Positions 1 to 64,000 of a stretch of DNA of 64,000 bases are shown here, piece after piece. Origin of the DNA: Halorubrum trapanicum (GTDB lineage Archaea > Halobacteriota > Halobacteria > Halobacteriales > Haloferacaceae); assembly GCF_017873555.1 (NCBI RefSeq), contig NZ_JAGGKE010000012.1, positions 1-64,000 of the forward strand. Direction: 5' to 3'. Position numbers and translations under genes: made by a program. The notes beneath the pieces were generated by a model, which ran no database searches, was not told the DNA's origin, and was given only the letters and a program-made list of their open reading frames with translations. Numbering within the stretch: position 1 is the stretch's first letter; every line of letters starts with the position of its first letter.

Positions 1-131
1 AGCAAGGCGACTCCCATTACCGCTTTCTCGACCTCGTTTTCCTAAACTCATTACGGCGTGATCCCGTTGCTGTCTTCCATTTTCAATAGAGCAGAAATAG
101 CACAATTCAACACGTAACAGCGTCTGGTGAC
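1..131. other. Left edge before the surface-protein repeats
   Basis: No gene is recognised in bases 1-89. The reading frame of the downstream surface protein opens only after an in-frame TAG at 87-89. Residues encoded from 90 on already look like the middle of a repeat (an IQ..TASGDV unit). The first 80 bases do not resemble the repeat family in any frame that I read, so this looks like a junction where the 5' part of the gene has been lost or replaced. Confidence 0.5.
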
Positions 132-3100
132 GTGAACGGATCGAACCATGTCGGTGGACTTGTCGGCAGACAGGACGGGAATGTTTTAATTCAGAATGCG
201 ACAGCGTCTGGCGATGTGATCGGATCTGGTGCAGTCGGCGGACTCGTTGGAACCAACGCGATAAATGGCACAATTCAGAATGCGACAGCATCCGGGGATG
301 TGAATGGGTCTGACCAGACGGGTGGATTTGTTGGGATCAGCTTTGACAGCACGACAATCCAGAACGCCACAGCATCCGGAGATGTGAACGGTTCTTCCAG
401 CACGGGCGGGCTTGTCGGATACAACTTTGGGAACATAGTGGTCCAGAGCGCCACAGCATCCGGGACTGTGGACGGGTCTGACCAGACGGGTGGACTCATC
501 GGATACAGCAGTGGCAACACCACAATCCAGAGCGCCACAGCATCCGGGGATGTGAACGGGTCTGACCAGACGGGGGGACTTGTTGGAATCCGCTTTGACA
601 ACACGGTAATCCAGAGCGCCACAGCATCCGGGACTGTAAACGGGTATGACAGTACGGGTGGGCTTGTCGGAGCCAGCTTTGACAACGTGGTAATCCAGAG
701 CGCCACAGCATCCGGGGCTGTGAACGGGGCTCGTAACACGGGGGGACTTGTCGGAGACAGCGGTGGCAGCGGTGGCAACACCATGATCCAGAACGCCACG
801 GCATCTGGGACTGTGAACGGATCTGACCAGACGGGGGGACTTGTCGGAGATAGCGGTGACACCATGATCCAGAACGCCACGGCATCTGGGACTGTGACTG
901 GATCTGACCGCACGGGTGGACTTGTCGGAGATAGCGGTAGAAACACGACGATCCAGAGCGCCACAGCATCCGGGGCTGTGAACGGGTCTGAATTGACGGG
1001 TGGACTTGTTGGAGTCAGCTTTGACAACACCACGATCCAGAACGCCACAGCATCTGGCGATGTGAATGGAACGGACGACGTAGGCGGACTCGTTGGAACC
1101 GCTTCTGACAATACCACGATACAGAATGCGCAAGCGTCCGGTAATGTGACTGGATCAGACGGCAACGTGGGTGGGCTTGTTGGAGCTGCTGACAATGCGG
1201 TAATTCAGAACGTGGTAGCGTCTGGCGATGTAGTGGGTTCTGATCAAACAGGTGGGCTCATCGGATCCATAGGTCGGTTCGTTGGAAATTCTGGAGGAAC
1301 GGTTCGGAATGCGACAGCGTCCGGAGCTGTGAACGGGTCTCGTGACACGGGTGGACTTGTCGGAGAAAGCCGTGACACCACGATCCAGAACGTCACAGCA
1401 TCCGGGACTGTGAACGGGTCTCGTAACACGGGTGGACTTGTCGGAGAAAGCGGTGACAATACCACGATACAGAATGCGAAAGCGTCCGGGGCTGTGAACG
1501 GGCCTGACCGTACAGGTGGGCTTGTCGGGCATAACGCAGGTGAGAGGATTCAACATACATTCGCTGTCGGTTCTGTGAGTGGAGAAAACGATGTGGGAGG
1601 TTTGATAGGGCATAACTCCGGGACTGTCGTAGACTCATACTGGGATGAACAGGCGACCGGCCAGGCATGGTCCGCCGGCGACGCGACGGGGCTCACGACC
1701 GCCCAGATGACCGGGGAAGCCGCTCGGACGAATCTGAGTGGGCTCGACTTCGGTACTACGTGGCAAACACGACCCGGCGACTACCCGACGCTCACCGCGA
1801 TTCAAACGGAACCCGGCGACGGCGACGCGCCCCCAGAAGCGAGAACGATCTCCTTCGTGCCCGGCGGCGGCAGTTCGAGCTTTGGCCGGGACGGGTCCCG
1901 CGTGTACGCCGCGAAGATTGTGGTCGCCACGCCGTCCTCGGGCGGGGTCACGATCGGCGACGCGAACTCGCGCGCGTTCCGCGTCGTCCAGACTGACACG
2001 GACACGAACGAGTCAGTGGTCGTCGAACCGGAGCCCGGCGTCGGCACGTACAACATCTCCGGCGCGTCGTTCGAGATCTACCGGCCCAACGGCACGGTCG
2101 GGTACTCCACCCCGCTCGCGGACCGCGGCCCGGAGCTCAGGGTTCGACTCGCGAACGGGACCAGGACCGAGATCCCGGTCGCGGTCTCCGGGAACCGGGA
2201 CCTGTTCGACCCGTCCCGCGCCGGGTCGAGCGTGTTCGACCCCTACGCCGTCCAGCTGCTCGCGGAGAACACGACACAGCCGTCCGACTTGTCGGTGCTC
2301 GCCGGGACCGAGTCCCGTGTTCGCGGTATCGGCTACGACGGCGGGCCCGGGACCGAGCAAGGGCTCCGACAGAATTCGACCGAGGGCACGATCGAGGTCT
2401 CGATCAACCACGAATCCGACGTGAACTCATCGTGGCACGTCGAGTATATCATCGCACCCTCCGCAGAGTCCGTGCTCCAGAACCGCTCGGCAGACTCGGT
2501 GATCCTGAACCGCTCGGTCGACAACGACGACGCGGCGGACAACTTCACCGCGACGTTCGACAGCCGCGACCTCTCGAACGGCAGCTATCTTCACGCGTTC
2601 GTCATTCGGCCGAGCGAGAGGTCTGACGAGGTGTACCTCACGCTGGCCAGCGAGAACCTCCAGATCGGCGACGCCGACGATGGGCCGGACGGAGGTGAGG
2701 ACGTCCCGCAGGTCGACGTCGATCCGAGTGACCTGAACGGCACCGGCACCAAGGCCAATCCGTACCGGATCGCGAACGCCTCCCAGTTACAGGCCATGGA
2801 GGATGATCCGGACGCGAACTACACGCTCGTAAGCGATATCGACGCCTCACATACGGCGCGGTGGAACAGCGGACGCGGGTTCGACCCAGTCGGTAACTTT
2901 ACCACCCCCTTCTCCGGGTCGCTCGCGGGCGACGGACACACGATTTCGGGCCTGACGATCGACCGGCCGGCAGAGAACCAAGTCGGGCCGTTCGGAGTTG
3001 TCGAGAGGGGAAGCATCCGACAGATCAGGACACAGAACGTCAGTGTAACCGGCGCTCGCAGCGTCGGCGGAGTCGTCGGGTTCAGTGACAAGAGCGTCGT

Positions 3101-6100
3101 CCGGAACGTGTCCGTGTCCGGAGCCGTGGACGGGACGGAGTTCGTGGGCGGACTCGTCGGACTGAACATCCAGAACAGCACGGTTAACGTGGCGTCGGCG
3201 TCTACGCGGGTGAACGGATCTGAGAACGTCGGCGGGGCCGTCGGGTTCAACTTCCGAAACAGTACGGTCCAAAACGCGTCGGCATCCGGGCGGGTGACCG
3301 GCCTCGACTCCGTCGGCGGACTCGTCGGGGATCAAGAGACCGGTAGCAGCACCCGGAACGGGTCCGCGTTCGGGCCCGTCGTCGGTACTTCGGAGGTCGG
3401 GGGGCTCGTCGGAAACCAGGACAACAGCACGATCCGTGACGCGGTTGCGACAGGTGCGGTGACCGGCTCCGTGAACGTCGGTGGGGTGATCGGTCTCAGC
3501 ACCAACGCGAGCGTCGCGGACGCCTACTGGGACGAACAAGCGACCGGTCAGAACACGACCGACGGGAGCGCCGTCGGGCTGAGGACGGCGCAGATGCAGG
3601 GCGCGGCTGCGGCGTCGAACATGAGCGGCCTCGACTTCGAGACTGCGTGGCAGGTGACCGACGGCTATCCCACGCTCCGCGTCTCCCCCGGCAGCGACGA
3701 CGGCGGCGACACCGACGGGCTCGCTCCGTTCCCCCGGACGACACAGCCAGGGCAAACGGCTCCGCCGAGCCTCGCCGGGAAGTTCCGCGTCGAGCAGTCA
3801 GTCGCCGCGTCGACGAACGTCACGCTTTTAGAGAATTCCTCGACCGAGTACTCGATCAGTATCACTGCGCCCGACGGGAGCGAGAACGTCACGTTCTACC
3901 TCCAAGAGCAGGCGATCAGCGCCTCGCAGGACATCGACGACGTCCGGATGCTGCTCGACGGCCAGCCCCGGCCGTTCACGGTCGTCGCGGACGCCGGTCC
4001 CGGAAACAGTTCGTGGATCGGGTTTACGGTCCCCGAGTTCTCCACCCGCACGGTCACGTTCACGAGCGAGTCAGACGGCGAGACCGTCGCCCCGTCCATC
4101 GTCGCACCGAGTAACGCCACCTACGACCCGAACAACCCACTCACCATCGGGACGTACCACAACGCGACCGGCGTGATCGACGACAGCGACGTGGCGATTA
4201 GGATGGTCAACGTTACCGACGGCAACGACACCGAGGTCGCGCTAAACGACTCCGTCCCGGTCGCGGGTAGCGCGAACACGACGATCCCGGCCGGCTCCCT
4301 CGCGGGCAACGTGACGATTGAAACGCAACTGTACAACACGTCCAGCCAGACTACCGTTGCGGTCGACGCGGTCGCGCTGACAGCTGACACCGGTCGGAGA
4401 GACGTCGATCCCGGCGACCTCCCCGGAAACGGGACGCCCACCGATCCGTATCTGATTACGGACGCGGCAGAGCTACAGGCGATGGCAGCCGACCTGGATG
4501 CACACTACACGCTGGCAAATGACATCGACGCCTCTGGGACAGTTGACTGGAACGCTACCGACGGGTTTGTTCCGGTCGGCGACGACGGCGTCGGAAACGA
4601 ATTTGGCGGGACGCTCGACGGCGCGAATCACTCTATCGATGGACTATTCATCAGCCGCCCATCGGAGTCTGGGGTTGGTCTCTTCGGCGATATTAACGAT
4701 TCGGCCACTGTTCGAGATGTCACGTTGACCGGAGTTGGTATCGAAGGAGGCAGTAGCGTCGGTGGCCTCGTCGGTAGCAGTGGCGGGAAAGTGGATAATG
4801 TGTCCATCAGTGGAACCGTCACTGCAGACAACGAAGACGGTAGTGGTGGCCAATTAGTGGGTGGCGTTGCCGGAGTATCCTATGGAACAATAAGCGATTC
4901 GCATGTAGATGTCTCAGTGCGTGCAGAGGGAACGGCTGGGGGCCTCGTCGGCCACATTACCGGTGGAACCGTTGTGAGATCGCACGCGACTGGGACTGTC
5001 GAAGCGAATCCGTACGGTGATACTGGTGGGTCCGTGTATGGAGAACATCTCGGTGGCCTCGTCGGAGAAAATGACGGTTTCGTAAACAGATCGTACGCGA
5101 CCGGAACTGTCTCCGGTGAAAATACCACCTCTCTCGGCGGGTTAATTGGACAGAATTCGGCGGAGGGAGCCGTTGACAACTCGTACGCGACCGGGGTCGT
5201 GAGCGGTGCGAACAACGTCGGTGGACTCGTTGGATGGAACGATGGCTCGGTTACTCGGTCGTACTCGGTAGCATCAGTGACCGCTCCTGCGGAAGATCAA
5301 TTCGGTGATCCAACCGACGTCGGAGGGCTTGTCGGCTTGAATGACGACACGGTCACCGACTCATACTGGGACACGACCATCATCAGTACGTCCAGTGGTG
5401 GGACCGGACTGACGACGGCCGAGATGACCGGTACAGCAGCGGCAGCCAATATGACCGGGATCGACTTCACCAGCACATGGGAGACCCAATCAGACGGGTA
5501 TCCCGTTCTCAGGTGGCAAGTGAGCGACGGCATGGACGGCGGTGATGGGACCGATGGTGGCGACGGAACTGACGGCGGCGATGGGAGTGACGGCGGCGAT
5601 GGGAGTGACGGCGGCGATGGGAGTGACGGCGGCGATGGGAGTGACGGCGGCGATGGGAGTGACGGCGGTGACGGGACCGACGGTGGCGACGGTGACACCG
5701 GGACGCCGTCGTTCGCGGTCTCCCAGCTGGAGCCACGGAACCTCACGATCACGGCCGGCGACACGCTCACAGTTTCCGCGACAATCGAGAACGTCGGGAA
5801 CGCCACCGGCACGCAACCCGTCGAGTATCGCATCGGCGGGACCACGATGGCCAACGAGACGGTGACGCTCTCGTCCGGCGAGAACGCCACCGTCGAGTTC
5901 ACCGATATCGGAATGACGAACCTCGTCGCGGATGACTACGATCACGGCGTGTTCACTGCGAACGCCAGCCAGACCGGTACGCTGACCGTCGAAGCCGATA
6001 CGGGTGGCGGCACCGACGATTCGACGCCCGGCTTCGGGAGCGTGGCCTCGCTGCTCGCGCTCGTCCTGTTCGTGGTTGCCGCGAAACGACGAGGTGGCTG

Positions 6101-6101
6101 A
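132..6101 (+). CDS. Giant GLUG-repeat surface protein with PGF-CTERM tail, 5'-truncated
   Basis: Predicted cell-surface adhesin-like protein. Three GLUG-type blocks are visible. Blocks 2 and 3 each open with a GxGT..NPY/DPY..LQAM..DIDAS module and then GG(L/F)(V/I)G repeats. All three blocks close with an SYWD/AYWD segment. Block 1 has about 18 GGLVG-type units (residues 8-510) but lacks the opening module, and no signal peptide is present. Near the C-terminus there is a DGGDGS/T linker (residues ~1802-1855), a CARDB-like beta domain, then a PGFG motif, a hydrophobic helix and RR. That is the PGF-CTERM signal processed and lipid-anchored by archaeosortase A. N-x-S/T sequons are abundant. The GTG at 132 is only the first possible start codon; it encodes the V of a repeat, so the real start is missing. 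It may be a remnant or a recombination cassette. Confidence 0.8.
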   Translation: MNGSNHVGGLVGRQDGNVLIQNATASGDVIGSGAVGGLVGTNAINGTIQNATASGDVNGSDQTGGFVGISFDSTTIQNATASGDVNGSSSTGGLVGYNFGNIVVQSATASGTVDGSDQTGGLIGYSSGNTTIQSATASGDVNGSDQTGGLVGIRFDNTVIQSATASGTVNGYDSTGGLVGASFDNVVIQSATASGAVNGARNTGGLVGDSGGSGGNTMIQNATASGTVNGSDQTGGLVGDSGDTMIQNATASGTVTGSDRTGGLVGDSGRNTTIQSATASGAVNGSELTGGLVGVSFDNTTIQNATASGDVNGTDDVGGLVGTASDNTTIQNAQASGNVTGSDGNVGGLVGAADNAVIQNVVASGDVVGSDQTGGLIGSIGRFVGNSGGTVRNATASGAVNGSRDTGGLVGESRDTTIQNVTASGTVNGSRNTGGLVGESGDNTTIQNAKASGAVNGPDRTGGLVGHNAGERIQHTFAVGSVSGENDVGGLIGHNSGTVVDSYWDEQATGQAWSAGDATGLTTAQMTGEAARTNLSGLDFGTTWQTRPGDYPTLTAIQTEPGDGDAPPEARTISFVPGGGSSSFGRDGSRVYAAKIVVATPSSGGVTIGDANSRAFRVVQTDTDTNESVVVEPEPGVGTYNISGASFEIYRPNGTVGYSTPLADRGPELRVRLANGTRTEIPVAVSGNRDLFDPSRAGSSVFDPYAVQLLAENTTQPSDLSVLAGTESRVRGIGYDGGPGTEQGLRQNSTEGTIEVSINHESDVNSSWHVEYIIAPSAESVLQNRSADSVILNRSVDNDDAADNFTATFDSRDLSNGSYLHAFVIRPSERSDEVYLTLASENLQIGDADDGPDGGEDVPQVDVDPSDLNGTGTKANPYRIANASQLQAMEDDPDANYTLVSDIDASHTARWNSGRGFDPVGNFTTPFSGSLAGDGHTISGLTIDRPAENQVGPFGVVERGSIRQIRTQNVSVTGARSVGGVVGFSDKSVVRNVSVSGAVDGTEFVGGLVGLNIQNSTVNVASASTRVNGSENVGGAVGFNFRNSTVQNASASGRVTGLDSVGGLVGDQETGSSTRNGSAFGPVVGTSEVGGLVGNQDNSTIRDAVATGAVTGSVNVGGVIGLSTNASVADAYWDEQATGQNTTDGSAVGLRTAQMQGAAAASNMSGLDFETAWQVTDGYPTLRVSPGSDDGGDTDGLAPFPRTTQPGQTAPPSLAGKFRVEQSVAASTNVTLLENSSTEYSISITAPDGSENVTFYLQEQAISASQDIDDVRMLLDGQPRPFTVVADAGPGNSSWIGFTVPEFSTRTVTFTSESDGETVAPSIVAPSNATYDPNNPLTIGTYHNATGVIDDSDVAIRMVNVTDGNDTEVALNDSVPVAGSANTTIPAGSLAGNVTIETQLYNTSSQTTVAVDAVALTADTGRRDVDPGDLPGNGTPTDPYLITDAAELQAMAADLDAHYTLANDIDASGTVDWNATDGFVPVGDDGVGNEFGGTLDGANHSIDGLFISRPSESGVGLFGDINDSATVRDVTLTGVGIEGGSSVGGLVGSSGGKVDNVSISGTVTADNEDGSGGQLVGGVAGVSYGTISDSHVDVSVRAEGTAGGLVGHITGGTVVRSHATGTVEANPYGDTGGSVYGEHLGGLVGENDGFVNRSYATGTVSGENTTSLGGLIGQNSAEGAVDNSYATGVVSGANNVGGLVGWNDGSVTRSYSVASVTAPAEDQFGDPTDVGGLVGLNDDTVTDSYWDTTIISTSSGGTGLTTAEMTGTAAAANMTGIDFTSTWETQSDGYPVLRWQVSDGMDGGDGTDGGDGTDGGDGSDGGDGSDGGDGSDGGDGSDGGDGSDGGDGTDGGDGDTGTPSFAVSQLEPRNLTITAGDTLTVSATIENVGNATGTQPVEYRIGGTTMANETVTLSSGENATVEFTDIGMTNLVADDYDHGVFTANASQTGTLTVEADTGGGTDDSTPGFGSVASLLALVLFVVAAKRRGG
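5571..5678 (+). repeat. 18-bp tandem repeat in the surface-protein linker
   Basis: Five exact copies of an 18-bp unit beginning GACGGCGGCGATGGG, plus one diverged copy, run head to tail. More diverged units flank them (about 5535-5690). Each unit encodes DGGDGS/T, so copy-number change by slippage would lengthen or shorten the stalk in frame. Confidence 0.9.
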
Positions 6102-6179
6102 CGGGCCGCCGAGCGCCATTTGCTTGTTCGCGGGTACGGACGCGCGAGGAGACGTCCCCTTCCTCGCCCGGGACGGCCG

Positions 6180-7955
6180 TCAGGACGTCTCGACGTCGAC
6201 GCCCGTGATCTCGAACCGCGCGCCGCCGTCGCTCCCGTCGGTCACCCGCACGTCCCAGTCGTGCGCCTGTGCCACGCGATTCACGATCGACAGGCCGAAG
6301 CCGGTGCCCGCCGCCGCGGTCGAGTAGCCGGCCGCGAACACCTCGTCGCGGTCGGTCTCTGGGATGCCGGAGCCGTCGTCTTCGACGTAGAATCCGCCCG
6401 GCAGGTCGCCGACGGTGACAGTCACGTCCGTGCCCGCGTGCTCGACGCTGTTCCGGAAGAGGTTCTCGAACAACTGGCTCAGCCGGCTCTTATCACCGTG
6501 GACCGTCCGTTCGGTCTCGGTCACGAGCGTCGCGTCGGCGGTCTCCACGTGTCGCCAGCACTCGCCCGCGAGCGTCGCAAGATCGAGCGCGGCGGTCTCG
6601 GTGACCTGGTTGCCGCTCTGTGCGAGCCGCAGGAGGTCGTCGATCAGTTCCTCCATCCGGGCCAGCGCCTCCGCCGTCGCGTCGAGGTACTCGCTGTCAC
6701 AGGCGTCGCTTGCGAGCTCAAGGTTCCCCGCCGCGACCTGAAGGGGGTTGCGGATGTCGTGTGTGAGCACGCTGGAGAACTCCGCCAAGCGCTCCGTCTC
6801 TCGTTCGAGCTCGCGCTCGCGCTGTTTCTGCTCGTCGATGTCGAGGTGGATCCCGACCGCGCGCACCGGCTCGCCGGCGTCGTCCCGCTCGACGACCTTC
6901 CCGATGTCGCGGATCCACTTCCAGTCGCCGTCGGCGGTTCGCATCCGGTGTTCAGTGTCGTAGTACGGCGTCTCCCCGTCGATATGCGCCTGGAGCGCCG
7001 CCTCGACGGCGTCGAGGTCCTCCGGGTGGACGCGCTCTTCCCACGTGTCGAGGTGCGGGTCGAGCTCCGCGACCGTGTGGCCGAGCATCTCGGCCCACTT
7101 GTCGTTGAACCGCACCTCGTCGGTTCGCATGTCCCAGTCCCAGACGCCGAGGTTCGCCCCCTCGATGGCGAGTTCGAGGCGGGTGCGCGTCCGTTCGAGG
7201 CGGGATGCGCGCTGTTCGTGGTCGGTGATATCCCGGACGGTACAGACGAACTCGCCGCCGTCGGTCTGCGAGAGGACGCGGTCCGCGGGGAACGTGCTCC
7301 CGTCCGCTCGGCGGCCGACCGACCGGCCGTGCCAGCGTCCGGTCTCCCGCACCGTCGGCAGGATCTCGGTGCGAATTCGCTGCGCCTCCTCGGCGGGGAC
7401 GACGCGCTCCCAGCGGGACCCACGCAGCTCCGCGGGGTCGTAGCCGTACAGGTCGGCGTACGCCTCGTTCACGAAGGCGAACCGCTCTTCGTCGAGGATG
7501 GCGATCCCCTCCTGTGCGGTCTCGATGGCGCTGAGGTGTCGCTGGCGCTCGCGCACGGCGGTGGCGCTGTCGACGGCGTTGCGGATCCGGTTCGCGAGCA
7601 CCGCGTACTGACTCTCTTCGGTGCTTTTCTGTAGGTAATCCGTGACGCCCGCCGCGATGGCGTCGCTGGCGACCGCCTCGGATCCCCTGCCGGTGAACAG
7701 GATGACCGGGAGATCGGGATGGTCTTCGCGGACGGCTTCGAGGAATTCGAGTCCGGTCCGGTCCGGCATCTCGTAGTCGGTGACGACGCAGTCGACGTCC
7801 GCTGTTGCGAGGCGTTCCAGCCCCTCGCTCGCGCTCGTCGCCGTCTCCACGGTGATCCGCTCGCTTTCGCCCTCGAGCAGGGCTGCCGCTGTCTCGACGA
7901 ACTGCGGGTCGTCGTCCACGTGTAGTACCCGTATCGGATCCGAACGCGCGGTCAT
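6180..7955 (-). CDS. Hybrid sensor histidine kinase: receiver, two PAS, HisKA, HATPase
   Basis: Cytoplasmic two-component protein of 591 residues with no membrane segments. It has an N-terminal receiver (acidic pocket D14-D16, phospho-acceptor D60 in VVTDYEMPD), two PAS/PAC modules, an H-box (LTHDIRNPL, His near 397), an N-box (ENLFRNSVEH, ~500), and G-boxes (DDGSGIP and GTGFGLS, ~527-555). The ATG at 7955 is chosen over the in-frame TTG at 7988. A TTTATATT box at about 7990-7997 would start transcription near 7965, giving an almost leaderless message. Receiver-first kinases with PAS domains are common in haloarchaea. The signal and the partner are not evident from the neighbours. Confidence 0.88.
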   Translation of the reverse strand: MTARSDPIRVLHVDDDPQFVETAAALLEGESERITVETATSASEGLERLATADVDCVVTDYEMPDRTGLEFLEAVREDHPDLPVILFTGRGSEAVASDAIAAGVTDYLQKSTEESQYAVLANRIRNAVDSATAVRERQRHLSAIETAQEGIAILDEERFAFVNEAYADLYGYDPAELRGSRWERVVPAEEAQRIRTEILPTVRETGRWHGRSVGRRADGSTFPADRVLSQTDGGEFVCTVRDITDHEQRASRLERTRTRLELAIEGANLGVWDWDMRTDEVRFNDKWAEMLGHTVAELDPHLDTWEERVHPEDLDAVEAALQAHIDGETPYYDTEHRMRTADGDWKWIRDIGKVVERDDAGEPVRAVGIHLDIDEQKQRERELERETERLAEFSSVLTHDIRNPLQVAAGNLELASDACDSEYLDATAEALARMEELIDDLLRLAQSGNQVTETAALDLATLAGECWRHVETADATLVTETERTVHGDKSRLSQLFENLFRNSVEHAGTDVTVTVGDLPGGFYVEDDGSGIPETDRDEVFAAGYSTAAAGTGFGLSIVNRVAQAHDWDVRVTDGSDGGARFEITGVDVETS

Positions 7956-8086
7956 AGCACCGCCATCTGCTCCCGAATCATCAGCCAATCAATATAAATG
8001 TTGTAACTACCCCTCGGCCACACGGACGGAGCGATTGGCGGCGAGGCCTTCATCGCGACTCGACCAGCCGCACGCCGATCGGGTGC

Positions 8087-8239
8087 TTACCTATCGAGTT
8101 CGCGGGCGAAGACGCGCTCATCGCAGTTGTCACACTCGATCGCCGTCTCCCACCCTTCGTACGTGTGGTCGGTCGGCGGCACGGTGACCACGTCGATGTC
8201 GGTGTCGCCGCATCGGGGACACGCCGCGGGGAGGGGCAT
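8087..8239 (-). CDS. Small CPxCG-type zinc-finger protein
   Basis: A 50-residue protein with two CxxC knuckles, CPRCG near the N-terminus and CDNCD 28 residues later, expected to bind one zinc. Haloarchaea carry many such mini zinc-finger proteins, some of which act in regulation or motility; the role of this one is unknown. The ATG at 8239 is preferred. The longer frame from a TTG at 8269 would add a non-conserved-looking leader. Confidence 0.7.
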   Translation of the reverse strand: MPLPAACPRCGDTDIDVVTVPPTDHTYEGWETAIECDNCDERVFARELDR

Positions 8240-8532
8240 ACGGGCGGCTGTTACGTCATTCCTTATCAAGAGTTCGTATAACGACTGGAAATTGTTTCAG
8301 GAAATTAATATGAACGGCGCGATTAACTCGTGGTGTTCGGATATGCTGGCTCCATTGGAAACTGAACCATCTGACCCAGTCATCGGTGATAAAGATACGA
8401 GCGCATACCCCCATCTTTACGCGGGGGTCAAGCGGACAATAGCTGACACACCCACCGACGACGCTATGGCCGGATTTCCAACCGTTCTATCAGTAGCATT
8501 AAAACGCCGACAGACTATAGTATGCGACACGG

Positions 8533-8922
8533 ATGAAGACCACACGGCACGCGACCTACAACCTCAACTATCACATAGTGTGGTTGCCGAAGTACCGCAA
8601 CTCGGTACTCAAAGGCGAGGTCGCCAGCCGCATCCGGTCCATCCTCCACGAAATAGCCGACAACAAGGGCGTCGAAATTCTCGACCTCACCGTCCAGCCC
8701 GATCACGTTCACCTGTTCGTCAGTAGTCCACCCAAGAACGAACCGGCGCTCCTCGCTAACTGGTTCAAAGGTATCTCCTCACGCAAGTACAACCACCGCT
8801 ACGCCGACCACGACGGCGAGAAAATCGGATGGGCGCGAGGCTACTACGCAGGGACCGCCGGGCACGTTTCGAGCGAGACAGTCGAGAACTACATCCAGCA
8901 ACACAAGGAGAGCGACTCGTGA
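8533..8922 (+). CDS. tnpA: Y1 (HUH) single-strand transposase TnpA
   Basis: Complete 129-residue IS200-type transposase that nicks and joins single-stranded element ends. The HUH metal motif is seen as HVH in PDHVHLFVS (~56-64), and the catalytic tyrosine is the Y of ENYIQQ near the C-terminus. The length is typical for the family. The stop overlaps the GTG of the tnpB relic. It appears functional, so it could mobilise this copy and related ends elsewhere in the window. Confidence 0.93.
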   Translation: MKTTRHATYNLNYHIVWLPKYRNSVLKGEVASRIRSILHEIADNKGVEILDLTVQPDHVHLFVSSPPKNEPALLANWFKGISSRKYNHRYADHDGEKIGWARGYYAGTAGHVSSETVENYIQQHKESDS

Positions 8923-9742
8923 CCGAACTCACGAAGACGCTCGAACTCAAACTCGTGGACCCGAACGCTCACAAGCGGCGGAAACTCCGTGAGACGCAAG
9001 AAACGTCACCGCCACCCGCGACGTGGGGGAACGCTCTGAGGCGTCCGCCGAAGAACGGACGCCTATCGGAGTGGACATCGGGGAAGCGTCACTCGTCACG
9101 GTGTGTCACCGCGACGACCACGGTTCTCCGACCGCGCCCGAACTGTGGGCCGACGAGGGAAAGACCGTTCGTCGGCTCCGCAAGACCTACTTCACCGCCA
9201 AGCGCCGACTCCAGACGCGGGAAAGCGAGCGGATCGCGGAGTCCTTTGGCGACGACCTGTGGAACCAGATAGACGATGTGTTCCACCGGGTCACCCGCGA
9301 AGTCGTGGAATACGCCGAATCCGTCGAGAATCCTGTGCTGGTTTTGGAAGATCTGACGTACATCCGGGAGTCGATGGACTACGGCGACTTCATGAACCGG
9401 CGTCTCCACGGATGGGGGTTCGCCAAACTCCACGCGCAGATACGCCACAAGGCCGTCGAGAAGGGAATCTCCGTTGAGACGGTGAACCCGCGCAACACCT
9501 CGAAGGAGTGCCACGCTTGCGGTGAAGTGGGATACCGCCCACGACAGGCGACGTTCAAGTGTACGAACGACGACTGCTGGATGGGCGAGTACCAAGCGGA
9601 CGTGAACGGGGCGATAAACATCGCAGACCGCTACCTCGGCGGAGAGAGCTATTCAAGAGAACACAGGGATGGCGATGACTCGGCTGAGGATGGGGGGCGT
9701 TTGACCGCCCCACAAGACACCCACGTCGATGCTGAGACCTAG
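8919..9742 (+). pseudogene. tnpB: tnpB relic with internal deletion and frame change
   Basis: The first ~28 codons from GTG 8919 encode a TnpB N-terminus (ELTKTLELKL). At about 9000-9005 the frame switches and the text jumps straight to VTATRDVGERSEAS and the RuvC-I motif (GVDIGEAS). RuvC-II glutamate (VLEDLTYIRE), the CHAC...C...C zinc knuckle and RuvC-III (ADVNGA) follow in the second frame to 9742. Some 110-150 residues (the wedge/REC-like part) are missing. This is a decayed RNA-guided nuclease, not a working one. Confidence 0.85.
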
Positions 9743-9921
9743 CAGGCGACGCGTGGAACGTATGCGTCTTGAAACCGTCAGGCCACGCTCGGCCTGAAAT
9801 CCCGTGGTGGGATTCTCGCGTCTTCAGACGCGGGAGGAGGTCAAGCCTCGTTTCACCGTTCCCATGGAATTAGAATTCTCCCCATTCGGTATAGGTGGTC
9901 CAAATGTAACTTCATCTTAAC

Positions 9922-10596
9922 ATGAGGGCGGACACACCACCAACTCCCGACGCGGCCAGTCGGGATCTGTATGTCGCGTTTGAGATAACGCCCGTAATGG
10001 AAAGCGACTGTCCCCTGAACGAATTCGACGGTGAGGCTGATGTGATCGAAATAAACCAGCAACTACAACACGGTCAGTGCCGCACCGAAACGATGATTCA
10101 GCCCAATGGGTCCCCTGACTCCTCGGACTGCGGGAAAGCGAACGTCGTCCATTCGGCCAGTGATGTCGGAGAGGACTGTTACTGTGCGGTTTTCGGTGAT
10201 TTCGGGTGTATCCCCAAAATTGCCGGTGTTAACGGGGATACGATTCATATCGAGACGTTTCTCTCCGATCGAGAGCGACTTACCGACCTGGTTGAGGCAC
10301 TGAAAGCAGTTACCGAAGAACTGCGACTTCAACAACTGAAACCGATCGACTCCACCAACAATAGTGACGCCTCCAGCCAAACGGTTACGCTCGTTCTCGA
10401 CGAGGTCACAGAGAAACAGCGTGAAGCGGTCACGAAGGCGGTCGCAGCGGGCTACTACTCCACCCCACGTGAGGCGTCACTTGAAGAATTGGCTGACGAT
10501 CTCGGCATCTCGAAATCAGCGTACTCGCAGCGGTTGAACGCCGTCGAGTCAACACTGGCGACCAGAGCGTTCGCGAACACCACCACCGACATGTGA
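9922..10596 (+). CDS. dmsR: Bacterio-opsin-activator-type HTH regulator, DmsR-like
   Basis: A 224-residue regulator. The C-terminal third (VTEKQREAVTKAVAAGYY...LEELADDLGISKSAYSQRL) is the HTH-10 domain of the Bat family. The N-terminal part is Cys-containing (CYCAVF, CIP) and could sense redox or a small molecule. It stands just upstream of the DMSO-reductase operon. A regulator of this family, DmsR, precedes the dms genes in Halobacterium, and the symbol rests on that context. A ~520 bp IS derivative now lies between regulator and operon. The ATG at 9922 follows the IS right end by about 75 bases. Confidence 0.7.
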   Translation: MRADTPPTPDAASRDLYVAFEITPVMESDCPLNEFDGEADVIEINQQLQHGQCRTETMIQPNGSPDSSDCGKANVVHSASDVGEDCYCAVFGDFGCIPKIAGVNGDTIHIETFLSDRERLTDLVEALKAVTEELRLQQLKPIDSTNNSDASSQTVTLVLDEVTEKQREAVTKAVAAGYYSTPREASLEELADDLGISKSAYSQRLNAVESTLATRAFANTTTDM

Positions 10597-10680
10597 CGAC
10601 GCGAGACCCCTGAACCCACTACGATCTCGCGTTGGCGTCGTTTTGCGACTGCGAACGCAGCAATCGACGCAACACACCGA

Positions 10681-11202
10681 TTGACATCCTCCCCGCGCTG
10701 AAGCGCGAGGATTCCAGCGCAGGAGCGGGCCGGTCTCGTGTCCTCGCTGGCAACTTCTCGCCTGCCGAACGGGGTCCGGTGAGGCGATACCGGGTTCGTG
10801 CGCGATACGTCGGCCCCGCGAGGGGTGTGGCATATTTGGCGTCCGCTTGGACGCGGTATCCGCTTGTATCGTACATCTCGTTTGTCTCGGAGAGACGGCC
10901 GGGATGCCCCCGGCCGCAGGTTCCCCGGCGTCCAGTCACGGGCCGTGCCATCGGCCTGCCTTCTCTTCGTATCACGGTGGGAAGGCACAATCGAGCGAGG
11001 GTCACTTTTTGCTTGCTGTGTCGCCACGGCCTCGGAGACGCCCTCTCGGGAACGGTGTAAGAGCCTTCATCGTCCGGGCGGACTCCAATCCACCCGCCAG
11101 TTTTTGCCCGTTACTTGATTACGAATCTGCTGTCAACTAGCTTAAAACCAGTGGCTGTGGCGGAGTTGTCGGATTCATCCCCACCCTGGAGCACGGGGTG
11201 TT
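10681..11202 (-). mobile_element. Mini IS200/IS605-type element without transposase
   Basis: On the minus strand the right end is present: hairpin CGCGCT/AGCGCG (10694-10699 with 10702-10707) followed by GGAGGATGTCAA. A left-end-like segment is also present (CACCC/GGGTG at 11182-11186 and 11196-11200, then GGGGATGAATCCGAC). That segment closely matches GGGATGAAGCCGAC at the left end of the TnpB element at 18025. No TnpB motif is seen in the ~450 bases between. This is a non-autonomous deletion derivative separating dmsR from the dms operon. Confidence 0.6.
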
Positions 11203-11481
11203 CTCCTCGATTTCCGTACCGATTGGGGACCGGACGACGGCGCCACGGACATCTCGGGTCTTCCTCTCTCGAACTCATTGGCATACCGACATAAAGGCTA
11301 TTCATATTTTCAGAATCCGGAGGTCGTATGATAAAACGCACGTATAGGGGCCTGAGCACTCGACATGTGGGTGTTGTTCTCTCACTAATGATCCGATTCT
11401 CGGCAGTATCTAATGTGACACTTGAATCCCTTCACAATCCAGAAGAAGGGATATCGACCCCGACGTGAAAGGGTGGAATGT
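11203..11481. promoter_or_regulatory. Upstream region of the dms operon
   Basis: About 280 bases with no gene. It should contain the dms promoter and the site for the regulator, but I see no single convincing TATA element or palindrome. Confidence 0.35.
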
Positions 11482-11721
11482 ATGACGGAGGAATCACGAC
11501 CTCACCACGAGCCGATACCGGAGTGGGATGAGATCGCCGATGAGATTCTCGAGGGGTGTGGGTACGACCCGGACCTCGGAAAGCGCATGGCCGAAGACGC
11601 CATCAAGATCGCGAACGGCGAACTGACCGAGCAGGAGTTCCACGAGCGGTACCACGAGGAGGTCAAAGCCGAGTTCGGGACTGACGACCGACCCACGAAA
11701 CCGGAGGGGTTCGATGACTGA
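11482..11721 (+). CDS. dmsE: Small protein opening the DMSO-reductase operon, DmsE-like
   Basis: A 79-residue acidic protein with a single Cys (GCGYDPDLG). It resembles the small 'ferredoxin N-terminal domain' proteins that precede molybdopterin oxidoreductases in haloarchaea. The name dmsE follows the gene order of the Halobacterium operon and not a known activity. The ATG at 11482 is chosen over the GTG-type start 60 bases upstream. It overlaps dmsA by 8 bases (ATGACTGA), so the two are translationally coupled. Confidence 0.6.
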   Translation: MTEESRPHHEPIPEWDEIADEILEGCGYDPDLGKRMAEDAIKIANGELTEQEFHERYHEEVKAEFGTDDRPTKPEGFDD

Positions 11722-14224
11722 CGACGAACTCACTGCGTCCCGCCGGGACATCCTCAAAACTGGCGCTGTCGCCGGGGTCGGTCTCGGCGGTGGTAGTGGC
11801 GTTCTTTCGACGCTCCAGCCCGCTGACGAATCGGGCGAAGCCGTCGATCAGGTGACGAGCTTCCTCGGCGAAGATCAAGTTGTCAAGACGGCGTGCGGGC
11901 CAAACTGTCGGGGCGATTGTCCACTTGACGTGTTCGTCCGGGATGGCCAGATAAAGAAGACTGAACAGCAGGTTCCGGCAGCGTCCGAGTTCAAGCGCGG
12001 CTGTACGCTTGGTATATCGCACGTACAGCGGGCGTACAACGCCAAGCGCCTTAAGTACCCGATGAAACGCGCGAGCTGGTCTCCGGATGACCCACAACCG
12101 GGTGCTCGTGGAGAAGACGCACAGTTTGAACGTATCAGTTGGTCCGAAGCGCTTGATCTGGTAGCAGAGCAGATACAGACGACCAAAGGGGAATACGGTC
12201 CTGAGAGCGTGTACTGGCATGCTGGGTCGGGGAGTCAAGGGACATCGGGGTACGGACGTCTCAAACAGCTTGTCGGCGGCATTCAAGACAGTTTCGTCTA
12301 CGGGATCGACACCAACGTCGGACAGGGATTCAACCGCATCACCGGCGAGGGTGGCGTATTCATGCCACCGACAAACACCGTCGAAGACTGGGCGAACGCT
12401 GACACGCTGATCATCTGGGGGTCGGACATCTTCGCGAGTCAGTTCCAGATGGACGCCGAATGGATACTAGATGCGAAGCGCAATGGGGCGAAGCTTGTCG
12501 TCGTCGACCCGATGTACACAAACACCGCGGAAAAAGCTGACCTCTGGCTGCCGATCCGGCCGGGAAAAGACACGCACCTCGCGCTCGCAATGATGAACTA
12601 CATCTTTGAGAACGAGGTGTACGACGATACCTTCCTCCGACAGCGTACCAACGCACCCGCGCTCGTCCGCGTTGACGATGGAACCCTTTTCGATCCGACT
12701 CGGGTCTCAGATAATCCACCGGACGGCGGAATCGTCGTGATGAACGAAGAGACCAGCGAGCCAAATGTCGTCGGGGCCGAAACCGGTGGCCCATTCGCGC
12801 TGTTCGGCGAGTGGACGATAGACGGTGTGGCCGTTCGCACCGGACTCGCTGCCCTTCGGGAACAGGCATCGGAGTATCAGCCTGCTGATGTCGCTGAAGT
12901 CGCGGGGCTTAGTGTGGCGGATATTAAAACGGCTGCCGACTGGCTTGCGACACGAGGCGCCGGAGGGATTCTTCCGGCGTACAGTGTCGGTCGCTACCTG
13001 TATGGGCATGTTTTCGGACAGGCGTATGCGACGCTGATGGCACTGACCGGGGACTACGGTCGTCATGGAAACGTCCATGCCCAGCACCCCTCTTACGGCG
13101 GACCGTCGCTTCAAACGGGCGACTGGGGGAACCCCGAAGGTGGAGTTAGTCTAGACACGTATGGATACCAAGAAATTCTCAGTCTGCTTGAAAACGGCGA
13201 CCCTGTCCAGCCACGGTTCCTGTACGGGACGAATTCAAACATGCTCGGGAACCAGTTCCCGAACCGGGAACGGTGGCTGAACGCGATGGAGTCCCTCGAT
13301 ACGATCGTGTGGGCAGACATGTACCACACGCCGACCACCCAGCAGGCAGACATTATTCTCCCAGCAGCACACTGGTTCGAGACGGAGGACGTACTCGGCT
13401 CGGACCACCACCCGAATATCAGGTACCGGGAGCAAGCCCACGAACCGCTCTGGGAGGCGCGCGACGACTACTATATCATGGCGGGGATAGCCGAACGCCT
13501 CGGCCATGGAGACAAGTTCCCCGACGACAAGAGAGAAGTCCTCGACCGCTTCGTACAGAACGACGACCGGCTTTCTTGGGAACAACTCCGAGAGAACGGA
13601 ACAGTCGAAACCGACGAAACGCCGACAGTCGCGTACACTGACGCGTTCGGGACCGAGTCCGGTCGGATAACGGTGTACGACGACGACGCGCCGACCGAAA
13701 AAGGACCGGGGCTGCCCGACGAGGGTATCTCGCTCGAAGTCCCAGAGCCGCTGGAAGCCAGAACTGCTGACGACTGGGAGGCCCAAAACGAGTACCCCCT
13801 AGTGTTCATGCAGAAGCACTCGAAGTGGCGGATTCACTCACAGTGGGCGAACGTCCCGTGGCTCCGGGAGGTGAACCGGGAACCGCAGCTCGACATCCAT
13901 CCGAAAGACGCCGAACAACGTGACATCTCTGACGGAGAGTACGTGCTCGTCCACAACGACCGCGGCTCGATGGTCGTTCGCGCGAAGTACAACGAGGGAA
14001 TACAGCCTGGACTTGTGAACACGGACCAAGGCTGGTGGGCAGAGGACTTCGTCGAGGGGCACTATCAGGACCCGATCTCCGCGGAGACTGCAGACGTCGG
14101 GCGTACGTTCGCGTTCTACGACTGTCGAGTGGAGGTCGAGCGTGCGGCGGAGGAGTACCAGTCCAACCAGTACACACAGGATAATCCGCGTGGTACAGCT
14201 GGTAGCGCTAGCGGAGGTGACTGA
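11714..14224 (+). CDS. dmsA: DMSO-reductase-family molybdopterin catalytic subunit
   Basis: An 836-residue Mo-bisMGD enzyme, exported folded by Tat (SRRDILKTG at residues 9-17). It reduces an external acceptor such as DMSO or TMAO. A [4Fe-4S] motif is visible (C61, C65, C69, C97), and MGD-binding signatures occur throughout (IIWGSDIFAS, VVDPMYTNTAEKADLWLPIRPG spanning ~229-282). Where E. coli DmsA has its Mo-ligand serine, this protein reads YGIDTN (~residue 196), so Asp or Thr may be the ligand. The substrate is therefore uncertain within the DMSO-reductase family. It is followed at 2 bases by the iron-sulfur subunit. Confidence 0.88.
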   Translation: MTDDELTASRRDILKTGAVAGVGLGGGSGVLSTLQPADESGEAVDQVTSFLGEDQVVKTACGPNCRGDCPLDVFVRDGQIKKTEQQVPAASEFKRGCTLGISHVQRAYNAKRLKYPMKRASWSPDDPQPGARGEDAQFERISWSEALDLVAEQIQTTKGEYGPESVYWHAGSGSQGTSGYGRLKQLVGGIQDSFVYGIDTNVGQGFNRITGEGGVFMPPTNTVEDWANADTLIIWGSDIFASQFQMDAEWILDAKRNGAKLVVVDPMYTNTAEKADLWLPIRPGKDTHLALAMMNYIFENEVYDDTFLRQRTNAPALVRVDDGTLFDPTRVSDNPPDGGIVVMNEETSEPNVVGAETGGPFALFGEWTIDGVAVRTGLAALREQASEYQPADVAEVAGLSVADIKTAADWLATRGAGGILPAYSVGRYLYGHVFGQAYATLMALTGDYGRHGNVHAQHPSYGGPSLQTGDWGNPEGGVSLDTYGYQEILSLLENGDPVQPRFLYGTNSNMLGNQFPNRERWLNAMESLDTIVWADMYHTPTTQQADIILPAAHWFETEDVLGSDHHPNIRYREQAHEPLWEARDDYYIMAGIAERLGHGDKFPDDKREVLDRFVQNDDRLSWEQLRENGTVETDETPTVAYTDAFGTESGRITVYDDDAPTEKGPGLPDEGISLEVPEPLEARTADDWEAQNEYPLVFMQKHSKWRIHSQWANVPWLREVNREPQLDIHPKDAEQRDISDGEYVLVHNDRGSMVVRAKYNEGIQPGLVNTDQGWWAEDFVEGHYQDPISAETADVGRTFAFYDCRVEVERAAEEYQSNQYTQDNPRGTAGSASGGD

Positions 14225-14226
14225 CT

Positions 14227-15000
14227 GTGACAAACTATGGACTCGTAATCGACCAAGAGCGCTGTATCGGATGCCAATCCTGCGCAATTACGTGTAAGCA
14301 GGAGAACAACGTTTCGATGGGTCAGGCCTGGAACCGCGTGCTAACTGTCGGTGGAGACCACGTCGACACTCCCGAAGGCTCGTACCCCGAGGATGGAGAC
14401 GGTGGGACGCTGGAGATGAGCTACCAGCCGACGGCGTGTCAGCACTGTGAGAACGCGCCCTGTGTCAAGGTCTGTCCCGTGAACGCGACGTTCACGCGCG
14501 AGGACGGTATCGTAGAGATCGACTACGACAAGTGTATCGGCTGCCGGTACTGTATGGCGGCCTGTCCGTACAACGCTCGCGTGTTCAACTGGGAGGATCC
14601 ACAACACGTCCCAGAAGAGGGCACTGGAGATGTCGAAGAGCGGCCCCAGGGCGTCGTTGAGAAGTGTACGTTCTGTAGCCACCGCGTCGAGGAGGGACTC
14701 GACCCATCCTGTGTCGTGAACTGTCCCGCCGACGCTCGCATCTTCGGGGACTTCGACGACGAGAACAGTACCGTCTCGAAGTACGTCGCCGAATACGACA
14801 CCCATCAGCTGCTTGATGATAAGGGAACCGACCCGAAAACCTACTACATTCAGGGTGAGATGTCGCCCGGTCGGCCCTGGAAGGGGAAGGAACTTGAGGA
14901 AGAACTCGACGAGGAGCCGACCGCCGAGGAGCCAGCCGACGTTACCGGCGATGAGTCGGTCTCAGGTGCTGCTGCCAACCCGACCGGGGGTGACGACTGA
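14227..15000 (+). CDS. dmsB: Four-cluster ferredoxin subunit of the reductase
   Basis: A 257-residue electron-transfer subunit with a GTG start. Four Cys groups are in order: CIGCQSCAITC (C13-C23), CQHCENAPC..C, CIGCRYCMAAC and CTFCSHR...C..C. This is the DmsB/NrfC pattern for four [4Fe-4S] clusters, passing electrons from the membrane subunit to dmsA. The C-terminus is an acidic tail rich in E and D. It overlaps dmsC by one base (TGATG). Confidence 0.9.
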   Translation: MTNYGLVIDQERCIGCQSCAITCKQENNVSMGQAWNRVLTVGGDHVDTPEGSYPEDGDGGTLEMSYQPTACQHCENAPCVKVCPVNATFTREDGIVEIDYDKCIGCRYCMAACPYNARVFNWEDPQHVPEEGTGDVEERPQGVVEKCTFCSHRVEEGLDPSCVVNCPADARIFGDFDDENSTVSKYVAEYDTHQLLDDKGTDPKTYYIQGEMSPGRPWKGKELEEELDEEPTAEEPADVTGDESVSGAAANPTGGDD

Positions 15001-16328
15001 TGGCGGGTGAAACTGCCGACAGAGCTACCACGTCCGCGGCTCGCGCACCAGTGCTGTCCTCGTTCGGAACCGTTTCGAAAGCCTGGCTCGGCCTCCTCGG
15101 CGTGCTGCTCATGGCCGGGCTCGGTGCGTGGGCGTACCAGCTCCAGCAGGGACTCGCCGTGACGGGGATGCGGAACGTGTTCTCGTGGGGGCTGTACATC
15201 ATGCTGTTCGTGATGTTCGTCGGGCTGTCGGCGGGTGGTCTCATCATCTCAAGCGCTCCGAAGTTCTTCCACTCGGACCGCTACGAGGAGTTCGCCAGGC
15301 TCGGTGTGCTCGTGAGTCTCGCCTGTATCATCGTCGCGGGTCTGCTCATCCTTCCCGACATCGGACGTCCCGGGCGGCTCTACCAGTTCTTCACGTCGCC
15401 GGATTTCCGCTCGCCGATGGTCTGGGACTTCGGCATCGTCGTGCTGTACGGCGTGTTGAACCTGTGGTACCTCTGGCTGCTGACTCGGCGTGACCTCGCT
15501 GCCCGCGGTTCGCGGTTCGCCTTCGGTACCGAGGACACACAGTCGGGCCGGGACCGAGACCGGAAGCTGTTGTTCTGGACCGCCGCAGTCGCGTTGCCGA
15601 CGGCGATCATGCTGCACTCGGTGACCGGCTGGATATTCGCGACGCAGGTCGGACGCGGTGACTGGTTCAGTCCGCTCGTCGCACCGGTGTTCATCGCCAA
15701 GGCGCTCGTCTCCGGGCTGGGGCTTCTACTCGTGGTCTCGATCCTCGCCGACCGCTACACGGCCTTCGATGCCGACCGCGACGAACTGGCGAGCTTGGGG
15801 AAGGTTTTGGGCGTCTTCCTCGCGTTCCACGTCGTCTATCTCCTCGCTGCCGAACGCCTCCCACACGCGTGGGCGGACCACTTCGGCTTCTGGGCGATCA
15901 CGAGCGAGTTCCTCATCGGGGACTCCATCTACTTCTGGCTCTGGACCGGTCTCGGCGGTGCCCTGCCGCTGGTGTTGTTGCTGATTCCGACACTCCGGAA
16001 GCGGCTATCCGTGATACTCGCCGCGGGCACACTTGCTGTGGCCGGTACCTTGTTTGAGGGAATTCGGCTAGTGTTCACCGGCTACGAGAGTGTGAACATC
16101 GACGCCGCACCGGGTATCTCGCTGGGCGGTGAGTACGCGGGCGTCGCGACAGACATCTGGGCTACTTCGGGCACCTACACCCCGACGCTGGTCGAAGTGG
16201 TCGTCACGGCCGGAATCATCGCAGTCGGCGCACTGGTCGTCACCGTCGGGCTCAGGTACCTGCCCCTACAGCAACCGACAACCCAGGGGACGTACGCGGC
16301 AGACGGAGGGAACGAGGGCCATGACTGA
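15000..16328 (+). CDS. dmsC: NrfD/DmsC-type membrane anchor and quinol-oxidising subunit
   Basis: A 442-residue integral membrane protein with about eight to ten hydrophobic helices. The first begins near residue 25 (KAWLGLLGVLLMAGLGAWA). It carries the Gly-rich and Arg/Asp loops of the NrfD/PsrC family (SAGGLIISSAPKFF, LPDIGRPGRL). In the complex it anchors dmsAB and takes electrons from menaquinol. It overlaps dmsD by 8 bases. Confidence 0.87.
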   Translation: MAGETADRATTSAARAPVLSSFGTVSKAWLGLLGVLLMAGLGAWAYQLQQGLAVTGMRNVFSWGLYIMLFVMFVGLSAGGLIISSAPKFFHSDRYEEFARLGVLVSLACIIVAGLLILPDIGRPGRLYQFFTSPDFRSPMVWDFGIVVLYGVLNLWYLWLLTRRDLAARGSRFAFGTEDTQSGRDRDRKLLFWTAAVALPTAIMLHSVTGWIFATQVGRGDWFSPLVAPVFIAKALVSGLGLLLVVSILADRYTAFDADRDELASLGKVLGVFLAFHVVYLLAAERLPHAWADHFGFWAITSEFLIGDSIYFWLWTGLGGALPLVLLLIPTLRKRLSVILAAGTLAVAGTLFEGIRLVFTGYESVNIDAAPGISLGGEYAGVATDIWATSGTYTPTLVEVVVTAGIIAVGALVVTVGLRYLPLQQPTTQGTYAADGGNEGHD

Positions 16329-16884
16329 GAACACGCCGACAGCAACCGACCACTCGACGGGGGACCCGAGACCGTCGATAGCCGACACGTTTGGTACCCT
16401 GGCGGTCTGTTGGCGCGAGCCGTCCGAGGGCTGGGTCGATGCGATCGAATCCGGGCGGTTCGAGTGGCTCGACGGAGTCGAGACGTTCGGCGACCTCGAT
16501 GAACTGCGTGTAGAATACACGCGACTGTTCATCGGTCCGGGGCGTGACCAGTGCCCCCCCTACGAAAGCGTCTACCGGGACGGTGCGGACAGTGATGACC
16601 TCGGGCCAGTATACGGGCCTACAACGCAAGCGGTTGCCCGCTGGTACGACGAGTACGACTTGCGGCTCAGGGACTCGCGGTCAGCCCCCCCGGATCACAT
16701 CGCGACGGAACTTGAGTTCGCCGCGTACCTCTCCGCCAACGAGGATGACAGCGTTCTCGAACAGTTCCTGAACGAACACCTCCGAGAGTGGGTCGACCAG
16801 TTCGTCGCTCACCTCCGAGAAAACGATCCAGGACCGTTCTACCGGGCGCTAATACGAAGAACGACCGAAGCCATCAACTCTTGA
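16321..16884 (+). CDS. dmsD: TorD/DmsD-type maturation chaperone
   Basis: A 187-residue all-helical cytoplasmic chaperone that binds the Tat signal and apo-form of the catalytic subunit before export. TorD-family features are the (E/V)YTRLFIGPG..QCPPYESVY block (~61-82) and an acidic C-terminal helix region. The ATG at 16321 overlaps dmsC by 8 bases. Its TGA stop lies in the first bases of an IS-type end (TTGACCTCC, from 16881), so the last residues may have been set by a transposon insertion. Confidence 0.82.
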   Translation: MTENTPTATDHSTGDPRPSIADTFGTLAVCWREPSEGWVDAIESGRFEWLDGVETFGDLDELRVEYTRLFIGPGRDQCPPYESVYRDGADSDDLGPVYGPTTQAVARWYDEYDLRLRDSRSAPPDHIATELEFAAYLSANEDDSVLEQFLNEHLREWVDQFVAHLRENDPGPFYRALIRRTTEAINS

Positions 16885-16902
16885 CCTCCTCCCAACCCTT
16901 TT
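16881..16902 (-). mobile_element. IS200/IS605 right-end remnant on the dmsD stop codon
   Basis: The bases TTGACCTCCTCCCAACCC are the reverse complement of a GGGAGGAGGTCAA terminus, the same end seen at 9833 and 19459. No transposase adjoins it. A hairpin, TTGTCTCG/CGAGACAA (16915-16922 with 16930-16937), follows and might serve as terminator. Confidence 0.55.
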
Positions 16903-16954
16903 GATGGGCTTCGGTTGTCTCGACCATAGCGAGACAATGATAGCGATACTAATC

Positions 16955-17520
16955 GAAACTGGGCCACTTCAGCAACTACTGTTCAGGGGTGGGCTTCCGC
17001 TCGCTACGTGTCATCGGCGGTTTCCGCTTCGGCGTCCCCAAAACAGTTTCACAATCAGATATTTTGACGTTTTATTCTTCTAAAGACACGTTCAACAGCG
17101 TTCCGATGGCCTGTTTTCGTACCTGAAATCCAAACTGTGGCGCTGACACGCATCTCGTGAGCGAAAACCACGTTTATCGTCGGTTCGAGTTCTATGTAGC
17201 TAGATTAGCCTATCTCGGGACCGACAGTGGTATTCTGCCGAAATTGCTCACCGCTGAGTCGGATCACGGTCTCCTTAACCGCTACCTGACTTGGACACCC
17301 AACTTCGGGCGTACTTCGACCCTGTGAACAATCACACACGATTGATCGGAGACGTTTTGACAGTAAATATCTCAAGAATAGAAACAGTATTTGAAACTGG
17401 AGAATCCAGCCAGATGTAGACGAATACTGAGATTCATCAGCAATCGCGGGTCGCTTCTCGTTCAACGAACTCTACGCCGATGTCCCTTAGAAACCCTGTG
17501 AAACCGTCGTTCTCGGGCAT
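16955..17520 (-). pseudogene. IS6-family transposase relic
   Basis: Degenerate, with several frameshifts and stops. On the minus strand it begins with MPENDGFTGFLRDIG and FVEREAT. It continues with SQVAVKETVIRLSGEQF, which matches the D-E-T-V-I region of haloarchaeal IS6-type transposases with K for the catalytic D. It ends with RNAVERVFRRIKR and NCFGDAEAETADD, which match the C-terminal DDE region. It runs towards the dms operon. Confidence 0.7.
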
Positions 17521-17696
17521 AGACTGTTCAGAATACGAACCGACTCGCTCTTCACCCGAACACCACCGTGGGGCGGTCTGTGCTCTTTCTTGGCCGCCTC
17601 AGCCGTGATTGCGGTTGTCTCGAGTTCGATATCCTGAAGCGAGAGACGACACCCGAGTCGGGACTGAAGCTCGGTATCTAACTCTATTGGGAAGAA

Positions 17697-18024
17697 TTGT
17701 CACTTTTCAATATACTACATATTTCTGATAAAACAAACACCACTCGCTATCGAGCGACTGTCTATCGGTGGGTACAGAAGCCCGATCTACAGCCGGTGCT
17801 GGTCCGAATCGAATTGTCGTTGATGAGGCCGTGGTTCAGTTCGATTTTGTGCGATATCGGCTATACGCTGCCGTCGCTCCCGACACGAACCGCCTGCTCC
17901 ACGTCCGGCTTTATCCGACGAGAACCAAGGCGGTCTCCTTGATACTTTCCTCGGAGCTACGTGAGAACGATCAGGGCGACGACGCAGTTTCTCGGGTCGA
18001 TAGTCCGCCACGGTTACAGTAATT
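17697..18024 (+). pseudogene. Second IS6-family transposase relic, cut by the TnpB element
   Basis: ATVYRWVQKPDLQP in one frame is followed, after a frameshift near 17800, by NRIVVDEAVVQFDF, YRLYAAVAPDTN and RLLHVRLYPTRTK. These are the central DDE block of IS6-type transposases. The match ends at VDSPPRLQ (about 18020), where the next element's left end starts. It lies head to head with the previous relic. Bases 17521-17696 between them hold no recognisable gene. Confidence 0.72.
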
Positions 18025-18162
18025 CAAGGCGAAAGCCCACGGCTTTAGCCGTGGGATGAAGCCGACAACAGGGCAACGTTCCACGCCCGGACGCTCGGCT
18101 GGATATTCCACCGCCTTGAACCACCAACGTTTACAAACCTGAAACAATAAATTACACGTGTA

Positions 18163-19215
18163 ATGGTCGAAGTGAGCGTGGAAACCACGTTCCGCAATCC
18201 CAGCCGTTCCCGCCGTCAAGAGTGGCAACGCGCCACCCACATCCTCCGTGAGTGCAAGCAATGGCTTGTGAACGGCTGGGAGGACGACTCGCTCGCCTCG
18301 TCCGTAACGACTGGCGACATCGACAACCCACTCTACTCAGCACTCCAAAACCAAGCCATCCGCAACGCGAAAAGCGACTACGACGACGACCCCATCGAGT
18401 ACACGAGCGAGCAACCCATCGAGGTTAACAACCAAAATTGGGAAATACACACGACAGACAACGGCTCTGTCGTCATCGGATTCCCGTGTATCAGTGAGTG
18501 GTGGTACACACCAATTCACGTCCACGACAGCATCGAAGAGCCTGTGCAAGCCCTGCTCGATGGTGACGCTGAGAAGACAAAACTCAGCGTGTGGCGAGAA
18601 GGCGACGATTGGCATTGCTCGTTCACCGTCGAATACGACGAGCAACAAGACGGCGAAGAAACACCCATCGGGGTTGACGTTGGCCACAACTACATCCTCG
18701 CCGCTACACCAGACGATGCGAGTGCTGAATCGTTCCTTGTGAGTGGCAAGGAACACACGTACGTGCGGCGGTACTACCGTTCCCTGCGCGACTCCCTACA
18801 GGAAACTGGGGCGCATCGCGCCCGAACTCGCGTGGGTAACAAGGAGTACCGTCGCATCCAAGACATGAACCACACCCTCTCAAAGCGATTGGTCGAATAC
18901 GCCAGTCAGTTCGAGAATCCCGTCATTAAACTCGAAGACCTCGAAAACATCCGTGACAGTAGCGAGTGGAATGGCGTCCACTCGTGGCCGTTCTACGAAC
19001 TCCAGCAGTTCATCACGTACAAAGCCGAGAAAGAAGGGATTCGTGTCGAGAAGGTTGACCCTGAGAACACAAGTCAGGAGTGTAGTCAGTGTGGTGAACT
19101 TGTGGGTCGTGACGGGAGCAAGTTCGCGTGCCCGCACTGTGGGTATGTGCGGCACGCGGACTTGAACGCGGCGGAGAACATCAGTCAACGGGAGGGTGAC
19201 CCATGCACGGCGTAA
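18163..19215 (+). CDS. tnpB: RNA-guided nuclease TnpB, apparently intact
   Basis: A 350-residue TnpB. RuvC-I Asp is in IGVDVGHNY (~170), RuvC-II Glu in [10 protein letters not shown] (~254), the zinc ribbon is CSQCG...CPHCG (~307-328), and RuvC-III Asp is in [10 protein letters not shown] near the C-terminus. All catalytic residues are present and there is no frameshift. In this family the protein uses an RNA from the element's 3' end to cut DNA next to a short motif, helping to keep the element in place. It is shorter than the usual ~400 residues, mainly at the N-terminal part. Confidence 0.88.
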
Positions 19216-19470
19216 CACTTCGAGTGACGCAAACCGTGCGGCCCAGCAGGCTGAACACCCTGCCGACCGCTTCGCGGTCGCCTGCCACGTGCAGGTGGGA
19301 AGGCTCGTTTGACCGAGCTACACGCGCTGGAAAGCACGCCCTTGGTAACAACTGGGCGGCGACCTGTGACGCTGGCCACGCGAAAGCGTATTTGAGCCGC
19401 CGAGGAAACGCGCAACCCTAATATCCCCATCGGGGAATCCCACCCCTTCAGGGGTGGGAGGAGGTCAAGC
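19216..19470 (+). ncRNA. Probable omega (reRNA) segment of the TnpB element
   Basis: The GC-rich, non-coding 255 bases from the tnpB stop to the right end contain several potential stems (for example ATCCCC/GGGGAT around 19422-19436 and the terminal CCCACCCCT hairpin). In characterised TnpB systems the guide RNA comes from exactly this place, and its guide is the sequence just past the right end (here CTGAGGTGATCACG from about 19470). The RNA itself is inferred. Confidence 0.5.
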
Positions 19471-19873
19471 TGAGGTGATCACGATGAGAGAACTACCAGT
19501 TTGATATACCTTCATTTGACCGTATTTCTTCATGTATTGTCGCTTATGTTAGGGACATGATTAGTGACCGCTTTCGTGCGAGCGACATCACTATCTTTTG
19601 TGAGTTGAATGTATTTTGTTCGTACACTATGTATGATATACTTTATTTACTTTATATTATGGTTCTCTATGTCTACTAGATGATTGAAACTAATCTAATA
19701 TACTGGTATACCCCTACCAATAGGATATCGGCGGGGAAGGCGGTGTGTCTGTACGTCGAACAGCTATCAGACAGATATCGTTCATCGTGACAATTTGCCC
19801 TTTAAATACACTTCACGGTATGAAGAATCTGATCACAGGAATCATTATCTATAGAGGACGACTCGTATTAAAT
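19471..19873. promoter_or_regulatory. AT-rich intergenic region before the methyltransferase
   Basis: No gene is seen. The region is markedly AT-rich. A TTTAAATA element at about 19799-19806 is the best TATA candidate; it would place transcription near 19826. A second possible box (ATTAAATAT) lies right before the chosen start at 19874. Confidence 0.4.
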
Positions 19874-20533
19874 ATGGACCTCGTGACAGACGACAACTTG
19901 AGTGTTATCAGTGGCGTAACCGACGTGTCCTCTCCGGTACTCGAAGAGATGACGGAGTACGCGCACGAAGAGGAGTTCCCGATCGTTGGACCCCAGTCTG
20001 GGCAGTTCCTTCGGACAATCGCAGCCGCAACCGGTGCTCGTCATGTTTTCGAATTCGGATCCGGATTCGGCTACTCCGCGGCGTGGTACGCAAACGTGCT
20101 CCCCGATAGCAGTGAAATCGTGCTCACCGACTACGATAACGAGAACCTTGCGCGTGCGAAAGAGTTCTTCGAACGGATCGAGTTCGCTGGTGATGTCCAC
20201 TACGAAGACGGTGACGCGATGGAGTCGTTCACGCGTCACGACGGTCCTTGGGACCTCGTCCTTATCGATCACGCTAAGTCACAGTACGCGGATGCGCTCT
20301 CGATCGCCCGGTCCGAGTTGTCTGAGAACGCCGTCATCGTGGCCGATAACATTCTTCGGGGACCGGCATCGCAGGACGACATTCGCGCTGCGCTTCAGGG
20401 TGCCGCAGTCGACTTCAACGAAAGCACTACCGGAATCATCGAGTACATCCGGACCGTACGCGATGACGACGCGTTTGAGACGAGTATCGTCCCTATCGGT
20501 AGCGGTCTCGCCATTAGCGCCTACCGCCCGTAG
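19874..20533 (+). CDS. Class I SAM-dependent O-methyltransferase
   Basis: A 219-residue cytoplasmic methyltransferase of the catechol/caffeoyl-CoA O-methyltransferase-like family. It has SAM-binding motif FEFGSGFGYSA (59-69), an acidic motif II (EIVLTDYDNENL), and DLVLIDHAKSQY, which matches the metal/substrate loop of this family. The start at ATG 19874 gives the usual family length; upstream ATG 19820 would add 18 residues of non-typical sequence. The substrate is unknown. Neighbours give no pathway. Confidence 0.8.
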   Translation: MDLVTDDNLSVISGVTDVSSPVLEEMTEYAHEEEFPIVGPQSGQFLRTIAAATGARHVFEFGSGFGYSAAWYANVLPDSSEIVLTDYDNENLARAKEFFERIEFAGDVHYEDGDAMESFTRHDGPWDLVLIDHAKSQYADALSIARSELSENAVIVADNILRGPASQDDIRAALQGAAVDFNESTTGIIEYIRTVRDDDAFETSIVPIGSGLAISAYRP

Positions 20534-20913
20534 AGGTTCTTTCGCTGCCCTGAATCCTCGGAAGGCGAAGGGTCCCGTCTTCGACTATTTGTTTGGATCG
20601 TTTCCCTCTCTGTAATTCTCCTTGGAGGTGTAACCACGGAGGTTTTCAGATCCTGGGATCGCCACCGACAGATCCGAATCGGACTTGTAGACTCTCGCCG
20701 TTATATACTCACTCTGGGTCTCCGTAGTTCGAGGGCACTCTCGAGAAGTCAGTACACTTCTGGTCCTATATTAGTTAAAAAGTCTGTATATATTTGACGT
20801 AATCGATATCCTCCTCATCCAAAATACGTTGTAATCTCACCGCATCCGGTATAATGTCTGAAAGCCACTCTTACCATTACAAACATAGTACTGTAAACTC
20901 ACCTCATACGTCA
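20534..20913. other. Intergenic region with a repeated TATATATTTGACG
   Basis: There is no gene in about 380 bases. The 13-mer TATATATTTGACG occurs at 20787-20799 and again at 20915-20927, the second over the end of the minus-strand gene. It may be a promoter-like or terminator-like repeat, or chance in AT-rich DNA. Confidence 0.4.
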
Positions 20914-21915
20914 TTATATATTTGACGCGTGGTCGCCCGTTGTCTCGTCTCTTTCGGATGTTTCTCCTTGTCGGTCGGAATCAGTTCGTCGCTCAGACTT
21001 GATCTCGTGAGCGGCGGCAAGAATGCGATCATCATCGATATGTTCGAGAAGTCGGTCGTGTCCCCTCTCCGTCCGATGCTCGATTTTGTCCTGAGAGAGA
21101 TATCGATCGAGTCGCCGGTCGACCTCACTGTCCCGAATCTCGACTAACGACTCCTCGTCAACGTCATCGGGAAGGTCCCTGTTGATCTTCCCACGCAACT
21201 TGTCACGCATCGACTCTTTATCGCGGCCATGACCCAGTCGACGCATCCAGTCGTTGTAGTCCGATATCCCGTCAGGAAACCCGTGCTCTCGGCGTACGTC
21301 TTCAATTACTGTACGCGCGACACGCGACCCATGGCCGGCGGAACTGAGTACTTGTATCTCGACATCTTCCGCTGGAGAAGCGACGTACAGCCCATCTGTC
21401 GGTGTTCGTCCATCCTCGTCCGGATACTTACAGTCGAAGTTATTTCGCTGCTTTCCGCCTCTGTCGCGTGTCTCGAACATCTCACCCTCATCGTTGAGTT
21501 CGCGGAGATACTCGCTTTTGTATCGGGTCGCCGCCACGACACGATCCGCCTCTACGATGTCGTCATCCTGCGTAGTGATTTTGAATCGGCCCGAGTCGAG
21601 TTGGTCGACTTCCTCAACGAACTCCGATCGGAGTTTACACCCCATCTCCGTCGCGTGGTCGTGTATGAGTTCATAGAACGTCTCGATATCGATGCCGCCC
21701 GGGAACCCGAGATAGTTCTCGAGGAACGCACAGCGTTGTAGCGAGGAATTCCCGCGATCAAAGATGAGTGTATCGAGCCCGTACCGTGCCGTGAAGACCC
21801 CGACTGCGGACCCTGCTGGACCCCCACCGACGATGACTACGTCGAAACTCTCCGATGTACTGATTCTCGAATCGGTTCCGTTTGACTGCGCACGGCTTTC
21901 CGTTTCATACTTCAT
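20914..21915 (-). CDS. FAD-dependent oxidoreductase divergent from the iron importer
   Basis: A 333-residue flavoprotein. The Rossmann motif VVIVGGGPAGSA is at 27-38, and a second FAD-contacting stretch is TDGLYVASPAED (~175). It resembles thioredoxin-reductase-like flavoproteins but has no CxxC redox pair. The C-terminal ~120 residues are highly charged (RDKLRGKINRDLPDD...). The ATG at 21915 is preferred because longer frames add a leader before the FAD fold. It is divergent from the siderophore importer, with a palindromic operator between them, so a role in releasing iron from a ferric complex is plausible but unproven. Confidence 0.7.
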   Translation of the reverse strand: MKYETESRAQSNGTDSRISTSESFDVVIVGGGPAGSAVGVFTARYGLDTLIFDRGNSSLQRCAFLENYLGFPGGIDIETFYELIHDHATEMGCKLRSEFVEEVDQLDSGRFKITTQDDDIVEADRVVAATRYKSEYLRELNDEGEMFETRDRGGKQRNNFDCKYPDEDGRTPTDGLYVASPAEDVEIQVLSSAGHGSRVARTVIEDVRREHGFPDGISDYNDWMRRLGHGRDKESMRDKLRGKINRDLPDDVDEESLVEIRDSEVDRRLDRYLSQDKIEHRTERGHDRLLEHIDDDRILAAAHEIKSERRTDSDRQGETSERDETTGDHASNI

Positions 21916-22062
21916 CGCGATTGGGACTGATTCCACATTGTAATAACCTTTTTGAACTATGAACTCGCTAACGATGATACGCTGGATAAAGCCGCTCTCT
22001 TCGCCTGCGTACCACGTACCGTGTACGCGGGCGCTGTCGGCACGCATTGGTCGAACCACTCT

Positions 22063-22080
22063 TTTTAGGCCGACCTAAAA
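22063..22080. promoter_or_regulatory. DtxR-type operator, copy 1
   Basis: Perfect palindrome TTTTAGG-CCGA-CCTAAAA, with 7-base arms, between the divergent oxidoreductase and importer genes. It resembles the TTAGG..CCTAA boxes bound by DtxR/IdeR-type metal regulators. Confidence 0.7.
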
Positions 22081-22088
22081 TAGAAAGC

Positions 22089-22114
22089 TTTAGGTTTGTT
22101 TAGGCGGACCTAAA
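22089..22114. promoter_or_regulatory. DtxR-type operator, copy 2, with an extra half-site
   Basis: TTTAGG-CGGA-CCTAAA (22099-22114) ends six bases before the ATG of the substrate-binding protein. A lone half-site TTTAGG stands at 22089-22094. A repressor here would cover the transcription start of a leaderless message. Confidence 0.7.
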
Positions 22115-22120
22115 ACTTGG

Positions 22121-23287
22121 ATGGCTCAAAGACGCAAGTTCCTGGCCGTCGGCGGCAGTCTGATCACTGGTGCCATGGCGGGATGTACATCGTCCGGAAG
22201 TGGTAGCGAATCGACGGACCAAACTACGGCGGGCAACGCGGAGAACGAAACTGAAGCCGCATCGGAGAGTTCTGCGGACGGTTCATATACCGTCACCGTC
22301 GAACCATATGGAAGCCACACGTTCGAAGAGGTTCCTGAGACGTACTTCGCGTCGGTGTGGTCCGGATTCGGTATCTCGTTGAATCTGCTGCCGACGTACG
22401 GCGGCCGAACGGACAAGATCAACGGGAAATTTTACGACCTCATTCCCGGACTCAACTACGACACGAGCAAGATTCAAACGATAACCGGAGGAAAAGGAGG
22501 ATTCGACAAGGAGGTGTTCTACCAGACCGATCCCGACGTCATCTTCCAAGATCCCCGCTATCTCAAGCAACAGGCCGGCTGGAGCGATCAAGACGTCGAA
22601 GAGATCGCGACCAATGTCGCGCCGCTCCTCGGGTCGCAGATCCACCAGCCGATGAACAATCAGGAACCCTACTACGACCTGTACGGTGCCTTCGAGAAGG
22701 TCGCGCAGGTGTTCCAACGGCAGGAACAGTACGACGCATGGGAGGAGTACCACGCGGAGATCCTTTCGGACGTTCAGTCTCGGCTCCCGCCTGAGGACGA
22801 ACGCCCCACCGCTACCTGTCTGATCAGAGGGGTAAATCCGGCTTCGGGACACTTCATACCGGTCCACATCCGAGAAGACAAGTCGAATACGCGAACGCTC
22901 GGTCAGCTCGGCGTCAAAGATGTCTTCGAGGGGCAGAACATCGACGGCGAGATTGGTATCGAAGCGATCTTGGAGGCCGATCCCGACATCATCGCGATTC
23001 CCTCTTTGTGGATGGACACCCACGAAGAGTTCGTCACAAACGTCGTCGAACCGCTTGAGAACAACGACCAGACGAGTGGGCTGACGGCCGTCCAAGAAGG
23101 GAACCTCGTTCGAACCGTCGGTCACTACATCGACCCGATCACCGACCTGTTCTCACTAGAGGCCGCCGCAAAGCAGATCTATCCCGAAGAGTTCGGGGAG
23201 TGGCCCGGTCCGATCGGTCAGCTGTCCAGCGACCAACAGCTCTTTGATCGGCAGCGAGTGTCCGATCTCGTCACCGGGGATCTATAA
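22121..23287 (+). CDS. Iron(III)-chelate/siderophore-binding lipoprotein
   Basis: A 388-residue ABC receptor of the FepB/BtuF (helical backbone) class. A Tat-type leader (QRRKFLAVGG) is followed by lipobox GAMAGC (Cys ~24) and a Ser/Glu-rich linker, so it is membrane-anchored outside the cell. FecCD-type ABC partners follow with one-base overlaps. The operators just upstream point to iron, although cobalamin or heme cannot be excluded on sequence. The order is receptor, permease, ATPase. Confidence 0.83.
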   Translation: MAQRRKFLAVGGSLITGAMAGCTSSGSGSESTDQTTAGNAENETEAASESSADGSYTVTVEPYGSHTFEEVPETYFASVWSGFGISLNLLPTYGGRTDKINGKFYDLIPGLNYDTSKIQTITGGKGGFDKEVFYQTDPDVIFQDPRYLKQQAGWSDQDVEEIATNVAPLLGSQIHQPMNNQEPYYDLYGAFEKVAQVFQRQEQYDAWEEYHAEILSDVQSRLPPEDERPTATCLIRGVNPASGHFIPVHIREDKSNTRTLGQLGVKDVFEGQNIDGEIGIEAILEADPDIIAIPSLWMDTHEEFVTNVVEPLENNDQTSGLTAVQEGNLVRTVGHYIDPITDLFSLEAAAKQIYPEEFGEWPGPIGQLSSDQQLFDRQRVSDLVTGDL

Positions 23288-24402
23288 TGTCCAGCAGGGT
23301 GAAAACCATCACACAGCGGCTCCCGGACCGGACTATCTACGGATGGATCACGCCTTCGCTGCTGACTGTCATGCTCGGGAGTACCGTCGTTCTCGTCTGT
23401 GCGACGCTCGCGCACGTGAGTTTCGGAGCGTATCAGCTCACCATCGCCGAGGCGTGGCGCGGTATCTTTGATCCGAACATCATTTTCAGCCTCCGAGCGT
23501 GGCAGACATTCATCCTTGGATATCCGCTTCCCGAGTGGTTCACTCGGACGACACTCGTCGTTTGGAACATCCGGTTCCCGCGAATCGTCGTCGGTCTCCT
23601 GGTCGGTGCCAATCTAGCCGTTTCCGGTGCTATCTTCCAAGCTGTCACGCGGAACGAACTGGCGTCACCGTACATCCTCGGCGTAAGCCAAGGGGCAGGG
23701 CTAATCATCATGCTTATTGTGATGTTCTTCGCGTCCCTTCAGCCGGTTCTGCCTATCCTCGCAGCTTTCGGCGGAGCAATCGCATTCCTACTGGTATACG
23801 CAATCGCGTGGGAGAACGGAGCGAATCCGATTCGACTCGTCCTCGCGGGCGTCATCGTCGGAACTGTCTTCGGATCCATTCAGCGCGGCCTGTTCTTCTT
23901 CGTCGACGATCTCGGCACGATCATGACTGCTCGGACGTGGATGGCAGGATCGCTGCTCGGTGCGGGCTGGGCACAGGTCCGGATCGCGCTCCCCTTCTCT
24001 ATCATCTCGCTGACGCTGGCTGTCGTCGTTTCCAGACAGCTCAACGTCTTGCTACTGGGTGAGGAAACGGCGAAGACCCTGGGCATGTCTGTCGAGAAGA
24101 TCCGCTTCGGTGTTTCCGCGATCGCGGTTCTCTGTGCGTCTGCGGCCGTTGCCGTCGCCGGTCTCGTCGGGTTCGTCGGCCTGATCGTCCCACACATGGT
24201 TCGAACGATCGTTGGCAGCGATTATAAACAGCTGCTGATCGGTTGTATCTTTCTCGGCCCGGCTATCTTGGTCGGAGCCGACGTCGCAGCGCGATTGGCG
24301 TTGAGTCCCATTCAACTCCCGGTCGGCGTTATCATGGGTATCTTCGGCGGTCCGTACTTCCTCTACCTCATGCGGAAAAAGAAGAACCTCGGTGAAATCT
24401 AA
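23287..24402 (+). CDS. FecCD-family ABC permease
   Basis: A 371-residue permease with about ten membrane helices. It contains the family signatures RFPRIVVGLLVGANLAVSGA (~96-115), GEETAKTLGMSVEKIR and GFVGLIVPHMVR, which include the loops that contact the ATPase. It probably forms a homodimer that moves the iron chelate inward. It overlaps both neighbours by one base. Confidence 0.9.
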   Translation: MSSRVKTITQRLPDRTIYGWITPSLLTVMLGSTVVLVCATLAHVSFGAYQLTIAEAWRGIFDPNIIFSLRAWQTFILGYPLPEWFTRTTLVVWNIRFPRIVVGLLVGANLAVSGAIFQAVTRNELASPYILGVSQGAGLIIMLIVMFFASLQPVLPILAAFGGAIAFLLVYAIAWENGANPIRLVLAGVIVGTVFGSIQRGLFFFVDDLGTIMTARTWMAGSLLGAGWAQVRIALPFSIISLTLAVVVSRQLNVLLLGEETAKTLGMSVEKIRFGVSAIAVLCASAAVAVAGLVGFVGLIVPHMVRTIVGSDYKQLLIGCIFLGPAILVGADVAARLALSPIQLPVGVIMGIFGGPYFLYLMRKKKNLGEI

Positions 24403-25262
24403 TGTCGAACACGACACAAACCCACGGCACGGACACGGTGGACAGCTCAACGGAACGCGAGCATACGGAGAGTGATATTGTCGTTTCAGCCGACGACCTC
24501 TCGCTGGCGTACCCCTCCTCGGACGGCGTCGTCGTTGCCTGTGATGATCTCCGGATTCCTCGCGGTCAGATCACGGCCCTTATTGGGCCCAACGGCAGCG
24601 GGAAGAGCACACTCCTCAAGTCCCTCTCAAATCACCTCAAACCTCGCTCCGGTACAGTTTCTCTTGACGGCCGAACCGTCCAAGAGTACGACCGGAAGGC
24701 GTTCGCTCGCCGGCTCAGCCGGCTCTCCCAAGAGAACGACTCGCCAGGTGACATTTCGGTCGAAGACCTCGTCTATCACGGTCGATACCCGTACCGGGGG
24801 TTCTTCGAGGGCGTCTCTGACGAGGACAAGGACGCCGTTGAGCGTGCCATCGATCTCGCGGGCGTTAACCACCTCCGTGACAGTTCAGTCAAAGATCTCA
24901 GCGGTGGCCAGAAGCAGCTGGTGTGGATGGCCGTCGTGCTCGCCCAGGAGACCGACGTGCTGTTGTTGGACGAGCCGACAACGTTCCTCGACCTCAAACA
25001 CCAACTACAGGTGATGGAGACGATTCACCGCCTCAACGAACGTCGCGAGATTACGGTTGTCGTTGTTCTCCACGATATCGAACAGGCCGCACACAACGCC
25101 GACCACCTGTTCGCTCTACAGGACGGCACAATTGAGGCGCGTGGAAAGCCGAACGATGTTGTGACTGAGGCGTTCCTCCAGGATGTTTTCGAAATCGAGG
25201 CGGATGTACAGTACAAGCCTGCGCTCCGAATCCATCCACAACGGCCGCTTCCGGACGAGTGA
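24402..25262 (+). CDS. FepC/BtuD-type ABC ATPase
   Basis: A 286-residue nucleotide-binding subunit. Walker A is GPNGSGKST (~63-71), the Q-loop is LSQEND, the signature is LSGGQKQ (~165), Walker B is VLLLDEPTTFLD, and the H-loop His is in VVLHDIEQA. A ~30-residue Ser/Glu-rich N-terminal extension precedes the domain. It completes the importer. Confidence 0.92.
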   Translation: MSNTTQTHGTDTVDSSTEREHTESDIVVSADDLSLAYPSSDGVVVACDDLRIPRGQITALIGPNGSGKSTLLKSLSNHLKPRSGTVSLDGRTVQEYDRKAFARRLSRLSQENDSPGDISVEDLVYHGRYPYRGFFEGVSDEDKDAVERAIDLAGVNHLRDSSVKDLSGGQKQLVWMAVVLAQETDVLLLDEPTTFLDLKHQLQVMETIHRLNERREITVVVVLHDIEQAAHNADHLFALQDGTIEARGKPNDVVTEAFLQDVFEIEADVQYKPALRIHPQRPLPDE

Positions 25263-25328
25263 GCAACTGCCGACGCGGAATACCACTACCGGTGTGTCGC
25301 CCGTTCCGGTCATCGACCGGGTGAGACG

Positions 25329-26123
25329 CTACTTGCGAGTGAAGGGATTGCCTTGTTGAGGCGGTCCGTGTTCCGACATCCGTCGGTACTGGTCTTGGAT
25401 GTCATCGGCTGCGGCCTGTAGTTCGTCGACCAGGTACTTGCGGTACTCCATGCGCCGCAGTCTGGTCGCGGACTCCACGATGGAGATGCTTCCGACGTAC
25501 CCGTCGATAGTGATGGGGCAGGCGACGAATCCGGTTCCATTGGCTTCTTCGTTCCAGTCGACGGCGTACCCCTGTGTCGAGATCTCTTCCAGTTCCCTCC
25601 GTAACTCGTCTCGGTCAGTTATCGACTGTTCGGTTGACGCGTATAACCGTTTTTCGTCGAGTATCTCGTCACGTCGGTCGGTCGTGATCTCCGTGAGGAC
25701 GACTTTTCCGGCGGCGTTCGTGTGTAGTGGAAGTCGCGACCCGCTGTAGAGGCTGAGACCGGTCTCTCGTCGCTCGTTCTCCCTGTGTAAGAGCACCCAT
25801 TCCCCGCCCTCCTCAACGCCGAGGTGCGCTGGTTCACCGGTCTCCTCGTGTAGTGCCGCAAGCGCTGGAACCGTTGCGTGGAACAGCCAGCTGCGATACT
25901 TCTTCTGGTTACCGGTTTCGAGGAATCGGTAGCTGACATCGTAGCGGCCGTTTTCCTGCGTGACGTAGCCGACTTCGGCCAGTGAGACCAGGTACTGGTG
26001 GGCCGTCGCGCGGCTTGTCCCGAGTTCGGCGGCGACCTGCGACGGCTGGGCTTCGCCCTCCTCGTTCAGTATCCGAATTACATCAAATGCTCGTAAGACC
26101 GTCTTGAGCGGCGTCGTTCCCAT
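25329..26123 (-). CDS. IclR-family transcriptional regulator
   Basis: A 264-residue regulator. An N-terminal winged helix (LKTVLRAFDVIRIL...GTSRATAHQYLVSL) is followed by an IclR effector domain (HTNAAGKVVL, GYAVDWNEE). The ATG at 26123 is favoured over 26150 because an AATTTAT box at about 26152 would start transcription near it. It lies between the iron importer and the orphan gene; target genes are not evident. Confidence 0.83.
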   Translation of the reverse strand: MGTTPLKTVLRAFDVIRILNEEGEAQPSQVAAELGTSRATAHQYLVSLAEVGYVTQENGRYDVSYRFLETGNQKKYRSWLFHATVPALAALHEETGEPAHLGVEEGGEWVLLHRENERRETGLSLYSGSRLPLHTNAAGKVVLTEITTDRRDEILDEKRLYASTEQSITDRDELRRELEEISTQGYAVDWNEEANGTGFVACPITIDGYVGSISIVESATRLRRMEYRKYLVDELQAAADDIQDQYRRMSEHGPPQQGNPFTRK

Positions 26124-26230
26124 ACGCCGACTAACTGGCGGAGCCGTCATAAATTGTCTGGCGCGAAGCTTCCTGAAAACGATGTCTTCGCGCTTGGTCG
26201 GTCTGCCGTCACCGCGAACCGACCGAGAAT

Positions 26231-26248
26231 TTTTAGGTTAGACTAAAA
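26231..26248. promoter_or_regulatory. DtxR-type operator, copy 3
   Basis: TTTTAGG-TTAG-ACTAAAA matches the two copies at 22063 and 22099 with one mismatch in the right arm. It stands 73 bases before the orphan gene at 26321 and about 108 bases upstream of the divergent IclR gene. Confidence 0.6.
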
Positions 26249-26320
26249 CAAACGGCTTTTGTACGTTAAGCGAGGGCTAAAATATGTTGTCGGCCGGCGT
26301 AGCGACGAGGCCGACGAGGC

Positions 26321-26968
26321 ATGAACATGACGAACGACATCACACAGTGGATCGTGAACGACGAATTCGGAGAACACGTCTGGAGCCGCGTCAACAACTC
26401 TCCCAGAATCACGTTCGGAAGATCTGACACCATCGGTCTTCTATTCAAAGTCGTCAAAGACGGACACGAGGACGTCACTCTCGTCCGTCGGACAGGCACG
26501 GAGTACGATCCAGGGAACTGGGCAGAGGCCAACGCTTTGGACGACCCCGGAGAAGACGTGACCTACAACTGGACGGACAAGACTGGGACCGGGAGCGAGG
26601 CAGACGTCGAAGCCTCAGAGATTCGGCTCGCGATGTACGCCTACACCTCGAATGGTGCGATGGCAACCCAAGAGTACTACCAAACCCGCGGCGAGCTCGC
26701 GGAAGCCATCGTGCGGATTCCCGTCCCTGATGCGATGCTGGATGAGGTCGAGGAACGCGTCGAAGCCCTCCCGAACTGCCATATTATCCGGGAACCGGGT
26801 CGCGTGTTCCAGATGCGGTTCGCGGAGACTGGGAAGTTCCGAGAGGCACCCGAACACTACAGTCACCCACACGTCAAGTGCGAGGGGGTCGCCGAATCCG
26901 ACGAGCTAACGAGCATCTTTGATATCGCGGTTGATCTCACGGAGCGCGGCGTCCGGAGGTCGCGCTAG
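26321..26968 (+). CDS. Unrecognised 215-residue protein, probably iron-regulated
   Basis: I do not recognise the family. The protein is soluble, with no signal peptide or membrane segment. It is rich in acidic and aromatic residues, with only two Cys (NCHII, VKCEG) and His residues clustered near the C-terminus (EHYSHPHVKCEG). The His/Cys cluster could bind a metal. M3 (26327) is an alternative start. The upstream palindrome shared with the iron importer suggests joint control by a metal regulator. Confidence 0.6.
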   Translation: MNMTNDITQWIVNDEFGEHVWSRVNNSPRITFGRSDTIGLLFKVVKDGHEDVTLVRRTGTEYDPGNWAEANALDDPGEDVTYNWTDKTGTGSEADVEASEIRLAMYAYTSNGAMATQEYYQTRGELAEAIVRIPVPDAMLDEVEERVEALPNCHIIREPGRVFQMRFAETGKFREAPEHYSHPHVKCEGVAESDELTSIFDIAVDLTERGVRRSR

Positions 26969-26986
26969 CCGTCCATCGGCGTTCCT

Positions 26987-28366
26987 TCAGTCTCGTGATG
27001 TTGCCGTCTCGAGAGGTTCTGTCTCGGTGTCTCGGTGGACTGTCCCCCTGTTGCCGTCGATGGTGACGTCCTGCCCGTGGATTAGTTCTCGGGTAGCGTC
27101 GTCGCAGCCAACAATGGCCGGGAGGCCGAGCTCTCGTGAGACGATCGCCGTGTGTGAAATCATTCCGCCCTCATCGGTGACGATGCCGGCCGCGCGCTGC
27201 ATCGCAGGTACCATGTCGGGCTCCGTCATTTCCGCGACGACGACATCGCCCTCAGTGACTTCGTTTAGGTCGTCGGTATTTTCAAGGACACGAACTGTAC
27301 CGGATGCGACCCCAGGACTTACACCGAGCCCTTCGAGGAGGACATCCCCAGTACCGCGCGTCTGTCTGCGGCTATCGTTCGTAGCGGTTTCATCTCCGCT
27401 CTCGTTGTAATTCCGGTCCGGGATGGTCGTAATGGGTCGAGACTGGAGGACGAATACTTCGCCGTCGACGATGGCCCATTCGATGTCTTGGGGGGTCCCG
27501 TAGTGCGACTCGATTCGTTCACCGATGGTGACGAGTGTGCGGAGCTGGTCGTTGGAGAGGACGCGCTGCTCGCGTTTCTCCTCGGAAACGTCGACTTCGA
27601 TTGTCTCTCCGGTTTGTTTGCTTTTGACGTACTTCACCCTCTTGTCAGCGACTGTGACCTGCTCGATGGCTCCTGTATTCCGATTGACGACGTAGTTATC
27701 GGGTGAGACGACGCCGGAGACGACGGCTTCGCCGAGTCCCCACGCGGCTTCGACGATGGCCTTGTGAGCGCCCGTCGACGGGTGAGAAGTGAACATCACG
27801 CCGGCGGTGTCGGCTGTGACCATTTCTTGGACGACGACGGCGATGTCTCCCCCATGGCGTGGGAAGTCGTTCTGGTTCCGGTAGTGGATTGCCCGCCGGG
27901 AGAACAGTGAGGCCCAGCATCGTTTGATGGTTTCAATGAGATCGTCGCTAGTGACGTTCAGATACGTATCTAGTTGGCCCGCGAATGAGGCGTCTGGAAG
28001 GTCTTCGGCTGTCGCTGATGAACGGATCGCGACGGACGTTTCTTCGTCGTTTGTATTCATGGAACGGTAGGCGTCCAGTACCTCTTCCTGAATGGTATCT
28101 GCCATCGGTGCTTCCATGATTAGATCGTGTGAACGGTTCTGCGCCTCTGTGAGTGTAGCAGAATCTTCCGTGTCGATGTCCGTAACGGTACGCAACTCGT
28201 TCTTAATTCCGGATTCACTGATGAAGTCCCGGTAAGTATCTGCTGTTACGACGAACCCAGATGGAACCGGGAACCCGGTTGCGATCAGTTCGCCAAGCGA
28301 CGCGGCTTTTCCCCCGACTGTCTCGAGATCTGTAGCCCTAACTTCGTCTAACCAGAGCGCTGGCAT
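26987..28366 (-). CDS. PEP-synthase-like protein without the C-terminal barrel
   Basis: 459 residues. An ATP-grasp nucleotide-binding domain comes first (GGKAASLGEL, SVAIRSSATAEDLPDASFAGQ, VMFTSHPSTG, IEWAIVDGEVFVLQSRP). The swivelling phospho-His domain follows (DEGGMISHTAIVSRELGLPAIVG, His ~404). The protein stops shortly after, whereas full PEP synthases (~760 residues) continue into a PEP/pyruvate-binding TIM barrel. The residues for ATP binding and phospho-His formation remain, so it might phosphorylate something else, as the rifampin phosphotransferases do, or work with a separate barrel. The stop is clean and no barrel relic follows. Confidence 0.8.
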   Translation of the reverse strand: MPALWLDEVRATDLETVGGKAASLGELIATGFPVPSGFVVTADTYRDFISESGIKNELRTVTDIDTEDSATLTEAQNRSHDLIMEAPMADTIQEEVLDAYRSMNTNDEETSVAIRSSATAEDLPDASFAGQLDTYLNVTSDDLIETIKRCWASLFSRRAIHYRNQNDFPRHGGDIAVVVQEMVTADTAGVMFTSHPSTGAHKAIVEAAWGLGEAVVSGVVSPDNYVVNRNTGAIEQVTVADKRVKYVKSKQTGETIEVDVSEEKREQRVLSNDQLRTLVTIGERIESHYGTPQDIEWAIVDGEVFVLQSRPITTIPDRNYNESGDETATNDSRRQTRGTGDVLLEGLGVSPGVASGTVRVLENTDDLNEVTEGDVVVAEMTEPDMVPAMQRAAGIVTDEGGMISHTAIVSRELGLPAIVGCDDATRELIHGQDVTIDGNRGTVHRDTETEPLETATSRD

Positions 28367-28521
28367 GATAGTGAGCAGGGGCTCAACTCTATTCAGACGT
28401 TCGGAAGGTGTGTCCCGTCTGGTGAAACGTCGTGGTGACGGCCGTCGTGACCACAGTTGTCTGTTTCGGCGAGAAAGAGGTCAGATCAATAGGATTTCAG
28501 CAGAGCCACTAACCCTCAAAT

Positions 28522-29157
28522 TCAATCACCTTTCGCGGAATTAGCATTTGCCGTACAGCCGCACCCGCGCTGTCGAATCAGTTCAACGACCGGTGCGTCG
28601 GAGCCACAGTTCGGGCACACGGCGCGCACGTCAACAAGTACGTCATAATTGTCTCTATCTAGCTCGTCCGTGTTCGCGAGTGATGAAATGGCTGACTCGG
28701 CGACCGCTGCGACACGCCCCTGGAGTTTTTCGATAGTCTCAACTTTGCGGTCGGCCATATTGTCGTCTGCTTTCGGGAGGCTCGCCTTCCGCTCTTTCGT
28801 GAGGTACGTATGGATCGCTTGGTGAGTGACGAAATCTCCAGTGAGTTTGTCGACGTCGATACCTTCACGTTCAAGACGGCGGCGGACGCGTGTCGTCGAC
28901 GATTCTGACTCACCTCGCAACGCGTCATATATGCTTGACACGTCGGCACTAACTGACGAGACATTAACGTTACGGAGGGCTGTCTCCAAAACCGATTCAT
29001 TGAACTCATCGGCAAGGTCTCGTAGACTCGTCCGCTCCCCTGTCTCACCGGTCCACGCGGCCTCCAAGCTTTCGCCCATCCCATCAAGATCGTACTCCTG
29101 AATTACTCGCGCAACTTTCGTGTTTGTCTCACTCGCTTCGGAGGTCATATCAGGCAT
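28522..29157 (-). CDS. rdfA: Rod-determining factor RdfA
   Basis: 211 residues matching the haloarchaeal RdfA family. The N-terminal region has VARVIQEYDLDGMGESLEAAW. An HTH-like middle (SLRDLADEFNESVLETAL) is followed by a C-terminal zinc-binding part with CPNC and CGC. RdfA is needed for rod-shaped cells in Haloferax volcanii; its mechanism is not settled. It lies 205 bases downstream of the SMC-related gene on the same strand, the pairing known for this family. Confidence 0.8.
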   Translation of the reverse strand: MPDMTSEASETNTKVARVIQEYDLDGMGESLEAAWTGETGERTSLRDLADEFNESVLETALRNVNVSSVSADVSSIYDALRGESESSTTRVRRRLEREGIDVDKLTGDFVTHQAIHTYLTKERKASLPKADDNMADRKVETIEKLQGRVAAVAESAISSLANTDELDRDNYDVLVDVRAVCPNCGSDAPVVELIRQRGCGCTANANSAKGD

Positions 29158-29362
29158 TTGGTCCCTGGTATTACAAAATCATCGGTGTCAAGTACACCAA
29201 CCCCATTCGTAATTGGATATCTCTCATCGCACTCGATAATATACACTCCGTTTAACTACCACTTTCAAATACTGTTTTGATTATTGAAACTTCGGGAATG
29301 GTGCTGTGCCGAATCACGCACGTCTCCAACAGGGGTTGGACCCTTCAGGCTGATACGGCCGA

Positions 29363-31291
29363 TCAGTCAATGCTCTCTGTATAGGCGTACTCTTCAGGGA
29401 GGGCATTGGCGTCCTCCGGTAGGAGTGCTGTAACCAAGTAATCGGCGTGCGTCCGAAAGTAGTCGACAACACGCGCGATTCGATCCGAGTCGATTGCCTC
29501 AAGCGAGTCGAGTAAGACGAACGGAACCGTTTCGTAGACGTCGTGGACGAGGTACCCCGCGAGCGCGAACACAAGTCCCGTTACCTCGCGCTCACTCTCC
29601 GAGAGGTGATCAACCGTGTCCTCGTAGGCCGTCCCGTCAGATGACGACCGGACGATATGTAGTTCGAACCGAGTTCGGGTAACCTTACGGCGACCTTCGC
29701 GGACCTCCGTTTCCCGGCGCTCGATCCAGATACGGTCGAGATTTTCGTACTCCAGAATCTCGAGCACGGTTTCCATGTGTTCGTTGAACTCCTCAACGGC
29801 GGTTTCCTCGATCCGGTCAACGCGCGTCCGCAGTTCCGTCAACCGACTAGCGAGTTCCTCGCGCTCCGATTTCAGCTCTTCGCGGCGCTCGATCGCGGCC
29901 TCCCGTTTGTCAATTTCGTCGTCAATCTCCTCAATCTCATCTTTGAACCGCTCAATCCGAAGTTCGATCTCGTTTGCCTCACGATGAAGCTTGATCGACT
30001 CGTCGTACCCCTCGACATCGATCGACTCGGCGTCTTGTTCGAGCTCTTCGATCTCCTCTTGTTTCGACTCGATCTGATCTTCTAAGTCCGCGATTCGCGA
30101 CTCAGTCGACTCAATCTCTGTCTCAACCGCAGTAAGCCGCTCCTGAGCGCGCTCGATCTCACGTTCGGCTTCACGGATCGACGACTGCTGGTCAGTAAGC
30201 TCTTGGATCTTCGCACGGATCTCACTGCGCTCATCAAGCTTATCTGAGCGGAGTTCCCGGAGCCGATCGAGGGTTGCCTCGATCTGGTCTGTCCCAACCT
30301 CGGACCCGCAGGTCCAACAGACTGTCTGGCCATCTGCGTTCAGCGCATCGGTCGGATCGTCGCTAGGCGTCCCCTCATAAATCTCGATTCCAGAGCCATC
30401 AATCAGATCCTCGTTAAAATTGATGACGCTGCCGAGTTCGTTTATATCATCGTCAAGGGAGCGCTTCCGACCGCGCAGCTCGTCGATACGGCCGGCGAGC
30501 CGGTCCGCATTCTCGTCTGGCTTTTCCGCATTTTCGATGGTCTCATGAAGCTCCTCACGCTCCGCCTTTAGCTCTGAGAGCGTCGAGCGCTCGGTTTCGA
30601 GGTCGAATTCGATATTATCGAGTTTGGAGCGGGCATCGCGGACTCGCTGAAACGCATTCTCGAGTTCCTGCTTACGCGTCTGGCTCTCTTCAATGCCGGT
30701 GTCGAGTTCATCGAGTTCGTCGTTGACGGATTCGAGTTCTTCTCTGGCGGCCTCTAGACTTTCGACCTTCTCCCTCCGATCTGTTTCGAGGTCGGATAAG
30801 TCCCGTTCGAGACTGTCGAGTTTTTCAATTTCAGACTCCAACTCCTCCCGTTCGCGCTTACACTCGCGGATTTCCGCTTCGATCGAGTCGATATCGATCG
30901 GACGCATAATGATCTCGCGGAGGTCGTCGCCGCGCGCCACCGCTTGGCGAGCCTCGTTGTTTTCCAACAGGAACGCGAACAAGTCGGCTAGTTCCGGATC
31001 GTCAAGATACGGATCCCCGTCGAAACTGACCGAGTCCCCACGGCGCTGTAGCGTACGCGTGTACGTCTCATCGTCCAGTACGAGGGTCACTTCGCCCTTC
31101 TCAGCGTCCCCCTTCAGCGAACTCTGCCGGCTACCGAGTCCGGCCATCAACGCCTGTAGGAAGGATGTCCGGTTGGTCGCGTTTCGTCCGGTCAAAATCG
31201 AGACGCCCTCGGGGAGCGTCACCGACGCTTCGTCGATTCCACCGATGTTCCGAACATCGACCTGGGCGACGGGTTTCGACTCCTGTGCCAT
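29363..31291 (-). CDS. Archaea-specific SMC-related ATPase (Sph family)
   Basis: A 642-residue Rad50/SMC-like protein. The N-terminal ATP-binding motif is TGRNATNRTSFLQAL (~33-48), the Sph variant of Walker A that lacks the usual GKS/T. Long coiled coils flank a zinc-hook-like CWTC (~324-327). The C-terminal Walker B region is FVLLDSLEAID (~585-595). Sph proteins are found throughout haloarchaea and this one is paired with RdfA, suggesting a role in shape control or chromosome organisation. Confidence 0.85.
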   Translation of the reverse strand: MAQESKPVAQVDVRNIGGIDEASVTLPEGVSILTGRNATNRTSFLQALMAGLGSRQSSLKGDAEKGEVTLVLDDETYTRTLQRRGDSVSFDGDPYLDDPELADLFAFLLENNEARQAVARGDDLREIIMRPIDIDSIEAEIRECKREREELESEIEKLDSLERDLSDLETDRREKVESLEAAREELESVNDELDELDTGIEESQTRKQELENAFQRVRDARSKLDNIEFDLETERSTLSELKAEREELHETIENAEKPDENADRLAGRIDELRGRKRSLDDDINELGSVINFNEDLIDGSGIEIYEGTPSDDPTDALNADGQTVCWTCGSEVGTDQIEATLDRLRELRSDKLDERSEIRAKIQELTDQQSSIREAEREIERAQERLTAVETEIESTESRIADLEDQIESKQEEIEELEQDAESIDVEGYDESIKLHREANEIELRIERFKDEIEEIDDEIDKREAAIERREELKSEREELASRLTELRTRVDRIEETAVEEFNEHMETVLEILEYENLDRIWIERRETEVREGRRKVTRTRFELHIVRSSSDGTAYEDTVDHLSESEREVTGLVFALAGYLVHDVYETVPFVLLDSLEAIDSDRIARVVDYFRTHADYLVTALLPEDANALPEEYAYTESID

Positions 31292-31619
31292 CGATATGAT
31301 CGAAAAACTCCGTTTGAAGGGTTAAATCTATCCTTCGAATACCTGATCTATCCGAATGACCGAATTCCGTGCGAAGCCGAATCACCACTTTCAGTGGTGC
31401 TCGGATCGACGCGATGAAAATATATGAAAATTGGTGTGTTTGATGTTTTCTTTTATTTCATACATATCAAGCGGCGTTCCGAATCTGGTGTTGAGGTGTT
31501 GGATTCAGCGGTCTGGATCGTCGCTCTCGTACGCTGTGCGCCACATCGCGTGGACAGCACGGATCACGAGTGACACCTCGGTCACGTCGATACAGGACGG
31601 TTCGGCCGCCGTGGTTCTC
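31292..31619. other. Intergenic region with a hairpin
   Basis: No gene. The palindrome CACCACTTTCAGTGGTG at about 31382-31398 could be a terminator or IS-end hairpin. Around it the sequence is AT-rich and presumably holds the promoter of the SMC-related gene near 31300-31320. Confidence 0.4.
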
Positions 31620-32759
31620 TCACCACGCGCCGTCGATCGCGCGCTGGTACGCGGTCTCCGCCTGCGCCGCGATCGCGTCCCAGTCGTACTGCTCGGCGTG
31701 CTCGGCGGGTGCCGTGGGCGGTCGGGCGCCGCCCAGCGCGGCGTCGAGTCGCTCCGCGAGCGCGTCAGCCGTCGGCGCGACGCAGAAGCCCGCGTCGGCG
31801 ATCACCTCGTCGGCGGCCGACTCCGGATGGTCGGCCGCGATCACGGTACAGTCCGCGGCCATCGCCTCCAAGAAGGTGATCCCGAACCCCTCGCGGGTGC
31901 TCGGCGACGCGAAGACGTCGGCGGCCCGCATGTGGCCGAGCACGTCCTCGTAGTCGTCGAGAAAGCCCAGCATCTCGACGCGGTCCGCGTGTGCGAGCTC
32001 AGTGTGCTTCGCTTCGAGCCGGTCGCTCTCGGGCCCGTCGCCGATGATCCCGAGGGTGGCGTCGTGGTCGGCGGCGACCGCGTCGAACGCCTCCAAGAGT
32101 ACGTCGACGTTCTTGTGTTCGATCAGTCGGCCCGCAAACAGTACGTCGTACCCCTGATCGGGACGCGGCGCGGTGCGGACCTGCTCGACGTCGATCCCGT
32201 TCGGGACGATCTCGATGTCGTCGCGGTCGGGGCCGATCGCGGCGAGCCGATCGGCCGTGATCGCCGAGATCGCCGTCGGGTGTTGGGGGGTGTGCGCGGT
32301 GACGCGCTCGGTGACCTTTCCAAAGGGCGCGAGACGTCCCAGATACTCCTCCCAGTAGTCGCCCCACACCTCGTGCCAGGTCGTGACGACGGGCGTGTCC
32401 GTCCGGAGGCTCGCGAGTTTCGTCGACAGCACCGGAAAGTACGGAAAGACGCTGGCGACGACCACGTCGTGTTCGTCGTTCCGGAGACGTCTGCGGAGCG
32501 GTGGGAGCGCCCGGGCCGCGAAGTCGAGCGCCTCCGTGATCGAGCGCCGGTCCTCGGCGTACAGGTCCGCCTCGGGCGCGACCGCGCGAAGCGTCATCCC
32601 CTCGTGGGTGATCTCTTCGGGTCCGTCCCAGAAGTGACGACTGTAGAGCGTGACCTCGTGGCCCCGATCGGCAAGACGGGTGCCGATCTCGTGGATGCGC
32701 TTTTCAGCGCCGCCGGTAACAAAGGGGTAGCAGACGTTCGAGACGAAGGCGATACGCAT
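31620..32759 (-). CDS. Family 4 glycosyltransferase
   Basis: A 379-residue retaining GT-B transferase, cytoplasmic or membrane-associated. The N-terminal GGAEKRIHEIG loop binds the acceptor/donor. The C-terminal domain has LFAGRLIEHKNVDVLLEAF and the EX7E motif in STREGFGITFLEAMA (~296). The ATG at 32759 is preferred to TTG 32765. It forms the left flank of the surface-glycan island and is separate from the plus-strand operon. Confidence 0.85.
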   Translation of the reverse strand: MRIAFVSNVCYPFVTGGAEKRIHEIGTRLADRGHEVTLYSRHFWDGPEEITHEGMTLRAVAPEADLYAEDRRSITEALDFAARALPPLRRRLRNDEHDVVVASVFPYFPVLSTKLASLRTDTPVVTTWHEVWGDYWEEYLGRLAPFGKVTERVTAHTPQHPTAISAITADRLAAIGPDRDDIEIVPNGIDVEQVRTAPRPDQGYDVLFAGRLIEHKNVDVLLEAFDAVAADHDATLGIIGDGPESDRLEAKHTELAHADRVEMLGFLDDYEDVLGHMRAADVFASPSTREGFGITFLEAMAADCTVIAADHPESAADEVIADAGFCVAPTADALAERLDAALGGARPPTAPAEHAEQYDWDAIAAQAETAYQRAIDGAW

Positions 32760-32856
32760 TGTCAACTGACTGTATAGTCTCGCGGCGGCGTCTTGAACAC
32801 GGCGCTTCGAGCGTCTCTTTCAGTTCGCGGATTAACTGAATGGTTCTCAGCCGTCG

Positions 32857-33261
32857 CTAGTCGCGTGACGGTATCGAGCGCGTCGAAGTCGTCGTCGACG
32901 AGTACAGGTACTCGATGTCCTCTCGCTCCATGTAGGCGGCGATGGTCGCATCTCCGAACGCGAGCCCACCGTAGGCCTCAAAGAGCTCCACCGCGCGATG
33001 GAAGTCCTTCTGGGCGGAGTGGACCTCCTCGAAGCCCGCAGAGTCCGAGAGGCGATCGCGGAGATCGACCGCGATATCGTGACGTTGTCGCTCGTGAATC
33101 CTGTTCAGGGATTCCAGCAGCACGTAGTTCGTGACCCGAGCAGTCGGAGGGTCACCCCGGTCGTTCGCGTGGACGATGTCCACCGCCCGTTCGTTGCGGC
33201 TGCCGTGGCTCGTGTCCTTGTAGTCGATGAGGACGTTCGAATCGACGACGGCAACCGCCAT
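32857..33261 (-). pseudogene. vapC: VapC-type PIN toxin with C-terminal frameshift
   Basis: PIN-domain RNase toxin. Active-site acidic residues D7 (VVDSNVLID), E50 (LLESL) and the D of FGDATIAAY are present. At ~32895-32902 one T appears to be missing (expected YSFDDDFDA). The frame then reads YSSTTTSTR and loses the last acidic cluster. In the other frame the text continues as DDDFDALDTVTRLATAEN. It is probably inactive. The antitoxin gene is directly upstream with no gap. Confidence 0.7.
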
Positions 33262-33534
33262 TCAGCGGTTCTCCGTGAACGCGGGGTCTCCCTCGTGGCC
33301 GGCGAGGTCGTGGGTTTCGAGACCGTCACCGCCCATCGGGGCCTTCGCGTCGTCGTCCTCGAACGCGCCGTAGCGCTGTCGGACGACCTCGACGGTGAGA
33401 TCCCGGTCCTCGGTGACGTTCCAGCGGAGCTTGTCGCCGGCCTCGATGTCGAGCCGTCGCCGGAGTGCCGCCGGGACCGTGACCATCCCCTGATCGTTGA
33501 CCGTGGTTTCTTCGAGAGGGCTTTCGGTCGCCAT
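33262..33534 (-). CDS. vapB: SpoVT/AbrB-type antitoxin of the PIN toxin
   Basis: A 90-residue protein with an AbrB swapped-hairpin DNA-binding fold (VNDQGMVTVPAALRRRLDIEAGDKLRW) and a charged toxin-binding tail. The ATG at 33534 gives the usual short N-terminus. Its stop abuts the toxin start. It remains intact although the toxin is frameshifted. Confidence 0.78.
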   Translation of the reverse strand: MATESPLEETTVNDQGMVTVPAALRRRLDIEAGDKLRWNVTEDRDLTVEVVRQRYGAFEDDDAKAPMGGDGLETHDLAGHEGDPAFTENR

Positions 33535-33661
33535 GTGCGGTAGTACCCGCCGTATCGGGTTACTGTTACGCCACATATCCTCGGAGAGGAAGAGCTCCCG
33601 GATCCTCATATCTCATATTTCCAGCGCGATGGACATATCTTCTATCGCTTCGTAACGGGGG

Positions 33662-34185
33662 ATGACCGACGACACCGATCGGGACGACGGACCGGACCGC
33701 GCGTCGATGACCCGCGGAGAGCGGGTTCGCGCGGCGGCGCGCACCCTCCGGAAACCGCGGAGCGCATCGTGGATCGCGGACCAAACGGACGCCACAGTGA
33801 AGACCGCCCAGAAGTACCTCGACCAGCTCGTCGAGGACAGCGTCCGCCGGACGGTCGAGCAGGGCGATCGGACGCTGTACTGTGTCGATCGACTGGTGGC
33901 GTCCTACCGCGAGGTCGCCGCCCTCCAGCGTGAACACGACCGCGAGGAGCTCACAACCGCGCTCGCGTCGATGCGCGAGACGGTGACGGAGTGGATGGAG
34001 ACGTACGACGTCGAGACGCCGGGGGAACTCCGAGGGCCATCGCCGACCTCGAGGACGCCGCCGAGATCGAGCGGCGGCGTGACATTGCCAGCGAGTGGGA
34101 GCACCTCGCCGACCGCATTCCGGTCGTTCGGGCGGCGCTCAACGAGTACGAGTGGGCCATCGAGCGCGACGCCCGCTCCGCCTGA
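33662..34185 (+). pseudogene. Winged-helix (DUF7342-like) protein with a frameshift
   Basis: Residues 1-124 encode a winged-helix protein (SASWIADQTDATVKTAQKYLDQLVED) of a family common in haloarchaea. At about 34034 the frame breaks after ETPGELR. One frame over, the family's continuation is plain: IADLEDAAEIERRRDIASEWEHLADRIPVVRAALNEYEW, ending at 34185. A single missing base explains it. The unshifted reading continues openly into the next gene, giving a false fusion. Confidence 0.72.
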
Positions 34186-34195
34186 GACAGATGGG

Positions 34196-34474
34196 GTGGC
34201 CGAAACGATCGACACGTCGGTGTACGAGGGGCTGCGGGACGTGCTCCGGCGACAGCCCGCCGTCACGACCGTCACCTACCGACCGAACAGCATCGTCAAC
34301 TGCGGGTGGCACCGCGACGACGACGACCATCCGGAACTCGGGTCGGTACACTTCCAGTACGAGGGTCCCAGTCCAGACGAGCGCGGCCGCAAACCCGCGC
34401 GGTTCGCGAAGTCGATGCCGACGGAGATCCTGTGGAGCGCGCTCGACGAACTGTGCCGAGAGCAACTCGGGTAG
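34196..34474 (+). CDS. Small unrecognised protein paired with the winged-helix gene
   Basis: 92 residues from a GTG start. The N-terminal helix is SVYEGLRDVLRRQPAVTTVTYRP, followed by mixed beta strands (GSVHFQYEGPSPDE) and a C-terminal helix (MPTEILWSALDELCREQLG). I do not know the function. Position 10 bases after the winged-helix gene suggests a two-gene unit. Confidence 0.6.
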   Translation: MAETIDTSVYEGLRDVLRRQPAVTTVTYRPNSIVNCGWHRDDDDHPELGSVHFQYEGPSPDERGRKPARFAKSMPTEILWSALDELCREQLG

Positions 34475-34547
34475 TTTCCGTTGCGTTTGAGGTGTTCGTC
34501 GTTCCGGGGCCACCTGCGGCGGAGAACCCGTGAGGACATACGAATCC

Positions 34548-34683
34548 GAAACGGCTGGAGCAGCGGCTCGACATCCGATGGCAGTACGTCAACCGGGCAG
34601 TACAGGGACTCGTCGATGCGGGGTGGATCGAGAAGGCCAATCGCGGGTTGTCTCGGTTCGTGACGGATCCGCGGGACACGTAG
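34548..34683 (+). pseudogene. Fragment of a winged-helix gene
   Basis: One frame reads KRLEQRLDIRWQYVNRAVQGLVDAGWIEKANRGLSRFVTDPRDT and then stops, which is the second half of a wHTH domain. The start is missing. The rest of 34475-34775 shows nothing else recognisable. Confidence 0.5.
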
Positions 34684-34775
34684 GACGGTCGTTTCCGAGG
34701 CGGAAGTTGCCAATTCGATCGCCGTTCTCTCCACTCACGTAACACCTTTATCAGTTCACGTGTTGTGTCGATGCG

Positions 34776-36035
34776 ATGAGTGAGGATCCGAGAAATATCA
34801 TTCTTCTCTCCGCCGACGCGCTCCGTGCGGACCACCTCTCCTCGTACGGCTATCACCGCGAAACCTCGCCCGTTCTCGACGACTTGGCGCAGGAGTCGAT
34901 CCGGTTCGAGAACGCCTACAGCGCGAGCTCGCACACCCGTGAGGCGGTGCCCGCGCTGTTGACGGGCGAGTACCCGGACGTCGCGGTCGACGACGGCTAT
35001 CGACTCGCGACGGAGACGGTGGCGTCGACGCTCTCCGGGGAGGGGTTCGCGACCGCCGGCTTCCACTCGAACCCGTTCGTCTCGCGGGCGTACGGGTTCG
35101 ACGAGGGGTTCGATCACTTCGACGACGACCTCCATCTGGGCCAGCACAAGCTGGTCGCGCTCGCCCAGCGGGCGTTCGACAAGCTCCGGAACCGGCACTA
35201 CGCGCGGGCCGCGGAGATCAACGAGCGGTCGCTGTCGTGGCTGGACTCGCTGGACGACGAGCCGTTCTTCCTGTGGAACCACTACATGGACACCCATGGG
35301 CCCTACGAGCCGCCCGGGGAGTACGCGACGCTGTACGCTGACGAGTCGGTGTCCGGCCGGGAGGCGCAGTCGCTGTACCAGCGAGCGATCACAGACCCGG
35401 CGTCGATCACGGACGACGAGCGCGAGCTGCTGATCGACTTGTACGACGCCGAGATCCGATACAACGACGCGAAGATCGGTGAGTTCTTCGAGGCGCTTCG
35501 GGAGCGTGGGCTGTTGGAAGAGTCGCTTTTGATCGTCACCGCGGACCACGGCGACGCCTTCGGCGAGCACGCTTACTACGAACATCCGCGATACCTCCAC
35601 GATGAGATCACCAAGGTGCCGCTGTACGTGCGGCCGCCCGGGGGGCGTAGTGAGGTTGTAGAGACGCCCGCGAGCACATTGGACGTGGGCGCGACGATCG
35701 AGGCGGCGGTCGGCGTCGAGGCGACGGCCGACGGCGTGTCGCTGGTCGAAGAGCTCGGAGGCGATCGGACGGTCTTCTGTCAGGCACGCGGCGAGGACGA
35801 GCACAGCCACCTGCGGCGGTACGCGTCGCGGACCGCGGAGGGCGCGTGTTTCTGTGAGCGCGATCGGGAGTCGGGGACGATCGAATTCGGGGAGTGTGCG
35901 GGGTCCGCGTTGCGTGAGGAGTTGGAAGCGCACGTCGACGAGCGGGTCCGCGTCGAGAACGGGGAGTCGGTCGGAGACGAGGAAGAGGTCGACGAAGAGA
36001 TCGAACGACGGCTCGACGCGCTGGGATACAAATGA
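34776..36035 (+). CDS. Sulfatase-like alkaline-phosphatase-superfamily enzyme with Thr54
   Basis: 419 residues, with no signal peptide. Metal ligands are visible at the N-terminus (SADALRADH, D14) and in TADHGDAFGEH. In sulfatases the nucleophile is the Cys/Ser nine residues before the LTG motif. Here that place is Thr54 (SHTREAVPALLTG), as in phosphotransferases of the superfamily. It may therefore act on a phosphate or phosphodiester and not a sulfate ester. The C-terminus is ERRLDALGYK, a tail shared with three other proteins here. It is the first gene of a plus-strand glycan run. Confidence 0.8.
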   Translation: MSEDPRNIILLSADALRADHLSSYGYHRETSPVLDDLAQESIRFENAYSASSHTREAVPALLTGEYPDVAVDDGYRLATETVASTLSGEGFATAGFHSNPFVSRAYGFDEGFDHFDDDLHLGQHKLVALAQRAFDKLRNRHYARAAEINERSLSWLDSLDDEPFFLWNHYMDTHGPYEPPGEYATLYADESVSGREAQSLYQRAITDPASITDDERELLIDLYDAEIRYNDAKIGEFFEALRERGLLEESLLIVTADHGDAFGEHAYYEHPRYLHDEITKVPLYVRPPGGRSEVVETPASTLDVGATIEAAVGVEATADGVSLVEELGGDRTVFCQARGEDEHSHLRRYASRTAEGACFCERDRESGTIEFGECAGSALREELEAHVDERVRVENGESVGDEEEVDEEIERRLDALGYK

Positions 36036-36096
36036 GTGAGTCGGGGAACTTCACAGAGACAGGAGTAGACGAAGCACCGAGATGAACAGTCACATG

Positions 36097-36135
36097 AAAT
36101 ATATATGCGACCGGAACACTCGAACGAACGAGTGT
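36097..36135 (+). promoter_or_regulatory. Promoter with palindromic operator before the RHH gene
   Basis: TATA-like AAATATATAT (36097-36106) is followed by the perfect palindrome ACACTCG-AACGAA-CGAGTGT (36116-36135), 11 bases before the ATG at 36147. The palindrome would cover the transcription start, as expected for an autorepressor operator. Confidence 0.65.
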
Positions 36136-36146
36136 GATCACCACAG

Positions 36147-36359
36147 ATGACTGACCTTACCGTTTCTGAGGACCTCGCGAATCGAATCGAAACGCGTGTC
36201 GAACAGACGGAGTTCGAGACCGCCGACGAGTACGCGGAGTTCGTCCTCTCAGAAGTGGTGACGCGCGCCGAACGAGAAACGGATCGGTCCTCAGAGTCGT
36301 CGACTTCCAAAGAAGGTGTCCAAGAGCGACTTGAGTCGCTCGGCTACTTGGAGGAGTAA
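36147..36359 (+). CDS. Small ribbon-helix-helix-like protein with an LGY tail
   Basis: 70 residues. The first ~40 (LTVSEDLANRIETRVEQTEFETADEYAEFVLSEVV) fit a ribbon-helix-helix fold: one strand and two helices. A Ser/Thr/Glu linker follows, and the C-terminus is QERLESLGYLEE, the same RLxxLGY tail found on nearby hydrolases. It ends one base before the GTG of the next sulfatase-like gene. With the operator upstream it is probably an autoregulated repressor of the glycan genes, but DNA binding is inferred. Confidence 0.65.
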   Translation: MTDLTVSEDLANRIETRVEQTEFETADEYAEFVLSEVVTRAERETDRSSESSTSKEGVQERLESLGYLEE

Positions 36360-36360
36360 C

Positions 36361-37668
36361 GTGGCGAGCGACCAGCGAAATCTCGTCATGGTCACGGTGG
36401 ACAGCCTTCGTGCGGATCACTGTGGGTTCGTGAACGCCGAGTCGGATCTGACGCCGGCGATCGATAAGCTCGCCGACGAAGGGGTGTCCTTCACGCAAGC
36501 AGTTGCCCCCGGCCCCCGAACGCCGTCGTCGGTGCCGGTGTTCTTCACTGGCGAGTTCATGACCGACGACGAGTCGTGGACGATGGCGGACTGGCAGGGC
36601 CGGCAGGCGCGGATCGGCGAGCATATGCGGCGGTTCACCCATCTGAGCGAGCGGCTCCAGCGTCAGGGGTACGAGACCGCGGCGTTCACCGCGAATCCGT
36701 GGACGACCAGAGAGAGCAGTTTCGATCTCGGATTCGACGAGTTCACCGAGATTAGCGCCGACAGCCCGGACGTCTCGGCGAAACACCTCTCGGACTCGAC
36801 GCTGTTCAAACTCGCCGATACAGGGATCGAGGGCCTTCCCGGGGATCCCTTCGGCTGGAGTTCGAAGAAGGAATGGTTCTCCCAGTGGCCCGGATCGTTC
36901 GATCTGGTCGAGGAGGCGATTTCCGAGCTTCCCGAACCGTTCTTTCTCTGGGTGTTCATTCTGGACTCCCACCAGCCGTATATCACGCCGCGGCGGTACC
37001 GCGAGGAGTCCGCGGCGTGGGAGATGTACTACGCAATCCTCCGCTACTGGCAGGGCGAGACCGCCGACGAGGAATTGCCGGAGCGCGCCCGCGAGCTGAT
37101 CGGCGGCGCGTACCGAGACGCGGTCCGGTCGGTCGACGCGTTCGTGGACGCGATCCACGAGGCGACCCGAGATCGTGACCCGATCACGGTGTTCACCTCC
37201 GACCACGGCGAGGCGATCGGCGAACACGGGAACTTCGGCCACGAGCAGACGCTGTTCGAGGAGAATCTCCGGGTGCCGCTGTTCGTTCACGGGCTCGACG
37301 CGTCGGAGACTGTCGACGAGCAGTTTCCCTTACGGGGAGTGCCGGAGTTGCTCCTCGATCTCTCTCAGACGGACGAGTTCGACCCGCGAGACCACACGCA
37401 ACGGTTCGCAATCTCGAAGACCGAGAACAACCGGACGCGATCGGTCCGCACGCCCCGCTGGAAGTTGGTTAGCGATGTCGAGACCGGGACGGAGCGGCTC
37501 TACGATCTCGTTGCGGATCCCGACGAAACGACCGACGTTCGGGCCGAGTATCCAGAGGTCGGATCGCTGTTCGCGGAGTTGCTCGAACGACACGAGACGA
37601 CCCAAGCGGAGAAGGCGACGATCGAGGAGGCGACTAGCGATCTGCTCGCAGCGGAGGGATCTCTGTGA
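36361..37668 (+). CDS. Second sulfatase-like enzyme with Thr54
   Basis: 435 residues from GTG 36361, one base after the preceding stop. Metal-binding TVDSLRADH (D14) and TSDHGEAIGEHGNFGHEQTL are present. The nucleophile position, nine residues before FTG, is again Thr54 (PRTPSSVPVFFTG). There is no signal peptide. Unlike its neighbour it ends AAEGSL with no LGY tail. The stop overlaps the next gene's GTG (GTGA). It is probably part of surface-glycan decoration; phosphatase/phosphotransferase or sulfatase activity cannot be decided from sequence. Confidence 0.78.
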   Translation: MASDQRNLVMVTVDSLRADHCGFVNAESDLTPAIDKLADEGVSFTQAVAPGPRTPSSVPVFFTGEFMTDDESWTMADWQGRQARIGEHMRRFTHLSERLQRQGYETAAFTANPWTTRESSFDLGFDEFTEISADSPDVSAKHLSDSTLFKLADTGIEGLPGDPFGWSSKKEWFSQWPGSFDLVEEAISELPEPFFLWVFILDSHQPYITPRRYREESAAWEMYYAILRYWQGETADEELPERARELIGGAYRDAVRSVDAFVDAIHEATRDRDPITVFTSDHGEAIGEHGNFGHEQTLFEENLRVPLFVHGLDASETVDEQFPLRGVPELLLDLSQTDEFDPRDHTQRFAISKTENNRTRSVRTPRWKLVSDVETGTERLYDLVADPDETTDVRAEYPEVGSLFAELLERHETTQAEKATIEEATSDLLAAEGSL

Positions 37669-38921
37669 GCGAAAAAGTGGATGTGGTGGCTGGAAGCGAT
37701 ACGGACAGCAGCGAGGGGAGTGACATCGACGATTCGCTTCGAGTCTGTCTGATCACGAAGATGTACCCGCCGCGGACGGGCGGTGGGGCAACGTACGCGT
37801 ACGAGCTCGCGAACGCGCTCGGCGAGCTCGGCCACGAGGTCGACGTGTACACGCAAGCGGTATCAGAGGAGGACGAGTCGGTCGAGACCCATCCCAACGT
37901 CGACGTGACGCGAATCACGCAGGCTCGGCCGCTCGTCGTGTTCTCGACGCTGTACTTCAGCATCGCGTGTCGGCTCCGGATCGAGTTCGAAGAGTACGAC
38001 GTGATCCACGGAACGTTGATGCCCGCCTCGACGATCGCGTTCGGGCCGTGGTTCCTCAAGGGGTTGGACGCGCCGCTGGTGTTGACGAGTCACGGCACGT
38101 CCTACGACGAGGCGCGGTCGGTGGATCCGGACGGGTTCGCCGACTACCTGTTTCGGTACTTCTTCCATCCGGTGAACGTGGTCATGGACGCGGTAAGCGG
38201 GCGCTTCGCGGATCAGATAATCGCGGTGAGCGACCACACGCGCGAGCAGCTGCGGGACCTGTACCGATTCGACGAGGCGAAGCTCACGACCGTGCCGCCG
38301 GGAATCGACACGGATCGGTTTCGGCCGACGAAGGAAGTCCATCCGGCTGTGGACGAGTCGAAACGGACGATCCTCGTGGTGAGTCGACTTGATCCGCGCA
38401 AGGGGATCGACAAGGCGATTCGGGCGTTCGCGCAGTTGGACCGGGACGACACCGAGCTGTTGATCGGTGGGACCGGACGACTGGAGGCGTCGCTTCGGGA
38501 GCTGGCGGCAGGTCTCGGCGTGGCCGATCGGGTTCGGTTCCTCGGGTTCGTTCCCGACGAGGAACTGCCGTCGCTGTACTCCGCAGTGGACCTGTTCGTG
38601 TTGCCCTCGGAGTACGAGGGGTTCGGCATTGTGTTCATGGAGGCGATGGCCTGTGGGACGCCAGTCGTTGGTACTTCAGTTGGAGGGGTTCCGACAGCGG
38701 TTGCGGATGGTGAGACGGGGTATCTAGTCGAGAAGAGTAATATTGAGGGGTTAGCAGAACGGATTGGGAAAGTATTGAGAGATTCGGAGCATTCCGCTCA
38801 ACTGTCAGAAAATGCTCGGAATTGGGCAGTGGAACATGACTGGATGTCTATCGCGACGCGTGTGGACGAAATATACCGCTCTACTCAAAAAGAATGTGCT
38901 GAACCTCTGAATGATGCTTGA
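37665..38921 (+). CDS. Family 4 glycosyltransferase with a compositional break
   Basis: A 418-residue GT-B enzyme. A Gly-rich loop (RTGGGATYAYELANALGELG) is followed by a donor domain with VVSRLDPRKGIDKAIRAF and the EX7E motif in EYEGFGIVFMEAMA (~318). Codon use is GC-rich until about 38690, then becomes AT-rich (codons such as AGT, AAT, ATT, TTA) for the last ~77 codons and stays so in the following genes. The gene looks like a mosaic, with a recombination joint in the conserved C-terminal domain. Confidence 0.87.
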   Translation: MSEKVDVVAGSDTDSSEGSDIDDSLRVCLITKMYPPRTGGGATYAYELANALGELGHEVDVYTQAVSEEDESVETHPNVDVTRITQARPLVVFSTLYFSIACRLRIEFEEYDVIHGTLMPASTIAFGPWFLKGLDAPLVLTSHGTSYDEARSVDPDGFADYLFRYFFHPVNVVMDAVSGRFADQIIAVSDHTREQLRDLYRFDEAKLTTVPPGIDTDRFRPTKEVHPAVDESKRTILVVSRLDPRKGIDKAIRAFAQLDRDDTELLIGGTGRLEASLRELAAGLGVADRVRFLGFVPDEELPSLYSAVDLFVLPSEYEGFGIVFMEAMACGTPVVGTSVGGVPTAVADGETGYLVEKSNIEGLAERIGKVLRDSEHSAQLSENARNWAVEHDWMSIATRVDEIYRSTQKECAEPLNDA

Positions 38922-40806
38922 GTACGTTATTCAATGGCTCCGGAGATACGCAACAGTTCTTCTCTTAGCTGTTGGATTGCTATTGCTGTACGTTTTTGTT
39001 TCTTTAGAGTTCTGGTCAATTGTCGGTCCAATTCTCGGGGTTGCGATCGGTGGTTTTCTCGGTGTCGTCGGATTACTACTGAAGCGGTTCTATTTACCCT
39101 CGAATCTGTCCATTGATTCCGAGAATGATCCGTTAGATGCTCGTATTCCGATAATCCTCGCTTGTCTGTACGCTGCTGCGATAATCGTTCTTTTCCGGTT
39201 TCATACGTATCAGCGGCCTCCTCTCCTGTACGTGCTCTTCGGCGGCTATGCGGGACTCATTGCGTATCAAATAGCTAGAGGAGCGCCACCACGCAGTATC
39301 GTTCCCCAGATAGCATCGTTATCGTTCTTCACCTATTGGAGCAGTCAACTCCTATTTCCGGCGGGAATGGCCGGTCCTGATACGCTACAGGGGTATATTC
39401 CCGGTGTGGAATATATCCTTTCGACCGGAAATATTCTATCTGGACAGACAATATACGCAGGCCATCTCGCTCATACAGCGGCATTTTCCCAAATCACCGG
39501 ATTGTCTCCGCAACTCGGATATTTTCTCCTCGCGACATTGTTGCTCGTCTGTACTGTTCTGGTGATATCTATTCTTGATCACGTTTTTCCTTCGATAACG
39601 CGACGGATGGCGCTCTACGCGACACTCATCTTTGCCACGTCTAGTTGGATGCTTGGTCGCGGTATGCATCCGAACAAATTGAATTTCTTTTATGCGCTGA
39701 TTCTCCTCCTAGGTAGCACCGGTGTGCTACTATACCGGTCGTTGGAATTGCCCAACCCGGCGAGAAGGAGGGTTTTACTTGGAATCACCATTATGCCTGC
39801 ACTCATATTTGGTCATCAGTTCAGTGCCGGAGCCGCGATGATCCTTCTTATTGTACTCGGTGTGTTCGCGTTTGTTTCAAGCCTGATCACGCCACGAGAG
39901 TACGCTCCAATGACATCTGCCAAAGGTGCTCTCCTGTTCGTCAGTGTGTATCTCCTCGGTGTGATGGGTAATCCGATTCACCAAGACCCACTGGTGGGAC
40001 GGTTCACTGGACTTCTGTTATCGGTCGTTCAATCATCGGAAACGGGGACAGCTACGGGCGGACCGGGACGATATTCAGAACTCGCAATCGACGTACTGAT
40101 CGCCAGCACGGCTGCTCAAACGATTCTCTTCGTATTGTCAATTCTCGGAGCGGTATGGCTGTTTCGGCGGAGCGAATGGGAGTACGACTTTGTCCTCACT
40201 TGGATCGGTGCTATCTCTCTTCTGCTGGTCGTGAGCCTACTAACGAACTCGGTAGATACTGCACCGCAACGTTTCTACGGATTGCTCATACTCTTCGGGT
40301 TCAATATCTGTGTCGGTACACTATTCTATGTGATCGATAGGCGTGGGAGGATCAGTAATGGTCATATCACAATCAGCGGTGGCCGAATCACGGTCGTCTT
40401 TCTCGTAATCTCTCTTTCAGTGGCAGGTCTCGCATCTCCCGTAGCAGATAAGGCAACTTCTCCAGTTGGAGACGACCTACCACACTTCCGTCAGTTCAAT
40501 ACACATCAGGAGATACAAGGCGATAAATGGACTCAAACATATGTGGACGGATCACTACAACTGACTCACCCTGGAACATCCATCCCAATTGAACAGACTG
40601 GACCAAATACGGGGGAAGCAAACCTGACTGGTGTCGATCGAGGGACTCTAATTTCCTATTCTGATCTCACCAATCGGACAGGAGTGATTTCAGAATCCGG
40701 CCTTTCATTGGGTGGGCGACAATTCGTATTCGTCGAATCACCAGAACAGCCGACAGATAGTCGCGTCTATGAGAATGGAGAAACCAGAGTATTCGTCCAC
40801 AGATAA
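38911..40806 (+). CDS. Polytopic membrane protein of the glycan island
   Basis: A 631-residue protein with about twelve hydrophobic helices from residue ~13 on (ATVLLLAVGLLLLYVFVSLEF). A soluble C-terminal domain of ~130 residues follows the last helix (~500), with sequons, and would face outside. I do not recognise the family. The layout recalls membrane glycosyltransferases or polymerases that use lipid-linked donors. The ATG at 38911 (or 38914) overlaps the glycosyltransferase stop. It is AT-richer than the upstream genes. Confidence 0.65.
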   Translation: MMLEYVIQWLRRYATVLLLAVGLLLLYVFVSLEFWSIVGPILGVAIGGFLGVVGLLLKRFYLPSNLSIDSENDPLDARIPIILACLYAAAIIVLFRFHTYQRPPLLYVLFGGYAGLIAYQIARGAPPRSIVPQIASLSFFTYWSSQLLFPAGMAGPDTLQGYIPGVEYILSTGNILSGQTIYAGHLAHTAAFSQITGLSPQLGYFLLATLLLVCTVLVISILDHVFPSITRRMALYATLIFATSSWMLGRGMHPNKLNFFYALILLLGSTGVLLYRSLELPNPARRRVLLGITIMPALIFGHQFSAGAAMILLIVLGVFAFVSSLITPREYAPMTSAKGALLFVSVYLLGVMGNPIHQDPLVGRFTGLLLSVVQSSETGTATGGPGRYSELAIDVLIASTAAQTILFVLSILGAVWLFRRSEWEYDFVLTWIGAISLLLVVSLLTNSVDTAPQRFYGLLILFGFNICVGTLFYVIDRRGRISNGHITISGGRITVVFLVISLSVAGLASPVADKATSPVGDDLPHFRQFNTHQEIQGDKWTQTYVDGSLQLTHPGTSIPIEQTGPNTGEANLTGVDRGTLISYSDLTNRTGVISESGLSLGGRQFVFVESPEQPTDSRVYENGETRVFVHR

Positions 40807-40828
40807 CCGTTTTGTAGAGAATTTTGTT

Positions 40829-41527
40829 CTAGGGTCGCAGATTCCTTGCTACTTTGATCAGTATTTCACCAACCTTCGGGAACGTCTGATAACACATGGC
40901 TACGACTAAACCCACCTGTCTACCGAACGGGATATTCGGATAGTATAGGACAGTAAAGTACCGCTTTGGATATCTCGATCTGAATTTTTGTTCCTTTTCG
41001 CGGTCTACATTCGTTCTGGTCGGTCCATCATGTACCACCTCCAATTCTGGATCGTGATGACAGCATTCCACTCCGTACTCGTCTTCCATTCTCCATCCAA
41101 AATCAGTATCTGCACGCCACCCTGCGAATTCAGAATCGAACCCACCGATATCAAGGGCAGCTTTCCGCCGATACGCCATATTGGCACCAATATAATGTCG
41201 TGCGGGAAGCCGTAGTTTGTCAAGCGGCCCTTCTAATAGTACCTTTTCAGGATGGTCATCGAAGAAATTTCGAATTCGCTCAACCCAATCTTCAGGCGGA
41301 TAGCAGTCATCGTCCGTTTGGGCGATTACTTCGGCGTTCGCTTCTTCGATTCCCTTGTTCCGGGCTTCACACCGATTTAGAGATGCATCCGATACGACGA
41401 CAACCTCAAATTGATCTTCGGTTTGCTTTTGAAGTGCAGAAAGAGTTTTGAGTTCGTACTCAGGGATCGTTGGAATAACGACCGAAACAGCAGGATCCGG
41501 ATGTGTGATCGGTCTTTCAATCGCCAT
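40829..41527 (-). CDS. Family 2 glycosyltransferase
   Basis: A 232-residue GT-A enzyme. It has VSVVIPTIPEYELKTLSALQKQT at the N-terminus, the DxD-type metal motif QTDDDCYPPEDW (~71-76), and a GWRADTDFGWRMEDEYG acceptor region. It is convergent with the membrane protein. It adds a sugar to a glycan; donor and acceptor are unknown. Confidence 0.85.
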   Translation of the reverse strand: MAIERPITHPDPAVSVVIPTIPEYELKTLSALQKQTEDQFEVVVVSDASLNRCEARNKGIEEANAEVIAQTDDDCYPPEDWVERIRNFFDDHPEKVLLEGPLDKLRLPARHYIGANMAYRRKAALDIGGFDSEFAGWRADTDFGWRMEDEYGVECCHHDPELEVVHDGPTRTNVDREKEQKFRSRYPKRYFTVLYYPNIPFGRQVGLVVAMCYQTFPKVGEILIKVARNLRP

Positions 41528-41593
41528 ACAGGTCTATGATTCCAATGTATTATATATCCTTTTAGATCGGATACAATTCTTTATTCTCGATAC

Positions 41594-42532
41594 TTATCGA
41601 TAACCAAGCGCTTCCAGTCGATCTTCAAGTTCCTCATCTGACGCCTCAGTCTCTGAGCGTACGGGCTCTGGCTCATAGTTCCCGGTATCAGTAGCACTGG
41701 TTTCTGTCCACGGAACTTTTCGAATAGCTGGATGGGGGAATCCGACCTCATGAGAATACAGACCCCATTCACCGAACAGTTCTCCGTGGTCACTCGTTAT
41801 GACGACGGTTTCGGCGTCGACGTTCTCAAGGAGTGTCTCTACGTAGTCAAGTACGAGACGTAAATTGTCCACGTAAGCAGTCCAGACATTATCGAAGTCT
41901 CCGCCATCTCTCAGGTATCCAAAGGGGCGTTCCTTCCAAGGAACATCTTCGGAAGTGGCTAGATACGGTCTATGGGGTTGCATATAATGGACTATCTGAC
42001 GTTCACAATCAGTTCGTCTGCCGGTGCGTATCGCACAATCTGTGACCTTCTCAGGGTGTAACTGGGAGATGTCATCGTCATCTACCATCCCCCATAGATC
42101 CACGAATTCACCGAAGTCATCGGCAGTGAGGAGATCACCCCTCACCAAGCCAGATAGAAACTTGCTGTTTTCAAAACGGGTGTCCTCAGTCCAAGTATAC
42201 GCAACCCTCTTTCCTACGGTATCCTTTAGATGACTGGAGAATGGATTTGGAGTGACGTAGGCGGTCAATTCGACCTCGTCCCGATATTGCTCGACAAACG
42301 TATTCTCCATCCATTCTTTCGAGGTACTTCCCCGAGACCAACGCGTCTCTATTTCTTCGATAAAATCGTATTCGTCCTGTACTTCCTGTAAAGCATCTAC
42401 CCGGCAGGCATCCAAAATCACCAGCAGGTCCCAGTCGTCTTCGTATATATTCCGCCCCCACCGTACGTGAGATTGCGCTACTGCAGTAGTAGATGCATAT
42501 AACGCCTTAGCCCCATCTATAACCCAGCTCAT
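41594..42532 (-). CDS. Short alkaline-phosphatase-superfamily enzyme with LGY tail (a)
   Basis: 312 residues from ATG 42532. Metal-binding LLVILDACRVDAL (D41) and TSDHGELFGEWGLYSHEVGFPHPAIRKVPW are visible. The best nucleophile candidate is Ser71 in GSTSKEWM, 30 residues after D41; the sister protein at 43924 has the same spacing. There is no signal peptide. It ends EDRLEALGYR. It belongs to the sulfatase/phosphatase superfamily, but the substrate is unknown. Confidence 0.75.
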   Translation of the reverse strand: MSWVIDGAKALYASTTAVAQSHVRWGRNIYEDDWDLLVILDACRVDALQEVQDEYDFIEEIETRWSRGSTSKEWMENTFVEQYRDEVELTAYVTPNPFSSHLKDTVGKRVAYTWTEDTRFENSKFLSGLVRGDLLTADDFGEFVDLWGMVDDDDISQLHPEKVTDCAIRTGRRTDCERQIVHYMQPHRPYLATSEDVPWKERPFGYLRDGGDFDNVWTAYVDNLRLVLDYVETLLENVDAETVVITSDHGELFGEWGLYSHEVGFPHPAIRKVPWTETSATDTGNYEPEPVRSETEASDEELEDRLEALGYR

Positions 42533-42997
42533 GGGCAAGAGTTAGTTCCGACTTTCATTAACTTATCGCAGCAAAAGGAAAGGTGTCAAGGTTAGAGAGT
42601 CATATGTGGACACGGAGAAAGCAGCGATCATGATCTGGTAGTCTAGCTCAAAACGTACTTCAGCCGATGAAACCACTGTCTAATCGCCTTATACAGCCGA
42701 CTGGTGATAGTTCGATCCGTCGGTAAACAGGCCAGCATGGAACAAGCAACGCTGCGATAACACACCGCTCTGTCGACGTGTCTTTAGTAGAAAACACTTC
42801 CAATGGTGGCCTTTTTCCACATGCGGTGAGCATTGCTGATGTGCCACGCAACACTCTCGGTTGTTCCCATCACGCTAAAGTTGATAACCTTTTCAGCAGA
42901 AATTAGGTCTCCGATCTATTCCAGACATAGACTCGTAACCACGGAGTACAGTTTTATACGGTAACCATAAAAACAGCTACGTAGTCACAGTAATCAT
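42533..42997. other. Intergenic region, possible relic, and promoter of the GT2 gene
   Basis: No convincing gene in about 465 bases. A short minus-strand reading (FSTKDTSTERCVIAALL, ~42700-42800) might be a transposase scrap, but I cannot place it. TTTATACGG at about 42952-42960 is a fair TATA box for the gene at 42998. Confidence 0.4.
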
Positions 42998-43756
42998 ATG
43001 TGTGTTTCAGCGATTATACCGACTTACAACGAAGAGAGGGAGTTAGAAGAGGCATTAACCTCCGTCATATGGTGTGACGAGGTTATTATCGTCGATAGTC
43101 AAAGTACCGATAGAACTCGGGAAGTCGCCAGGTCGAGGGGAGCGAAAGTGGTTGACGCACCAAAACCAGAGCAGGGTGAACCATTCGATCATCTACGGCA
43201 GTTAGGTATTGACGCAGCAACCAACGATTTAGTTCTCTTCATAGATGCAGATGAGAGACATCCAAAGGCACTCCAAGAACGCCTTCAAGAGCTTAAAGAG
43301 CAGCCCACCGAGGATATCGGCGTGGTCCGTGCTCCGATTTTGAATTATCTTGGAAATAAACAACTATCCGGAGGGCTACAATCACTTGGCTATACACCGA
43401 CCTTGCTGAACCCTGAAAAGGTGGAACTCAAGAAAAAGGTCCATAGTTTTCTTGAGTACGATGAGGATGACGCTTATGATCTTGAGCCAGATCCTGAGTT
43501 AGCCGTTCGACACCAGTTGGCAGAATCCCTCTACGAGCACTGGCAGGCCCAACGCCGATACGCAAAAATCGCAGGCAGTAATAGGGAATTCAAGCTCTGG
43601 AAATTATTCTTATCTCCTCCTTGGGGCATATATCACCATGTTATCGAAAATCAGGGATGGAAGGATGGTTTCATTGGCATCGGTATTGGCATCTGCTATG
43701 GTTGGTTTTTATTTGAATCACAGCTAAGAGGTGCTTTGAGTAAGTTTTATTTTTAA
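42998..43756 (+). CDS. Family 2 glycosyltransferase (WaaE/KdtX-like)
   Basis: 252 residues. SAIIPTYNEERELEEAL and DEVIIVDSQSTDRT form the nucleotide-binding part. The metal motif is FIDADERHP (~85-92). A distinctive H-x-E-type tail region (YEHWQAQRRYAKIAG) resembles the LPS-core beta-glucosyltransferase group. A hydrophobic stretch near the C-terminus suggests membrane association. Confidence 0.83.
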   Translation: MCVSAIIPTYNEERELEEALTSVIWCDEVIIVDSQSTDRTREVARSRGAKVVDAPKPEQGEPFDHLRQLGIDAATNDLVLFIDADERHPKALQERLQELKEQPTEDIGVVRAPILNYLGNKQLSGGLQSLGYTPTLLNPEKVELKKKVHSFLEYDEDDAYDLEPDPELAVRHQLAESLYEHWQAQRRYAKIAGSNREFKLWKLFLSPPWGIYHHVIENQGWKDGFIGIGIGICYGWFLFESQLRGALSKFYF

Positions 43757-43923
43757 AACTCTGATGGTCTGTATAACTAGAATCACAAACAAAGGGATGA
43801 ACTCTTATATCAGCCCCTTTCCCCTGTCCCTGTCTGGAATATTTACGTACAATGAACATTTTTGTACAGGCAGAACGTGCCGAAACCATTTTCTGGTAGT
43901 AGAAGGAGGGCCTACTTGTAATA

Positions 43924-44808
43924 ATGTCCTATCGGAGAATTCTCGAGGGTGTTCTCCATCCTGTGAAAGCAAGCCGCTATTTACGGACAGGTGCGAAACT
44001 TTGGTGGATGAAACACAAAGCGCCAAACATATTTAATCGGGAGTGGGATGTGCTCGTCATTTTAGACGCTTGTCGTGTTGATAGCCTTGAAAAACAGGTA
44101 CGAGATCGGGATAATTACGGAGATGTGGCGGAATATCTCTCTGTCGGAGCAAATTCTGCAACTTGGTTAGACGCTTACGAGGAAAAGCTCAAAAGCGACG
44201 ACATCGTCTATGTGTCTGCGAATCCTCATACAAAACCGTGTCTTGACTCAAACGGCTGCGTAGAGGTTTGGAAAACAAACTGGGATGAAGGACTTGGCAC
44301 GGTTCGAGCTGAGGATGTTACTGATGCGGCACTCTATCATTATGATCCTAAACCCTCCAACAGATTAGTAGTACACTATATGCAACCACATTTCCCCTCT
44401 GTTCCGCAGCCGCAATTTAACTCGGGGTTTGACAAGAAGGGAGTGACCGGAGACAATGAATCAAACTGGTCAGGATCGGTCTGGGAGCAGCTGAATAATG
44501 GAGATGTTGCCAATGAAGAGGTACAAGAGGCATATACGGAAAACCTGAAATATGTATTAGATGAGGTCGATGTTCTTACAACGTTCCTGTCTGACTGTAC
44601 AGTTTCTGTAACTGCAGATCACGGCAATTCGTTTACTGAACCTTATGGACATCCAGACAGAGCTACAAGCGACGCCGTCCGTCAGGTCCCGTGGTGTTAT
44701 GCCGAGGCAATCGAGGATCCCAAGAGACACCCAAAGGATATTGAAATGTCATCCATGGATGATAAAATCGATGTAGAAAAACGATTAAGCTCTCTCGGCT
44801 ATCGATAG
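43924..44808 (+). CDS. Short alkaline-phosphatase-superfamily enzyme with LGY tail (b)
   Basis: 294 residues. VLVILDACRVDSL (D48) and TADHGNSFTEPYGHPDRATSDAVRQVPW give the metal site. Candidate nucleophile Ser78 in GANSATWL lies 30 residues after D48, exactly as in the 41594 protein. The N-terminus (RILEGVLHPVKASRYLRTG) is basic and might sit on the membrane. It ends EKRLSSLGYR. It is AT-rich like its neighbours. Together with the 41594 protein it forms a distinct subfamily. Confidence 0.73.
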   Translation: MSYRRILEGVLHPVKASRYLRTGAKLWWMKHKAPNIFNREWDVLVILDACRVDSLEKQVRDRDNYGDVAEYLSVGANSATWLDAYEEKLKSDDIVYVSANPHTKPCLDSNGCVEVWKTNWDEGLGTVRAEDVTDAALYHYDPKPSNRLVVHYMQPHFPSVPQPQFNSGFDKKGVTGDNESNWSGSVWEQLNNGDVANEEVQEAYTENLKYVLDEVDVLTTFLSDCTVSVTADHGNSFTEPYGHPDRATSDAVRQVPWCYAEAIEDPKRHPKDIEMSSMDDKIDVEKRLSSLGYR

Positions 44809-44861
44809 GCTCCGTGTAGTCCAATAATAATTTAAGCATAAGACGTGATACCAATTACAGA

Positions 44862-45836
44862 ATGGCTAATCCGGGAGAATTCACCGATATCTCTTTTGCC
44901 GTAACATCAGATAAAGGGAAGTTAGGTACTCGAGCTGCTTTACTCATCAAGTCAATCCGCAATCACTATCCAAAAGCTAAAATATATAATTTTATACCTG
45001 AGTTAAGTTATCCAGATCTCAACAATGATTTAAAATCTTTTTTTGAGTCGTCATCAACAGTCATCGTTGATGAGATCCCCATGCCAGAATATCCGTTAAC
45101 TGCTCTCCACCGTGCATTTATCGAAGCAGCTAACGCATCTGACAGTCGCTATATTGCTGCACTGGATACGGATACTATACTGTTATCCAAACTTCAGAAA
45201 CCAGATACAAATGGTGACCCTGAGCTTTTTTTAAAACCGGAAGATAGTGGCGAAGACTACTGGGGGTCATCTCACTCAAAAGACGATTGGCGCGGGGTGT
45301 ACAATCATTTTGGCGTTGAGCCACCAAAAATGCCATCGAATCTGTATAGTTCGGTGGACAACAGACAATTGATCGCCCCCTATTATCAGGGTGCGGTTAT
45401 TATCACACAGAATAGAAATTTTCCCTCTCGTTGGCTAGAGATGACACGAGAGGCTGTTGATGAAGAGATATATGATCACGACGAATCGTGGTTCCATGAA
45501 CAGATTGTTCTCGGCGTCTTGAGCACCCAGTATGATGTCGGATTGCTATCAAACGAACAAAACTATCCACTGTATGCAAGGCTGAATTGTCCATCTGATG
45601 TCCAATTGGTGCATTACGTGCGTGACGGAACACTTTCTAGGTTCAAAGACTCTCCACAATTCAAGGCTGTCACACAATTCCGTGAGTTTGATGAAGTGGC
45701 CACCCCTGCGACTCTCTCAGATTACTACCGAATTTTTTATGATAATATCTCAAGATTCATTCCGTATCCATATCACCAAAAGATCAATATACCAATCAGC
45801 TGGGCGCGTACCACACTTGAGTTCATTCGATCTTGA
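44862..45836 (+). CDS. Putative nucleotide-sugar transferase (GT-A, DxD)
   Basis: 324 residues, AT-rich. I recognise no precise family. The LDTDTIL segment (~101-107) is a typical DxD metal site. The surrounding layout (DISFAVTSDKG...SIRNHYPKAKIYNF at the start, YYQGAVIITQNRNFPSRWLE in the middle, and VQLVHYV near the end) fits GT8-like GT-A enzymes. It follows the phosphatase-superfamily gene by 53 bases. Confidence 0.6.
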   Translation: MANPGEFTDISFAVTSDKGKLGTRAALLIKSIRNHYPKAKIYNFIPELSYPDLNNDLKSFFESSSTVIVDEIPMPEYPLTALHRAFIEAANASDSRYIAALDTDTILLSKLQKPDTNGDPELFLKPEDSGEDYWGSSHSKDDWRGVYNHFGVEPPKMPSNLYSSVDNRQLIAPYYQGAVIITQNRNFPSRWLEMTREAVDEEIYDHDESWFHEQIVLGVLSTQYDVGLLSNEQNYPLYARLNCPSDVQLVHYVRDGTLSRFKDSPQFKAVTQFREFDEVATPATLSDYYRIFYDNISRFIPYPYHQKINIPISWARTTLEFIRS

Positions 45837-46102
45837 GGATCGCTATAGCTAACAGTATACGACTGTTCGATCAGATTCTCAGATCGTTCTCGATATGAGC
45901 CTCCTTAGCCTTCTGTATGCCAAACAAACCAATAATGAAATAGGTTATACGCTCATTTGACTTATTCTCTGTAAGCATTTACTGATTTGATATGTTGATT
46001 TAATGGCAATACCGTTATAGGATATGTGTATGTGTCAGGACGTTGGAATTTGAAGCATCGACAGTGGATCTGATTGTCAAACCGGTATCACTCATGGATA
46101 CT

Positions 46103-47911
46103 TTACCCACTCACCTGCGTAGCGTACAACTCTGCATACTTCCCCTCTTGATTAAGCAATTCTCCGTGTTCTCCATACTCTGATATACGTCCGTCCTCGA
46201 CAGTGTAAATTCGATCCGCATTCTTTACGGTTGACAACCGGTGAGCAATTGTGATAATGATGTAATCGCGGTCCATTTCTTCGATCGCCTGCTGTACTTC
46301 TTGCTCCAGATTCGTGTCGAGATCACTAGTTGCTTCATCAAGAATCAGTATGTCAGCATCGGCAAGCAACGCCCGAGCAAGCGCCACTCGCTGTTTCTGC
46401 CCACCAGAAAGACGGATCCCGTCATCCCCCAATAGCGTGTCATACCCGCTCGGCAGGCCATCAAAGAACTCGTCAACCTTCGCGATTTCACATACCTTTT
46501 CAATCTCAGCTTTCGACGCATCCCGGTTCGCGACAGTCAGGTTATACCGGAGCGTGTCGTCGAAGATATAGGGATTCTGTCGGACGACAGCGAGATGATC
46601 GCGCCACTCGTTAATGCCCATTTCTCCAATCAGTTCGCCGTTCGCTGTAATCTGGCCGTCGTCCGGTTCGTACATACGCGCGAGCAGTGCAGCAATCGTC
46701 GATTTGCCAGCTCCAGACTGACCGACAAATGCGATGAATTCCCCCTGATGAGCCTCAAATTCGATTCCCTGGAGGACATCTTCTTCTTGGTTATAGGAGA
46801 ACCAGACGTCGTCGAACTCAACAGTGGTAACGGTATCCGGAGCCGAGCGGATAGCATCGCTTGGTTCCTGATAACGGGCAAGTTTGTCGACGAATTGTTG
46901 CGTGCGAACGAGGTGAGGAAGGTTATTCGAAACTTTGTAGAACAATTGATTCGCTTGGCTCGCCTGCGGACCGAGACGGAACATCGCGAAAAGGAACACT
47001 CCGAGCGCTCCTAATGAAAGATCCGCAAATCGTAACGCGAGAAAAATGAGGACAAACACCGAGACGGCAACGATCAGGTTGTAGAAATTCTGGAGTGCGG
47101 CCTCGTTGCGCCGTAGTTTGATCTGCGATCCGGTGTAGGTTTCTACGGCATCAACGAAGTCCTCGCGAAGCTCGTTAGCGATACCGAAAATACGGATGTC
47201 GCGAACGCCCTGTGTTCCAGCTTGTGCCGCCGACTGACGTTTTTCGTTAGCCTCTGCAACCTCGTTCCCGAGGTCGTAACCTGATTCTATCACGCTTTGT
47301 ACCATGTACGTGAGTCCGCCTAGGAACACAACTGTAAATATTGTGAGTTCAGGGGAGATGACGAACGCGACAAAGAGATAAACGAGTGAAAGTAACCCGA
47401 CTTGGAGTAAGCGAACCCCGTTCTTAATCACTTCTCCCGCGAAGTTGGTCTGTGTGATGATCGCATTTAGAATGTCGTCTGAGCCCTCCTCGTCGAAGTA
47501 TTTAATACGGGCCTCAAGAGCGCGATCGAACGCCTCGATCTGGAGGTGCTGGACGTAGTAGGTTTGGATCGCCGCCCGGAACCACGCACCGAAGAAGCTC
47601 GACGTATACCGAACGAACATCACCGCTGCGACGCCTACAACGACTGTTGACAGGGAGAACGGGATGTTCAACAGCTGGTACACCGAGACGAATATCGCCA
47701 TCACTCCACTCGCATTGGCTGCCGGGTCACCGTTGGATTGGACAAGTTCGATGACCGGGAGAATGAAGCCCAACCCGACCGCCTCGAGTCCCGCCGCGGT
47801 CACGCCGAACACGACAATAAGGGCAGTCAGTTTCGGATCGAACTCCGCGACTTTCCGGAGTGCGATTAACTTCTCACGTCTCGACACCTGCTCCGATTCG
47901 GATTCAGACAT
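46103..47911 (-). CDS. ABC exporter (MsbA/PglK type), probable lipid-linked glycan flippase
   Basis: 602 residues: six membrane helices (~30-310), then the ATPase. Walker A is GQSGAGKST, the Q-loop is VVRQNPYIF, the signature is LSGGQKQR, Walker B is ILILDEATSDLD and the H-loop His is in IAHRLS. It is a half-transporter that should dimerise. Position at the end of the glycan island suggests it flips a lipid-linked oligosaccharide, as PglK does. A drug or lipid exporter is the alternative. Confidence 0.85.
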   Translation of the reverse strand: MSESESEQVSRREKLIALRKVAEFDPKLTALIVVFGVTAAGLEAVGLGFILPVIELVQSNGDPAANASGVMAIFVSVYQLLNIPFSLSTVVVGVAAVMFVRYTSSFFGAWFRAAIQTYYVQHLQIEAFDRALEARIKYFDEEGSDDILNAIITQTNFAGEVIKNGVRLLQVGLLSLVYLFVAFVISPELTIFTVVFLGGLTYMVQSVIESGYDLGNEVAEANEKRQSAAQAGTQGVRDIRIFGIANELREDFVDAVETYTGSQIKLRRNEAALQNFYNLIVAVSVFVLIFLALRFADLSLGALGVFLFAMFRLGPQASQANQLFYKVSNNLPHLVRTQQFVDKLARYQEPSDAIRSAPDTVTTVEFDDVWFSYNQEEDVLQGIEFEAHQGEFIAFVGQSGAGKSTIAALLARMYEPDDGQITANGELIGEMGINEWRDHLAVVRQNPYIFDDTLRYNLTVANRDASKAEIEKVCEIAKVDEFFDGLPSGYDTLLGDDGIRLSGGQKQRVALARALLADADILILDEATSDLDTNLEQEVQQAIEEMDRDYIIITIAHRLSTVKNADRIYTVEDGRISEYGEHGELLNQEGKYAELYATQVSG

Positions 47912-48341
47912 GATGAAGGGTCAGTTCATCGTCCAGTATTTGGGGAAGATACATAAGTTCATTCGTTCGATAGGTGTCGGTAACATCTTATTATTCGTGA
48001 TAGATTCTATATTGTTCACTCACCAAAAGCGCCCAATATTCATCTCTGGAACCGGTCCCCTCGGAATGTTCACTACCCCGCGAGGAGGACAATTACCGAT
48101 AATCAGCAGGCTACGCCAGCGGAGTGAACCGAAATCTCCACGAGAAACACACCAAATTGTTCTCAATAGAACTCCGTGCCGCTACTGTGGTGCCGACACT
48201 GTCTGTCGATTCCCGGTGTCGTTTTGCCGATCGTCTCGCGACATCCGGCTTCCGTAACCCCCTACTTTCGCATGCGGAGGCGGCTGTCGCTCTGGCCTTA
48301 CCGCTGGGTACGTGGCTCCGTGAGCCGATACCAACGAAGAG
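47912..48341. other. Intergenic region with decayed sequence
   Basis: About 430 bases. The first ~100 should hold the exporter's promoter. In 48100-48340 short frames run on both strands but none has a start, a ribosome site and a recognisable domain together. It is probably an old insertion remnant. Confidence 0.35.
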
Positions 48342-48518
48342 TCACTCTGTGGGCGCGTGCCACAGAAGGCCGTCCGCCATGACGAGATAACACAACACAC
48401 CTGCGGTCGCGATGGCAATCAGGCGGGCGTTAAGCACTGTACCGACGCTGTAAGCGATGATGAGCGTGACAGGGATGACTGTTAACACGAAATCCGGATA
48501 TTGGTAGCGGTCGGTCAT
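48342..48518 (-). CDS. Small two-helix membrane protein
   Basis: 58 residues: a short polar start (MTDRYQYPDF), then two hydrophobic helices (VLTVIPVTLIIAYSVGTVL and LIAIATAGVLCYLVMADGLLW). An AGGAGG ribosome site lies about 13 bases upstream of ATG 48518. It lies 26 bases downstream of another small gene on the same strand. Function unknown. Confidence 0.6.
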   Translation of the reverse strand: MTDRYQYPDFVLTVIPVTLIIAYSVGTVLNARLIAIATAGVLCYLVMADGLLWHAPTE

Positions 48519-48544
48519 CCCTGGCTTGTCCTCCTGGTAGCAAC

Positions 48545-48751
48545 CTACTCCATGTCGCCCGACTCCCGGCGCGTCTGTGCGATCCGGCGAGCGGCAGTCG
48601 GAGATCGTTCGTCGGCTGCCTCCGTCTCACAGCCGGTGACCTGTTTGCCGAACCCCTTCATGGAGCTGAACGGGTCACCCTTGATCTCACCCTCGACATC
48701 CGTGATCCCCTTCTGGAGAGAGCGAACCATTGGTTCTCGTTGACAGGTCAT
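48545..48751 (-). CDS. Small charged protein upstream of the membrane protein
   Basis: 68 residues, acidic and basic mixed, one family-like core (RSLQKGITDVEGEIKGDPFSSMKGFGKQVTG). No known domain. A strong GGAGAGAGG site stands directly before ATG 48751, and TTATATCTAATTAG lies just upstream as promoter, so it appears to be a real gene. Probably co-transcribed with the small membrane protein. Confidence 0.55.
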   Translation of the reverse strand: MTCQREPMVRSLQKGITDVEGEIKGDPFSSMKGFGKQVTGCETEAADERSPTAARRIAQTRRESGDME

Positions 48752-49070
48752 CCTCTCTCCTCGGTAATAAAACTAATTAGATATAATTAGGGAGTGACGA
48801 GGTGAAATCTCACGGCTTCAACCGTGCGAGGAGGTCACTGCGGTTTGTTCGCACGGGTTACGAGTCATTGACCTCCTCCCGCGCCTTTACAGTAGGTGCC
48901 GAAGTACTGGAGAGATTCGGTTGAGTTCCGTTTCTCGTGATCGAGAAAGGCCGATCAAGTCGACGTTTTCCTCAGTGAACCACTGTCCGAGAGCGAAAAA
49001 GAGTGGTATCCGCAAGCGGTTTGGCAATCTTGTCAGTAGTCAGCGGCGTGCTGACCCGGTGGAATCCGGA
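48752..49070. mobile_element. Two facing IS200/IS605 right-end remnants
   Basis: Hairpin CACGG/CCGTG (48811-48826) is followed by GAGGAGGTCA on the plus strand. At 48868-48883 TTGACCTCCTCCCGCGC is the same end in the opposite orientation. No transposase belongs to either. The rest, to 49070, shows no gene. Confidence 0.5.
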
Positions 49071-50157
49071 TCAGCCCCACATCTGTCGCGATCCGTCCGG
49101 GACTGACAGCACGAACAGCCGAAACAGTGCTGTCGAGACGGCTGGTCGATCAGCGAATTCTCGCTGCTCAGCAAGGAACAGACACACCAGAATCCACGGA
49201 TTGTACATCGCCACCGCGAACAGAAACTCGAACAGCCGCACCGCAAACCTCGGTGACGACGTTCGCGGCAGAAACTCACCGATCTTCCGGTAGGAGGTTT
49301 CGATTCCCCATCGGCGGCGATATGCTTCTGTAAGCGGTTCAGCGGCATCTTTCGAGACCGCACAGTTCGTCACAAGGCAAAACGAGTCGTCGTCTCGTGT
49401 GCGGTGCGGGACGACGACGAGTGTTACTGGCACCCGGCCGGTCGGTGGATTCTTTCGCACCAGCTCGTAATCTGTGACGAATCGAGAAGCGTCGTGGGCG
49501 TCAAGCGCACGCTTGACGCCCACAGTCTGTGGCGCACGCACAGCGAACTCGAGGTCAAGCTCAACGAACGTCTCAACGAGTGGCACGCGGTAGAAGCCGC
49601 GATCACAGTAGACGCGGTTGATCTCGACGAATTCTCGAGCAGTGGCGACGAGCCGGCGAATCGACTCCCGCAGCGTGCGGGAGTCATTCGCCTCGACAGA
49701 TTCCGATGCGAGCGTGAATCGAACGGCAGGATCGACGATACAGAGTGTCACAAATGCGTACGCGAGGTTTGTTCCGCGGTCTGGATTGACCGAACAGACG
49801 TGTGGTGTATCGTCCGATCCGTAGTAGAGCCATTCGTGAATATCGAGCGCAACATCGACAGAACGAGTGAACGCTCGCTGGCGGCCGGCGTGAGCGAACG
49901 TGGCTGTCCGGACGCCATCGAACTAAGTGTCGATGGCGTCCGGGCTCAGTCCACGAAGATGGTAGAGCAGTGATTTGGCAAGCGGACTCCGTTGGAGATC
50001 AATCTCTTCATTCCGAGCAAGCTGAAGCTCTTTCGCGGTTGTATGAACGAATTCGCCGTCGAAGGAACTCCGAGCGAGGACTTTCTGGAAGTCCTCGCTC
50101 GGATACTGTCCGTTCGGCTTCGTCGAAAAATCAAGATGTGTGAATAACAGCCTAAAA
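49071..50157 (-). pseudogene. IS4-type (ISH) transposase interrupted by a stop
   Basis: Minus-strand transposase of the IS4 DDE class. The front part (FTHLDFSTKPNG...LARNEEIDLQRSPLAKSLLYHLRGLSPDAIDT) is cut by TAG at 49923-49925. Reading continues in the same frame through VALDIHEWLYYGSDD, CDRGFY and RRRWGIETSYRKI (the E of DDE) to the end at 49071. The premature stop lies in the loop of a perfect inverted repeat (49908-49921 with 49930-49943). Single copies of the rest look well preserved, so inactivation may be recent. Confidence 0.75.
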
Positions 50158-50631
50158 GCAGCACGAGACAGCTGTTTCGCCTCAGTTGTGTGGATCAGAC
50201 CGCAGATTGGTCACCACCAACGAAAACGACGACTCAGCTACTTCGGCACCTACTGTTGAGGAGCGGGTGACGTCGGGAACGCCGTTCCTCGCGGAACACT
50301 TCGAGAAGGCAGCAGTCGAGCTTCGAGAGAAACTGGGCGAGCAGTCTGACGAATAGCCGTGTCACCCTCGATGATCTCCCCACTCAATCACTAGCCGCCT
50401 TGTCGGCAGTGTACTATTCAACCTGAAGCGATCAATGAGAAACTCAAATCCGTGTAACAATTACGGTGAGGGCCTCATGGCGTAATTCTGATCAAGCATC
50501 CCCGTGAATTTTTGATTCATATCAACTACCAATATATATAATACGCATTATTATTTGGTGCCAAATCACCAATCAGATTCTGTCTGGTGAAGGTGCCAAT
50601 GTTTAACGTTAGCGGCCACTGTCAATTTGAT
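50158..50631. promoter_or_regulatory. Intergenic region before the dehydratase, with a palindrome
   Basis: A short open frame ending at about 50356 (PTVEERVTSGTPFLAEHFEKAAVELREKLG) may be a relic or small gene; I cannot support it further. AT-rich promoter DNA follows at 50525-50555 (TATATATAATACGC). The inverted repeat TTGGTG-CCAAAT-CACCAA (50554-50572) is a possible operator. Confidence 0.4.
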
Positions 50632-51765
50632 ATGACACAGATTGTCGAATATGAGCTTTTCAAGGTACCACCACGCTGGCTCTTTTTGAAGATTGAAACC
50701 AGCGATGGGACGGTCGGCTGGGGAGAACCAATATTAGAGGGTCGTGCAGAGACCGTCAAAAGTGCCGTCAACGAGCTGATGGAGGGCTATCTGCTTGGTG
50801 AAGAGTCAAGCCAAATAGAGAAGCTCTGGCAGACAATGTACCGAGGGGGGTTCTATCGAGGTGGTCCGGTGTTGATGTCTGCCATTGCTGGGATCGACCA
50901 AGCGCTCTGGGACATCAAGGGGAAGTACACCGGAGAATCAGTCTCCGAATTGCTCGGGGGACGGACACGCGAACACGTCCCACTATACAAACGATTGGTA
51001 CCAGAGACCGTCGAAGAAGTCTCGTCTCTCGTTGAGGACGCCGTCTCAGACGGATTCGACACGCTCAAACTGCTCACGACGTATCAAACGTCGCCGATCG
51101 AGTCGACCGTAGATATTGACGAGATCTGTAAACACCTTGCGACGGCACGCGAGGTTGCCGGCCGGGGGGTCGATATCGGGATTGACCTTCACGGGCACAT
51201 CTCCGCGAGCATGGCTCCAAGGGTGCTTTCTCGACTAGCAGAGTACGATCCGATGTTTGTCGAGGAGGTTGTTCGGCCGGAGCATCTTGCCATGCTCGAT
51301 CGATCCGCGGCATACGATATTCCAATCGCGTTCGGCGAACGATTGTACTCTCGGTGGGAGTTTCAGCCACATCTGGAAGCAGGACGGCTCGACATCGTAC
51401 AACCGGATGTTTCCCACGCAGGCGGGATAACTGAGATTCAGAACATTGCCTCACTCGCTGAGACGTACGGAGCGAAACTGATGATGAACTGCTCTGTCGG
51501 ACCGATCGCATACTCAGCAAGTACGCAGCTGAGTCACCACCTCCCGAACGCGATTCAACAGCCTACTATCGGAGAGAGATACATCGACGATTACGTCGAT
51601 AATGCGGAGGATCTCCATAGTGAGGAGGGTCATGTAACACTCCCTACGAAGCCCGGTCTCGGGATCGAGGTGAATGAAACGGGCGTACGAGAGCACGCCG
51701 GTGAAGGAAGTGAATGGCGGACACCAGTCCGCCGATACAACGATGGAAGCTTCGTCGAGTGGTGA
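50632..51765 (+). CDS. Enolase-superfamily sugar-acid dehydratase, divergent paralogue
   Basis: 377 residues from ATG 50632, where the text aligns with the start of the paralogue at 62552. It has the mandelate-racemase fold. Metal ligands are in GIDLHGHIS (D), VEEVVRPE (E) and FGERLYSRW (E); the general base His is in DVSHAGG. The paralogue's LKMNATE and APHCPLGP become LKLLTTYQ and MMNCSVGP. Those changes touch active-site loops, so it may act on a different sugar acid. The IclR regulator follows. Confidence 0.8.
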   Translation: MTQIVEYELFKVPPRWLFLKIETSDGTVGWGEPILEGRAETVKSAVNELMEGYLLGEESSQIEKLWQTMYRGGFYRGGPVLMSAIAGIDQALWDIKGKYTGESVSELLGGRTREHVPLYKRLVPETVEEVSSLVEDAVSDGFDTLKLLTTYQTSPIESTVDIDEICKHLATAREVAGRGVDIGIDLHGHISASMAPRVLSRLAEYDPMFVEEVVRPEHLAMLDRSAAYDIPIAFGERLYSRWEFQPHLEAGRLDIVQPDVSHAGGITEIQNIASLAETYGAKLMMNCSVGPIAYSASTQLSHHLPNAIQQPTIGERYIDDYVDNAEDLHSEEGHVTLPTKPGLGIEVNETGVREHAGEGSEWRTPVRRYNDGSFVEW

Positions 51766-51867
51766 GGTGTTTCCCGATGTGTTCCCAACCAGTCAGCCAG
51801 ATATTGTGGAGATACCGAGGCGTACACTATCTGTATACTTATTGGTGGTGAGGGGGTACAACCGGAT

Positions 51868-52593
51868 ATGTCCGAGAGCGATAGAATTGAGGCGACGAGA
51901 ACCTCTTTCGATATTCTCGATACAATTCACGAGTTGAAAGGCGCATCGGCCGCCGAACTGATCGCCGCGACCGGCTTATCACGCGGGGGAGTCTACAAAC
52001 ATCTCCGAACGTTGATGGACGTGGACGCTGTCGAGAACCAGAACGGAACATACGTGATCGGCCCGAAGTTCAATGAATACGGTCTCTCCGTGACCGGGTC
52101 TCGGCCTGTTCTCTCCCAACGTGACAAAGTTGATAAGCTCTCTCGTTCACTCAATGCGCCGACGAATCTATGGTTCTACAGTACCCCGGATTGCCACTGC
52201 CTGTACACGACCGTCGGCGACGAACAAGACCAGTATCCACGACAGCGAGGCGACACGGAATCGCTCGTGGAGAGTCCAGCGGGGAAGGCGATATTGGCGC
52301 ACCTTCCGTCTGATCGGCGCGATTCGATCGTCGATGGAGACGAAACAATCGCCGCGCAGATCGAAACGATCCGGGAACGGAGCCTCCTGGAAGAGCCGCT
52401 CTCCTTTGCGCCGGAGTGGGTCTCGATAGCGACCGCAGTCAGAGACCCGGAAGACGAACCGATCGCGTCCTTAGAAGTCGTCATCCCGGCAGAGCGGGCG
52501 CGAGGCATCGACGTGAAAAACAACATCAGTGGCCTTCTCACCGAAACCGCGAACCGAATGCGCGTCGAGATGTTGGCAGGATCGGATCGGTGA
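51868..52593 (+). CDS. IclR-family regulator of the sugar locus
   Basis: 241 residues. The winged helix (TSFDILDTIHELKGASAAELIAATGLSRGGVYKHLRTL, ~12-50) is followed by a shortened IclR effector domain (ESPAGKAILAHLPS, PEDEPIASLEVVIPA). It lies between the sugar-acid dehydratase and the beta-galactosidase, so the galactoside genes are its likely targets; the palindrome at 56972 is a candidate site. Confidence 0.8.
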   Translation: MSESDRIEATRTSFDILDTIHELKGASAAELIAATGLSRGGVYKHLRTLMDVDAVENQNGTYVIGPKFNEYGLSVTGSRPVLSQRDKVDKLSRSLNAPTNLWFYSTPDCHCLYTTVGDEQDQYPRQRGDTESLVESPAGKAILAHLPSDRRDSIVDGDETIAAQIETIRERSLLEEPLSFAPEWVSIATAVRDPEDEPIASLEVVIPAERARGIDVKNNISGLLTETANRMRVEMLAGSDR

Positions 52594-52719
52594 GAACTAA
52601 TCGTTGTGTTGTTATAAAATCTGATGTATTTTAATACTAGTCTGATTTTCTATGTTTGTTCTATGAGAACGTGGTGGCTGATACAGTGACAGCCACTCTC
52701 AGTTACGTTCCTGTTTTTT

Positions 52720-55700
52720 TTAGTTGTCGTTTCCACGGCCGTTACCGTTCCCACGCCCGTTACCGTTCCCCGGTCGTTTATCGCGACCCTTGTTCGAATC
52801 GTCTCCATCCTCCTCCGGGTTAGCGACGCGGAAGACAACCCGACCGTCGATTGATTCATCGGCGCCGATGGTCGGATCCTGAGTGACTGGTTGATGTCGA
52901 CTTAACCATTCGTCGGCGTTGGTTCCGGAAAGCGAGCGATCGATAGCAAGCAGATCGACCGTCTCGTCGCGGACCTGTGCCCGTACGTGAGTCTCACCGT
53001 TTCCGAGAACACGGAAACCCCGATCCGATTCGTTTGTTAGAGCCGCTCGATAGACATTGCGTTTCGTCCCCCGGAAGTCGTTTGAACCATGTGATGTCGC
53101 GTCGTCTTTCCACGGCTGATCGCTTCGAATGCGGATCCCCTCGTGATTCGGCCGAGACCCGTCGGGGAACGCTTGTGCTGAACCTGTTTCCCGTCCGATA
53201 TGGGTTTCCGGATAGGCGGTCCACTGACCGTCACGCGTCCACGAGAGCGTCGTGTAATCGCGATTCAGCGGCATGGCGACACCCACCTCTCGGGCGTCAA
53301 TCGCCTCCTGAATGCTGAAGTCGTACGACAGGTCGATCCCACGCTCTTGTGGATAAATAACGAAGGTCCCTTCCGCGATGTCGTACGTGACGTCGACAGC
53401 GATCGCACTCCCACCGTCTACACGACGAACATCGGTAACTGTCCGTTCAGAGAGACGGTGATCGATAGCATTCTCGTACGCACGTCCCGTTGCGTTCTGG
53501 GTTGGAGTAATGACGAGTTCCGGACCAGCGGAGACGATCGGGTTACCGTCGGTTCCTTCAATTACAACGTTTCCGGTGCCCCGGTCAACACTAAGGCTGA
53601 ACGTGCCCGTCTCCACTGCCAGTGTCTCGTCGGTTGCGGAGATCGACTCCGTAATCGGTGTTGAATCAAGTCTGCTACTCGGCGTATCGGCAGTAAACAC
53701 AACCTGCTGGATCACGTGACCCTCGGGATGGGTGACGGTCATCTCTAAGCGACCGTCTTCAACCGGTACCGTGATCTGTTCTTGCTCTCCAGGTTGGGCT
53801 GAAAGCTCACGGTTCCCGCGTCCGCGAGCTCCTTCAAATGACACCGTCCGCTCGGTGAGGTCGATAAACTCGTGACGGTTCTCGACAGTAAGGGTGACGA
53901 CATTTCCGTTGCCGCGCCACGTCGTATCAACTACCTGAACCGGTGAATACGCTTTCTTGACGTGCCAGTACTCGGGACGGGCGCGCCTGTTTCGGTCGAG
54001 CAGCCCCCAGAGATATTCACCCCATTGCTCAAGGTGATCGCCACCGGCCCAGATAGCAGCACCGGCAACTGCCCCGGCATCCCGACACTGCTCCCAGATG
54101 AGTTCAAAGACGCTCCCCCACTCATCCCGCAGCCCGGGATCAGTCACAAGCTCTTGGTCATTGTAGCAGTAGGTATGTGCGTATTCGTCGAAGAGAGTCG
54201 GTGCATCGAGGTTCCCGTACGCTGTAACGGTCGAGTCAGTACGTAACGCGGGGTAGTGGTGGGCTCGCAAGCTGTAGGCGTCGTGCCAGGGATCCGAATC
54301 ATCGTACGCGTCGTGGTTGAAGATTAGCGGTCTAGTGGGATCTGCTTCCTTCACAAGAGCGGTAACAGTCTCGAACGCTTCGTACCACTCAGACTCATTG
54401 GCGATTGACCAGAGACAGACAGAGGCACGGTTCTTATCCCTCTCAACCATTTCGAGGGTCTGCTCGATGACCACGTCTGGGTACGGATCGCCACGCTGCC
54501 GGCCGACGAACATGTGTGGTGCCTCTACCTCCACTACGATACCCAATTCGTCACAGGCGTCAAGGAATGCTTCAGATGTCGGGTGGTGAGCAGCTCTCAC
54601 ATAGTTTACGTTCGCCTCTTTCAGCCGGCGCGCATCCTCCCGAGTGATCTCTGCTGGGATGGCGTGCCCGTGTTTCGGTAGGTGAATTTCTTCCCAGTTG
54701 ACTCCCCGAAGTGTGACCGATTCTCCGTTGATACGCAACGCCTGCCCGTCAACCTCTATCTCTCGAATCCCAATCCGCTCAGTCACTTCCTCTGTGACAC
54801 CTCCAGCATCGAGTGACACGTCGAGATCATGGAGTCGGGGCTGTTCAGGATTCCATGTCTCGGGATCGTCGACGGTCATCTCAACGGTTATACTACGGGC
54901 TTTTCCGGAAGGAACAGCATCAAGGACTGCCTTGTCGGAACCGACGACAGTTCCGTTAGGATCTGTTAGCGAGACAGATAACTCGGCAGTCGTCTCAGAT
55001 TTTCCCGAATTCTCAACAATAGTGTTGACGTGAACGGTTGCCGCTGTTCCGTTATCGATGAGTTCAGTTCGTACATCGCAGTCGGCCAGATGAACCTGAG
55101 GGACCGAGATCAGCGTTACGTCACGCGGGATACCCCCAGTGACGTTCTGCCAACCCATATCATCGGCTTCAGACGCCTGTGCCACACCGACTGTCACTGT
55201 GTTCGACCCCTGGGGTTCGATTTCGTCGGTAACGTCTACCTCGAATGGAGTGTGACCGCCCACGTGAGTCCCCATAAGGGACCCATTCACATACACCCAC
55301 GCTTCGCTGTAGACTGCACCGAACTGTAGCAATACACGTCCTTCTCTCCAGTCTTCAGAGACATCGATCTCACGACGGTACCAGCCGCGCTGGTTTCCTG
55401 GAGGATACCAGTCGGCGGAATCTTCAGGTACTTCATAGCCGTCATAACCCCACTGACCAGGAACGGTCTCGTCACGCCACTCAACGCTCCGGTCCTCGAT
55501 GGTCGCGTAGTCGAACCAAAGAACGGCGGTATCTGGGACAGCCCTAAATCCGGTGCTTACCTGTTCCGCTGATAGGGCAGAGGGGAGTGCCCATGTCGAC
55601 GTGACAGCCACATCGAGATCGCCTCCACCGACGATGAGTGGTGCATCACTCTCGGCGAGTCCAGTCGCCTCATGTTCAATAGTTCCGATTGGGTCACCAT

Positions 55701-56961
55701 CGACGTACAGCTGATTCTCGCCTTGGTTACCGACGATTGTTACGCTGTGCCACTTACCTGATTCCACATCGGTTTGGAGCGTCTCTGGATACGTCCCGTC
55801 CGCTGTTTGCATATAAAATGAGAGCGTCCCATCGTAGATACCAAGCCCGAACTGCTCAGTCCCCGATCCGATAGCACTACTGCCCCGATCGAGAACCAGT
55901 CCGCTCCCTCCATCATATTTCAGCCGTGCGTGGAGTGTAAACCCGGGAGAATCGAACGCCAGCGAATCGTCGTTTTCGACAATAACGTACCCGTCCTCCG
56001 CAAGATCAATTCCCTGTCCATCAGGGCTAGGGACAAACGACGGATCGTTTTGGAGAATGCCATCGTTCCCCTGCCCTGACTCGTCGGGTGTCACTCCGTT
56101 AGTGGCTTCGTTTAACGGCAGCCATGCGACAGCGTCGTCCGGTATTTCAGCGAATCCGCTGGTAATTTGATCTGTGGTGAGTGCCGTCTCGAACGCGCGG
56201 AAGGAGTCGACTGTCGGCGATCCGCTGTCGTCGTTTCCGGCGTCATATCCGAGGTGTAGCGGGGAGTCAGTACTTGGGAGTGACGCGAAGTCGTGCGGCG
56301 TTGATCCGATCTCTTCAGCATCAACGTAGAGTCGAATTTCATTCGCAGCAACGACCAGCGTCGTCGTGTACCATTGTCCTTGAACGAGATTTCCAGCGTC
56401 GATACCCGGCCAGTTGCCGTCGCCTTCTGTCCAGAACGACAGCTGGCCACCCCAGACACCAAGCGAGTACTGATTTCCGCCCTTAGAGTAGATTGGACCA
56501 TCACCGGTGTACTTGAATGTCGTCTGTAGTGTAAAGCCGGGTTCAGTGAAGTCGACTCCCTTTGTATCACCGACTGCCACGTATCCGTCGTCGGTAAGAT
56601 CAACTGCCTGCTGAGCGGGATCGGTGACCGTCTCCGGGTCATTCCTGAGATTCCCGTTGTTGCCCGCCGAGGATTGGTCAGGAACTACGCGCCGCCCCGA
56701 TTCGGAGGGGGGACCATCTCCCGGAGCCAGTGTAAATCCCCACGTGCCGTTAAGCGATTCTGTTCCCCCGACGTCGGTCTCACCCGGGCTCGGGACAACT
56801 CGGGCAGACGACGCGACCTCATCATACTCGTCACTCAGTTGTGCGGCTGCGTTCCCTGCTGAGAGCGCAGAACCGAGTGCGACTCCCGATATTGCTGAAA
56901 GAACCGTACGACGGCGGAGCGGTACCGCTCCATCATCCCCTTGATTGCTATCTGTTGGCAT
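52720..56961 (-). CDS. Secreted GH2 beta-galactosidase with two inserted LamG domains
   Basis: 1413 residues from ATG 56961, with a Tat leader (LRRRTVLSAISGVALG, residues ~15-30). The GH2 sugar-binding domain begins at ~70 (SLNGTWGFTL) and is interrupted by two tandem laminin-G-like domains (~90-275 and ~290-485). It then resumes (DETVPGQWGYDG...) and is followed by the immunoglobulin-like and TIM-barrel parts. The acid/base Glu is in SIANESEW (~856) and the nucleophile Glu in LFDEYAHT (~926). The C-terminus is a GNGNGRG tail. It should release galactose from beta-galactosides outside the cell. Another beta-glycosidase activity of GH2 remains possible. Confidence 0.87.
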   Translation of the reverse strand: MPTDSNQGDDGAVPLRRRTVLSAISGVALGSALSAGNAAAQLSDEYDEVASSARVVPSPGETDVGGTESLNGTWGFTLAPGDGPPSESGRRVVPDQSSAGNNGNLRNDPETVTDPAQQAVDLTDDGYVAVGDTKGVDFTEPGFTLQTTFKYTGDGPIYSKGGNQYSLGVWGGQLSFWTEGDGNWPGIDAGNLVQGQWYTTTLVVAANEIRLYVDAEEIGSTPHDFASLPSTDSPLHLGYDAGNDDSGSPTVDSFRAFETALTTDQITSGFAEIPDDAVAWLPLNEATNGVTPDESGQGNDGILQNDPSFVPSPDGQGIDLAEDGYVIVENDDSLAFDSPGFTLHARLKYDGGSGLVLDRGSSAIGSGTEQFGLGIYDGTLSFYMQTADGTYPETLQTDVESGKWHSVTIVGNQGENQLYVDGDPIGTIEHEATGLAESDAPLIVGGGDLDVAVTSTWALPSALSAEQVSTGFRAVPDTAVLWFDYATIEDRSVEWRDETVPGQWGYDGYEVPEDSADWYPPGNQRGWYRREIDVSEDWREGRVLLQFGAVYSEAWVYVNGSLMGTHVGGHTPFEVDVTDEIEPQGSNTVTVGVAQASEADDMGWQNVTGGIPRDVTLISVPQVHLADCDVRTELIDNGTAATVHVNTIVENSGKSETTAELSVSLTDPNGTVVGSDKAVLDAVPSGKARSITVEMTVDDPETWNPEQPRLHDLDVSLDAGGVTEEVTERIGIREIEVDGQALRINGESVTLRGVNWEEIHLPKHGHAIPAEITREDARRLKEANVNYVRAAHHPTSEAFLDACDELGIVVEVEAPHMFVGRQRGDPYPDVVIEQTLEMVERDKNRASVCLWSIANESEWYEAFETVTALVKEADPTRPLIFNHDAYDDSDPWHDAYSLRAHHYPALRTDSTVTAYGNLDAPTLFDEYAHTYCYNDQELVTDPGLRDEWGSVFELIWEQCRDAGAVAGAAIWAGGDHLEQWGEYLWGLLDRNRRARPEYWHVKKAYSPVQVVDTTWRGNGNVVTLTVENRHEFIDLTERTVSFEGARGRGNRELSAQPGEQEQITVPVEDGRLEMTVTHPEGHVIQQVVFTADTPSSRLDSTPITESISATDETLAVETGTFSLSVDRGTGNVVIEGTDGNPIVSAGPELVITPTQNATGRAYENAIDHRLSERTVTDVRRVDGGSAIAVDVTYDIAEGTFVIYPQERGIDLSYDFSIQEAIDAREVGVAMPLNRDYTTLSWTRDGQWTAYPETHIGRETGSAQAFPDGSRPNHEGIRIRSDQPWKDDATSHGSNDFRGTKRNVYRAALTNESDRGFRVLGNGETHVRAQVRDETVDLLAIDRSLSGTNADEWLSRHQPVTQDPTIGADESIDGRVVFRVANPEEDGDDSNKGRDKRPGNGNGRGNGNGRGNDN

Positions 56962-56971
56962 GTGTGTACCC

Positions 56972-56985
56972 AACAACCGGTTGTT
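56972..56985. promoter_or_regulatory. Palindromic operator before the beta-galactosidase
   Basis: The perfect palindrome AACAACCGGTTGTT stands 10 bases upstream of the ATG. The minus-strand TATA candidate TTTATTAATATA (~56990-57003) precedes it. A repressor or activator of the IclR type could bind here. Confidence 0.6.
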
Positions 56986-57126
56986 TTCGTATATTAATAA
57001 AAGTTTCTGATAGATTATATAAAACCCAACTAAAGCTATCAGTTCAGCATTCAGCCCAGTTCACCAGCCGGGCAGGACTTAGAACGCAAAGTACCGCAGC
57101 GTCTCCTGTCCAGTTACACTCAGGAT

Positions 57127-58254
<1,128 letters not shown>

Positions 58255-58265
58255 GTGTAGTCACC

Positions 58266-59102
58266 TCATTGTTTGACCGACCCCGCGAGAATTCCCTTGA
58301 TGAAGTACCGTTGTAGGAAAATGAACAGGAGGGCGATCGGAACGATCGCGAGCGTCGTCCCGACCATGATCTGCTCGAAGGCGACCCGCTGTGCGCCGAC
58401 GAGCTGCGAGAGGGCGATCGGGATCGTGAACATCGCCTCCTCCTGAAGCACCACGAGCGGATAGAGGAACAGCCGCCACTGATTGATGAACAGGATAACC
58501 GCCAACGCAGCCAGCGACGGGATCATCGTCGGGAGCGCGATCTTGTAGAAGATCTGGAGCTCCGTCGCGCCGTCCATCCGCGCCGACTCGAGGAGGGCGT
58601 CCGGCAGCGACTGCATGTTCTGGCGCATCAGGAATATCCCGAGAGGATTTGCCGCCCACGGGAGAATCACGGCGAGATACGTGTTTAGCAGGTCCAGCGT
58701 CGATACCAAGAGGAATAGCGGAACGACGAGTGCCTGAATCGGGAGCACGAGCGTCGCGAGCACAAAGTAGAACAGCGGCTCCTTGTACTTGAACTCGTAC
58801 TTCGCGAACGCGAAGCCAGCCATGGAGCACAACAGCATCGAGAGCAGCGTGTACACCACCGCGATCAGCGTGCTGTTCCAGATTGTGCGGACAAAATTCA
58901 GCCGATTCTGGAGCGCTTCGAAGTTCGTCAGGAACTGCGTCCCCGGGAGGAACGGGATAGACGAGGAGAACAGTTCTGACTGCGGTATCGTCGCGGCGAC
59001 GATCATCCAGTACAGCGGCACCACGATCAGCGTTACGACGGCGAGAAGGAACGCGTAGCTCCCGAACTTCAAGGCCGTCTCTCGCTGGGGCTCGTCCATC
59101 AT
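58266..59102 (-). CDS. Sugar ABC transporter permease (MalG type)
   Basis: 278 residues, six membrane helices. The EAA loop (ALLESARMDGATELQIFYKIALPTMIPSLA) contacts the ATPase. The start overlaps the end of the previous permease by four bases (ATGA). Confidence 0.92.
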   Translation of the reverse strand: MMDEPQRETALKFGSYAFLLAVVTLIVVPLYWMIVAATIPQSELFSSSIPFLPGTQFLTNFEALQNRLNFVRTIWNSTLIAVVYTLLSMLLCSMAGFAFAKYEFKYKEPLFYFVLATLVLPIQALVVPLFLLVSTLDLLNTYLAVILPWAANPLGIFLMRQNMQSLPDALLESARMDGATELQIFYKIALPTMIPSLAALAVILFINQWRLFLYPLVVLQEEAMFTIPIALSQLVGAQRVAFEQIMVGTTLAIVPIALLFIFLQRYFIKGILAGSVKQ

Positions 59103-60121
59103 TGTGCCGCACCTCCTCTCCGGACCTGAACAATCGAGATTGCGCTCACAATTACGACGAGACAGACAGTCACGGCGCTTGCGTACCCCAGATTGAGCTG
59201 GACGAACGCCTGCCGATAGATGTACTGTACCACGGTGAGTGTTGCATTCGCTGGGCCACCACCGGTGATCACGAACGGTTCAGCAAACAGCTTAAACGTC
59301 CCGATCGTCGAAGAGACGATCACGAACAACAGCACCGGACGTAGCTGTGGAACGGTGACGAATCTGAACTTCTGCCACATCGTCGCTCCGTCGATCTCGG
59401 CGGCCTCGTACAGCTGTTGCGGAATCGTCTGGAGCCCCGCCAACAGGATGATCATATTATATCCCATCCACCGCCATGTGATCGCGATCACAAGTGTGAT
59501 CCGTGCCATCCACCTGTCTGTGAGCCACGGAACCGCGTCAAGACCGACACTCATCAACACCTGATTTATCATTCCGACATCACCCTCGAACAGCAACAGA
59601 AACACCGTGGAGTACGCGACCATCCCGGTTGCGACCGGGAGTGCGATGAGCGTTCTCCACAGGCCCTTCGCTCGGATAAACTTCGAGTCAAGGACAATGG
59701 CGACCGCCAGCGCGAGGATCACCATCAGCGGGACCTGAATCAGGAAAATAAACCCCGTGTTGAAAAGCGACAGGTGGAACACCGAGTCGCTAAAGATGAG
59801 GGACTCGTAGTGCGCTAATCCGACGAACTCCAAGTTCGATATCTTCGGAATTGTCAGTTCGAAGATCCACGCCTGGATTGAAACGATGTACTCGCTTCCC
59901 GCAGGGCCCTCGTAACTGAAAACGGATAGGTAGATCGTATACAGCGTAGGGAATAGTAGGAAGACCGAGAACAACAGGTAAAACGGCGAAATGTAGAGAT
60001 ACGGGAGTCCAGGAATCTTCGGTACGACGCTCGACACGTTCTGTCTCAGAAACCGGAGTCGGTCCGACAACTCCTGGTACGATTCTGACGACTGCAGTTC
60101 GGATCTGATACTGGTTGCCAT
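59099..60121 (-). CDS. Sugar ABC transporter permease (MalF type)
   Basis: 340 residues. A short charged N-terminus is followed by six or more helices. The EAA loop is LYEAAEIDGATMWQKFRFVTVPQLRPV. Pairs with the MalG-type subunit. The gene lies 20 bases after the binding-protein gene. Confidence 0.92.
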   Translation of the reverse strand: MATSIRSELQSSESYQELSDRLRFLRQNVSSVVPKIPGLPYLYISPFYLLFSVFLLFPTLYTIYLSVFSYEGPAGSEYIVSIQAWIFELTIPKISNLEFVGLAHYESLIFSDSVFHLSLFNTGFIFLIQVPLMVILALAVAIVLDSKFIRAKGLWRTLIALPVATGMVAYSTVFLLLFEGDVGMINQVLMSVGLDAVPWLTDRWMARITLVIAITWRWMGYNMIILLAGLQTIPQQLYEAAEIDGATMWQKFRFVTVPQLRPVLLFVIVSSTIGTFKLFAEPFVITGGGPANATLTVVQYIYRQAFVQLNLGYASAVTVCLVVIVSAISIVQVRRGGAAQ

Positions 60122-60141
60122 GAAGAGGTGGTGAGTGCTGG

Positions 60142-61554
60142 TTACGCGAGGTCCCGGTCTTCCCGGTCCGCAACGGTTTCAGCGGCGTCCTGCATCGCCT
60201 GTTCGGGACTCTTGTCGCCGTTCAGCAGGTTATCGAGTTCAGTCGAGATCGCGTTGTTGATCTCGGTCTGAATCTCGTTATACCGGTACGGTTCGATGTT
60301 TTCGGCGACTTCTGCGAAGAGGCTGTAGATTGCCTGTCCGTCGTAGAAGTCCTGCGATTCCTCGTAGAGGTCCGCGTTGTACGCGGTGCTGAGCGATGGG
60401 AACAGCCCGTACTCTTCGAGCATGTAGTTCTGAATTTCCGGCGTCGTCATCACGTACAACGCGTAATCCCACGCCCGACTTACCTTCCCCTCGTCTTCGA
60501 TCTGTGCGGGGATCGCGACGTTCGATCCCCCACGGTTGGAGGCACGGTTTCCCCCCTCCTCGAACGCGGGGAGCTTGTACACGCCCCAGTTTCCGGCGGT
60601 GTCCGGCAGCTCAGCACGAAGTGTTCCGTCCATCCATGCGGCCGAGGGGAGCGTCGCGATCGTCCCCTCCGCGAACGCCGTGAACCAGCTGCTCGACCAC
60701 ATCCCGACCGTTCGGGTGATCCCGGAGTCTTGGAGGTCAGCGATAAGCTGCGCCACGCGAACACTCTCCTCGCTGTGGATGTTGACCGCTCCGTCCTCGG
60801 TGATTGGCTGCCCGCCGAGCTGACGGAACAACATACGCCAGAACTGCGGGAGTTCGTCGGACTGCGGCAGGTTGATCATCGCCGCGTCGTCCGGGAGCTT
60901 CTGTCCCTCCTCGATGAAATCGTCCCATGTTTCGATCGCGTCGGGATCGATTCCGGCGTCCGCGTACTGATCCCGCTTATAGTACATTCCCGTTGGGCCG
61001 AGGTCCCACGGGAGACCAAAGTCCTGCCCCCCGTACTGGACTGCTCGCCACTTCCCTGCGACGATATCCTCGCGAATCCCAGCCTCGTCGATTCGGTCAG
61101 TGACGTCCGTGAGCGAATCCTGACTCGCGTAAGTGAGCATATCGTAGTTTTGTAACGCGGTCAGGTCGGGAGCACCGGTCCCGCTCGTCACGGCTGTCTG
61201 GAACCGTTGCTCGTGGACGTTATCGCCCAGTTCCTCTACAGTTATCGTTGCGCCCTCGTTCTCGGCTTCGTATGAGGGGACCCCGACATCATCCGGGAGG
61301 TCACTCGCGGCGTCGTCCATCGCGCGGGCCGCGACGTTCCACGCCCAGTAGGTGATCGAATCGGCCATTTCTGGTTCGGCCGATCCGCCGCTGTTATCGG
61401 ACGACTCCCCACTGTCGTCCGACGACCCGCCAGCGTCGTCCGACGATTCCCCGCCGGTATCGACGCTACACCCGGCCAATCCCGCTATCCCAGCGACCCC
61501 AAGCGCACTGAGAAACTCTCGTCGACGTTCCTCAGGCAGATCTATGTCTGACAT
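60142..61554 (-). CDS. Sugar-binding lipoprotein (family 1 extracellular receptor)
   Basis: 470 residues. A leader (ERRREFLSALGVAGIAGLAGC) has twin-Arg and a lipobox, so it is a Tat-exported lipoprotein. A Ser/Asp/Gly-rich linker precedes the receptor domain (SYEAENEGATITVEELG, RNRGGSNVAIPAQ). The first gene of the importer operon. The ligand is unknown; neighbours suggest a galactoside or galactose. Confidence 0.88.
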   Translation of the reverse strand: MSDIDLPEERRREFLSALGVAGIAGLAGCSVDTGGESSDDAGGSSDDSGESSDNSGGSAEPEMADSITYWAWNVAARAMDDAASDLPDDVGVPSYEAENEGATITVEELGDNVHEQRFQTAVTSGTGAPDLTALQNYDMLTYASQDSLTDVTDRIDEAGIREDIVAGKWRAVQYGGQDFGLPWDLGPTGMYYKRDQYADAGIDPDAIETWDDFIEEGQKLPDDAAMINLPQSDELPQFWRMLFRQLGGQPITEDGAVNIHSEESVRVAQLIADLQDSGITRTVGMWSSSWFTAFAEGTIATLPSAAWMDGTLRAELPDTAGNWGVYKLPAFEEGGNRASNRGGSNVAIPAQIEDEGKVSRAWDYALYVMTTPEIQNYMLEEYGLFPSLSTAYNADLYEESQDFYDGQAIYSLFAEVAENIEPYRYNEIQTEINNAISTELDNLLNGDKSPEQAMQDAAETVADREDRDLA

Positions 61555-61675
61555 GGTGGCTACGGTATAGCGGTCTGTGCCAATTGTTATTAATGTTCTG
61601 GATCATCCCACGCTGCTGAGACAGGAAAACGGGATGGTCTGATGGCAAGCGGTACATTTGACGGAGCCGGATCGA

Positions 61676-62488
61676 TCACACGTCGCGTCGATAGTTGAGG
61701 TACAGATCGTCTTGCATCACCTGCGAGCGTCCTCCGTCGATAAGAATACTTTCGCCGGTGATGAAGCTCGCGTCGTCGCTCGCGAGGAACGCGGCCAGCC
61801 CGGCCACGTCAGATGGCTGACCGAGCCGACCAACCGGATGGATATCCTGCGTGTACTCGTAGTCGTCGCCCAATTCCTCTTTCGTGCGGTCGATCTCGAT
61901 CCACCCAGGGTTGATCGTGTTCACCGTGATATCGTCCGGCCCGAGTTCCAGCGCCAGCGCGCGGGTCATCCCGTTGATCCCGGCCTTGACCGCGTTGTAC
62001 GGGAACAGCCCCGGCATCGTGAGGAACGCGTGGTTCGAGGAGGTATTGAGGATCGTACCGCCCGCGGGCATGTGGTCGGCTACGTGTTTCGCGCACAGCC
62101 AGAACGCCCGGAAGTCGGTCTCGAGGACGAACTCCCAGTCGCCCATCGTCGCCTCGCGCGCGGTCGTCTCCGTCTGGACGCCCGCGTTGTTCACTAATAC
62201 GTCGATCTTTCCGTACTCCGCGACGGCGTGATCGACGAGCGCCTCGATCTCCGCGGGCTCGCGCATGTCAGCCCGAATAAACGTCGCGTCGCCGCCCGTC
62301 GCCTCAATCTCGTCGACCACCCCCTGCCCGCTGTCGGCGGAGCGACCGGTCACCACGACGGATGCCCCCTCAGCGGCGAAGCGGCGGGCGACACCCTCGC
62401 CGATCCCGCGAGTCGATCCGGTAACGATGGCGACTGTGTTCGCGTGTCTGTTCGCGACGGCATTTTCGATCGGGTCGCTCGGTGACAT
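61676..62488 (-). CDS. Short-chain dehydrogenase, probable sugar dehydrogenase
   Basis: 270 residues from ATG 62488. It has cofactor motif TGSTRGIG (~23-30), NNAG (~106), catalytic YNAVK (Y~168, K~172), and the PGWI after-strand motif. It resembles glucose/galactose 1-dehydrogenases of the SDR class. Between the importer and a galactonate dehydratase, oxidation of galactose to galactonate is the most likely role. Confidence 0.82.
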   Translation of the reverse strand: MSPSDPIENAVANRHANTVAIVTGSTRGIGEGVARRFAAEGASVVVTGRSADSGQGVVDEIEATGGDATFIRADMREPAEIEALVDHAVAEYGKIDVLVNNAGVQTETTAREATMGDWEFVLETDFRAFWLCAKHVADHMPAGGTILNTSSNHAFLTMPGLFPYNAVKAGINGMTRALALELGPDDITVNTINPGWIEIDRTKEELGDDYEYTQDIHPVGRLGQPSDVAGLAAFLASDDASFITGESILIDGGRSQVMQDDLYLNYRRDV

Positions 62489-62551
62489 ACCTATTACTGC
62501 TGTTGCCCCGGTCAAATAATCACCGCCTGCGTGGACGTCCCGGTGGAATCC

Positions 62552-63706
62552 CTACCACTCGGCGACGCTCCCGTCGGCGTGTCGCCAGACGGGATTGTGC
62601 CAGTCCACATCCTTCTCGGCCTGCGCGCGCACATGCTCCTCGTCGATTTCGATCCCGAGCCCGGGTGCGTCGGGAATCTGGACGTAACCGCCCTCGTAGT
62701 CGAAGACCGAGGGGTCCGCGAGGTAGTCGAGCACGTCGCTCCCCTCGTTGTAGTGGATGTCGAGGCTCTGCTCTTGGATGAAGGCATTTGGTGAGGCGGC
62801 ATCGACCTGTAGACACGACGCGAGCGCGATCGGTCCGAGCGGGCAGTGTGGGGCCATCGCCACGTCGTAGGCCTCGGCCATCGAGGCGATCTTCTTCACT
62901 TCGGTGATCCCGCCCGCGTGCGAGAGATCCGGCTGGATCACGTCGACGGCGCCGTCCTCGAAGACCTCCTTGAAGTCCCATCGCGAGTACATGCGCTCGC
63001 CGGTCGCGATCGGCGTCGTCGTGTGCTCGGCGATCTTCGGGAGTGCGTCGTTGTGTCCGGAGAGGACGGGCTCTTCAACGAACATCGGATCGTACGGTTC
63101 AAGCGCCTCGACGAGCCGCTTCGCCATCGGCTTGGAGACGCGTCCATGGAAGTCGACGCCGATGCCGACCTCGTCGCCGACAGCCTCTCGGACCTCTCGT
63201 AGTCGTGTCTCGGCGGCATCGATCGTGGCGGGGTCGTCGACCCGCTCGATCTCCTCGGTGGCGTTCATCTTCAGCGCCGTGAACCCGGATTCGACTTGCT
63301 TGCGGGCCTGTTCGGCCACGTCGGAAGGTCGGTCGCCACCGATCCACTGGTACACCCGGATCCGCTCTCGTGCCGGCCCACCGAGCAGTTCGTGGACGGG
63401 GAGGCCGATCTGTTTGCCCTTGATGTCCCAGAGTGCCTGATCGACCCCAGCGATAGCGCTCATTAGTACCGGGCCGCCGCGGTAGAACCCGCCGCGGTAC
63501 ATCGTCTGCCAGTGGTCCTCGATCCGACCGGCGTCCTCGCCGAGCAGGTACGTGTCGAACAGCTCCTCGACTGCGGTTCGCACCGTCTTCGAGCGCCCCT
63601 CGACGACCGGCTCCCCCCACCCGACCGTCCCGTCCGCGGTCTCGACGCGCAAGAAGAGCCACCGAGGTGGCACATCGAACAGCTCGTAGTCAACGATTTT
63701 GCTCAT
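62552..63706 (-). CDS. dgoD: Galactonate dehydratase-type enzyme of the enolase superfamily
   Basis: 384 residues from ATG 63706 (MSKIVDYELF). Residues expected for D-galactonate dehydratase are visible: ALKMNATE, the D and H of GVDFHGRVS, E of VEEPVLSG, E of TGERMYSRW, H of DLSHAGG, and the PHCPLGPI loop. It would convert galactonate to 2-keto-3-deoxygalactonate in the De Ley-Doudoroff pathway. The kinase and aldolase for the next steps are not in the window. A related sugar-acid substrate cannot be excluded. Confidence 0.85.
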   Translation of the reverse strand: MSKIVDYELFDVPPRWLFLRVETADGTVGWGEPVVEGRSKTVRTAVEELFDTYLLGEDAGRIEDHWQTMYRGGFYRGGPVLMSAIAGVDQALWDIKGKQIGLPVHELLGGPARERIRVYQWIGGDRPSDVAEQARKQVESGFTALKMNATEEIERVDDPATIDAAETRLREVREAVGDEVGIGVDFHGRVSKPMAKRLVEALEPYDPMFVEEPVLSGHNDALPKIAEHTTTPIATGERMYSRWDFKEVFEDGAVDVIQPDLSHAGGITEVKKIASMAEAYDVAMAPHCPLGPIALASCLQVDAASPNAFIQEQSLDIHYNEGSDVLDYLADPSVFDYEGGYVQIPDAPGLGIEIDEEHVRAQAEKDVDWHNPVWRHADGSVAEW

Positions 63707-64000
63707 TTCTAACTTGGTGTATCCAGTCATCTCTGTTAATCATTTCGGGTACGGCTACGACAGGAGGGACGTGTATGCCGTGTCATCGACGAGAACTCGG
63801 CCCCCTTCAGCCCCATCTGTAGTGATTAATAAATATACTTATAGTGTATCCTTAGACACCCATTACAATAGTATTAATGTAATTCCCTGGGTTGGCCGTG
63901 TCTACTATTAGTGTATTTTTTTGGGAGCGAACACCGATTCAGGTCAGTTCACCGGACACTCAACGGATTCGCCGGGATGCCGATTCGGTACCTGTCGCTG
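63707..64000. promoter_or_regulatory. Right-edge intergenic region with promoter DNA
   Basis: No gene. AT-rich DNA around 63826-63905 (TTAATAAATATAC and ATTAGTGTATTTTTT) probably holds promoters for dgoD and for a gene beyond the window. Confidence 0.45.

Follow-up and report, generated by a model that had tools for sequence, protein, structure and literature searches.

A stretch of 64,000 nucleotides from Halorubrum trapanicum (NZ_JAGGKE010000012.1), referred to here as the window, raises the question of why proteins with dissimilar bodies should end in the same few residues. An earlier note had picked out four such proteins, and all four exist, with their ends and positions correctly described (Table 1). 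It had also placed a small protein, here called RHH-LGY, between two tailed enzymes; this protein is indeed flanked by two enzymes of the alkaline phosphatase (AlkP) superfamily, of which the upstream one alone has the tail. Glycosyltransferase-like and ABC-transporter-like open reading frames surround the AlkP genes in a by-eye reading. The answer that we favor, at a probability of roughly one half, is that RLxxLGY is a C-terminal docking module of the archaeal sulfate-activation and sulfation machinery, present either in cis or in trans via RHH-LGY.

Table 1. Tailed proteins of the window and the tail-less neighbor of RHH-LGY.
Feature	Coordinates	Strand	C-terminus	Motif	Remarks
P0001, AlkP-superfamily sulfatase-like enzyme, tail in cis	34776-36035	+	...RRLDALGYK	RLDALGY, 36009-36029	PF00884 E=1e-44; Agl31-like
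P0002, RHH-LGY, 70 aa: ribbon-helix-helix-like body, acidic linker, tail	36147-36359	+	...ERLESLGYLEE	36327-36347	
P0003, AlkP-superfamily enzyme, no LGY tail	36361-37668	+	...AAEGSL		PF00884 E=5.7e-33; proposed trans partner of P0002
P0004, divergent AlkP-fold, DACRVD type, tailed	41594-42532	-	...DRLEALGYR	41600-41620	sub-threshold PglZ/Sulfatase matches
P0005, divergent AlkP-fold, DACRVD type, tailed	43924-44808	+	...KRLSSLGYR	LxxLGYR-stop, 44785-44808	sub-threshold Sulfatase match E=5e-4

The distribution of the tail is almost wholly restricted to AlkP, CysD-like and RHH families. In the genome from which the window is taken, LxxLGYx-stop occurs 10 times, always in AlkP-fold or CysD-like proteins, and with TRA stops only there are 9 matches versus 0 for the reversed pattern. 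Across 24 haloarchaeal genomes the corresponding figures are 117 occurrences versus 30 for the reversed control; 98 of these occurrences were read, and 82 of the 98 are located in frames of gene length or in known families. All 82 of these gene products, in which one residue follows LGY, fall into three families: AlkP-fold (63), CysD-like/PAPS-reductase-like (17) and RHH-LGY (2). A second census, of ends with two residues after LGY, placed 20 of 22 in the same families, the exceptions being two related P-type-ATPase-like proteins that lack the acidic linker. A random spread of the tail, which the earlier note had named as refuting its proposal, is rejected by both censuses. The original description of the tail as a feature of phosphatase-type enzymes and a regulator, on the other hand, was too narrow: it is found on AlkP and RHH proteins, but it also ends a CysD-like protein and one APS kinase, which points to sulfation. 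Two other kinds of C-terminal signal were considered and rejected, specifically an HbYX proteasome-docking C-terminus, because Gly always precedes the Tyr and one to three residues follow the Tyr in RHH-LGY, and an archaeosortase/PGF-CTERM sorting tag, because the tail consists of an acidic linker and a short helix at the very end, with no hydrophobic C-terminal membrane segment. A full-text search of the literature found no paper naming the LxxLGY tail.

With respect to the enzymes, P0001 and P0003 have the alkaline-phosphatase-like core fold by their domain matches, those of P0004 and P0005 being sub-threshold only. When the P0001 model was compared with known structures using Foldseek, sulfatases matched at E of about 1e-21 and the closest solved structure was 6HHM. 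The same entry is reported as the closest structure for Agl31 (VNG1057C; PMC11980604), and the likeness of P0001 to Agl31 is one of structure match. Agl31 and Agl30 (VNG1056C) are described as AlkP-fold, 'sulfatase-like' N-glycan sulfotransferases of Halobacterium salinarum, one membrane-associated and one soluble, that are encoded in a glycosylation cluster and whose N-glycan sulfation was seen in vivo as well as on heterologous expression in Haloferax (PMC11980604). The available part of that account makes no mention of a tail, an RHH partner or a sulfate donor. We infer that the AlkP enzymes of the window are likewise glycan sulfotransferases of the Agl30/Agl31 type and not phosphatases, with P0004 probably Agl30-like.

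The tail itself is predicted to be an ordered element. In the AlphaFold2 model of P0001 (mean pLDDT 90.6), confidence falls below 50 in a disordered linker at residues 401-404 and is high again in a tail helix spanning residues 407-415, with a mean of 86 over the last nine residues. In an alignment of AlkPs, the members of which were chosen for having the tail, L413, L416, G417 and Y418 vary no more than the catalytic residues do. Some AlkPs have neither a tail nor a nearby RHH-LGY in the stretch read (e.g., L350 and L347), which indicates that the module is dispensable for the fold.

A link between the tail and sulfation is strongly supported by gene neighborhoods. Of 20 loci from outside the haloarchaea, elsewhere in the phylum, 17 encode Sat, APS kinase, CysD or CysN within 5.5 kb of RHH-LGY, the genes being arranged in several ways, and one haloarchaeal cluster (L295) combines Sat, Sulfotransfer_3, two tailed AlkPs and an APS kinase with an appended tail (...IQERLKNLGYL). 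The tailed CysD-like protein of haloarchaea contains a PAPS_reduct domain (E=4.8e-18), and its best NCBIfam match is CysD, although at 75.7 versus 195 bits it falls far under the CysD cut-offs and is not assigned to CysD. It has in common with the CysDN ATP sulfurylase (1ZUN) and with PAPS-reductase-domain proteins both this domain and an end of GY plus one residue. It differs from CysDN in its score and in the lack of a partner, as none of 59 haloarchaeal genomes contains a CysN over the TIGR02034 cut-off; matches below it are taken as the EF-1alpha paralogue. Sat was found in 1 of these 59 genomes and APS kinase over the cut-off in 3. The CysD-like gene lies beside unrelated genes in the majority of haloarchaeal genomes, and given that bacterial CysD likewise ends in GY plus one residue, the tail of the CysD-like protein may have an older, separate role. 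That a sulfotransferase can be in direct contact with sulfate activation has a precedent in the interaction reported for human PAPS synthase 2 and SULT2A1 (PMC6016456). The folds of these two proteins are unrelated to those considered here, and they are not known to share a short tail.

The RHH-LGY family is present in 159 of 194 genomes of the class and 133 of 393 genomes of the phylum, and when searched with an HMM of the body only, all 87 distinct matches keep the tail. Searches of Pfam, NCBIfam and PDB sequences gave no significant family for it, and a related-locus search with a narrow RHH-LGY alignment returned a single Halorubrum locus. An AlkP gene lies within 5.5 kb of RHH-LGY in 36 of 42 haloarchaeal loci, although the genome of the window contains just five PF00884 genes over the cut-off. 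RHH-LGY pairs with the P0003 class: in the window, the GTG start of P0003 is one base past the RHH-LGY stop, and in the orthologous loci L058 and L059 the two genes are coupled as 4-bp overlaps. Of 28 members of this class, 27 have no tail, and RHH-LGY is present, usually adjacent, in all 20 genomes that contain the class (Fisher p=1e-19, with no phylogenetic correction), a pairing that is inflated because the tailed and tail-less loci were mostly fetched through RHH-LGY, with a P0003-based search removing this bias only partly. That the second flanking enzyme has no tail suggests that the tail is complemented in trans and is not a tag borne by every partner.

Taken together, these observations suggest a model in which the module forms a short amphipathic helix with Leu-Gly-Tyr at its end, and an acidic flexible linker joins it to its carrier. 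The AlkP-fold carriers would transfer sulfate to glycans, and the CysD-like carrier would function in activating or reducing sulfate. Where an AlkP has a tail of its own, the module may fold back on the catalytic domain or bridge to a neighbor. For the tail-less class, RHH-LGY, to which it is translationally coupled, would provide the module in trans; RHH-LGY itself would be an acidic, probably dimeric RHH-fold protein serving as adaptor or scaffold and not as a transcription factor. The tail is thus probably a docking tag that holds sulfation machinery together. The earlier proposal of a recognition tag common to enzymes and a regulator survives in its non-random distribution over three families, but probably not in the regulator, and not in a tail on both flanking enzymes.

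Several other explanations were weighed. In one, which follows the earlier note's suggestion that regulator and enzymes may share a partner, the tail would bind some further protein or structure, such as a scaffold, chaperone or membrane anchor, which gathers all tailed proteins and which RHH-LGY competes for or organizes. Such a partner is a possibility that we regard as somewhat doubtful: unrelated folds do share the tail on flexible acidic linkers, and single clusters contain several tailed AlkPs (five in L311, four in L055), yet no other gene recurred in the neighborhoods read by eye, and direct delivery of the tail to the enzyme accounts better for the pairing of RHH-LGY with tail-less AlkPs. 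We consider it unlikely that RHH-LGY instead regulates the transcription of AlkP/sulfation genes locally and uses its tail as a sensor to bind the enzymes under its control. Like CopG/Arc/MetJ-type RHH proteins, it is small and is predicted to have a strand-helix-helix body, as in the AlphaFold2 monomer of P0002; its weak Foldseek matches (top match Reg576, E=2.1) are mostly RHH-like DNA binders; core members contain TTVSIP in the ribbon; and 7 of 12 close RHH-AlkP pairs are divergent genes, which also fits a regulator. Relative to those DNA binders, however, RHH-LGY has a long acidic linker with the conserved tail and is strongly acidic, with a net charge mostly of -5 to -23 and, outside haloarchaea too, of -15 (L149 and L150). 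In addition, of 48 sequences, 4 have a basic residue and 16 an acidic one at the central outward, DNA-contacting position of the ribbon, Pfam RHH_1 matches just 2 of 19 members, and the window's RHH-LGY gene sits inside an operon, coupled to P0003. Judged from these sequence features, RHH-LGY is probably not a DNA-binding regulator.

Less probable still is a turnover signal or structural cap without any partner, inherited by related enzymes and retained by chance on a small protein. The AlkP carriers are all related, such that common descent could explain most occurrences, and the AlphaFold2 model is compatible with a tail that simply caps its domain. Against this, the tail is found on three unrelated folds and was appended to an APS kinase within a sulfation cluster, RHH-LGY bodies retain it without exception, and related AlkPs paired with RHH-LGY do without it.

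In terms of significance, the docking model bears on a gap in haloarchaeal biology, namely that N-glycans are sulfated by AlkP-fold enzymes, yet the classical sulfate-donor enzymes are absent from nearly all of the haloarchaeal genomes searched. The tail singles out the widespread CysD-like protein as a candidate to fill this gap. A bolder extension, which we offer as a long shot, is that haloarchaea activate and transfer sulfate without the classical PAPS enzymes, through an LGY-assembled complex of CysD-like protein and AlkP sulfotransferases in which RHH-LGY delivers the tail to tail-less enzymes. If the tail does work in trans, one docking element would be shared between enzymes and a small adaptor. 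LxxLGY could also be used to recognize, from sequence alone, archaeal sulfation proteins that are currently annotated as sulfatases or phosphatases, and would predict sulfated glycans in species for which such measurements have so far been lacking. As for mobile elements, the phage collection gave no match, and the few matches in the plasmid collection were confined to haloarchaeal plasmids.

Each of the four C-terminal LxxLGY tails claimed by the earlier note was found at its position in the window, and a wider census bears out that the tail is non-random. The window's genome contains 10 instances of LxxLGYx-stop, all (10/10) on proteins of the alkaline-phosphatase (AlkP) fold or on CysD-like proteins, and across 24 class genomes this pattern is found 117 times versus 30 for the reversed one. 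Of 99 loci inspected, 98 were placeable: 63 AlkP, 17 CysD-like, 2 belonging to the small ribbon-helix-helix family RHH-LGY, and 16 in non-gene frames, 15 of these under 100 residues and the other a 152-residue frame with an FGY end. Proteins with two residues after LGY comprise 15 AlkP and 5 RHH-LGY members, the exceptions being two related P-type-ATPase-like proteins. Genes were called with a codon-score script, families were assigned with phmmer, and catalytic residues were assessed by eye. Because the tailed gene products fall into these three families, the tail is not spread at random over unrelated proteins.

With respect to the small proteins, RHH-LGY (including P0002, 70 aa) is present in 159/194 class genomes and 133/393 phylum genomes. 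A body-only model (first 42 residues, tail excluded) finds 87 distinct members among the loci, every one tailed (87/87), with some bias left by the whole-protein queries behind these loci. Among haloarchaeal loci outside the core set, 36/42 have an AlkP gene no more than 5.5 kb away; only five PF00884 proteins pass the cut-off in the window's genome. The widespread core member has an AlkP within 5.5 kb in only 1/9 loci, and in several genomes adjoins, by eye, a dolichol-phosphate glycosyltransferase-like gene. In non-haloarchaeal loci, Sat, APS kinase, CysD or CysN is found within 5.5 kb in 17/20, which are not independent because the lineages are related; arrangements vary (RHH-Sat-DHH-AlkP-APS kinase; RHH-transporter-CysD-CysN; RHH-Sat).

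In the earlier note, the small protein P0002 sits between two enzymes of the tailed type. It does lie between the AlkP-fold enzymes P0001 and P0003, but P0003 is tail-less. The P0003 gene starts one base past the P0002 stop codon, and their orthologues overlap by 4 bp in two loci (L058, L059). Of 28 AlkPs whose closest reference is P0003, 27 lack a tail; the remaining one stands roughly as far from one reference as from the other. Searched independently of RHH-LGY, the P0003 class occurs in 20/145 genomes, all 20 with RHH-LGY (Fisher p 1e-19, without phylogenetic correction and on the assumption that these 145 were all among the 194 genomes scanned before). The check covered 24 gene copies: 20 lie within 5 kb of RHH-LGY and all 24 on the same contig. 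At another locus (L154), three DACRYD-type AlkPs without a tail follow an RHH-LGY gene; they end at or just past a PWLE stretch, where haloarchaeal relatives run on into the tail. The RHH-linked tail-less relatives of P0001 were drawn from loci picked through RHH-LGY.

Several observations connect the tail with sulfation. The third tailed family contains a PAPS_reduct domain, and its top NCBIfam match, below cut-off, is CysD; the bacterial CysD of 1ZUN likewise ends in GY plus one residue. In one haloarchaeal cluster (L295, genome G021), Sat and an APS kinase sit together with a protein of the Sulfotransfer_3 family and with two tailed AlkPs, and this APS kinase carries an extra ...IQERLKNLGYL after the domain. 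Among 59 haloarchaeal genomes, Sat is present in 1 and APS kinase over cut-off in 3, and CysN over cut-off in none. G021, the sole Sat-bearing genome of the 59, offers a natural test case. Independent work (PMC11980604) established AlkP-fold VNG1056C and VNG1057C, one membrane-bound and the other soluble, as N-glycan sulfotransferases through deletion and heterologous expression. The closest solved structure of P0001, 6HHM, is also that reported there for VNG1057C.

The tail is most likely a docking helix required by AlkP-type sulfotransferases, which would either carry it in cis or borrow it from RHH-LGY; through it, the CysD-like enzyme or APS kinase may also join the assembly. In the AlphaFold2 model of P0001, linker 401-404 has pLDDT <50 and the mean over the final nine residues is 86; this suggests a tail packed against the enzyme body but is no proof of it. 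Tail distribution and gene pairing were observed directly, and activity, binding and stoichiometry are inferred. In rival readings, the tail binds a separate common partner or is a structural cap.

A further alternative is that RHH-LGY is a regulator with a sensing tail, in line with the earlier reading of P0002 as an RHH-like, putative DNA-binding protein. AlphaFold2 predicts a strand-helix-helix body, and Foldseek and Pfam back the RHH fold weakly. DNA binding, judged from sequence, appears doubtful because the family is strongly acidic, outside haloarchaea too, and the DNA-facing ribbon position is rarely basic. In the tandem pairs of L153 and L156, one partner is acidic and the other neutral or basic; these proteins are possibly heterodimers.

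Coordinates of tailed proteins, related loci and other window features
Feature	Coordinates	Remark
P0001	34776-36035(+)	tailed, sulfatase-like
P0002	36147-36359(+)	tailed, RHH-LGY
P0003	36361-37668(+)	no tail
Tailed protein	ends 41594
Tailed protein	ends 44808
Second RHH-LGY member, window genome	L310:5672-5872 (C5:55671)	near methionine synthase-like gene
RHH-LGY tandem pair	L153:5742-6262	beside CysD/CysN
RHH-LGY tandem pair	L156:5145-5581	beside CysD/CysN
Sulfation cluster, G021	C31:5000-24900	L295
Four consecutive tailed AlkP genes, window genome	C1:413000-432500 (L055:5007-15731)	near flippase- and epimerase-like genes
CysD-like LGYM gene, window genome	C1 (L055:6485-7456)	near-identical to C22 copy
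CysD-like LGYM gene, window genome	C22 (L057:4540-5523)	near-identical to C1 copy
IS200/IS605-like transposase gene (by eye)	8533-10596	unrelated to tail
Molybdopterin oxidoreductase-like operon (by eye)	11714-16328	unrelated to tail

In the C1 locus of the window genome, a tail-less Phosphodiest-type AlkP gene also lies ~30 bp from the tailed CysD-like gene, in divergent orientation, and a tail-less AlkP near the CysD-like gene recurs in L301, L306 and L309. Other genomes hold two diverged tandem copies of the CysD-like gene (L302).
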